This document shows positions 1-36,495 of a stretch of 36,495 bases of DNA, one piece after another (position 1 is the first letter of the stretch; the number at the start of each line of letters is the position of its first letter). Made by a program: the position numbers and the translations under genes. Source of the DNA: Sulfurovaceae bacterium (GTDB taxonomy: Bacteria; Campylobacterota; Campylobacteria; Campylobacterales; Sulfurovaceae). The DNA lies in NCBI GenBank assembly GCA_028714675.1, contig JAQTLV010000010.1, positions 1 through 36,495 on the forward strand, in the 5' to 3' direction. The notes beneath the pieces were generated by a model. The model saw only the letters and a program-made list of their open reading frames with translations, did not search any database and was not told the origin of the DNA.

Positions 1-55
1 TTCACTCTCACTCACTTAACAAACTTAGTTAAGGTCTCTGTGTTTGTGGACGCGT

Positions 56-84
56 ATTATAGCACCAAAGTTTTTATATGTCAA
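56..84 (-). promoter_or_regulatory. Consensus sigma70 promoter firing out of the left edge
   Basis: On the minus strand, TTGACA (79-84) and TATAAT (56-61) are separated by exactly 17 bp, a perfect match to the housekeeping consensus. Transcription would start near position 48 and run leftwards out of the window. The early transcript can form a small hairpin (CTTAAC/GTTAAG arms, 15-33). Such perfect promoters are usual for stable RNA operons, and the tRNA cluster in this window has the same architecture (28790-28818). An rRNA or tRNA operon just left of the window is therefore inferred, not seen. The rest of 85-266 is AT-rich and holds no recognisable gene. Confidence 0.75.
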
Positions 85-266
85 GTGTTTTTTGGAAAAA
101 AGTGGAGAAATTTGGAGAAAAATTTGTTTTATTTTGTTTTTTAGTTGTGATATATTAATGTATATAGTGTTTTATTTGAAAATAACCAAAATATTAATAT
201 TTCATTTATTTTATTTTTGTATACTTCCTGTTGTTACTAAAGACTATAAATATTAAAAGGATAATA

Positions 267-947
267 ATGGCTTTATATGAAAAAACAAACTATTCAAATG
301 AGGATGCTCTAAGTTCATCTTCTGTTGGATTTATGAAAAAAACTTATCAATTACTAGCTGCTAGTATGGTAGCTGCTGCTGCTGGAGCTTATGCTACTAT
401 GCCATTTGCTGATGTTATATTTCAATATAGATGGGCAATATTTGCATTTGAGCTATTTATGCTCTTTGTTGGCATAAGAATGACTAGAGGCAATCCTGCT
501 CTTAATTTGGCTGCTCTATTTGTGTTCACATTTGCTACGGGTGTTTCTTTGGTACCGTTGCTAGCAATGCTAATAGGTTCTGGGAAAGGTGCTGTTATAG
601 GAAATGCTTTTCTTATGACTTCTGTGCTTTTTGGTGCACTTAGCTTGTTTGCAATAAATAGTAAAAGTGATTTTTCTAGCTGGGGTAAGCCTCTATTTAT
701 TACGCTTATTGTTGTAATATTAGCATCTTTGGTAAATATGTTTATATTAAAAAGTCCCATGATACATATCGTTATCACAGCTGGCGTACTATTGCTTTTT
801 GGTATATTTACTATATATGATACTCAAAATATTGCAAATGGCGCATATGATTCTCCAGTAGATGCTGCATTATCACTATATCTTGACTTTTTAAATATGT
901 TTACATCAATACTTCAACTTTTAGGTATTTTTGGTGGGGATGATTAA
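267..947 (+). CDS. BAX inhibitor-1 / YccA family membrane protein
   Basis: A 226-residue, very hydrophobic protein with about seven membrane segments, the size and layout of the Bax inhibitor-1 (YccA/YbhL) family of inner-membrane proteins, whose eukaryotic members are calcium-leak channels. A short soluble N-terminus contains a conserved-looking GFMKKTYQLLAAS segment leading into the first helix. The C-terminus carries the acidic run typical of the family (FTIYDTQN, then LYLDFLNMF before the last helix). The ATG at 267 is chosen because AAAAGG (255-260) sits 6 nt upstream; the frame extends to 231 but lacks a good ribosome site there. The bacterial role is not well defined. The next gene overlaps its stop by 8 bp, so the two are probably co-transcribed. 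Confidence 0.88.
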   Translation: MALYEKTNYSNEDALSSSSVGFMKKTYQLLAASMVAAAAGAYATMPFADVIFQYRWAIFAFELFMLFVGIRMTRGNPALNLAALFVFTFATGVSLVPLLAMLIGSGKGAVIGNAFLMTSVLFGALSLFAINSKSDFSSWGKPLFITLIVVILASLVNMFILKSPMIHIVITAGVLLLFGIFTIYDTQNIANGAYDSPVDAALSLYLDFLNMFTSILQLLGIFGGDD

Positions 948-1338
948 TAGTAGCGATAAAACTTGGCGTCTTGTTGATGCCAATCTAAATCGCTTAAAAG
1001 AAGGGGTGAGAGTCATAGAAGATATTGCTAGATACTTAAATGATGATACATCTCTCGCTTCAAAACTTAAAGATATCAGACATAAATGCAAAATAGATAA
1101 TTATAGAGATATTATACAATCTAGAGATAGCATAAATGACGTTCTGAAAACTTCAACAATCTCTGAAATGCAAAGAGAAGATATAAACTCTATATTAATA
1201 GCGAACTACAAAAGAACGCAAGAGTCTGCTCGAGTTCTTGAAGAAATTTTCAAAATTTTAAATCCAATATTATCTGATGAATTTAAGAAAATAAGATATG
1301 AATTATACACTCTTGAAAAAGAAAATGTAACTAATTAG
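940..1338 (+). CDS. ThiD2-family protein (stand-alone HMP-P kinase-like)
   Basis: A 132-residue protein containing the signature LVDANLNRLKEGVRVIEDIAR near the N-terminus, followed by LKDIRHKCK and a second helical motif around RTQESARVLEEI. This is the ThiD2 domain, which in many bacteria is fused to the thiamine phosphate synthase ThiE and in some acts as a strictly monofunctional hydroxymethylpyrimidine-phosphate kinase in thiamine synthesis. Here it stands alone. The ATG at 940 is preferred over an in-frame TTG at 931 because it sits after a GGTGGGG run and gives the usual short overlap with the upstream stop codon. It converges with the methyltransferase gene and overlaps it by 8 bp at the 3' ends. 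The family is clear; the exact biochemical role in this organism is inferred. Confidence 0.75.
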   Translation: MINSSDKTWRLVDANLNRLKEGVRVIEDIARYLNDDTSLASKLKDIRHKCKIDNYRDIIQSRDSINDVLKTSTISEMQREDINSILIANYKRTQESARVLEEIFKILNPILSDEFKKIRYELYTLEKENVTN

Positions 1339-2053
1339 AAGCTTTTATGAAAATAACTTCGAACTCTAAATAATCAATATTGTATTCATTTATTAATTTT
1401 CTTGTTTGTGGAATACTTAATCTCTTTTCTCCGCCACTAACGCCACTCTTCTTTATATAACCAAACATCTCTTTTTTTGAATCAAAAAACAGTTTATATG
1501 TTATGACCTCATAATTAATGTTGCTATAAAATTTATCAAAACTTCTCTTTATGGTATCGATACTATGAATTGGGGATGAGATACCTGCTATTTTATGAAG
1601 TGTCTTAAATGTATTGCTAGAAAATAATGCTCCATGGAAACTATCACATATTTTTACTAGATTTGATAGTGTAAAATCCAAATCTTTTGCCCATTGAAGT
1701 GCAGAGGATGAAACAATAATATCACTTTTTATATCAATAATATTTTCAAAACTTGCCATAGAATTAAAATCAAAACAGTACTTGATAACTTTTTCATTCT
1801 CAGGATGAGAAGATAGCATACTATCTGAGCCATCAAGGGCATAAAAAAAATCGAATTTCAAATTTTCTTCTGATAAAAATCTATATATTGCTCCTGTGCC
1901 ACATCCAACATCAACTATAGTTTTAAAATATTTTTTTTGCAATTCTAAAACTATTTTTTTTGCAATTCTTGTCTGAATTATGCTATATGAATCATACTCT
2001 TTTGAAAAACGAGAAAATTCTTTAATAATATTTTTTGATCTATTTTTACTCAT
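1331..2053 (-). CDS. Class I SAM-dependent methyltransferase, BioC-like
   Basis: A 240-residue protein with a Rossmann methyltransferase core. Motif I is DVGCGTG at residues 48-54, followed by an acidic motif-II region (ALDGSDSML) and a DIIVSSSALQW segment. The N-terminal RFSKEYDSYSIIQ stretch and the SSALQW signature resemble BioC, the malonyl-ACP O-methyltransferase that primes pimelate synthesis for biotin. Other parts, such as the GVSGGEKRLSIPQ region before the C-terminus, also fit BioC relatives. No other biotin gene is in the window, so the substrate assignment is provisional. It overlaps the ThiD2 gene tail to tail and is divergent from secG. Confidence 0.65.
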   Translation of the reverse strand: MSKNRSKNIIKEFSRFSKEYDSYSIIQTRIAKKIVLELQKKYFKTIVDVGCGTGAIYRFLSEENLKFDFFYALDGSDSMLSSHPENEKVIKYCFDFNSMASFENIIDIKSDIIVSSSALQWAKDLDFTLSNLVKICDSFHGALFSSNTFKTLHKIAGISSPIHSIDTIKRSFDKFYSNINYEVITYKLFFDSKKEMFGYIKKSGVSGGEKRLSIPQTRKLINEYNIDYLEFEVIFIKASN

Positions 2054-2141
2054 AAAGGTAGTTACTTTTGCTTTTCATCTGCTTTTCAATGTTTTTTTGA
2101 TAGAATTTGCAAAATTATACCCAAATTATGATTGGACTAAA

Positions 2142-2471
2142 ATGACATCAACATTATTTATTTTACAAATTGGACTTGCTATTGCAATTACAATACTAGT
2201 ATTGCTTCAAAAAAGCTCTAGTATCGGACTTGGTGCTTACAGCGGAAGTAACGAATCTCTGTTCGGCGCAAAAGGGCCTATGGGATTTTTAGCAAAAGTT
2301 ACCTTTGTGCTTGGTTTTTTATTCATTGTAAATACTCTAGCTCTTGCATATTTATATACAAAAGAGAGTAACCGCTCAGTAGCTGATGACCTAGCAACTC
2401 AAACAAATACAACCATTCCAACTTCAGCACCACAAACACCAATTGCACCTATTGCACCAACTGGTAAATAA
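2142..2471 (+). CDS. secG: SecG, preprotein translocase subunit
   Basis: A 109-residue protein with two membrane helices. The first (residues about 3-20) is followed by the conserved SecG loop with LLQKSSSIGLGAYSGS and LFGAKGPMGFLAK, and then the second helix. SecG binds SecYE in the inner membrane and helps SecA-driven export. The C-terminal tail is rich in Thr, Pro and Ala. The frame is open back to 1980, but the ATG at 2142 gives the normal SecG start; the GGA at 2134 is only a weak ribosome site. In Campylobacter jejuni secG is followed by frr and pyrE. Here it is followed by the convergent end of the glycan operon, so that synteny is broken. Confidence 0.9.
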   Translation: MTSTLFILQIGLAIAITILVLLQKSSSIGLGAYSGSNESLFGAKGPMGFLAKVTFVLGFLFIVNTLALAYLYTKESNRSVADDLATQTNTTIPTSAPQTPIAPIAPTGK

Positions 2472-2490
2472 TAGGAGGTTTCACCTTCTA
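2472..2490. terminator. Short hairpin between convergent secG and pglE
   Basis: An 8-bp stem with one G-T pair (2472-2479 with 2483-2490) and a 3-nt loop lies between the convergent stops of secG and the pglE-like gene. It lacks a clear T-tract on either side, so it is only a possible bidirectional terminator. Its left arm reads AGGAGG and could be mistaken for a ribosome binding site. Confidence 0.3.
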
Positions 2491-2504
2491 TGTTGCTATA
2501 CCCA

Positions 2505-4193
<1,689 letters not shown>

Positions 4194-4201
<8 letters not shown>

Positions 4202-4790
4202 TTGTTTCTCCAAATTTTTCAACAGTTACACTATTTTTTGAGCTTATGTCGCTTCTTTTGATAACTTTCAATAAAGTTAACCAAAGTATCTTTATATCAA
4301 GCAAAAAAGATTGATTATCTACATACCAAATATCATAATCAAACTTTTGCTCCCAGCTAATCGCATTTCTGCCATTTACTTGAGCCCATCCAGTAATTCC
4401 TGGTAGTACATCATGCCTTTTTTTCTGTTTATCGTTATATAAAGGCAAATATTCTACAAGCAATGGTCTAGGTCCAACAAAACTCATATCGCCCTTTATC
4501 ACATTAAAAAGTTGTGGTAGCTCATCAATACTAGTGCTTCTTATGAATTTACCAATGCCGTGTAGCCTTTGCAAATCAGGCAAAAGTTCTCCATTTCCAT
4601 CCATATCATTAGTCATGGTGCGAAATTTGTATATACCAAATATTTTCTCTTTGTACCCAGGGCGAAATTGTGAAAAAAATATAGGCCTACCCATAGTAAT
4701 TAAAATCAAAAAACTTATTATAATAAAAATTGGCAGAAAGAGAAGTATCAAAAATAGTGCCAAAGTAAAATCAAATAATCTTTTTATCAT
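4194..4790 (-). CDS. pglC: PglC-like initiating phosphoglycosyl transferase
   Basis: A 198-residue monotopic phosphoglycosyl transferase of the small PglC type. The N-terminal hydrophobic re-entrant segment (about residues 8-32) is followed by GRPIFFSQ, the KFRTM motif, and the catalytic Asp-Glu pair D89-E90 in [14 protein letters not shown] and [13 protein letters not shown] complete the active site. The enzyme transfers a sugar-1-phosphate, in Campylobacter diacetylbacillosamine phosphate, to undecaprenyl phosphate on the inner membrane and so starts glycan assembly. It is overlapped by the preceding glycosyltransferase (20 bp) and overlaps pglD (8 bp), so the genes are translationally linked. 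The family is certain; the donor is inferred from the neighbouring pglD and pglE. Confidence 0.88.
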
Positions 4791-5988
4791 TTAATGCCTC
4801 TTTTAATACAGCTTCGAGTTTATTACAAAGCACTTTTATAGAAAAATTTTTATTCATATAATCATATCCGTTTTTACCTAGAATTTCTAATTCATCTAAA
4901 GGCATTTGTGATATTTTTTCTATCAAATCTGCTATTTTATCTATATTTTTATTTTGAACAACAAAACCACACTGTGCAATATTTACTATATTTTCATCTA
5001 TATCACTTACGAATAATATAGGCTTTGCCACACTCATATAATCAAATATTTTATTCATACTCATGCCGTACTTATAAAGAGGTAAATTTTTTAATCCCAC
5101 ATATAGCAATGAAGCGCTATGCAAATAATCATAAACTTCATTTTTTGGCAAAGGGTCTAAAAATGTTATACTTTTTAGCCCTATTTTACATGTTTTTGAT
5201 ATCAACTCTTTCTTCATCGCACCATTTCCAATTATTGTAAAATGTATATTGTTGTTATCTTTTAAGACATTTGCAACATCAACTAAAATATCTAAATCAT
5301 TTGCTATCCCAACAGATCCAGCATAGACTATGTTAAACTTTTTACTATCTAGTTTATTGACATAATTTTGACTACTAGAATTTGCTCCATTTGATATCCA
5401 AATAATCTTTTCTTTTTTAATGCCTAGCTTTTCTATATACTGATTTGCTTTCGGCAAAAGTACGATAACCTTGTCTGCTTTTTTATATAAAAACTTCTCT
5501 AAATATCCAAGCAACATTATAAATGGATGCCATCTTGATATGCCCATATCAATAAGAGTTTGAGGCCACAAATCTCTTACTTCCATAATAAAAGGTACTT
5601 TGTACTTTGTAGAAAGCCTATATGCAGAATAAACAGCAAAAAGATGAACCGAAGATCCTATGATAATATCTGGTTTTACAAGATTTAGTTTTGGAATAGT
5701 AGAATTTACACTAAACATGAAACCAAGCATATTTTTAACTCTTTTGATGCCATTGCCTATGTAAGCAGGAGTTTTTATCCATATCCACTCAATACCATCA
5801 ATATTTTCTTTTAAATAGTTATTTTCTCTATAATCTTTTAATTCTTCATATGTTGAATAATGTATACTTGCGCTAATTATTGTTACCTTGTATCCTCTAG
5901 ATATAAGCTCTATAGCAAAATCATAGTGCCTAGTTCCTCCACTCATCTTTGGAGTTAGTGCATGATGATTTATTATCCATATATTCAC
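4771..5988 (-). CDS. GT4 glycosyltransferase, WbuB-like
   Basis: A 405-residue GT-B fold glycosyltransferase. The N-terminal domain begins [20 protein letters not shown], with the glycine-rich acceptor loop, and continues to the [15 protein letters not shown] motif characteristic of WbuB-like enzymes. The C-terminal GT4 donor domain begins near [16 protein letters not shown] and contains the [14 protein letters not shown] segment with the donor-binding region. It probably adds one sugar to the lipid-linked glycan on the cytoplasmic face. It starts with GTG at 5988, supported by GAGGAG 8 nt upstream, and overlaps the previous stop by 4 bp. Donor and acceptor cannot be read from the sequence. 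Confidence 0.8.
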
Positions 5989-7103
5989 TTAATAAGCTCC
6001 TCGTACACTTTAAAAAGTTTTGCTTCTTCTAATTTCCAATTATACTTTTCAATAACTGCCTTTTTACCATTTTCGCCCATAATTTTAGCTTCAATTGGAT
6101 GCGTCATAATATATTCTATAGCATCTGCTATTTCTTTTGGATTTAATGGATCTACGCATATTCCACAATTGTATTTTTCTACAACATCCTTGTATAATTT
6201 AAAATTTGATGTAACAACTGGAAGCTCAAGTGCCATATATTCAAAAACTTTTGTAGAATAAGAACTTTTGTAATTACCTATGGGTTTCAATATACTTAAA
6301 CCAACTTTTGCTTTCTTTGAATACTCTAAGCCTTCATAAAGAGGCATTCTTCCATATAGTTTTATATTATTTTCTATTTTATCAAAATTAATTGAATCGA
6401 TTAAATCTTTTGAATATGGACCAATAAAATGCATAAAAAAATCAGTAGATCTACTTTTGAGCAATTTTAAAGCCTCAACTGTCACTTTAAAGCCTCTATC
6501 ATTGCTAATTCCACCTATATAAAATATCTCATTTTTGTTTCTTTCTTTTGATACAAATTGCTCTAATGGTTGCAAATCTGGCATATTTAATATTATTTCA
6601 ATTTTATTATTTAATTCTTTATAATAACTTTCATATGAATACTCCGCCAAAACTAACACATCAAAATTTTTTAATGATTTAACTTCATACATTCGATATA
6701 TTTTAGAAATTAATTTTCTTAACATTTTGTGTATATAAACTTTGTCTAAAATCTGCAATGAAACATTCTCGTGAACATCAAAAATAACTTTTTTGCCAAG
6801 TTTTTTTAGCTTTAGTCCTATAAAAATGAGTTCTGGATCATGAATATGATAAATATCGCTATTTAGCTCGAGTGCTTTTTTGTAAACATTTTTGGTAGTT
6901 TTTAATATTCTATTCAATCTTCCATTTTTTTTGCAAACATCAAAAATTTTTACATCATTTTTTACCTCATCGCCTTTATCATCAGCTACAACCAAACTTA
7001 CTTCATAGTTTTTATTCGCAGCCAAAGAACTACACATTTTGATAAATATGCGAGTATCATATCTAGGATGTGCGGAGGTGAGATGTGTTATTTTAGTTTT
7101 CAT
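5985..7103 (-). CDS. GT4 glycosyltransferase
   Basis: A 372-residue GT-B glycosyltransferase. The N-terminal half has the HLTSAHPRYDTRIFIKMC opening and a DIYHIHDPELIFIG segment followed by VIFDVHE, typical of GT4 enzymes of surface-polysaccharide loci. The C-terminal donor domain contains YIGGISNDRGF and YSTKVFEYMALELPVV, the second holding the conserved glutamate. The start at 7103 overlaps the acetyltransferase stop by 11 bp; an earlier in-frame start lies inside that gene. A truncated copy of its first 48 codons lies at 7764-7910, so this gene start has been duplicated. The sugar transferred is unknown. Confidence 0.78.
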   Translation of the reverse strand: MKTKITHLTSAHPRYDTRIFIKMCSSLAANKNYEVSLVVADDKGDEVKNDVKIFDVCKKNGRLNRILKTTKNVYKKALELNSDIYHIHDPELIFIGLKLKKLGKKVIFDVHENVSLQILDKVYIHKMLRKLISKIYRMYEVKSLKNFDVLVLAEYSYESYYKELNNKIEIILNMPDLQPLEQFVSKERNKNEIFYIGGISNDRGFKVTVEALKLLKSRSTDFFMHFIGPYSKDLIDSINFDKIENNIKLYGRMPLYEGLEYSKKAKVGLSILKPIGNYKSSYSTKVFEYMALELPVVTSNFKLYKDVVEKYNCGICVDPLNPKEIADAIEYIMTHPIEAKIMGENGKKAVIEKYNWKLEEAKLFKVYEELIK

Positions 7104-7767
7104 TATTAACATACTTTTTAATACTATTTTCAAATTCAATTTTTTTGTTAAAAAATTCTTTATTTTGACTTATTTTTATTTCATCCCAATTCCACCATTT
7201 TAATTCTTCAAGCTCACTTATTATTTGATTGGTAAATCTTTTTTTAATTATTGTTGCAGGATTTCCTGCAACAATTGAATATGCTGGAATGCTTTTAGTG
7301 ACAACGCTTCCTGCTCCAATGATACTGCCTCTACCAATTTTTACACCTGACAATATAACAGAATTTGAACCAATCCAAACATCATCCTCTATAATAATAT
7401 CTCCTTTCGAAAAAATATCATTGTTGGGCTTTCCTTCGAAAAAATAATTATTCATATAGAATGTAGAAACTCTGTCATACTTGTGATAATACTCTTGTAT
7501 TACAACACCAGATGCTATAGAACAAAAAGATCCTATTTTAATCGTATTGACTTGAGCGACTACTCTTGTTGATGGTCCATTAATTACCGTAAATCTACCA
7601 ACACTAACATTACCATAACAGATAACTCCACCCAAAAATTTACTTTTGTATGTGCTTTTGATAACTTTATATGATACAGTTGAGTTTTTATCTACTGTTA
7701 CTTTCCTCTTTAAAGAATAAAAAATAACTAAAATATGTTTGATAATCTTCTTTATAAATACAATCAT
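7093..7767 (-). CDS. CatB-related hexapeptide O-acetyltransferase
   Basis: A 224-residue acyltransferase with a hydrophobic N-terminus (about residues 4-18) and a left-handed beta-helix of hexapeptide repeats. The helix includes IGSFCSIASGVVIQ and the strongly conserved DVWIGSNSVILSGVKIGRGSIIGAGSVV region, ending at SIVAGNPATIIKKRF. This is the xenobiotic/CatB-like O-acetyltransferase type common in capsule and O-antigen loci. It probably acetylates a sugar hydroxyl. Its ATG overlaps the TGA of the short pseudogene upstream by 4 bp, and its end overlaps the next glycosyltransferase. It therefore sits exactly between a full and a truncated copy of the same glycosyltransferase start, which suggests it arrived or was shuffled by recombination. 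Confidence 0.8.
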   Translation of the reverse strand: MIVFIKKIIKHILVIFYSLKRKVTVDKNSTVSYKVIKSTYKSKFLGGVICYGNVSVGRFTVINGPSTRVVAQVNTIKIGSFCSIASGVVIQEYYHKYDRVSTFYMNNYFFEGKPNNDIFSKGDIIIEDDVWIGSNSVILSGVKIGRGSIIGAGSVVTKSIPAYSIVAGNPATIIKKRFTNQIISELEELKWWNWDEIKISQNKEFFNKKIEFENSIKKYVNNEN

Positions 7768-7910
7768 TTTTTTACCTCATCGCCTTTGCTGTCGGCTACA
7801 ACCAAACTTGCTTCATGGTTTTTATTTGCAACCAGAGAACTGCATATTTTAAATATACGAGTATCATATTTTGGATGAGCAGATGTCAAATGGGTTATCT
7901 TGATGCTCAT
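7764..7910 (-). pseudogene. Truncated duplicate of a glycosyltransferase N-terminus
   Basis: A 48-codon reading frame opening MSIKITHLTSAHPKYDTRIF and running to LVVADSKGDEVKK before a TGA. It matches the first about 48 residues of the glycosyltransferase at 5985-7103, with one codon deleted (the full copy has FIKMC where this has FKIC). By hand count about 114 of 140 aligned nucleotides are identical. AGAGG lies upstream, so it may still be translated, and its stop overlaps the acetyltransferase ATG. Everything after residue 48 is missing, so it cannot be an active transferase. It is best read as the scar of a duplication or replacement event. Confidence 0.8.
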
Positions 7911-7992
7911 TTTAATACCTCTATTCAAGTTACTGTTCATTTTAATTATAATATATCCTAAATATTATAGTAACTATAAAAAGTTTAGAAGT
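7911..7992 (-). promoter_or_regulatory. AT-rich gap with possible internal promoter
   Basis: The largest gap inside the otherwise overlapping glycan operon. On the minus strand a TATAAT lies at 7945-7950, but the hexamer 17 bp upstream is poor. It could be a secondary promoter for the downstream half of the operon or a scar of the rearrangement that left the adjacent pseudogene. The evidence is weak. Confidence 0.25.
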
Positions 7993-9114
7993 TTATTTAG
8001 CATACTTCAACACTTTTTCAATTATGTACAAAATTGCCTCATCAGTAAGACTTGGATATATTGGAAGAGATAAAGACTTCTCAAACAATTCATTTGCTAC
8101 TTTAAAATCTTCATCTTTATATCCAAATTTATCTTTATAATAAGGATGTTTATGGACTGGTATAAAATGCACAGAAGCCCCTATGCCATTTTCTTTTAGT
8201 TTATTATACAGTTCATCTCTATTGTTTACTTTTATCACATATAGATGCCAACTAGTTTCTCTGTCATTTTTAACACTTGGCAATATTATATTTGAGTTTT
8301 TAAATCCTTCATTATACTTTTTGGCTACCCTTGCTCTTTGTTCGCACATCCAATCAACTTTCTTTAGTTGTTCAATTCCAAGTGATGCATTAATGTCGGT
8401 AGTGTTATATTTATTACCATTGTCAACTACTTCATAATACCAACCGCCCCCACTATATCTGTCCCAAACATCCCTGCTTATTCCATGAAGTCTATTAATT
8501 TTCATAGATTTTGCATATTCATCATTGCGTGTAGTTGCCATGCCGCCTTCCCCAGTAGAAAGTGTTTTTGTAGCATAAAAGCTAAAGCAAGTTATATCTG
8601 TACCATCTAGCTTTCCCACAAGAGTCCCCTTATATTCCGATGGCAATGCATGGGCTGCATCTTCTATTACTTTTAAATTGTATTTCTTGGCTATAGTATA
8701 TATTTCATCCATATCACATGGCTGTCCTGCAAAATGAACTGGGATTATAGCCTTTGTTTTGGGTGTGATTAGCTCTTCTATTTTGGTTACATCAATATTG
8801 TGGGTATTTGTTTCTATATCGCAAAGTATTGGAATAGCATCGAAATATGTAACTACTTCGGCGGTAGCTATAAACGTCATTGTTGGTAATATTACTTCAT
8901 CCCCTCTCTTTAGTCCTATAGCTTTTAATGCCAAATGGAGTGCCGCTGTTGCACTATTCATGCTAACTGCGTTGGATGAGCCAACATATTCATTAAATTT
9001 TTGCTCAAATTCTATAGTTTTTGGTCCCATTGTTAGCCATCCAGACCTTATTGATTCTACCACAGCATTAATCTCATCTTCTGTTGTATATGTTTTATGA
9101 AATGGTATGTTCAT
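7993..9114 (-). CDS. DegT/DnrJ/EryC1/StrS aminotransferase, ArnB/PseC-like
   Basis: A 373-residue PLP-dependent sugar aminotransferase. The IPFHKTYTTEDEINAVVESI opening and SGWLTMGPKTIEFE motif match ArnB/PseC/VioA-type enzymes. MNSATAALHLAL binds the phosphate, VIEDAAHALPSEYKG is the aspartate motif, and the Schiff-base lysine is K183 in YATKTLSTGEGG. It should aminate a 4-keto-6-deoxy or 4-keto sugar nucleotide; the dehydratase or oxidase making that substrate is not in the window. The ATG at 9114 has GGGG 7 nt upstream and overlaps the end of the previous glycosyltransferase by 20 bp. It is the second of three family members in this operon, and a central block (TPKTKAIIPV, GQPCDMDEI) is shared with the WbpE-like one. 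Confidence 0.83.
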   Translation of the reverse strand: MNIPFHKTYTTEDEINAVVESIRSGWLTMGPKTIEFEQKFNEYVGSSNAVSMNSATAALHLALKAIGLKRGDEVILPTMTFIATAEVVTYFDAIPILCDIETNTHNIDVTKIEELITPKTKAIIPVHFAGQPCDMDEIYTIAKKYNLKVIEDAAHALPSEYKGTLVGKLDGTDITCFSFYATKTLSTGEGGMATTRNDEYAKSMKINRLHGISRDVWDRYSGGGWYYEVVDNGNKYNTTDINASLGIEQLKKVDWMCEQRARVAKKYNEGFKNSNIILPSVKNDRETSWHLYVIKVNNRDELYNKLKENGIGASVHFIPVHKHPYYKDKFGYKDEDFKVANELFEKSLSLPIYPSLTDEAILYIIEKVLKYAK

Positions 9115-10150
9115 TATTGTTCCCCTTTTTTTCAACAAGATTATTATAGATAGCTATAAACTTTCTTTTATTGTATTGTTTTGAATATTCTTTTTTTCTA
9201 ATATTGTTAACATCTCTTAAAAGTTTAATATCTATGTTTTGATATTTCTCCAAGCATATATTGTCCAAATTTGGCTCAATAAATCCGTTAACTTTGTCTA
9301 AAACATGTTCACGGTTTGCAGGAAGGTTTGATAAAAAACATATGCAATTATTTGAAATAGCTTCGAGCAAACTTATAGATGTTGCATCACTAGATGGAAT
9401 AGATATATAAATTTTAGCCTTTTGGTACATATCATTATTTATATTAGAATCAACCCATCCTATAAAATTAATGTTCTCTTCGATGTGCAAATCTCTAGCT
9501 AATTTCTTTAATTTCTCGGTATTGTCTCCAGTAGCGCCTATAACCAATCTCCAGTCTTTATTTTTAGTAACAAATTTATTAAAAGCATAGATAATTTTTT
9601 CAATATTATATAAAGATTTATGAAGTCTATTGGAATATATAATGTTTTCTTTTTGGGACCAATCTGTCTCTTTTAACTCTATACCAAAATTTGCAACTTT
9701 AATATCTGCATTAGGATTATATGTTTTAATTTCATTTGCCATATAAAAAGAATCTGATGTTACAATATCCACATATTTTAATACAAATTCCAACATTTTT
9801 TTAAAAATAATATTTCTTTTTGGATTGATGAGAATATCGCTGCCCCAAGCAGTTAGTACTTTTGGAATTTTTATATTTTTCAATCCCAACAAAGAAACAA
9901 AAGCATAGCTATTGGCTTGATGAATATGGATTATAGATGGTTCAAACTCTTTTGCTATATTTTTTATTTTATTGGCTGAAAAAAATATTTTTACCCCCAA
10001 ACTAAAATCAATTTCTATTGTATTGATGTTGTATTCATCATTTCTTTTGTTTGTTAAAAGTAGTATGTCATCAAAATAATCTTGTATTAATGATATATAA
10101 TTGTATATATGGACAGTACCACTTCCTATTATTAAAAGCTTCTTATTCAT
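9095..10150 (-). CDS. GT4 glycosyltransferase
   Basis: A 351-residue GT-B glycosyltransferase. The N-terminal domain starts KKLLIIGSGTVHIYNYISLI and includes SIIHIHQANSYAF and LTAWGSDILINPKR, a pattern seen in glycosyltransferases of surface glycan loci. The donor domain contains NFIGWVDSNINN and a variant of the donor-binding motif, SIPSSDATSISLLEAISN, with the conserved glutamate of the E-x7-E region. The ATG at 10150 is chosen because GGTGGA lies just upstream; an ATG at 10162 has no better site. It overlaps the preceding acyltransferase by 8 bp. The donor is unknown. Confidence 0.78.
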   Translation of the reverse strand: MNKKLLIIGSGTVHIYNYISLIQDYFDDILLLTNKRNDEYNINTIEIDFSLGVKIFFSANKIKNIAKEFEPSIIHIHQANSYAFVSLLGLKNIKIPKVLTAWGSDILINPKRNIIFKKMLEFVLKYVDIVTSDSFYMANEIKTYNPNADIKVANFGIELKETDWSQKENIIYSNRLHKSLYNIEKIIYAFNKFVTKNKDWRLVIGATGDNTEKLKKLARDLHIEENINFIGWVDSNINNDMYQKAKIYISIPSSDATSISLLEAISNNCICFLSNLPANREHVLDKVNGFIEPNLDNICLEKYQNIDIKLLRDVNNIRKKEYSKQYNKRKFIAIYNNLVEKKGNNNEHTIS

Positions 10151-10727
10151 TATTCCACCCATTATAGTATTCTTGGAATTGTTGATTATTTTGTAAAAAA
10201 ATACTGTCTACTTCTTTTGTATATCCAACAATTTTAGCTGGCGAGCCATGTGCTATAGCATAATCTGGAAGATCACTGTTTACAAAACTATTTGCTCCAA
10301 CAATGCATCCCTTGCCTATAGTAACACCATTTGTAATAATTGCTCCGGTGCCAATAAAAGTAAATTTACCTATCTTTACTCTTCCAAGTTTGTAACCTTC
10401 GCTTTCTATACCATTGCATAAAGAGTATTTATAGCCAAATAGTCTTATGCTTATATGTGAACTATGCGTCAATATAGATACTCTCGCCGATATTTGACAT
10501 CCATCATCTATTTCCAATCCAGCGGTACCATCGAGTATGGCATAATGACCAATATAAACATTATTTCCTAAAGTTATCTGTTTTTTATTTACAAAATCAA
10601 CTGTATTGCCAAATCTTGTATTTTTTGCTATATTTCCATTTGGATTGATATAAATGTTATTTAACATTCTTGGTTTATTAATCCATTGAAAAAATCTAGC
10701 CCTAATAAACAATAGTAAGTTTTTCAT
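10143..10727 (-). CDS. Hexapeptide-repeat acyltransferase (WbbJ/maa-like)
   Basis: A 194-residue acyltransferase with left-handed beta-helix repeats from about residue 30 onward, including NNVYIGHYAILDGTAGLEI and KFTFIGTGAIITNGVTIGKG, and a closing HGSPAKIVGY motif at the acetyl-CoA site. The ILTHSSHIS segment has the histidines expected near the active site. It belongs to the WbbJ/maltose-acetyltransferase-like group that O- or N-acetylates sugars during polysaccharide assembly. The start at 10727 has AGGGA 6 nt upstream and overlaps the flippase stop as ATGA. It is one of four hexapeptide acyltransferases in the operon (with PglD, the CatB-like protein and WbpD). Confidence 0.8.
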   Translation of the reverse strand: MKNLLLFIRARFFQWINKPRMLNNIYINPNGNIAKNTRFGNTVDFVNKKQITLGNNVYIGHYAILDGTAGLEIDDGCQISARVSILTHSSHISIRLFGYKYSLCNGIESEGYKLGRVKIGKFTFIGTGAIITNGVTIGKGCIVGANSFVNSDLPDYAIAHGSPAKIVGYTKEVDSIFLQNNQQFQEYYNGWNNE

Positions 10728-11992
10728 TTTATTTCCCTGCATTGTAAAACTTTCAATATCCAAATGATATTATAACCCAATACTAAGCAATTAGAAATTG
10801 TAAAAAATATTAAAGATGTATATACATTTCCTATTTTTATTCCAATATATATTGACAAACTTGTTAATATTATTAAAACAATGCTTACCTTCAAAATCTT
10901 TTTTTGCATTCCAACAAGACTTGGTATAAAAGAAATTGTCGAAACTACCAAATTTAAAAGTATCCAAGGAAAAAGTATCTGAGTATAAACGCCGGCTTCT
11001 CTCCAATTTTCTCCAAATACAAATGCAAAAATTGTAGGCGCAAATGCAACTATAACTATAAGTGGTAAAATTATTTTTTTTATAAATGCCTTTAAAAAGC
11101 GAATTGTAAATCCATAGCTATCTTCATTATTATTATATAGTTCACTTACTTTTTGATTATAAACTTTGGCGCTTGCATTTGAAAGTATCCCCAATGGTGC
11201 AAGAACTATCCTCGTAGCTAAAGCATAAAAACCAACTATATTGACGCCAAAAAATGCAGAAAATAAAAAAGTTGGTACATTTGAAGAGAGGTTATTTAGC
11301 ATAGCATGTGGTGCTTGGAATTTTGGAAAATCAATATATTTTTTAGCCTGATTCATCATAGACTCTTCTGAAATTGATTTTAGTAGCTTTTTATTGTTCA
11401 ACAGTGCTTTAGCCAATCTCATATTAGAAAAAATACTTGAAAGTATTTGCCCGCTCACAAGTCCAGCGGCTCCACTTTTTATAGTTCCTATAGCTATTTG
11501 GGAAATTGCCAAAATAATTGATTTTATTATTGTTGCTTTGGTTATATTAGCATAGTGTTTCTTGCGATTATTCCAATATGTTAGCAAATTAAAAAGTCCT
11601 ATAAAGAATATGGTTAATGGAGCAAACCAAAGCCAAGTTTCAATCTCTTTATTATTAAATAAATTTGCAATTTCTTTGTTCAAAACAGCTACAATCAAAA
11701 AAAGAAAAATGGATATAAAAGCATTTACCAAAAACCCTAAAGCAAAAATATTTATAGCATCTTCATCATCTTTTGGAACCAATATGGCTTGCTCATATCT
11801 AAGCGAAGATACAACACTAAAGAATCCAACAATAGCCACAAAAAGTGCAAATACTCCAAAGTCTTGTGGTGAATAGATACGAGTTAAAATAGGACTAATT
11901 GCAATTGGTATGGCTTGAGCTATAGTCGTACCTGTCATAAGTGTCAATACATTACGACTAAATTCACTTTTTGGTTTTAGTTTATTTATCAT
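10724..11992 (-). CDS. wzx: Wzx-type oligosaccharide flippase
   Basis: A 422-residue polytopic membrane protein with roughly 12 hydrophobic segments and the N-terminal layout of the polysaccharide-transport (Wzx) family: SRNVLTLMTGTTIAQAIPIA then SPILTRIYSPQDFGVFAL. These proteins flip undecaprenyl-diphosphate-linked glycans across the inner membrane. Downstream segments such as FGVNIVGFYALATRIV and VFGENWREAGVY also fit the family. It overlaps the acyltransferase-3 gene stop by 1 bp (TAATG) and the next acyltransferase by 4 bp. No Wzy polymerase or PglK-type ABC flippase is seen nearby, so a Wzx-dependent route is favoured, with polymerisation or transfer genes elsewhere. Confidence 0.82.
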   Translation of the reverse strand: MINKLKPKSEFSRNVLTLMTGTTIAQAIPIAISPILTRIYSPQDFGVFALFVAIVGFFSVVSSLRYEQAILVPKDDEDAINIFALGFLVNAFISIFLFLIVAVLNKEIANLFNNKEIETWLWFAPLTIFFIGLFNLLTYWNNRKKHYANITKATIIKSIILAISQIAIGTIKSGAAGLVSGQILSSIFSNMRLAKALLNNKKLLKSISEESMMNQAKKYIDFPKFQAPHAMLNNLSSNVPTFLFSAFFGVNIVGFYALATRIVLAPLGILSNASAKVYNQKVSELYNNNEDSYGFTIRFLKAFIKKIILPLIVIVAFAPTIFAFVFGENWREAGVYTQILFPWILLNLVVSTISFIPSLVGMQKKILKVSIVLIILTSLSIYIGIKIGNVYTSLIFFTISNCLVLGYNIIWILKVLQCREIK

Positions 11993-13926
11993 TATTTAAA
12001 TATTTGCCTTACAATTTCGTTTGATTGGAGTTTGGCACCTTCAAGATTTAAATGATTATCATCAAAATAAATCAATTTCCCATTGACTATTGCATGACAC
12101 TCTTTATTATCACAAAAAATATTTTGTGTATCAATAATTTTTATATTTTTATACTTTGAAGCAATCCTCTTGACATTATATATAAATTTTTGTTGTCTTT
12201 TTAAAAAACTTTCTTTTGATATGCTACAGTTCAATTTATACGGAAATTTAAAAAATGGTCTTTTTAAACACTCTTCAGGGTAAAACCCCATTTCAGGATT
12301 TTCTAGTACAAAATATAATTCGATATTATTTTGATTAAAATATTTAAATGTTGCTTCTAAATTATCATAAAAATCAACTATTTGAAAATTTTGTCTACTT
12401 ATGTCGCTTTTTTCATTTAACAAAAAACTGCTTTTTGTAGCATATATCTGACCTCTTGATACCCAAATAACTTTTTTTGGTTTTAGTTTTTCTAAAACTT
12501 GATATATGGTCTTATTTTTTTCTTTGATTTTTTTATCCAAGCTACTAATAGTCTCTATAAATGGTGGTATTGCGTTATTTGATATACAAAGAGTTCTATA
12601 TCCATGTTTCAAAATTTCCTTAGAAAGAGCGTCATATATACTATAAGCATGGGAATCGCCGATAAGCACAAAAAATGGCTTCTGCATAGTCTTCATGTTT
12701 GATCTTATATGAGATATATTTGGGTTTTTTCCTGCGATATTTTCAATAATTTTAGTGCCATTCGCATCTTTAAAAGGTGCTCTGTCAAAATATGCATTAT
12801 TTATACTTTTAATATATTCTCTATTTGGCAATCCTCTAGTTTTATAGACATAGTGTGACATTGTGGCAAGCATTAATACAATGACCATTAAAAAAAACAT
12901 AAAGTAATAACTATTTTGTCTTCTGGCTTTTATCTCAATTAATCTATATGTCAAATAAGACAAAACAATGGAAACAAAAGCTATTCCTAGCCCAATATTT
13001 TGCACATCAAGTCCAAAAGTGTATGCATATCCTATGATTGCATAATGCCATAAATAAAGAGGAAAACTAATAAGACCTAAAAAAATCAAAATTATTGAAG
13101 AAAAAATTTGTTCATTTTCTTCGTATAAAAGCAAAAGTATTAAAAAGCCAGTGGATATTGCTATGAAAAATGTTTTAAAGATACTAAATTCTACATTCTC
13201 ATACCCAAATCCTATTGAAATAAAAAAAAATAAATATATTACTGGTTTTAGTTTTTTTATTTGTTTTTTTATATCATATCTATCATTCACAGCAAAAACT
13301 AGTCCACCAAAACACAACTCCCAAAATCTTGATAATGAGTGGTAGAAAGGGTCTACATCTATAAATTGTGGTAGTATCAATAAAGCTATAAATACTATGG
13401 ATAAAGAAGATACTAGTTTAAATTTAAATTTATATAGGATAAAAATTAACATGGGCCAAAAAATGTAAAATTGCTCTTCTATAGACAAAGACCAAAAATG
13501 TAAAAGTGGTTTTTTTGTACTTGCTTCGTCCCAATATCCAGATTCACCAATAAGTCTAAAATTTTCATAAAATAAAGCTGACGATTGTATATGTTTTGCT
13601 AAGCCAACAAATTCTAAAGGAAATAAAAATATATATCCTATAATAAATGAAAATATCAAAACTATAATCATTGCAGGAAAAATTCTTCTTACTCTATTTC
13701 TATAAAATTCTTTAAAGCTAAATGTGCCAGATATCAACTTGGTATATATTATTTGAGTAATAAGAAAACCAGAGAGTACAAAAAATATATCTACGCCCAC
13801 ATATCCAAAAGAAAATTCTTTGGGATATATATGAAATAAAAGCACGAGCAAAATAGCTATGCCACGAAGACCATCTATAGATTTATTATATGCAAGAGAA
13901 TGATTGACAATTGGCAAAAAATTCAT
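11992..13926 (-). CDS. Acyltransferase-3 with C-terminal SGNH domain (OafA-like)
   Basis: A 644-residue two-domain protein. Residues about 10-340 form an acyltransferase-3 domain with some ten membrane helices, opening SIDGLRGIAILLVLLFHIY (active-site His at position 32) and containing FWSLSIEEQFYIFWP. After a linker, residues about 415-640 form an SGNH hydrolase-like domain with GDSHA at 423-427 and the closing D-x-x-H of FDDNHLN at 622-625. OafA-type fusions O-acetylate surface polysaccharides: the membrane part moves the acyl group across the membrane and the extracytoplasmic SGNH part transfers it. The catalytic residues of both domains are present. It starts immediately after the WbpE-like gene (no gap). 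Confidence 0.88.
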   Translation of the reverse strand: MNFLPIVNHSLAYNKSIDGLRGIAILLVLLFHIYPKEFSFGYVGVDIFFVLSGFLITQIIYTKLISGTFSFKEFYRNRVRRIFPAMIIVLIFSFIIGYIFLFPLEFVGLAKHIQSSALFYENFRLIGESGYWDEASTKKPLLHFWSLSIEEQFYIFWPMLIFILYKFKFKLVSSLSIVFIALLILPQFIDVDPFYHSLSRFWELCFGGLVFAVNDRYDIKKQIKKLKPVIYLFFFISIGFGYENVEFSIFKTFFIAISTGFLILLLLYEENEQIFSSIILIFLGLISFPLYLWHYAIIGYAYTFGLDVQNIGLGIAFVSIVLSYLTYRLIEIKARRQNSYYFMFFLMVIVLMLATMSHYVYKTRGLPNREYIKSINNAYFDRAPFKDANGTKIIENIAGKNPNISHIRSNMKTMQKPFFVLIGDSHAYSIYDALSKEILKHGYRTLCISNNAIPPFIETISSLDKKIKEKNKTIYQVLEKLKPKKVIWVSRGQIYATKSSFLLNEKSDISRQNFQIVDFYDNLEATFKYFNQNNIELYFVLENPEMGFYPEECLKRPFFKFPYKLNCSISKESFLKRQQKFIYNVKRIASKYKNIKIIDTQNIFCDNKECHAIVNGKLIYFDDNHLNLEGAKLQSNEIVRQIFK

Positions 13927-15015
13927 CTACAGGCTCTTAACTATATACTCTATCTCTTCATCACTCAAATAAGGATTCATTGGCAAACTAATAATTTCAT
14001 TTGCAATCATTTCTGAAATTGGGAAATCTCCATTTTTGTATCCTAAATAGGCAAAACACTCTTGTAAGTGAAGTGGTAATGGATAGTGAACTGCCGTTGG
14101 AACGCCTAGATTTTTAAGTTTTTCTTGCATTTCATCTCGATTTTTTACTCTAATAGAATACTGTGCAAAAGCACTTGTTCTGTTCTCTTTGATAGAGGGC
14201 AATAAAATATCTTTCTTTGAAGATAAAAGATTTGTATATTTTGATGCAACTTCTTGCCTCAAAGCTAAATCTTTTTTATAGTATTTAAGTTTTACATTCA
14301 AGATCGCAGCTTGAATGGTATCAAGGCGTCCACCCATACCTATATATCTATGATAGTATCTTTTTGTTTGTCCGTGAACTCTTAAGCTTTTTATCTTATC
14401 TGCCAGCTCATCATCATTGACAAATACAGCTCCTCCATCGCCATAGCACCCCAGTGGTTTTGCAGGGAAAAAGCTCGTACATGATATATCACCTAAATTG
14501 CTGTCACTTTTGCATTTATATGTGCTTCCAAAGCTTTGTGCGCCATCTATAATAACTTTTATATTATGCTTTTTGGCAATTGTCATAATCTCATCCATAT
14601 CGCATGGTTGCCCATAAAGTGAAACGGGAATAATCGCTTTTGTTTTGGGGGTAATTGCGGCTTCTATTTTGGCAGAATCTATATTATATGTTTTTTCATC
14701 AATATCAACAAATACAGGAGTTGCACCAACTAGTGCTATTGTTTCAGCAGTTGCTATAAAAGTAAAAGGAGTTGTTATAACCTCATCCCCAGATTTAATA
14801 TCTAAAGCCATCATCGCTAAGAGCAATGCGTCTGTTCCGCTAGAACAAGATATAGCATGTTTTGCGCCAGTAAAAATTTGAAGAGCATTTTCAAGCTCAT
14901 CTATCTCTTCACCCATAATAAAATTACATTTTCTTGCAACTTTTAAAATTGCTGGTTCTATCTCATCTTTATACAACTCATGCTGGTATTGTAAATTTGC
15001 AAAATCTATCTTCAT
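13927..15015 (-). CDS. wbpE: WbpE-like UDP-3-keto-GlcNAcA aminotransferase
   Basis: A 362-residue DegT/DnrJ/EryC1/StrS aminotransferase close to WbpE/WlbC. The opening MKIDFANLQYQHELYKDEIE, SSGTDALLLAMMAL phosphate site and VIIDGAQSFGSTYK aspartate motif are typical. The Schiff-base lysine is K187 in FFPAKPLGCYGDGG, equivalent to K185 of Pseudomonas WbpE. It transfers an amino group from glutamate to C3 of UDP-2-acetamido-3-keto-glucuronate. The ATG at 15015 is preceded by AGGAT. Its position next to WbpD- and WbpB-like genes supports the substrate assignment more strongly than sequence alone. Confidence 0.87.
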   Translation of the reverse strand: MKIDFANLQYQHELYKDEIEPAILKVARKCNFIMGEEIDELENALQIFTGAKHAISCSSGTDALLLAMMALDIKSGDEVITTPFTFIATAETIALVGATPVFVDIDEKTYNIDSAKIEAAITPKTKAIIPVSLYGQPCDMDEIMTIAKKHNIKVIIDGAQSFGSTYKCKSDSNLGDISCTSFFPAKPLGCYGDGGAVFVNDDELADKIKSLRVHGQTKRYYHRYIGMGGRLDTIQAAILNVKLKYYKKDLALRQEVASKYTNLLSSKKDILLPSIKENRTSAFAQYSIRVKNRDEMQEKLKNLGVPTAVHYPLPLHLQECFAYLGYKNGDFPISEMIANEIISLPMNPYLSDEEIEYIVKSL

Positions 15016-15017
15016 TT

Positions 15018-15593
15018 CTATCCTATAACTAATAAATTATTATCAACAATCTTATATTTACTGCCATCAAAACCATCAACTGCTTCATTATTTTCATCAA
15101 ACTCAAGAGTATTGCCAGCTCTACTTGCCCAACCAATTTGTCTAGCTGGAACACCAACCATTAGTGCATAAGGTTTTACATCCTTGTTTATCACAGCACC
15201 GCTGCCAATGAGTGCATATTCTCCTATAGTAACGCCACAAATTATGGTTGCGTTTGCCCCTATAGAGCATCCTTTTTTGAGAAGTGTTTTTTTAAACTCA
15301 TCTCGTCTTGTTATAAATGCTCTTGGATTTGTAACATTGGTAAATACCATTGATGGTCCCAAAAATACATCATCCTCACACTCTACTCCTTCATAAATAG
15401 AAACATTATTTTGTACTTTTACGCCATTGCCTATATTTACATTGGGTCCTACAACACAATTTTGCCCAAAAGAACAATTTTCTCCAATACATGAACCACT
15501 TAATATATGTGAAAAGTGCCAAACCTTTGTATTGTCGCCAATAATTACTCCATCATCAATAAAGGAAGAGGGATGGGTGAAGTAATTTGACAT
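15018..15593 (-). CDS. wbpD: WbpD-like UDP-3-amino-GlcNAcA N-acetyltransferase
   Basis: A 191-residue hexapeptide acyltransferase, the same length as Pseudomonas WbpD. Beta-helix repeats start at [20 protein letters not shown] and run through [20 protein letters not shown]. The family's inserted loop [18 protein letters not shown] follows, then the closing [11 protein letters not shown] motif. WbpD acetylates the 3-amino group to give UDP-2,3-diacetamido-2,3-dideoxyglucuronic acid. The ATG at 15593 overlaps the WbpB-like TGA by one base (TGATG); the ribosome site is weak, so translational coupling is likely. A TTG further upstream would lie inside wbpB. Confidence 0.88.
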
Positions 15594-16552
15594 CAACCAA
15601 TCACTTTGGAGCAAAATGGATGATAATCGCCACTTAATCCTACAGGAGCAAGGGATCGAATATTTGAAACTATGTTGATAGAATTTCTAGCCTCTTCAAG
15701 CCCAAATCCACCATTATTTAGTATGTGTTTATAACTTGTTGTATGAAGATCTGTAAAACCTTCACTAAATTCAAACTCTTCTCCATTAACTGTGATGCTT
15801 CTAAATGTAGTTTTACCACTCTCTTTAATATCATTTGGAATATAGTCATAATTTACAGAAAGAAACCATCTCACTCTTGCATTTTTAAGCTTCATATATC
15901 CTGCATTGACATCAGCTTGCTTGATGTGAACCACATTATCCTCATTCTCACCAAATATCCAACTAAGCATGTCAAAGAAGTGTACACCTATATTACTAGC
16001 GATTCCACCGCTTTTATCTTCATCGCCTTTCCAACTCTCAAAATACCATTTGCCTCTACTTGTGAGGTAAGTCAAATCTATGTCATAAATCTTATCTGGA
16101 TTTGCTTTAAGCTCTTTGGCAATCTTCTCTTTTAGTGCTATTATAGAATCGTGCAAACGAAGTTGCAGTATATTGTAAACTTTTTTTCCTGTTTCTTTTT
16201 CAATATTAGCAAGATAATCAATATCTTTGGGACTTAGCACAAGTGGTTTTTCACATATGGCATTAGCTCCTATTCTGAGTGTAAACCCTATATGATGTTT
16301 GTGTAGATAATTTGGTGTGGTAATGGCAATATATTCTATTTTATCTTTTTCTTCTCTTTGCCATGTATCCACAAAGCTCTCAAACCTCTCAAACTCTGTA
16401 AAAAAATCAGCTTTTGGGAAATTGCTATCCATGATGCCTATGCCATCATATGGATCAAAAGAGACAACAAGCTCATTGCCAGTCTCTTTAATTGCCTTCA
16501 TATGTCTTGGGGCTATATATCCTGCTGCTCCAATTAAAGCAAAATTTTTCAT
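15593..16552 (-). CDS. wbpB: WbpB/WlbA-like UDP-GlcNAcA 3-dehydrogenase
   Basis: A 319-residue Gfo/Idh/MocA oxidoreductase. The NAD-binding N-terminus opens [19 protein letters not shown], a WbpB hallmark, and the EKP motif is at residues 101-103 ([10 protein letters not shown]). The substrate domain contains [11 protein letters not shown] and [20 protein letters not shown], with the family histidine. The enzyme oxidises C3 of UDP-GlcNAc-uronate to the 3-keto sugar that WbpE aminates. The ATG has GGAG 5 nt upstream. It is separated from the dehydrogenase gene by 31 bp, one of the few gaps in the operon. Confidence 0.88.
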
Positions 16553-16583
16553 CTTTTCTCCTATAAATTTATTAAAAAATTAA

Positions 16584-17852
16584 TTATAATTTCCATGTAG
16601 GATTTTTTACAATCCCTTTAACATCTATAATGATTGCATTTCCATGACTCATGCTTTCAAAATTTTCTTTTGAAATATGCTTAAATTTCTCATGTGCAAC
16701 AGCAACAATAATAGAGTCATATTTTTTAGAATTCAATGGAAGTTCATCTAAAAAATTTAATTTTTTAGTCTCTTTGTCGCTTTTATCCACCCAATAATCA
16801 TAAACATCTACATGACACTCGTACTCTTCAAGTTCCTTGATAATATCAAGAACTTTTGAGTTTCTCATATCAGGACAGTCTTCTTTAAATGTAACCCCCA
16901 TAACAAGAATATTCGCACCTTTTAATTTTTTATCCTCTTTTATCATAAATTTAATTGCCTTATCGGCTATCAATTTGCTCATTCCATTATTTATATGTCT
17001 TGCACCAAGAATTAAATTTGGTGTATAGCCCAAAACTTGTGCTTTGTGAGTTAGATAGTATGGATCTACGCCTATACAATGTCCACCAACTAAACCTGGC
17101 TTTAATCTTATAAAGTTCCATTTTGTTCCAGCTGCTTCAAGAACTGCATTTGTATCTATCTTCATTACATCAAAAATCATTGCAAGTTCATTCATGAGAG
17201 CTATGTTTACATCTCTTTGGGTATTTTCTATAACCTTTGCAGCTTCAGCAACTTTGATAGATGGTGCCATGTGTGTGCCTGCAATAATAATAGATTTATA
17301 AAGTTCGTCAACTTTTTTTGCAATATCAGGAGTGCTGCCAGATGTAATTTTGAGTATTTTTGTAACTGTATGCTCTTTGTCGCCAGGATTGATTCTCTCA
17401 GGACTATAACCACAGAAAAAACCGACATTAAATTTAAGTCCGCTTCCTTCTTCTAAAATCGGCACACAAACCTCTTCTGTAACTCCTGGATAAACTGTAC
17501 TTTCATAAATTACTATATCGCCTTGTTTTATCACTTTTGATATACTCTGTGTTGATTTTACGATAGGGGTTAAGTCTGGTTCATTATCATCATTGATAGG
17601 AGTTGGAACAGTTACTATGTATATATTGCATTCCGATGTATCATCAAGGTTTGTACTAAACTTCATGCCATTATCTAAGCACTCTTTTACTTGCTTACTT
17701 GAAAGTTCTAAAGTTCTATCAAATCCGCCAAGCAATTCATCGACTCTATCTTTATTTATGTCAAATCCAACTACTTTATACTTACTGCTAAATGCATGAG
17801 CTAGAGGTAAACCAACATACCCAAGCCCAATTATACATATTTTATCACTCAC
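16584..17852 (-). CDS. UDP-N-acetylhexosamine 6-dehydrogenase, TviB/WbpO type
   Basis: A 422-residue UDP-glucose/GDP-mannose dehydrogenase family enzyme. The NAD site is CIIGLGYVGLPLAHAF near the N-terminus, and the central domain contains YSPERINPGDKEH and KVIENTQRDVNIALMNELA. The catalytic cysteine is C259 in GLVGGHCIGVDPYYLT. The sequence reads much more like TviB and WbpO (UDP-GlcNAc or UDP-GalNAc to the uronic acid) than like glucose dehydrogenases. As first gene of the operon it supplies UDP-GlcNAcA to the WbpB-D-E enzymes. It starts with GTG at 17852, with AAAAGG 5 nt upstream; an overlapping ATG two bases before stops at once. Confidence 0.85.
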   Translation of the reverse strand: MSDKICIIGLGYVGLPLAHAFSSKYKVVGFDINKDRVDELLGGFDRTLELSSKQVKECLDNGMKFSTNLDDTSECNIYIVTVPTPINDDNEPDLTPIVKSTQSISKVIKQGDIVIYESTVYPGVTEEVCVPILEEGSGLKFNVGFFCGYSPERINPGDKEHTVTKILKITSGSTPDIAKKVDELYKSIIIAGTHMAPSIKVAEAAKVIENTQRDVNIALMNELAMIFDVMKIDTNAVLEAAGTKWNFIRLKPGLVGGHCIGVDPYYLTHKAQVLGYTPNLILGARHINNGMSKLIADKAIKFMIKEDKKLKGANILVMGVTFKEDCPDMRNSKVLDIIKELEEYECHVDVYDYWVDKSDKETKKLNFLDELPLNSKKYDSIIVAVAHEKFKHISKENFESMSHGNAIIIDVKGIVKNPTWKL

Positions 17853-17940
17853 ATTTTGCCTTTTAATATAGTGTATTATTTTACAATAATATTTATCATA
17901 AATACTTGATTGTACGGTTTATTTTAAAACCAAAAACAGC

Positions 17941-17993
17941 TTTTATGTGTTTCAACTATACACACTTTATCAACTTAAACACAATTATGTGTT
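17941..17993. promoter_or_regulatory. Paired TGTG dyads between divergent operons
   Basis: In the 202-bp gap between the glycan operon and the malic enzyme gene there are two dyads: TGTGT-N9-ACACA at 17946-17964 and AACACA-N4-TGTGTT at 17978-17993. The word TTATGTGTT also occurs twice in direct orientation (17943 and 17985). This arrangement looks like a regulator binding region, but no known operator consensus is matched with confidence. Either flanking transcript could be the target. Confidence 0.4.
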
Positions 17994-18023
17994 ACTTCAA
18001 GAGTATAACTACAAATAAAAATA

Positions 18024-18029
18024 TATAAT
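18024..18029 (+). promoter_or_regulatory. Candidate -10 box of the malic enzyme gene
   Basis: A TATAAT lies 25 bp before the start codon, followed by a GGGAGA ribosome site. No convincing -35 hexamer is present 16-18 bp upstream, which is common for Campylobacterota promoters. The paired dyads lie 30-80 bp further upstream. Confidence 0.45.
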
Positions 18030-18054
18030 AAATTACTAAAAACGGGAGAATATT

Positions 18055-19332
18055 ATGTCAACTTTTGAACAAGAATCATTAGATTACCATAAAGCAAAAA
18101 ATGAATTTGATACAAACGGTAAAATCGGAACACTTATTACAAAGCCTTGCGATACAGTAAAAGAACTTTCTATGGCATACAGTCCAGGTGTTGCTTACCC
18201 TTGTCTTGAGATAGAAAAAGATATTGGTACTGCATATGATTACACCAACAAAGGCAACCTTGTAGCTGTTATCTCTGATGGAACTGCGGTACTGGGTCTT
18301 GGCGATATTGGTCACCTTGCTGGCAAACCTGTTATGGAAGGAAAATGTGTACTATTTAAATCATTTGCCAAAGTTGATGCTGTAGATATAGAGTTAAATA
18401 CAAAAGACACTGAAGAGATAATAAGAACAGTTGCAGCAATTGCTGATACATTCGGAGGAATCAACCTTGAAGACATCAGCGCTCCAAGATGTTTTGAGAT
18501 TGAAGAGAGATTAAAAGAAATCTGTAATGTACCTGTATTTCATGATGATCAACATGGAACAGCAGTTATCACAACAGCTGGACTTATAAATGTTCTTGAT
18601 ATGAGCGGCAAGAAAGCCGAGGATTTAAAAGTAGTAGTTATTGGCGCAGGAGCTAGTGGCATAGCTTGTGCGAATATGTATAAACTACTTGGTGTAAAAA
18701 ATATAACCATGCTTGATTCAAAAGGTGTTATACATACTGGTAGAACAGATCTTAATGAACAAAAAAAGGCTTATGCTATTGACACAGAAGATAGAACGCC
18801 ACAAGATGCAGCAAAAAATGCAGATATGATTCTTGGTCTTTCTGGACCTGAGCAAATCACAAAAGAGATGGTTGCTTCTATGGCTGCTAATCCTATCATA
18901 TTTGCATGTGCAAACCCAACGCCTGAAATCATGCCAGATATTGCAAAATCAGTTAGAGATGATTTAATCATAGGAACTGGCAGAAGTGACTTTGCAAATC
19001 AAGTAAACAATGTTTTAGGCTTTCCATTTATATTTCGTGGTGCACTTGATGTAAGAGCAACAAAAATTACTGAAAATATGAAAATGGCGGCTTCAAAAGC
19101 TTTAGCAGCACTTGCAAAAGAACCAACACCAGATTATGTTGCAAAAGCTCATGGTAGAACTGATATGACTTATGGTCCAGAATATATTATACCTTCGCCA
19201 TTTGATAAAAGACTTATGGAGTGGGTATCTTATGCTGTAGCTGAGACTGCAATTGCAGATGGTGTTGCAGGTGTGAAAGACTTTGATATGATAGCATACA
19301 AAGAAAGACTAAAAAGACTTGCAAATTCTTAA
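18055..19332 (+). CDS. Malic enzyme (NAD(P)-dependent, short form)
   Basis: A 425-residue decarboxylating malate dehydrogenase. The N-terminal domain has AYSPGVAYPCLEIEKD and the catalytic-lysine/metal region around LGDIGHLAGKPVMEGK. VPVFHDDQHGTAVIT carries the metal-binding acidic residues. The NAD(P)-binding domain has VVIGAGASGIACANMYKLLG, and the family C-terminal IFACANPTPEI motif is present. It converts malate to pyruvate and CO2 with reduction of NAD(P). Unlike the 759-residue E. coli MaeB it lacks the C-terminal phosphotransacetylase-like domain, as is normal for this short class. It is monocistronic, with a GGGAGA site 7 nt upstream and a strong terminator behind it. Confidence 0.9.
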   Translation: MSTFEQESLDYHKAKNEFDTNGKIGTLITKPCDTVKELSMAYSPGVAYPCLEIEKDIGTAYDYTNKGNLVAVISDGTAVLGLGDIGHLAGKPVMEGKCVLFKSFAKVDAVDIELNTKDTEEIIRTVAAIADTFGGINLEDISAPRCFEIEERLKEICNVPVFHDDQHGTAVITTAGLINVLDMSGKKAEDLKVVVIGAGASGIACANMYKLLGVKNITMLDSKGVIHTGRTDLNEQKKAYAIDTEDRTPQDAAKNADMILGLSGPEQITKEMVASMAANPIIFACANPTPEIMPDIAKSVRDDLIIGTGRSDFANQVNNVLGFPFIFRGALDVRATKITENMKMAASKALAALAKEPTPDYVAKAHGRTDMTYGPEYIIPSPFDKRLMEWVSYAVAETAIADGVAGVKDFDMIAYKERLKRLANS

Positions 19333-19355
19333 TCAAATCAATTTTTAAATTATTT

Positions 19356-19383
19356 ATCCCGAATTTTATTTCGGGATTTTCAT
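19356..19383. terminator. Intrinsic terminator between malic enzyme and TOBE gene
   Basis: An 8-bp perfect stem (ATCCCGAA at 19356-19363 with TTCGGGAT at 19370-19377), a 6-nt loop and a short T-rich tail on the plus strand. It lies between convergent genes and may serve both, though the T-rich tail is better on the plus strand. Confidence 0.8.
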
Positions 19384-19392
19384 TTATAGTTA

Positions 19393-19806
19393 CTAAGCTA
19401 TCAATATAACGCTTGATGCTTTAAATATAGCATAGATACTGTCGCCTTTTGCTATAGATAAATCATCAATAGACTCATTTGTAACTATAGCACAAACTAC
19501 ACTGCTACCAATAGAGATTTTTACTTCACTATTAACAGCACCCTTGATTACTTCTGCTACATTACCTTGTATATTATTTCTTGCACTTGTTTTCAATTTT
19601 GATTTACTTAATATGATAGATGATGCTTTAACTATAGCGCCAACAGTATTTCCAACATTTAACCCCAAAGACTCTTTTCCTTCATTTGTGATTGTGGCAC
19701 AAATATGCACTGAATCAGATACTTCAATTTTAACTTCGGTCATAACAGCACCTTCTATAAACTCAACAATTTTTCCCTCAAATTGATTTCTTGCACTTGT
19801 TTTCAT
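19393..19806 (-). CDS. Tandem TOBE (Mop-like) molybdate/tungstate-binding protein
   Basis: A 137-residue protein made of two TOBE domains in tandem (about residues 2-67 and 71-136). Each opens with KTSARN and continues as a similar G-x-V-x-E-x-I-x-GAV-x-x-EVKI pattern, so the gene arose by internal duplication. TOBE/Mop proteins bind molybdate or tungstate oxyanions in the cytoplasm; the same domain is found in ModE and ModC. AAGGAA lies just upstream of the ATG. No mod transporter genes are next to it in this window. The fold is confident, the ligand inferred. Confidence 0.85.
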   Translation of the reverse strand: MKTSARNQFEGKIVEFIEGAVMTEVKIEVSDSVHICATITNEGKESLGLNVGNTVGAIVKASSIILSKSKLKTSARNNIQGNVAEVIKGAVNSEVKISIGSSVVCAIVTNESIDDLSIAKGDSIYAIFKASSVILIA

Positions 19807-19915
19807 TGGAAATTCCTTTTTATTTTTAGAGTTAGTCTTTTAATATTTTATCAAAAAATATGCCAATATGATATCAAAAATAATTTATAGTATAATATTT
19901 CAAAAAGGATTGCCA

Positions 19916-21679
19916 ATGGATTTAAAAATATCTGTCATAGCCCTCAAAGACAAATTACTATATTCTGCAAAACTCTATCCGCTGGCATCTTTATTTGCAT
20001 TTATTTTTACAACAGCTTGCATAGTTTTAACAAATATGGACTGGCCTTATGCCTCACATAATCATATAGTGTGGATAGATGTCTCCCTTGCATCATCATT
20101 TGGGTTTTTTATGATAGTTGCTCTATATCATTGGAAGAAAGAGATCAAAGTAATTGGTTTTGGAGTATTGTTATCATTAATATATTTTTGGTCATTACCT
20201 TCAGCAAAAGAGTTTGTAGATGTAATTATGACAACGAGACACTTTGTTCTAATAATTATGGCTTTGCTTTTACTTGGCGTATTACCATTTATGCAGCAAA
20301 AAAATACAAACCTAAGATTTTGGAGTTGGATTTTAAATATTCTTCTTGCACTCATTAGTAGTATAGCTTTTGGTATTATCCTATATGCTGGTTTGGCAGG
20401 TGCTATAAAAGCTACTTCTGTTTTATTTGAATTTGAAGTTAGTTGGAAATATTATGAATATCTATCTATTTTGATATTTGGAATATTCAGCGCACATTAT
20501 TTTCTTTCCTTGCTTGTTCAAAAACCAATAGAAATAGATACGAGTGGAGAATTTTATAATTCTATTGGAAACTTTTTTGTAAGATATATACTAACATCAA
20601 TAGCGTCGGTATATGCACTTATTCTTTCTGGGTATGTATTGAAAATTTTATTTACTTTTGAATGGCCAAGTGGCGTGTTGGTTTGGCTCTCTTTAGCATT
20701 TGCATCATTATCACTTGTAACATATTTATTTTGGACACCATTTAGTGGCAGATATAGAAAGATGCTCATAATAGCTGCCTTAATTCAACTTAGTATGCTG
20801 TTTATAGCTATCTATATGAGGGTGTCTCAATATGGCTGGAGTAGTGATCGATATATGGTAACTATGCTTGGCATATGGTTTGTATTGACTTTTCTTTATC
20901 TTGTAATAGTTAAAAAGGCCAGATATGAATTACCGTTTGCTTTATTGGTTGTACTTTTATTTATAAGTCAATATGGATGGAAATTAAACTCATATTGGAT
21001 AAGTGATTTATCTCAAGCAAACAGACTTACTATTCTTTTGAATAAGAATGTAAAGTTATCAAATAAATCTCCCCTGCAAGTTAGGTGTGACATATCTAGC
21101 TCGATTGATTCTATAGATAGCCACCACAATAAAGAGTTACTAGACAAAACTATTCCTAATATTGTAAAAAAATATAATGCAAAATCAAAAAAACCATATA
21201 TGGAAACATATAATTCTAATGACTTTGCAACATTTGCTACTAAAGAGCTTGGCTTTAATTATGTCAATTCTTGGGAATGCCAAAATAAAAATACTCAAAA
21301 AACAGACACTAGCAAAACATTCTTTGTGACCCAAAATAAAGAACCATTAGATATATCTGGATATGATACTTTATACGATAACCGATATAATATTATAAAA
21401 ATAAAAACCGATTCAAAAGAAAAACAAAATACTATAGTTATTAAAGAAAATGAACAAATTATTGGGGAATTTGATACTACCCCATTTGTTAAAAAGTTAT
21501 TAAAAGATTCGGACGATAATATTACTACTCAATATTTATCAACAGAACAACTCACTTTTGTATCCGAAAATAGCAAAGTCGCTATAAAAGTTTATTTTGA
21601 ATCTTTAACTGTAGATAAAGACGGTCAAGTAAAAAATTCTAATGCTATATTGCTTATCAAAAAGAAACTAAATCAATAA
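19916..21679 (+). CDS. DUF4153-like polytopic membrane protein
   Basis: A 587-residue protein. Residues about 20-370 contain some eleven to twelve membrane helices, with a pattern like the DUF4153 family (an ALILSGYVLKILFTFEWPSG segment in the middle, then repeated RYRKM/RYMVT loops). Residues about 375-587 are soluble, polar and lysine-rich, with no recognised motif. The start at 19916 is preferred because AAGGA lies 7 nt upstream; the frame is open from 19868. Function is unknown. A two-part layout with a membrane domain followed by a 200-residue tail on one side of the membrane suggests a sensor or scaffold, but that is a guess. Confidence 0.7.
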   Translation: MDLKISVIALKDKLLYSAKLYPLASLFAFIFTTACIVLTNMDWPYASHNHIVWIDVSLASSFGFFMIVALYHWKKEIKVIGFGVLLSLIYFWSLPSAKEFVDVIMTTRHFVLIIMALLLLGVLPFMQQKNTNLRFWSWILNILLALISSIAFGIILYAGLAGAIKATSVLFEFEVSWKYYEYLSILIFGIFSAHYFLSLLVQKPIEIDTSGEFYNSIGNFFVRYILTSIASVYALILSGYVLKILFTFEWPSGVLVWLSLAFASLSLVTYLFWTPFSGRYRKMLIIAALIQLSMLFIAIYMRVSQYGWSSDRYMVTMLGIWFVLTFLYLVIVKKARYELPFALLVVLLFISQYGWKLNSYWISDLSQANRLTILLNKNVKLSNKSPLQVRCDISSSIDSIDSHHNKELLDKTIPNIVKKYNAKSKKPYMETYNSNDFATFATKELGFNYVNSWECQNKNTQKTDTSKTFFVTQNKEPLDISGYDTLYDNRYNIIKIKTDSKEKQNTIVIKENEQIIGEFDTTPFVKKLLKDSDDNITTQYLSTEQLTFVSENSKVAIKVYFESLTVDKDGQVKNSNAILLIKKKLNQ

Positions 21680-21704
21680 AATAATTATTGATTTAGAAAA
21701 TATA

Positions 21705-21764
21705 TATAAATATCGCAATATTTATAAAGTATTCTTAAATAATTAAATACTTTTAATATATAAT
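21705..21764 (+). promoter_or_regulatory. AT-rich hairpins and -10 box before the lipoprotein gene
   Basis: Two AT-rich inverted repeats occupy the gap: 9-bp arms at 21705-21713/21718-21726 and 8-bp arms at 21726-21733/21746-21753. A TATAAT follows at 21759-21764, 30 bp before the next start. The hairpins lack G-C content and a T-tract, so they are poor terminators. The -10 box is a plausible promoter for the lipoprotein-transpeptidase pair. Confidence 0.4.
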
Positions 21765-21794
21765 TTGTTTATAAATTATAGCAGGAAGTAATGA

Positions 21795-22073
21795 TTGGGA
21801 AGTAAAAGATTTTATATATTGGGTATCTTTATTATACTTGGCTTGTTGGTAGGGTGTACATCATCGCCATCATATGTTTTAACAGAAAATAGTTTTATAT
21901 ATCATGATATCAATTTTGGTCCTAATCGCAATAAAAATTTTAAACTCGGCGTGATAGATGCTTGTCGTACAGCTGAGGGAATTTATACTAAAAATCACAA
22001 AAAATTCAACTCCAACAAAAGCTATAGAGTTGGATGGGAACTTGGTAGGCTTAAATGCAAAGGCAAACAATGA
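21795..22073 (+). CDS. Small lipoprotein
   Basis: A 92-residue protein with a lipoprotein signal peptide: basic start (GSKR), hydrophobic stretch and lipobox LLVGC with the lipidated cysteine at residue 21. The mature part is about 70 residues, basic, and contains IDACRTAEGIYTKNHKKF and RVGWELGRLKCKG with two further cysteines that could form a disulfide. The start is TTG at 21795, with AGGAAG 6 nt upstream; an ATG four bases earlier stops after four codons. Its stop overlaps the next ATG by 4 bp, so it is co-translated with the L,D-transpeptidase-fold protein and may assist it at the cell envelope. No family was recognised. Confidence 0.7.
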   Translation: MGSKRFYILGIFIILGLLVGCTSSPSYVLTENSFIYHDINFGPNRNKNFKLGVIDACRTAEGIYTKNHKKFNSNKSYRVGWELGRLKCKGKQ

Positions 22074-22681
22074 AAAAAATACTTTTAATTATAATTTTAT
22101 TTATTACTTTGTTGGATGCTGAAAATTTTACTGATTTTAATAAAACACATTTAGTTAATATAGAAGCTCTTTCAGTAACAAAATTTGAATTAACAGATAA
22201 AAATTTTGAAAATCAAAAAATAGTTGACTTAAGCGGAAAGGATTTTTTCATAGTTTCCGTTAGAGAGCCAGGAAGTGATGGCAGAATATATGCCGTTGAC
22301 AGAGATGGTATTATTTGGTGGAGTGGACAAATCTCTTCAGGAGCAGGGGGTGGACATGAAACAGATAATAACATTTTTTACATACTCTCAAAAAAGCGTT
22401 TTCACATGTCAAGCAAATATCCTTCTGCTGATGGCGTCAATAATATGGACTTTACTATTAAGTTTACGCCAGATGGTCAAGCATTACATCTTGGTAACAT
22501 AAAAGCAATGTCATATGGATGCATTCATGTAGAAGAAGATGATATTCGTCCGCTTTACAAGTGGTCAAAAGTTGGAATGCCAGTAGTTATAATGCGAGGA
22601 AATTATGTTCAATTCTTAAATCAAGAAATAGATGAATTTGAAAAAGAAATTGAAGAGTACGATAAGAAAACCAAAAAATAA
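22070..22681 (+). CDS. L,D-transpeptidase (YkuD-fold) family protein
   Basis: A 203-residue secreted protein with an N-terminal signal peptide (KKILLIIILFITLLDA). The YkuD-type active site is seen at residues 140-153: His140 in ALHLGN and Cys151 in SYGCIHV. The core IYAVDRDGIIWWSGQISSG and the GGGHETDN loop fit the fold. Classical members read S-H/K-GC-I/V-R; here the arginine is His153, a variant found in some subfamilies. Such enzymes cross-link, trim or modify peptidoglycan or attach proteins to it in the periplasm. The C-terminus is a charged helix rich in Glu and Lys. AAAGGC precedes the ATG at 22070, which overlaps the lipoprotein stop. Confidence 0.75.
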   Translation: MKKILLIIILFITLLDAENFTDFNKTHLVNIEALSVTKFELTDKNFENQKIVDLSGKDFFIVSVREPGSDGRIYAVDRDGIIWWSGQISSGAGGGHETDNNIFYILSKKRFHMSSKYPSADGVNNMDFTIKFTPDGQALHLGNIKAMSYGCIHVEEDDIRPLYKWSKVGMPVVIMRGNYVQFLNQEIDEFEKEIEEYDKKTKK

Positions 22682-22699
22682 ATCAACAAGTAAAAGCTC

Positions 22700-23689
22700 T
22701 TAGTGTTTATTTTTTAATTCTTTAATAGCACTATTTTCAAAAAATTTGGTATCCGACACTCTGTAAATTGATTCTAGTGCCATAGCACTATTTTTGCTTG
22801 GAATTTTACTCGCCTTCTCATATGTTGTTTTTGCTTTGTCATATTTTCCATTTGCTTCTAAGACAGTACCATAGTCATAAAAAGCAGCAAAACTATATCC
22901 ATTGGTAATAGCAACCAATCTTTCAAATAAAGCTTCAGCTTCCAAATAACGACCCTCTTTTATAAGCACGATTCCTGCCAAAAACATCTCTTTTTGATCT
23001 TTAGTATAACCATCTTCGGGTTTATCAATTATCTTTATTTCGTAAGTAATTTTCTTTGGAGCAATTTTTCCTACAAAATCATTTATGGCACTATTTTGTA
23101 CTTCGCTCACAAGCAAAGTATCATCAATGTATGGATAAATATAAAAACTACAATCAGTTTGAGTTGCTACATTATCTATTGGATAAACATAGAGTATCTT
23201 GTTGCCTGCTGTTACTTCTATATTCCCTCCCAAATGTACACTTTTTTCTAAACACAACTCAACATTAACCTCATCTCGTGGAAAATTCTTTTTTTTGTTG
23301 TCTTTTTTATTGAAATTATAATCTTTTTTTGTTGCGCTAGATTGATATTTTTTCTCTCCAGTTTTTTTCCCATCCTTGTCATAATGAACAATATAGACAT
23401 TTTCATATAAATTATTCATAACACCATAATCTATTTGTCCATTTATAGTAGCATTTGGATTGGTATATGTTAACTCAAAATATGGTAGATTGTCATATTT
23501 TAAATTAATCAACGAAGCCTTTAGCCGATTGGTAAAACCTATATTATCCCCTATAAAATTATTGACTTTGATTTTTTTATGTGAACTCATAGCACTTACT
23601 TCGGAAGGCATTAGTGTATTTACCTTAACTTTAGTCCCACAGCCATAAAAAGAAAATAATATAACTACAATTATGCTTATTTTTTTCAT
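22700..23689 (-). CDS. TPR-containing lipoprotein
   Basis: A 329-residue lipoprotein. The signal ends at the lipobox FYGC (KKISIIVVILFSFYGCG), giving a lipidated cysteine. The middle part is beta-rich, with a KKDGKK/KKNFP basic stretch and two cysteines. Residues about 230-315 hold tetratricopeptide-like helices (MFLAGIVLIKEGRYLEAEALFERL, then FAAFYDYGTVLEANGKYDKAKTTYEKA). This layout suggests an envelope scaffold. The ATG at 23689 has AAGGA 7 nt upstream; an earlier in-frame start at 23743 would bury the signal peptide. It converges with the transpeptidase gene and is the last chromosomal gene before the integrated element. Confidence 0.72.
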   Translation of the reverse strand: MKKISIIVVILFSFYGCGTKVKVNTLMPSEVSAMSSHKKIKVNNFIGDNIGFTNRLKASLINLKYDNLPYFELTYTNPNATINGQIDYGVMNNLYENVYIVHYDKDGKKTGEKKYQSSATKKDYNFNKKDNKKKNFPRDEVNVELCLEKSVHLGGNIEVTAGNKILYVYPIDNVATQTDCSFYIYPYIDDTLLVSEVQNSAINDFVGKIAPKKITYEIKIIDKPEDGYTKDQKEMFLAGIVLIKEGRYLEAEALFERLVAITNGYSFAAFYDYGTVLEANGKYDKAKTTYEKASKIPSKNSAMALESIYRVSDTKFFENSAIKELKNKH

Positions 23690-23906
23690 ACAAATATCCT
23701 TGCTAATCTTTTTTATTAATTGTACAAAAAGGCTATACAACAAATGTTGAAGAAAGAAATTATACCTTAAATATTCTACTAATTTAAATTGTATATTGAG
23801 CCATTTGTACTTAGATTAAGGTAATAATAAATAGCTGTGATAGAAGATGTATTGCTTTAAAGCTCGTATTTTAGGGGCTTTATTAATATTGATTGAATTG
23901 ATTTGA

Positions 23907-23938
23907 ATTGTATAAAAGTAGTTGGTGGTGCGATAAAG
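23907..23938. repeat. Left attachment repeat (duplicated tRNA-Leu 3' end)
   Basis: Direct copy of 28218-28250, with the first 26 bp identical and one base missing before the final ATAAAG. It contains the last about 13 bases of tRNA-Leu and 19 bases of downstream flank. The block about 53 bp to its left (from 23854) also matches the block at the same distance left of the right copy (from 28165), by hand count about 37 of 53 positions. Confidence 0.8.
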
Positions 23939-23946
23939 TCCACCGT

Positions 23947-23970
23947 AAAGCTCTATTTTAAGGGGCTTTT
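23947..23970. terminator. Terminator-like hairpin inside the left end
   Basis: AAAGCTC pairs with GGGCTTT (one G-T wobble) around a 9-nt loop and is followed by a short T run. Related sequences occur at 23859-23881 and 28169-28190, so three copies of this motif flank the two attachment repeats. It could stop transcription of tRNA-Leu or of element genes. Confidence 0.45.
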
Positions 23971-23986
23971 ATAGCTATTGGTGCAA

Positions 23987-24010
23987 AAAGGTACTACAAA
24001 AGGTACTACA
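23987..24010 (+). repeat. Left arm repeats, 2 x AAAGGTACTACA
   Basis: Two perfect head-to-tail copies of the 12-mer AAAGGTACTACA (23987-23998 and 23999-24010), about 55 bp inside the left attachment repeat. The same 12-mer occurs next to the right end (28091-28114), in the same orientation. Iterated short repeats on both sides of a core are the usual arm-type binding sites of tyrosine integrases. Confidence 0.75.
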
Positions 24011-24151
24011 AGATTAAAACGCTACCGTAAAAATTAAAAATGTCTAATAGTTCAAGTGTGATTGTTTAAAAGCATTCTATCACAAATAATCTAAAATAGT
24101 ATAGGGCTTGTTGGCTGTTCGATTTGCTTACTAATTCCTAATATGACGGCT

Positions 24152-24262
24152 TTAAACTGTTCGATTAAATAGGCTATTGCTTTTTTTATTCCCATAACTA
24201 TCACAAAAGCCGTTATAGCCATTATTTGATGTTCCTAAAAAGTGTTGCATTTTAGCGTTCAT
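24152..24262 (-). CDS. Possible 36-aa small protein in the element
   Basis: A 36-codon frame opening MNAKMQHFLGTSNNGYNGF and ending SLFNRTV. AAAAGGA lies about 8 nt upstream of the ATG, a good ribosome site. The composition (Asn, Gly, Ser and aromatic residues) is not that of random translation of AT-rich DNA, but no family was recognised. The frame is continuous with the degraded reading frame just upstream (24374-24541), so it may instead be the tail of that broken gene. Confidence 0.35.
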   Translation of the reverse strand: MNAKMQHFLGTSNNGYNGFCDSYGNKKSNSLFNRTV

Positions 24263-24373
24263 TTTATATGTCCTTTTTGAGTTATAAGTCCTTGTAGCTG
24301 ATGTTTGAGGATTTTTAAAGTGTTCACTTTTAGCTTGTATTTCACTCGGACTTTTATCGGACTTTTTTAGTAT

Positions 24374-24541
24374 CTACTTGGATAGTGGGGAGCTTATAGT
24401 GATAGATACATTTTCAACGCTCAAGCCATTAGCTCTTAATATCTCTTTGATAACTTATTCCACCTGCTGTGGTGTGTGGTCTTTTGGTAACTTCTTAAAT
24501 GCTTCTATAAATGGATTTTTTTCTTTTTTCTGTTTACTCAT
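24374..24541 (-). pseudogene. Small element gene with in-frame stops
   Basis: The ATG at 24541 overlaps the stop of the 222-aa gene as ATGA. The frame reads MSKQKKEKNPFIEAFKKLP then KDHTPQQVE, a TAA at 24455-24457, and then continues as a credible protein (VIKEILRANGLSVENVSITI) to a TAG at 24374. A CAA-to-TAA change would join the two parts. After the TAG the same frame stays open into the 36-aa ORF downstream. This suggests a gene of about 54 to 115 codons broken by nonsense mutations. A real 28-aa peptide is the alternative. Confidence 0.45.
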
Positions 24542-25206
24542 TGCTTCATTCCTTTATTGATTATCTCTATAAAATCATCTATCGGTAAATTTAACTCTTT
24601 TGGGTTTGGTATGTGTATTGTTGCTTCATATCTGTATAATGGCGTAGCAAGGCTATTTTTAGAGGCTTTATCATAAATACAAACACTTCTAATCATAAGT
24701 AGGTTTGGGCTGTTTATGTAGCAAGTAGTGCCTCTATTTGATGATAATATCTTGGTGGTGTAGTGCTTGGATAAATTCTCATAGTTTGGAGCTATTGGAG
24801 TATCAAAAGACAAATCAATCTCAAAATCTCTATACTTTTTAAAATCCACTTTGTAAGTAAGAGTATCTACTATTTGAGATATAAGCTCTCTTGGTGGTGG
24901 GTCTTTATGATATTGCTTCAGTCCAAAGATAACCATAATCGCTTTTTTTCTGTTTTGTTTATCTTTTCTTTTGTAGTAGTAGATATTATAATCTTCAAGT
25001 TGATAAACTGTTGATAGTTCTGTAAGTGATAATCTCTTTTTGATTTGATTGTATTTAAAATCACTTTTTTTTAGTTTGTGCCACTTCCCTAAATTTTCTA
25101 AACTTTTTTGCTTGTATTGTAGTGAAAATTCTATCCTAATGGTATCTATGTAAAAGTTCAATATTTTACTGTTAGTTGATGTTTCTAGCTGTTCTAAAAT
25201 ATTCAA
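24538..25206 (-). CDS. Possible replication-initiator-like protein of the element
   Basis: A 222-residue basic, mostly beta/alpha protein starting with TTG at 25206, supported by GAGAGG 6 nt upstream. Three segments recall plasmid and phage rolling-circle initiators of the Rep_trans type: NFYIDTIRIEF near the N-terminus, FEIDLSFDTP in the middle, and RSVCIYDKASKNSL followed by YRYEATIHI near residue 170-200 (compare the family's Y-D-K ... R-x-E pattern). The catalytic tyrosine and metal-binding histidines cannot be assigned with confidence. Replication of an excised circle would be the expected role. The assignment is tentative; it may simply be an uncharacterised element protein. Confidence 0.45.
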   Translation of the reverse strand: MNILEQLETSTNSKILNFYIDTIRIEFSLQYKQKSLENLGKWHKLKKSDFKYNQIKKRLSLTELSTVYQLEDYNIYYYKRKDKQNRKKAIMVIFGLKQYHKDPPPRELISQIVDTLTYKVDFKKYRDFEIDLSFDTPIAPNYENLSKHYTTKILSSNRGTTCYINSPNLLMIRSVCIYDKASKNSLATPLYRYEATIHIPNPKELNLPIDDFIEIINKGMKQ

Positions 25207-25318
25207 GTTTTACCTCTCTTTTTTACTCTACATTACGGAAGTGAATTCTTAAGCCACTTTTTGCACCACTTGATTAACCTCATCAAATACCGCCCCTGCT
25301 ATAAATCGGAGTTGATTT

Positions 25319-25350
25319 ACACTCCTAAAAATAAATAGGAGTGTTTTTAT
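25319..25350 (+). terminator. Plus-strand intrinsic terminator antisense to the element operon
   Basis: A perfect 9-bp stem (ACACTCCTA at 25319-25327 with TAGGAGTGT at 25336-25344), 8-nt loop and a run of T on the plus strand. All element genes are on the minus strand, so this terminator faces against them. On the minus strand the stem is followed by AAATCAAC and would not terminate. It lies in the gap (25207-25398) upstream of the possible replication initiator. Confidence 0.7.
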
Positions 25351-25398
25351 CTCTTAGACTACATTAGACTTAATTGCAATACACACTTTTTTCAAATC

Positions 25399-25656
25399 TT
25401 AAACGGCTCGTTTTAGCCTGTTTAAATATGCTTTTGCAAGTTCTAAATTCTCATCTGTTGGGTTTAATCGTCTTTCCAGATGATACCCTCTATTTGTGAG
25501 GTTTGGCACCTCTACTTCTATGAGTTCAATACCTTTGTTTTTGATAGTACAAAAATATTGATTTGAATTTTTTGCACCCTCGATAAATGATAACCTATCG
25601 CCATTTAATAACTTGGTTAGTGCTATAATCAAATAGCTTGTTTTTCTATTTTCCAT
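25399..25656 (-). CDS. Hypothetical 85-aa element protein
   Basis: An 85-residue protein: ENRKTSYLIIALTKLLNGD, then a beta-rich middle with IKNKGIELIEVEVPNL and a basic C-terminal helix (ENLELAKAYLNRLKRAV). It may be a small DNA-binding or regulatory protein, but no family was recognised. Its ATG overlaps the stop of the AlpA-like gene by one base (TAATG), so the two are translationally coupled and probably act together in control of the element. Confidence 0.65.
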   Translation of the reverse strand: MENRKTSYLIIALTKLLNGDRLSFIEGAKNSNQYFCTIKNKGIELIEVEVPNLTNRGYHLERRLNPTDENLELAKAYLNRLKRAV

Positions 25657-25826
25657 TATGCACCACCATTTATAAAAGCGTCAAGCTCTGATTTTTTGAA
25701 TATCGTCACTCTGTCCGAAATTTTGTAGGCTTTGATTTTAGATTGAGCTACATACGCCCATAGTGTCGATAAGCCCACTCCTAAATACTTGTGAGCTTCT
25801 TTGGCTCTCATATTTTCCATTGTCAT
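25656..25826 (-). CDS. AlpA/HTH_17-type regulator or excisionase
   Basis: A 56-residue protein. Its helix-turn-helix reads MRAKEAHKYLGVGLSTLWAY and is followed by the wing VAQSKIKAYKISDRVTIFKKSELDAF (shown here as pieces: KIKAYKIS, RVTIFKKSEL). This is the AlpA / excisionase-family DNA-binding fold that typically controls integrase expression or drives excision. Starts at 25826, 25820 and 25811 are all possible; the first is preceded by AGAAAGA. The stop overlaps the next ATG. A cluster of dyads lies upstream (25864-25910). Confidence 0.78.
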   Translation of the reverse strand: MTMENMRAKEAHKYLGVGLSTLWAYVAQSKIKAYKISDRVTIFKKSELDAFINGGA

Positions 25827-25863
25827 TTTAAATCTTTCTATTTCATACCTTGAAATAAAAGGA

Positions 25864-25910
25864 CTTTAGCTAAAGATTTCAAATCTCACGGTTTTAGAAT
25901 TTGTGAGATT
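25864..25910. promoter_or_regulatory. Cluster of dyads upstream of the AlpA-like gene
   Basis: Three symmetric sites are packed together: the perfect 12-bp palindrome CTTTAGCTAAAG (25864-25875), GATTTCAAATC (25875-25885), and AATCTCAC/GTGAGATT arms (25882-25889 and 25903-25910). A further CTATCACAAAT word at about 25949 shares TCACAAAT with the inverted arm and recurs at about 24077. This is a likely control region for the element's lysogeny/excision decision. Confidence 0.5.
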
Positions 25911-25986
25911 AAGTAATTACAAGTTGGATTTTATTAAACAAGATTGTCCTATCACAAATTAGATTCTATTTCTAAAAGGACATTTT

Positions 25987-26736
25987 TTAGGTTCGTGTTG
26001 AGTGAGTTAAATCTATTCCAGCCATTGTTTCATAGATGTATTTTATTTGTACAAAATTATCAAGATTTATTTTTCTTGTAAATGAAATATCTCTACTAAA
26101 ATATTTTTTAATGAGTAAATTAACGGCTCTAAGAATTTGTTCTTTGCTAAAATCATCTTTAAGTAAGTGATACATTTCAAACAATAAATTTTCAAACAAT
26201 TGTCTTTCTGTGTAATGTTTATTTTCTAATGTGTCCTTAAAATATGCTAAATACTCAACTGTCTTATAGCCTTTCGGAATAAAATTATGGTCTATCTGCT
26301 CACCATATTCAATTCTTTGAATATAATCATTTACCTCAATATCTGTATCCATTATTAACTCTATTATTTTATTTATTTTTTTGGTTATATTTTTACTCGT
26401 ATTTCTTGCCTTTAAATCTCTGTTTGGGCTAGAGTATTCATTATAATACTTTAAAGCCTTGTGTGTTTTGGCAAGTAAATAAAAAATATCCTTTAAACAT
26501 TGACTATCTAAATCATAAAAATCAATAAATGGATTTATGAATTTGTCGTTTGAGAGTGTTAATCGTTCTATGGCTATTATATCTACATTTGAGAGGAGTG
26601 TATCCCAATGCAACAATAACCATTCTTTGGCTGTCATTTGCGTTTTTGCTTCCATAAATGTTTCTCTTACACTTTCGCAAGGTATATAATCATCATCTAT
26701 CTCTTTTATTTTTTTTAAAAAATCTTCTCTACCCAT
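25987..26736 (-). CDS. Unknown 249-aa protein coupled to the integrase
   Basis: A 249-residue, largely helical acidic/basic protein with no signal peptide or membrane segment. Recognisable stretches include DYIPCESVRETFMEAK, AKEWLLLHWDTLLSNVDIIA and a C-terminal basic helix region (LIKKYFSRDISFTRKIN). No catalytic motif or known family was recognised. Its ATG overlaps the integrase stop by 8 bp, so it is made with the integrase. In small elements this position often holds cargo, defence, or helper-interference genes, or a recombination directionality partner, but the sequence does not decide. Confidence 0.75.
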   Translation of the reverse strand: MGREDFLKKIKEIDDDYIPCESVRETFMEAKTQMTAKEWLLLHWDTLLSNVDIIAIERLTLSNDKFINPFIDFYDLDSQCLKDIFYLLAKTHKALKYYNEYSSPNRDLKARNTSKNITKKINKIIELIMDTDIEVNDYIQRIEYGEQIDHNFIPKGYKTVEYLAYFKDTLENKHYTERQLFENLLFEMYHLLKDDFSKEQILRAVNLLIKKYFSRDISFTRKINLDNFVQIKYIYETMAGIDLTHSTRT

Positions 26737-28018
26737 TTTTCACCTCGTCAAGATAATTACTCCACCACTCCAAAAGTGGTATCATTTGGTTTGTATAATC
26801 TGCTCTATGCATATAAGCCAAAATGGACGGGTTCTTTTCTATGTGGTCTAAAACCGCCTCTTTTGTTTCTTTTGTAGCATTGTGGATATGCGTGTATGTT
26901 TCTGCCAAACTTCTAAATGTGCCTCTAAAGCTGTGCATTGTTTGTTTCTTTGGTTCTACTCCAAAACCCATTATCTTTAAAGCCTTATTTGGACTTTCTT
27001 TGTTTATGTGTTGGTTGCTTTTATTGAAACTTGGAAATACCCATACATCGTGATTAAAATATTTTTGTGTATCTTGTAGTATTTCTATGACTTGTTTTGT
27101 GAGTGGTAATTTGAAGTTTGGAATATTTTTATTTTTAACTTTCATTAGATTTCGTGGTATCGTTAAAATTCTATTTTCAAAATCCACATACTCCCATTTT
27201 AAACTACTGATATTTTCTGCTCTTAATGGAATATGGCAAACAAGTTTTAAAAGTTGTTTGATGATGATATTGTGTGGATAATTGTCTATCGCAGTTAATA
27301 GCTCTTTTAGTGTTGCCTCGTCTGTTATCTTTGGTCTATGCTTGTTATCTACTTTTGCCATAGTGTTTTTTTTGTCTATGTTTGACACGATATTCCTATC
27401 TATGTCTATAAAGCCTTTACTTACTGCATAAAGCCAAATGCCTTTACAATGAGAAAATAATCTATCTGCTGTTTCTGCTTTGTCATTACTGATGTCTGTT
27501 AAAATGTTTGATAATTCTGCTCTTGATATTTTACTGATAGATTTCGATGAGATTATAAAGCCCTCGTTGTTGTACTCGCTAAAAGGTTTAAGTATATGAT
27601 TTTCTATCCTTGCGGTCTCTTTTTTGAGCGTAACCGCACTCACTCTTTTTGAGTAGTTATCTAGCCACCCTTGCACCACTCTATGAAGTTGTGAATTATC
27701 GTTTAGCTTTTCATTCTCTTTTTGATGATGTTCTTTTAGTTTATCTTCTCTTTTAAGCTCTAAGGGGTCGGCATTATCATTTAATGCTCTTTGATGTTCA
27801 CGGGCTTTATCTCTTGCATTAGCAAGTGTAACTTTTGGATAAGCTCCGATTGATATTTTTCTTTGCGTATTAGTCAATGGACTTTTGTATCTAAAAATCC
27901 ATAACTTACTGTTTGGCTTGATATGCAAAAATAGATTTTTCATAGATTTATCTTTTGCAAAAAATTCTTTACCATTGTACTCGATTGCTTTTATTTCATT
28001 ATCTGTAACAAAGTCCAC
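26729..28018 (-). CDS. int: P4-type tyrosine integrase
   Basis: A 429-residue site-specific recombinase. The N-terminal arm-binding (DUF4102-like) domain covers about residues 10-95, with KNLFLHIKPNSKLWIFRYKS and ISIGAYPKVTLANARDKA. The core-binding domain follows, then the catalytic domain with R266 (HIPLRAENI), H362 and R365 (MHSFRGTF), H392 (VLDHIE) and nucleophile Y402 (LAYMHRADY). All expected active-site residues are present. It starts with GTG at 28018, with AAAGG 7 nt upstream, and lies next to its target tRNA-Leu, as is usual for P4-like integrases. It should catalyse integration at and excision from the tRNA 3' end. Confidence 0.92.
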   Translation of the reverse strand: MDFVTDNEIKAIEYNGKEFFAKDKSMKNLFLHIKPNSKLWIFRYKSPLTNTQRKISIGAYPKVTLANARDKAREHQRALNDNADPLELKREDKLKEHHQKENEKLNDNSQLHRVVQGWLDNYSKRVSAVTLKKETARIENHILKPFSEYNNEGFIISSKSISKISRAELSNILTDISNDKAETADRLFSHCKGIWLYAVSKGFIDIDRNIVSNIDKKNTMAKVDNKHRPKITDEATLKELLTAIDNYPHNIIIKQLLKLVCHIPLRAENISSLKWEYVDFENRILTIPRNLMKVKNKNIPNFKLPLTKQVIEILQDTQKYFNHDVWVFPSFNKSNQHINKESPNKALKIMGFGVEPKKQTMHSFRGTFRSLAETYTHIHNATKETKEAVLDHIEKNPSILAYMHRADYTNQMIPLLEWWSNYLDEVKNG

Positions 28019-28040
28019 ATATAAGCCTTTAGAGTTATCT

Positions 28041-28114
28041 CGTAGTACCTTTTAAAATAAAAAATATTGTCGAACCGTCTATAAAAGGTAAAAGGTACTA
28101 CAAAAGGTACTTCA
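28041..28114 (+). repeat. Right arm repeats (AAAGGTACTACA family)
   Basis: AAAGGTACTACA at 28091-28102 is followed directly by AAAGGTACTTCA at 28103-28114, mirroring the left end. A partial AAAAGGTA lies at 28083-28090, and an inverted copy (11 of 12 bases, on the minus strand) lies at 28041-28052. These sit between the integrase start and the attachment site, where integrase arm sites and autoregulation are expected. Confidence 0.72.
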
Positions 28115-28217
28115 AGATTATAGCTGTTGTTGAATTAAGTTAAACTGTATTAGATTACAATATGGCTTTAAAGCTTGTATTTAAGGGGTGTTTTGATTGT
28201 TATTTAGATTGTATTAG

Positions 28218-28250
28218 ATTGTATAAAAGTAGTTGGTGGTGCGGATAAAG
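28218..28250. repeat. Right attachment repeat overlapping tRNA-Leu 3' end
   Basis: Copy of 23907-23938. It includes the CCA end and last acceptor-stem bases of tRNA-Leu (from 28237) and 19 bases of flank belonging to the element side. Since the element lies 3' of the tRNA, this copy restores an intact tRNA gene after integration. Confidence 0.8.
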
Positions 28251-28321
28251 AGACTCGAACTCCCATGCCTCGCGGCACCAGATCCTAAGTCTGGCGTGTC
28301 TACCAATTTCACCATATCCGC
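28237..28321 (-). tRNA. tRNA-Leu (UAG)
   Basis: An 85-nt class II tRNA with encoded CCA. The anticodon loop CTTAGGA gives UAG, flanked by CCAGA/TCTGG, and the long variable arm typical of leucine is present (GCCGCGAGGC). It is the last gene of the five-tRNA operon, and its 3' end is the attachment site of the integrated element. Confidence 0.96.
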
Positions 28322-28379
28322 ACAAAAAATAGAATGTAATTTTAGCTTTTTAATCTTATAAAAGCTTTAATTATTCTAG

Positions 28380-28456
28380 TGGTACGTCCGTCAGGATTCG
28401 AACCTGAGACCGCTCGCTTAGAAGGCGAGTGCTCTATCCAGCTGAGCTACGAACGC
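28380..28456 (-). tRNA. tRNA-Arg (UCU)
   Basis: A 77-nt tRNA with encoded CCA. The anticodon stem CTCGC/GCGAG encloses CTTCTAA, giving anticodon UCU for AGA/AGG codons. It has a standard T-loop (GGTTCGAATCC). Confidence 0.96.
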
Positions 28457-28481
28457 ATAAAAAATAAAAACAGTGGGCTTG

Positions 28482-28558
28482 TGGTACGCCAGAGAGGACT
28501 CGAACCCCTAACCCTCAGATCCGAAGTCTGATGCTCTATCCAATTGAGCCACTAGCGC
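28482..28558 (-). tRNA. tRNA-Arg (UCG)
   Basis: A 77-nt tRNA with encoded CCA. The anticodon stem TCAGA/TCTGA encloses CTTCGGA, giving anticodon UCG for CGN codons. The T-arm reads GGGGTTCGAGTCC. Confidence 0.95.
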
Positions 28559-28578
28559 TCATAATCGAAACTTACTAA

Positions 28579-28655
28579 TGGGGTGGACGACGGGGATCGA
28601 ACCCGCGACCACCAGTGCCACAAACTGGTGCTCTACCGACTGAGCTACATCCACC
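28579..28655 (-). tRNA. tRNA-His (GUG)
   Basis: A 77-nt tRNA with anticodon GUG (loop TTGTGGC between CCAGT and ACTGG) and encoded CCA. The extra 5' G(-1) characteristic of histidine tRNA is encoded at 28655 and faces the discriminator C. Confidence 0.96.
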
Positions 28656-28696
28656 ATTCTTAAAGTGTTTTTTTAAACTGTTTTTTTCTTGTCTAA

Positions 28697-28773
28697 TGGT
28701 CGGAGTGAAAGGACTCGAACCTTCGACCCCCTGGTCCCAAACCAGGTGCGCTACCAGACTGCGCTACACTCCG
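28697..28773 (-). tRNA. tRNA-Pro (UGG)
   Basis: A 77-nt tRNA with encoded CCA. The anticodon stem CCTGG/CCAGG encloses TTTGGGA, giving anticodon UGG. It is the first gene of the tRNA operon, about 15 bp downstream of the -10 box. Confidence 0.96.
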
Positions 28774-28789
28774 TAATTTTAGAGATGTG

Positions 28790-28818
28790 ATTATAGCCTA
28801 AAAGTTTTTTTTTGTCAA
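28790..28818 (-). promoter_or_regulatory. Perfect sigma70 promoter of the tRNA operon
   Basis: On the minus strand, TTGACA (28813-28818) and TATAAT (28790-28795) are separated by 17 bp containing an A-tract. It drives Pro-His-Arg-Arg-Leu. Its exact match to the promoter at 56-84 supports reading the latter as a stable-RNA promoter. Confidence 0.92.
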
Positions 28819-28851
28819 TAGATAATCATAAAAACTAAATCAAAACGGTAT

Positions 28852-28874
28852 GGAGCTGATTTTATATCAGCTCC
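28852..28874 (-). terminator. Hairpin at the end of purM
   Basis: A perfect 9-bp stem (GGAGCTGAT with ATCAGCTCC) and 5-nt loop that overlaps the purM stop codon. On the minus strand it is followed by ATACCGTTTTGATTT, a weak T-rich tail. It probably terminates purM before the tRNA promoter. Confidence 0.6.
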
Positions 28875-29857
28875 ACCTCTTTTTTGCCTCTAACTAATTT
28901 ACCTATCGCATATCCGTCTGTGTTGCTAATAATATAATCCACATCACTTTCATCTACGACCAATACCATGCCAACACCCATGTTGAATGTTCTATACATC
29001 TCTTCTTCGCTTACATAATGACTCATAAACTCAAACACAGGAAGTATTTTAATTTTATCTTTTTCCACAATCGCTTTTATATTATCAGGCAATACACGGG
29101 GTAAGTTTTCAACTATTCCGCCACCTGTAATATGGGCTAATGCTTTTATTTTATCTTTATGTTTTTTAAATAAATCAACATATATTCTAGTTGGCATCAT
29201 AAGCGTATCTATCAAAGGTTTTCCTTCAAAAGGCGTATCCAAATTCATACCCAATGTATCAAAAAATATTTTTCTAACCAAAGAATAACCGTTTGAATGT
29301 ACTCCACTACTTGGAAGAGCTATCAAAACTTGTCCATCTTTCACATTTGCCAGTGTATTCATTTCACTTTTTTCAGCAATTCCAACAGCAAAGCCAGCTA
29401 AATCAAAATCATCATTACTATACATTCCAGGCATTTCAGCAGTTTCCCCACCAATAAGTGCACACTGAGCCTCTCTACATCCAGCTGCAATCCCAGATAC
29501 TACACTTTTTGCATCATCTGGAATAAGTCTGCCAGTAGCATAATAATCTAAAAAGAACATTGGTGTTCCAAAATTACATATCAAATCATTAACACACATG
29601 GCAACTAAATCAATCCCAACAGTATCAAGCTTTCCGCTTTCAATTGCAAGTTTTAATTTTGTTCCAACACCATCAGTAGCTGAAAGAAGGACTGGATCTT
29701 TGTAGCCAGAAGGCAAAGAATATGCACCAGCAAATGAGCCAATACCCCCTATTACATTAGCATCAAATGTAGACTTTACATCATTTTTGATAGCTTCAAC
29801 AAAATTATTCCCAGCATCTATATCTACGCCAGCATCTTTATATGAAATTGTTGACAT
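28862..29857 (-). CDS. purM: PurM, AIR synthetase
   Basis: A 331-residue phosphoribosylformylglycinamidine cyclo-ligase. The N-terminus has SYKDAGVDIDAGNNFVEAIK and GIGSFAGAYSL. The ATP/Mg motif LLSATDGVGTKLKLAI and VNDLICNFGTPMFFLDYYA are the signature of the PurM superfamily, and GGGIVENLPR is present in the C-terminal domain. It closes the imidazole ring in the fifth step of purine synthesis. The ATG has GGGAG just upstream. The small membrane protein gene precedes it by 8 bp. Confidence 0.95.
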   Translation of the reverse strand: MSTISYKDAGVDIDAGNNFVEAIKNDVKSTFDANVIGGIGSFAGAYSLPSGYKDPVLLSATDGVGTKLKLAIESGKLDTVGIDLVAMCVNDLICNFGTPMFFLDYYATGRLIPDDAKSVVSGIAAGCREAQCALIGGETAEMPGMYSNDDFDLAGFAVGIAEKSEMNTLANVKDGQVLIALPSSGVHSNGYSLVRKIFFDTLGMNLDTPFEGKPLIDTLMMPTRIYVDLFKKHKDKIKALAHITGGGIVENLPRVLPDNIKAIVEKDKIKILPVFEFMSHYVSEEEMYRTFNMGVGMVLVVDESDVDYIISNTDGYAIGKLVRGKKEVELI

Positions 29858-29865
29858 GAACTCCC

Positions 29866-30078
29866 TTAGTCTTGTTTTTTATCTGTATCACATGGAGGCA
29901 ATAGTTTCTTAAATATAGCCAACGATACACACCACCCCGTAAGTGCCCACATTATAAAACCCAGCATTAAAATAAGCTGTAATATAAAAGCGAGTTTTAA
30001 ATCCCCAATAGCAACAATCCCCATAATAACTCCAAGGATTATAGCAATCATTAATTTATGAACTTTTTCGGCACACAT
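29866..30078 (-). CDS. Small two-helix membrane protein
   Basis: A 70-residue protein with two membrane segments (about residues 8-26 and 30-56) and a short charged tail (CDTDKKQD). AAGGAG lies a few bases before the ATG, so it is very likely translated. Its size and hairpin topology recall DUF2892/YgaP-type small inner-membrane proteins, but no defining motif is seen. It sits between typA and purM in the same orientation, 8 bp from purM and 32 bp from typA. Confidence 0.7.
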   Translation of the reverse strand: MCAEKVHKLMIAIILGVIMGIVAIGDLKLAFILQLILMLGFIMWALTGWCVSLAIFKKLLPPCDTDKKQD

Positions 30079-30110
30079 AGTGTCTCCTTTTGATTTTATT
30101 ATATCAAAAT

Positions 30111-31925
30111 TTAGCTATTTTTCTTATCTCTTGCCATTCTTCTTCTAATGTTCTCATCGAGGAATTTTTTTCTTATTCGAATCGTTAGAGGTGTTATCTC
30201 TACAAGCTCATCATCCTCTATCCACTCCATAGCAGACTCGAGTGTAATTTTTCTAGGCGGAACTAGTTTGATAGCCTCATCGGCTCCGCTTGTTCTCATG
30301 TTTGAAAGTTGCTTACCTTTAAGAGGATTTACATCCAAGTCTCCAGGTCTTGAAGACTCGCCTATAACCATTCCGCTATAAACTTTATCTTGTGGATTTA
30401 TAAATAACACTCCTCTTGCTTGAAGATTGAATAGTGAAAACGCAACTGCTACACCATCGTCCATAGATACCAAAGCTCCTTGAGTACGGCTCTCAACACT
30501 TCCACTATAAGGACGATATTCCAAATATGAGTGATTCATAATCCCCTCACCTTTTGTATCAGTCAAAAACTCACTTCTAAAACCAATAAGCCCACGAGCT
30601 GGAATTTCAAACTCCAATCTTACGGTGCCATCAGGCATAGGAACAAGCGAAGTCATCTCTGCTTTCCTTTTGCCTAATTTTTCTATAGCGACTCCTTGGA
30701 ACTCTTCAGGAACATCCACAACTAGATGCTCAAATGGCTCCATTCTTACTCCATCTTCTTCTTTTATAACAACCTCTGGACGAGCTAGCATGAACTCAAA
30801 ACCTTCTCTTCTCATATTTTCAGCCAAGATGCCTATTTGTAGCTCACCACGACCTGAAACTTGAAAAGATGCGTCCCCTAGAGGTTCCATTCTCATGGCA
30901 ATATTAGTTTCCATCTCTTTTTCAAGTCTTTCTCTAATCTTATTTGATGTTACATGTTTGCCTTCTGTTCCAGCAAGTGGTCCATCATTTACAGAAAAAA
31001 TAACAGACAAAGTAGGCTCTTCGATATGCATAGGATCAAGTGGTACTGGATTTTTATTGTCACATATACTATCCCCAACATCAATATCATTAAATCCTGC
31101 GATTGCTACGATATCTCCCGCTTCTGCTTCTGTGATGTCTAGTCTTTCAAGTCCTTTAAAGCCAATTAATTTAGATATACGGCTTTTACTTTTTGCTCCG
31201 CAAGCTTTAATCAAAGTAAACTCATCTCCTCTTTTAACCTTGCCATTAAATATACGAGTAATGCCTATTCGACCTACAAAATTATCATTATCAAGAGTAA
31301 ATACTTGGGCTTGAGTATCAGCATCAGCTGACCCCGTTGGATATGGCACATATTTAAGTATTGCCTCAAATAGTGGCGTCATGTCTTTATTTTCATCTTC
31401 CATGTTCCATTTTGCATAACCATCTCTAGCTGCTGCATAAACTACAGGAAAATCAAGTTGCTCTTCATTTGCTTCAAGAGCTACAAGGAGGTCAAACACT
31501 TCATTCATAACGCGATCTGGCTCTGCTGCATCTTTGTCTATTTTGTTGATAACAACAATTGGTATCAAACCAAAGCCAATGGCTTTTTTAAGAACAAATT
31601 TTGTTTGTGGCATAACACCTTCTTGCGCATCAACCAACAAAAGAACTCCATCAACCATACGAAGTACACGCTCAACTTCTCCACCAAAATCAGCATGGCC
31701 AGGAGTGTCTATGATGTTAATCTTGTGATCTTGATAAGTAATAGCTGTATTTTTAGAAAGAATAGTAATTCCTCTTTCTTTTTCGATGTCATTGCTATCC
31801 ATTGCTCGCTCAGTAACCTCTTGGTGCGCTGCATATGTGCCGCTTTGCTGTAACAATTGATCAACCAATGTGGTTTTTCCATGGTCAACGTGTGCAATAA
31901 CAGCTATATTTTTAATTTTTTGCAT
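30111..31925 (-). CDS. typA: TypA/BipA ribosome-associated GTPase
   Basis: A 604-residue translational GTPase. The P-loop is AHVDHGKTT at residues 11-19; switch regions are ERGITI and [15 protein letters not shown], and the guanine-specificity motif is NKID. The beta-barrel, EF-G-like domains and the BipA-specific C-terminus ([19 protein letters not shown]) follow. TypA binds the ribosome and is needed for 50S assembly and growth under stress or cold. The length is normal for the family. The start is a clean ATG; the gene heads a unit that may continue into the small membrane protein and purM. Confidence 0.96.
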
Positions 31926-32003
31926 ATCTAATCCATTTTATGTAATTTCGCGAATTATATCTAATTTTTACTATATAATAGTTTGTAGCCCTAAAGTAGG
32001 GGA

Positions 32004-33101
32004 CTAAATGCCATACAATTCATGATATTGACCAATCGCATACCTATCTGTCATAGAAGCTATATAATCTGCAATGACTCTATTTTTTGTTTTTTGCGAC
32101 AAAAGTTCCCTTTCTTTTTTTGGCAATAAGTTAATGTCTTCCGTGAAGGCTATAAATAATCCTTTTATACACTGTTTTCCTGAATACATTTTTTTGGCTA
32201 TTTTTTCATGTCTGTAAAGATTATCAAAAAGATATTTTTTAAGCATTTTAATCTCTGTTTCTATGTTTTTTTCAAACCCAACCGGTATAGTTTCGCTTGA
32301 GCTAAAATAACTACAAAGAGGTTCAGATTTATTAATTTGTTCTACATTTTTTCTTGAATATCCAATAAAATTTTCTACCAAAAATGTTATCAAATTTGCA
32401 ACAAATCTATGTCTATATAACCTATCTTTTGAATTTAGCCCATCTTTTTTTGTAAGCTCATCAATCCTTCTTCCTAATGGCTCACAAAGCAAATTATCAA
32501 TATCAATAAGCCCATACTTTATACCATCATCAATATCAGCACTTATATATGCTATCTCATCAGCACGATCTACAATCATTGCCTCAATCGATGGATGTTT
32601 ATCAAGATGAAATATGCTGTCAATATTAATAAGAAAATTTTTTTTATACGGAGTAGAATGCTTTAATACCCCCTCTAATGTCCCAAAAGTAAGATTAAGT
32701 CCATCAAATTCTTGATATCTTTTTTCAAGTTTTGTTAAAACTCTAAATGATTGAAAGTTATGATCAAAACCAAACTTGCTTCCGCTATTTTTTAACAACT
32801 CATCAAGCGTATCTCCGCCTATATGCCCAAAAGGCGTATGTCCAAGATCATGTGCAAGTGCAATTGCTTCACATAAAGATTCTTTTAGTCCAAGCGTTTT
32901 AGCCAATGTTCGTGCTATTTGACTAACTTCGAGAGAATGCGTAAGACGGGTTCTAAAATAATCTCCTTCATGGTTTAAAAACACCTGTGTTTTATACTCT
33001 AACCTTCTAAAAGAACTTGAATGAATTATTCTATCTCTATCTCTTGCAAACGGATCTCTAAAATCTTCTTTAAATGCATAAAATCTCGAATCTGCCCTCA
33101 T
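32004..33101 (-). CDS. dgt: dGTP triphosphohydrolase-like HD protein
   Basis: A 365-residue HD-domain phosphohydrolase of the dGTPase family. The N-terminal SSSFRRLEYKTQVF and TRLTHSLEVSQIAR (His55), the HD pair H84-D85 in ALAHDLGHTPFGH, and the later DRADEIAYISADIDD aspartates form the metal site. It hydrolyses dGTP or other dNTPs to nucleoside and triphosphate and so controls dNTP pools. The length fits the shorter bacterial group rather than the 505-residue E. coli Dgt. GGGAGC precedes the ATG. It is divergent from thyX, another dNTP-metabolism gene. Confidence 0.88.
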   Translation of the reverse strand: MRADSRFYAFKEDFRDPFARDRDRIIHSSSFRRLEYKTQVFLNHEGDYFRTRLTHSLEVSQIARTLAKTLGLKESLCEAIALAHDLGHTPFGHIGGDTLDELLKNSGSKFGFDHNFQSFRVLTKLEKRYQEFDGLNLTFGTLEGVLKHSTPYKKNFLINIDSIFHLDKHPSIEAMIVDRADEIAYISADIDDGIKYGLIDIDNLLCEPLGRRIDELTKKDGLNSKDRLYRHRFVANLITFLVENFIGYSRKNVEQINKSEPLCSYFSSSETIPVGFEKNIETEIKMLKKYLFDNLYRHEKIAKKMYSGKQCIKGLFIAFTEDINLLPKKERELLSQKTKNRVIADYIASMTDRYAIGQYHELYGI

Positions 33102-33176
33102 TGGCTGCTCCCAATTTATATTTTTTTCAATAAAATAATATTTTTAAAACTATCAACTAAAAACTAATCTCTAATT

Positions 33177-33184
33177 GCTATAAT
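33177..33184 (+). promoter_or_regulatory. Extended -10 promoter of thyX
   Basis: TTGCTATAAT (TG-n-TATAAT, hexamer at 33179-33184) lies 28 bp before the thyX start in the 111-bp divergent gap with dgt. No good -35 is seen, as allowed for extended -10 promoters. Confidence 0.6.
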
Positions 33185-33212
33185 TATATCAAACACTACC
33201 AAAGGAATATCT

Positions 33213-33806
33213 ATGCAAGTTACTCTACTTCATCACACTCCATTAACAGTTTGTTCTAATGCTATTAGAACATGTTGGCAAAGTTTTGACAAAAGTGATA
33301 ATGGCGGAGAAAAAGATAGAGAGCTTATAGACAGAGTTGGTAACAAATTTAAACATGCCAGCACTTTAGAACATCTTGCTTATAATTTTTATATTAAAGG
33401 AATAAGCAGGGCTTGTTTGCAAGAGCTTGCGCGCCATAGAATGACGAGCCTAAGCGTTAAAAGCACTCGCTACACGCTGAAAGAACTCAAAGATAGTGGA
33501 GATATAGATTATAGTAAATTTTTAGTATTCACGGGAAATGAAGTAGTTGATGATGCCAGCAAAACAGCACTTGATAATTTACAAAAAATACTTCAAAGTG
33601 GTGTCAGTAATGACATAGCAAAATATTGTTTGCCAGAGAGTTATAAAACTGAACTTACTTGGAGTATTAATGCACGAAGTTTACAGAATTTCTTGCATCT
33701 TCGCACATCAAAAGATGCGCTATGGGAAATTAGAAATTTAGCAAATACTATTTTTGAAGCATTGCCAGAAGATCATAAATATCTATTTGAGGATTGTATG
33801 CAATAG
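33213..33806 (+). CDS. thyX: ThyX, flavin-dependent thymidylate synthase
   Basis: A 197-residue ThyX. The family signature RHRxxSxxxxSxRY is at residues 74-87 (RHRMTSLSVKSTRY), supplying the FAD/dUMP-binding arginines and serine. The LEHLAYNFYIKGISRA segment and the C-terminal SLQNFLHLRTSKDALWEIR motif also match. It methylates dUMP to dTMP using methylene-tetrahydrofolate and FAD, replacing ThyA, as usual in Campylobacterota. AAAGGA lies upstream of the ATG. Its stop codon is inside the left arm of the terminator. Confidence 0.95.
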   Translation: MQVTLLHHTPLTVCSNAIRTCWQSFDKSDNGGEKDRELIDRVGNKFKHASTLEHLAYNFYIKGISRACLQELARHRMTSLSVKSTRYTLKELKDSGDIDYSKFLVFTGNEVVDDASKTALDNLQKILQSGVSNDIAKYCLPESYKTELTWSINARSLQNFLHLRTSKDALWEIRNLANTIFEALPEDHKYLFEDCMQ

Positions 33807-33840
33807 GCAAAACTTAAATTGCCTATTGTTATTGTTTTTA
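33801..33840. terminator. Terminator after thyX
   Basis: A 10-bp perfect stem (CAATAGGCAA at 33801-33810 with TTGCCTATTG at 33819-33828), an 8-nt loop and a T-rich tail on the plus strand. The stem includes the thyX stop codon. It lies between convergent thyX and the adhesin gene. Confidence 0.8.
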
Positions 33841-36495
33841 TTAAACTACCAGCACACCGCTATTTATCATTGCTTTAACAATATCTTCATCAGTACTACC
33901 AAAAGATGATAAATCTACACTATGTAAAACTATAGTTTGGTTTTGGGCTGAAGGATTATAGGTTCCGCCCGTAAACCCTCCATCTGAGCTCAAATGAATG
34001 GTGCTGTCTGTTCCTGTATCTATTTGGATGTAGTTGAGTAAATTACCGATATCAGTAGAACTTCCGCTCTCTCCTACTAACAAATCTGAGATATTTAACA
34101 CATCATGTGTTGTGCCTGTTGTATTAAAACCGGTTAAAGTGTCTGTTGCTAGACTTCCATCCACGCCACCATCTGTATATGTCCAATAAATAACATCTGT
34201 TGCTGGTGTTGTTTCAGATAGATCAATCGTATCATTATTGCCTGCACCACCATAGATATGATCGCTACCTTCTCCGCCATAGATATGATCGCTACCTTCT
34301 CCGCCATATAATGAATCATTGCCACTGCCACCGATAATTGTCTCGGAACTATCGTTGCTTAGGGTATTTGTTGATGTTACTGAAGATGTTATAGCACTTA
34401 AATCCGTAGAACTTAAAGCGGTAGATGAGATTATTGAAACAACCGCATCACCATTTCCATCAAGAGCTACACTATAACTTCCATCTCCATTTTGTGTAAT
34501 CACGTTGCCATTACTATCTTTTAGTATCACGCTTGCTGGGATGTTAGTAAGTGTGATGTCTGACAATGTTTCACTGCTGTCCGTCAAGCCTGCATTGAGA
34601 GTTAAATCATATTGATAGACATTTAAAGGAAGTGTTATATTGAAATTATCAATCCATAAATCTTCGGTATTTCTATTACTATTATTTCTGATTAAAATAA
34701 CTACTTTCCCATCGCTTCCTACAGTTGCGGTAAAGGTGTGGGTAACACTTCCAGAATTCAAAGAATTCCTATTGGTGTCTAGCCCATTTCTGCTTATATC
34801 TGCTATTTGTGTGCCATTGACAGAAACAAACATGTGATCAAATGTATCATTACTCCAAGTGTTTATCTCTGTATCAAACGACATAGTTACAGTCTCTCCA
34901 GCATGCTCAACGCCAAAGTCATAGGTATTTGTTGCTGTGTCGCCAGCACCATCTATACGCATCGCATTGTTATTTCTATCTATGTTTGTACCCGTCCAAC
35001 TGCCAAGATTAGTATTGAAATTATCAGAATATACAATATCTGTTAAATAGGTACCACCATCAACACTTGTGCTTAGAGTAGGAGCATCGGCCAAATATCT
35101 CTCGTCTGCAAAATGAGCTACAGATGTCGCAGTATCTCCGTTGCTATCAGTTGTAATGGCTGTTACATTGTAGTTGAAAGCGCCATCATATCCTGCTGGC
35201 AAAGTTGCTTGAATGTCAGCCAAGCTTTCTCCTGGAGCCAGTGTTATAACCCAATCTCCGCTAGTTGCATCTAAAGCACCCATTGAAAAAGTAGTGCCAC
35301 CCGGGAAATCACTCAATGTAACTGTTAGATGCTCTGAACCATCTGTATCTACTAAATTAACATTTAGATTTAAATCAAAAGTTGTCAATCTTGGGTCTTG
35401 TCCATTGATTAGCACATTATCAACCATCATATACGAATCAATCGTATCGTCTCCCGCATTTAAGATAGCTAAGCCAAGGTTTATATATCCATCTGCTGTT
35501 GCTACATAAGTAAATGTTCGCCATCCAGTGGTTTCGATATCACTATTATTATCATAATTTAGATTATCATTAGCAATATCACTAGAATCGCTCAATTTTG
35601 TAACAACTCCATTAACTACAGCAACTGCAGCATCATCATAAGCTCCAGTAGCATAAGTTTGAGTTTCTGCATTAATGAAATTGTATTGAACCGTTATGAC
35701 ATCGCCTATATGAGCATACACTTGTGTTTGAATATAAGAGCCATTAGTTGCGTTATTGTTGGTTGTTGCTGCTGAGAGGTTAGCTGCTGTTGTACCTAGT
35801 GCTGTAGCTATACCTGCATTAGCAACACCCTCGGCTCTTAAGAGTACATGTTGTGTACCTTCTATAGAGGTCAATGCTCCAAGATTTGAATTTGTAAGAG
35901 AATTAGATTCTACAACAACTGTTCCACCGGTTGACCATCCGGATAGACCGCTTGAGCCTTCGAAATTCGCATTAAATGTGTTAACTGTATAATCAACTGT
36001 TCCTGTAGTAATCGTTGGTGCATCTGCAACAGCTGTGATATTGATAGCTGTTGTGTAGCTTGCACTACTCCAATCAGTTCCATCGCTTACATTAAATGTG
36101 AAACTGCTATCTGCGTCGCTATTGTCAGTTGGATTAAATGTCAAGTTTCCAGCCGTAATATTTGCAAGAGAAATAACTGCCCCTGAAGTAATTGCCACTC
36201 CATTAAGATATATAACACCATTGGTTGGCAATGAATCTATTCTAATAGAAGACAATGCGCTTCCTTCTTCATCACTATATGTACCAAAATCGTTTGTGGT
36301 TAGAGTATATACTCCTGTAGTGTTATTCATATCTTCTAAGATAGTAATGGAATCATTGGTCGATGTAGGTGCATCATTAACATCAGTTGTAGCTGGAGGT
36401 GTAACATTGGCCGTATTGCTTGATGTTAATCCTGTTGTACTCTCTGCTATTACAACAAATGCTGGCAAATCAGCTCCACTATTTACAAGTGCGGC
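33841..36495 (-). CDS. Large RTX-type secreted adhesin, C-terminal part
   Basis: The last 884 codons of a larger gene; the frame is open to the right edge, so the true start is outside the window. It begins with a linker (ALVNSGADLPAFVVIAES) and a DVNDAPTSTND junction. A cadherin/VCBS-like module follows, then two modules resembling jelly-roll binding domains (FEGSSGLSGWSTGG to VDNVLINGQD; FNTNLGSWTGTNID to LWIDNFNITLP). Next come RTX calcium-binding nonapeptides (GGSGNDSLYGGEGSDHIYGG) and a C-terminal type I secretion domain ending SGVLVV. It should be exported by a TolC-dependent type I system and serve in adhesion or biofilm. No transporter genes are in the window. Confidence 0.85.
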   Translation of the reverse strand, partial: AALVNSGADLPAFVVIAESTTGLTSSNTANVTPPATTDVNDAPTSTNDSITILEDMNNTTGVYTLTTNDFGTYSDEEGSALSSIRIDSLPTNGVIYLNGVAITSGAVISLANITAGNLTFNPTDNSDADSSFTFNVSDGTDWSSASYTTAINITAVADAPTITTGTVDYTVNTFNANFEGSSGLSGWSTGGTVVVESNSLTNSNLGALTSIEGTQHVLLRAEGVANAGIATALGTTAANLSAATTNNNATNGSYIQTQVYAHIGDVITVQYNFINAETQTYATGAYDDAAVAVVNGVVTKLSDSSDIANDNLNYDNNSDIETTGWRTFTYVATADGYINLGLAILNAGDDTIDSYMMVDNVLINGQDPRLTTFDLNLNVNLVDTDGSEHLTVTLSDFPGGTTFSMGALDATSGDWVITLAPGESLADIQATLPAGYDGAFNYNVTAITTDSNGDTATSVAHFADERYLADAPTLSTSVDGGTYLTDIVYSDNFNTNLGSWTGTNIDRNNNAMRIDGAGDTATNTYDFGVEHAGETVTMSFDTEINTWSNDTFDHMFVSVNGTQIADISRNGLDTNRNSLNSGSVTHTFTATVGSDGKVVILIRNNSNRNTEDLWIDNFNITLPLNVYQYDLTLNAGLTDSSETLSDITLTNIPASVILKDSNGNVITQNGDGSYSVALDGNGDAVVSIISSTALSSTDLSAITSSVTSTNTLSNDSSETIIGGSGNDSLYGGEGSDHIYGGEGSDHIYGGAGNNDTIDLSETTPATDVIYWTYTDGGVDGSLATDTLTGFNTTGTTHDVLNISDLLVGESGSSTDIGNLLNYIQIDTGTDSTIHLSSDGGFTGGTYNPSAQNQTIVLHSVDLSSFGSTDEDIVKAMINSGVLVV
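34250..34303 (-). repeat. Perfect 27-bp tandem repeat in the RTX region
   Basis: Two identical adjacent 27-bp units (34250-34276 and 34277-34303), each encoding one RTX nonapeptide of the form GGEGSDHIY. Identity at the nucleotide level, including synonymous sites, indicates recent duplication or slippage. The flanking nonapeptides are diverged. Confidence 0.85.

Follow-up and report, generated by a model that had tools for sequence, protein, structure and literature searches.

Little-studied small mobile islands of Campylobacterota look like stripped-down phage satellites with a rolling-circle Rep in place of the usual primase

Analysis of the window, i.e., the whole stretch of 36,495 nucleotides studied here, revealed 4.3 kb of foreign DNA in a Sulfurovum-like bacterium, located where a leucine tRNA gene ends. 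A 26-bp perfect direct repeat bounds this element, with the distal att core at 23907-23932 (repeat search) and the tRNA-proximal core at 28218-28243 (repeat and tRNA search), both unstranded, whereas none of 200 simulations of the region with a first-order Markov model gave a repeat longer than 19 bp. The first-pass annotation, made from the letters alone, had reported this repeat and a tRNA-Leu(UAG) beside its right copy, and tRNA prediction indeed located the integration target at 28237-28321 on the minus strand; the right copy is not inside the gene as claimed, however, since just 7 of its 26 bases (28237-28243) are the final 7 nt of the tRNA and the others lie downstream of the tRNA 3' end. 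The perfect core belongs to a longer, imperfect repeat of 83 bp (80% identity), because a P-arm motif downstream is also present on both sides. This motif, CCCCTTAAATACAAGCTTTAAA, was located by motif search downstream of the tRNA (28167-28188, minus) and just outside the distal repeat (23856-23877, minus), which are its exactly two occurrences in the 1.75-Mb genome, the second being a probable relic of an earlier integration. Elements inserted elsewhere, for instance at tRNA-Ala or tmRNA, have a similar motif beside them. Counting of arm-type sites revealed five copies of GGTACTWC in the window, against 0.6 expected and a count of five in no shuffle, all at the two ends of the element: two, GGTACTAC, at the distal end (23990-24009, plus), and three at the integrase end (28042-28113; 28042 on the minus strand, 28094 and 28106 on the plus strand). 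TAGTACC is likewise found on both ends of the island of genome G007.

All genes of the element are read from the minus strand. Co-directionality was thus correctly noted in the first pass, but the six or so genes counted there are five intact ones (P4-type integrase, 249 aa, AlpA, 85 aa and 222 aa) plus one small ORF broken by a TAA. The 429-aa tyrosine integrase (26729-28018), assigned by Pfam and PHROG, is intact as proposed, with Arm-DNA-bind_3 (PF13356, E 3.3e-17) and Phage_integrase (PF00589, E 4.7e-12) domains, a match to phrog_1 (E 1.2e-38) and the catalytic residues R266, H362xxR365, H392 and Y402. The start codon of the following 249-aa orphan gene (25987-26736) overlaps the int stop by 8 nt. 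In the alpA leader (25827-25986), an inverted repeat AATCTCAC...GTGAGATT forms a candidate operator or hairpin and is compensated in the related element of genome G005 (AATCTTGC/GCAAGATT). The 56-aa AlpA-type regulator (25656-25826) contains HTH_17 (PF12728, E 2.7e-9), and its PADLOC assignment as mad1 was rejected as a generic HTH match. It is followed by an 85-aa small protein (25399-25656), which recurs as family F3 and is probably a winged-helix DNA-binding protein, and by a conserved and structured rep leader (25207-25398; z -2.9, -2.2 and -1.8 in three elements), a candidate origin or control region. The 222-aa gene (24538-25206) encodes a predicted Rep_trans-like rolling-circle initiator, and behind it lies the remnant of a small ORF (24392-24541) with an in-frame TAA at 24455-24457, 64% identical (E 1.4e-18) to the intact 65-aa version of G005. 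The distal end, about 0.5 kb, is apparently non-coding. In agreement with the first pass, a search of the element proteins with Pfam and PHROGs turned up no known family of capsid, portal, terminase or relaxase proteins; no terS was found in the element, none of its proteins had a Pfam match to a primase, and PADLOC gave no convincing defence match for the element proteins and ten int-adjacent genes of relatives.

Two proteins had been described as belonging to no recognised family, which holds for the 249-aa but not for the 222-aa protein, recognisable by its structure. By sequence, the latter had no match in Pfam (E up to 1), PHROGs or NCBIfam, its family was not detected with the PF02486 model, and its profile found nothing among PDB sequences. 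Its AlphaFold model (pLDDT 82.8, pTM 0.82), in contrast, is predicted to fold like the pT181-type Rep_trans rolling-circle initiators, with RepSTK1 (4cij; Foldseek E 8e-6, probability 1.00; Z 9.0 over 182 residues at 4.3 Å) as the best PDB match, followed by RepDE (4cwe/4cwc, Z 8.5/8.0), and with Inoviridae REP among the viral structural matches. The match extends from residue 15 to the C-terminal end, with no N-terminal extension. Matches to TBP and kinases (Z up to 7.4) were set aside as shared curved-sheet architecture, and a TBP likeness of the Rep_trans fold has been remarked before (PMC4797284). The acidic metal ligands D21, D131 and E194 as well as Y178 and K180 are invariant in 22 of 22 homologues and correspond to the catalytic set described for Rep_trans proteins (PMC4797284), while the position of RepD Arg189 is unconserved. 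No relatives of the protein were found in phage records, viral contigs or plasmid records.

No family match was obtained for the 249-aa protein, for which relatives were also lacking among 150 family genomes, phage records and viral contigs, and a single-sequence structure model was too poor to use (pLDDT 46). As for its position, in 24 of the 27 relatives with int and rep on the same strand a gene of at least 100 aa begins no more than 11 nt from the end of int, the sequences being mostly unrelated. In PICMIs this place is taken by iolg, a variable integrase-overlapping gene needed for excision (PMC10803314), of which the 249-aa gene is, by analogy of position, the counterpart.

Homologues of the 222-aa protein were found in 31 of 397 Campylobacterota genomes, covering 12 of 68 genera; the comparisons drew on one genome per species. 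Across the 29 loci examined, the order int - variable gene - AlpA - Rep recurs at many different tRNA/tmRNA genes, with an integrase near rep in 28 (the remaining locus is cut by a contig end), both genes on the same strand in 27, and an AlpA-like gene within 4.5 kb of rep in most. The first-pass suggestion of a satellite- or plasmid-like integrative family in Campylobacterota is thereby borne out, whereas the expected tie of this gene order to tRNA-Leu is not. The elements of G022 and G054 have the tRNA-Leu(UAG) target as well. The element is not exceptionally small: the family ranges from 3.8 to 11.5 kb, and the copies of G005 (about 3.9 kb) and G054 (3.8 kb, degraded) are smaller, while the Campylobacter relatives reach 8.4-11.5 kb. 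The latter carry KilAC/ORF6N antirepressors, and one of them (L086) has TerS-like and TerL genes within its att repeats. A further family in non-Campylobacter members is called terS-like here because its relatives in viral contigs are weak and partial; its PHROG support is weak as well (E 0.006-0.05). Between the window element and G005 the Rep module is 79% identical, but the integrases share 31% and the targets differ (tRNA-Leu versus tRNA-Ala), indicating a modular, mobile element. According to the first pass, its reading would fall if relatives lacked the element but kept the same repeats and genes in place, or if gene order marked the genes as core chromosome; the sister genome G003 does keep the flank and the repeats, but the genes between them are entirely different, which shows that the attachment site has been reused and that the genes are not core chromosome. 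A description of such elements in Campylobacterota was not found in literature searches covering only a minority of subscription papers.

With a probability of roughly 0.6, we consider the element to be an integrated, mobile and minimal PICMI/PICI-like island, i.e., an AlpA-type satellite in which a Rep_trans initiator replaces the primase. In the cycle that we infer, of which the nature of the helper is the most conjectural part, alpA would be switched on by some trigger, probably a helper phage that infects or is induced, and AlpA and the integrase, probably joined by the 249-aa protein, would excise the element at the 26-bp core with the GGTACTWC arm sites assisting. The 222-aa Rep may then nick an origin on the circle, perhaps within the conserved rep leader, via Tyr178 with the metal held by D21, D131 and E194, leading to rolling-circle replication, and the helper would package and spread the copies for reintegration at tRNA-Leu(UAG). 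A possible helper is present, since the same genome contains a tailed prophage with HNH-TerS-TerL-portal genes; neither a terminase nor a capsid-remodelling gene was found in the element copy, and it has no long stretch of sequence in common with this prophage, the longest exact match being 15 bp, a measure that a short common cos could escape. Only tentatively do we extend the proposal to phylum-wide Campylobacterota phage satellites, in which a Rep_trans rolling-circle initiator would stand in for the primase, a fast-changing integrase-coupled gene would be the excision partner, and a fixed P-arm would allow a single attachment system to serve many tRNA/tmRNA sites as well as cassettes that have no integrase (type I restriction-modification, dCTP deaminase).

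Several other explanations have to be considered. The element might be an integrative rolling-circle plasmid or an integrative mobilizable element (IME) whose Rep is an initiator and possibly also a MOBT-like relaxase, and which moves by helper conjugation or natural transformation instead of phage particles; this fits the small members, since the window element and G005 have int, AlpA, Rep and small genes and no others, and MOBT relaxases of ICEs belong to the Rep_trans proteins (PMC6499999, PMC11389934). We regard it as rather unlikely, because the 222-aa protein lacks the N-terminal HTH of MOBT, no VirB4-type conjugation gene was found in the own genome, no plasmid record holds a relative of the Rep, and the larger relatives contain phage antirepressors and terminase genes. 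That the family is mobile while the window copy is a stranded, immobile remnant appears improbable: the in-frame stop behind rep, the lack of a TerS-like gene and the non-coding distal DNA speak for it, yet int, alpA, the 85-aa gene and rep are intact, as are the two cores and every arm site, the intact-looking G005 copy is likewise devoid of TerS and further genes, and PICMIs, too, usually contain large non-coding regions with pseudogenes (PMC10803314).

A satellite of filamentous phages (inoviruses), travelling in filamentous particles as RS1 and TLC do in Vibrio cholerae, would agree with the Inoviridae REP match, with the Rep_trans-type initiators of filamentous phages such as CTXphi (PMC4797284) and with the Zot inoviruses present in several relatives. 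Nevertheless, it is very improbable, as no Zot was found in the own genome or in G005, and larger members have terminase genes, which indicate tailed phages. Among the four Zot prophages of Campylobacterota that were examined, two have an HUH-type Rep different from the 222-aa protein, and no relative of the latter was seen in any of them, so that Zot inoviruses were dismissed as its source. Finally, a set of normal chromosomal genes next to a tRNA, with a repeat arising by chance, would be compatible with the G+C content, which at 30.9% differs little from the 32.1% of the remaining window, but this explanation is refuted by the comparisons: the 26-bp repeat exceeds the simulated maximum, rep was found in just one other genome of the genus and there at another tRNA, and the genes at the site are different in G003.

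Primase-type proteins drive replication in the known families of tailed-phage satellites to which the element was compared (P4, PICI and PICMI). If the satellite reading is true, the same integration and control syntax can be combined with a plasmid-type rolling-circle initiator, making the replication module exchangeable, and such islands would extend to Campylobacterota, with Campylobacter and Arcobacter-like bacteria among their hosts. The forms of 3.9-4.3 kb would then be among the smallest satellites known and offer a very small system for studying the minimal needs of a hitch-hiking element.

P4-like satellites are characterized by an Arm-DNA-bind_3 integrase, an AlpA/Vis-type regulator, a tRNA target, the alpha primase-helicase, and sid, psu and delta. 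The element shares the integrase N-terminus, the regulator type and the tRNA target, whereas alpha, sid, psu and delta were not found in Pfam/PHROG family searches. In the filamentous-phage satellites RS1 and TLC, a replication protein of the Rep_trans/CRI type is central and integration relies on the host XerCD at dif; the central Rep_trans-type gene is common to both, but the element uses its own P4-type integrase at a tRNA. With the Rep_trans initiators themselves (pT181 RepC/RepD, RepSTK1; PMC4797284), the 222-aa protein has in common the TBP-like fold, three acidic ligands, a Tyr nucleophile with a Lys two residues on, and a TxYxN resembling TxYxG, yet it differs in having no PF02486 sequence match and no conserved Arg189, and in sitting with a chromosomal integration module. 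Unlike MOBT relaxases (PMC6499999), it consists of the catalytic domain only. Rep-Arvir of archaeal viruses and plasmids (PMC13107129) is similarly a distant Rep_trans relative visible only by structure, but is archaeal, fused to a winged HTH and different in motif III.

Gram-negative PICIs (EcCICFT073; PMC6092414, PMC10111431) resemble the element in the co-directional order of int then alpA, the downstream replication gene and the lack of structural genes, whereas no primase-helicase (pri-rep) or terS was found in the element, which measures 4.3 kb compared to about 15 kb. The Campylobacter relatives come closer, their Bro-like zone with antirepressors and their acquired terminase genes matching the PICI order integration - Bro - replication - late (PMC10111431). 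PICMIs of Vibrionaceae (PMC10803314), which are excised, replicated and packaged when a helper phage infects, are also very small (PICMI115, 6.1 kb), without capsid-remodelling genes and flanked by a direct repeat. Judged by the published PICMI model, the element has the PF00589 integrase, an AlpA (PF05930 or PF12728, here PF12728) and a gene that overlaps the int stop, here by 8 nt, a gene overlapping or abutting this stop being frequent in PICMIs but not mandatory in the model; it is not a PICMI, because it has neither the DUF3987 primase with DUF5906 nor a site next to fis, the Campylobacterota family being located at tRNA/tmRNA genes and encoding a Rep_trans-like initiator. Both groups share the arrangement of int, a strongly variable gene that overlaps it, alpA, a single small gene and a replication gene (PMC10803314).

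The window element is a stripped form of a satellite-like family of integrated elements, recognisable by the gene for a 222-aa protein (rep). In a profile search of Campylobacterota, with one genome per species, rep homologues were found in 31 of 397 genomes and 12 of 68 genera, with hosts including Sulfurovum sp. UBA5622, Aliarcobacter and Arcobacteraceae MAGs. An integrase lies close to rep in 28 of the 29 loci examined in detail, and the order is constant: int, then AlpA-like, small DNA-binding-like genes and rep. Directly after int follows a gene of 114-438 aa. In 24 of 27 cases it starts no more than 11 nt from the int stop codon, and it is mostly unrelated from element to element. The family targets tRNA-Leu, Ala, SeC, Met, Phe, Arg, Ser and tmRNA. 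Judged by their flanking repeats, the elements measure 3.8-6.0 kb in most groups, 7.4 kb at locus L083 and 8.4-11.5 kb among Campylobacter-type members; the copy in G005, another genome compared, is ~3.9 kb by inspection.

In the window, a perfect 26-bp direct repeat bounds the element (23907-23932 and 28218-28243; 4311 bp start-to-start), whereas 200 simulated versions of the 5.4-kb region (first-order Markov) contained chance repeats of at most 19 bp. Since tRNA-Leu(UAG) occupies 28237-28321 on the minus strand, the right copy includes only its last 7 nt, with the remaining 19 nt beyond the tRNA. The motif GGTACTWC occurs five times in the window (expectation 0.6; five not attained in any shuffle), always just inside the element ends (two distal, three integrase-side), and these are putative integrase arm sites. 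Additionally, the motif CCCCTTAAATACAAGCTTTAAA lies downstream of tRNA-Leu and again immediately outside the distal repeat, these being its only copies in the 1.75-Mb genome at up to 2 mismatches. Relatives integrated at tRNA-Ala, tmRNA and elsewhere have a similar sequence after their target RNA gene, so the motif looks like an element-borne P-arm and its outer copy like the leftover of an earlier integration.

All intact genes are on the minus strand, encoding the integrase (429 aa), a 249-aa protein, AlpA (56 aa, PF12728), an 85-aa protein and the 222-aa protein, while the counterpart of a 65-aa ORF overlapping the rep stop in G005 is interrupted by an in-frame TAA. Searches of Pfam, PHROG and NCBIfam revealed no known structural, packaging or conjugation families among the element proteins, and phage and viral collections yielded no relatives of the 222- and 249-aa proteins. 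The rep leader (25207-25398), non-coding, kept in three elements and forming stable hairpins, is a candidate origin or control RNA. An inverted repeat precedes alpA (25827-25986); compared with its counterpart in the G005 element, it shows compensating changes. In G005, tandem repeats of ~67 bp (L015, 10719-10881) directly follow the small ORF downstream of rep and are possibly origin or packaging iterons.

The 222-aa protein had no match in Pfam, PHROG, NCBIfam or PDB sequences. Its AlphaFold model, built from seven homologues (pLDDT 82.8, pTM 0.82), best matched two rolling-circle initiators, RepSTK1 (4cij; Foldseek E 8e-6; Z 9.0) and RepDE (4cwe, 4cwc). TBP structures, which share the curved sheet, ranked below these, and the viral-model matches included an Inoviridae REP. 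The Rep_trans catalytic residues are the metal ligands D46/D142/E214, the nucleophile Y191 and K193 (PMC4797284); D21, D131, E194, Y178 and K180 match this set by order, motif and spacing, D131 having been picked as metal ligand by motif order with D135 equally invariant. All five are invariant among 22 homologues (26-79% identity to the window protein), and the position of Rep_trans R189 is not conserved.

Modules are combined differently across the family. The rep modules of the window and G005 elements are 79% identical, whereas their integrases share 31% and their tRNA targets differ; the G005 and L040 integrases are 95% identical, with tRNA-Ala and tmRNA as respective targets. L102-L105, in relatives, are Zot-type filamentous prophages, two of them with HUH-type Rep genes. 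Since the L104 prophage has an AlpA-like gene together with an integrase of P4 type, integration modules are exchanged between element kinds. The tRNA-Leu site is reused as well. Sister genome G003 carries other cargo there, with the same left junction and without integrase (L033, 5572-8396; 2.7 kb), comprising one gene resembling dCTP deaminase (PF22769, E 5e-36) and two uncharacterised genes of 470 and 175 aa, possibly a cassette mobilised in trans and maybe defence-related. Sister genome G007 has a type I restriction-modification system (L034, 2780-10273), likewise without integrase, bounded by the junction and the TAGTACC arm motif shared with the window element site, and at this tRNA G022 and G054 hold more distant family members in opposite polarity. 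Elsewhere in the window lie a polysaccharide/sugar biosynthesis cluster (2505-17852; glycosyltransferases, aminotransferases, acyltransferases and flippase-like, judged by translations only) and a large, repeat-rich adhesin-like ORF near the contig end (33841-36468), which may be incomplete.

The element's own genome contains no VirB4, Zot or Terminase_6N, and has a tailed prophage with HNH, Terminase_4, TerL_ATPase/nuclease and portal genes, a possible helper. This prophage (L191 with L190 and L192; contig C2, ~331084-362746) also encodes an integrase and tape measure and reaches the contig end. It shares no cos-like sequence over 15 bp with the element.

Gene syntax suggests a satellite-like function for the family. 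Vibrio PICMIs are ordered int - iolg - alpA - small gene - primase, where iolg overlaps int, falls into 13 unrelated families and is required for PICMI115 excision (PMC10803314). The window element has the same syntax, with int followed by a variable int-adjacent gene, alpA, a small gene and a replication gene; however, the latter is a Rep_trans-like rep instead of a primase. Gram-negative PICIs comprise integration, Bro, replication and late zones (PMC10111431). Campylobacter-type members, which carry int, AlpA, a KilAC/ORF6N antirepressor and rep, match these zones by int, antirepressor, rep and, at L086, terminase genes: there a TerS-like gene adjoins a clear TerL (phrog_38, E 3e-118), and all these genes lie inside the att repeats. 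This L086 element (2187-12270) spans 10 kb between tRNA-Ala att repeats and carries a ParE/RelE-like pair in addition to its antirepressor. In members outside Campylobacter, the TerS-like family is weakly supported.
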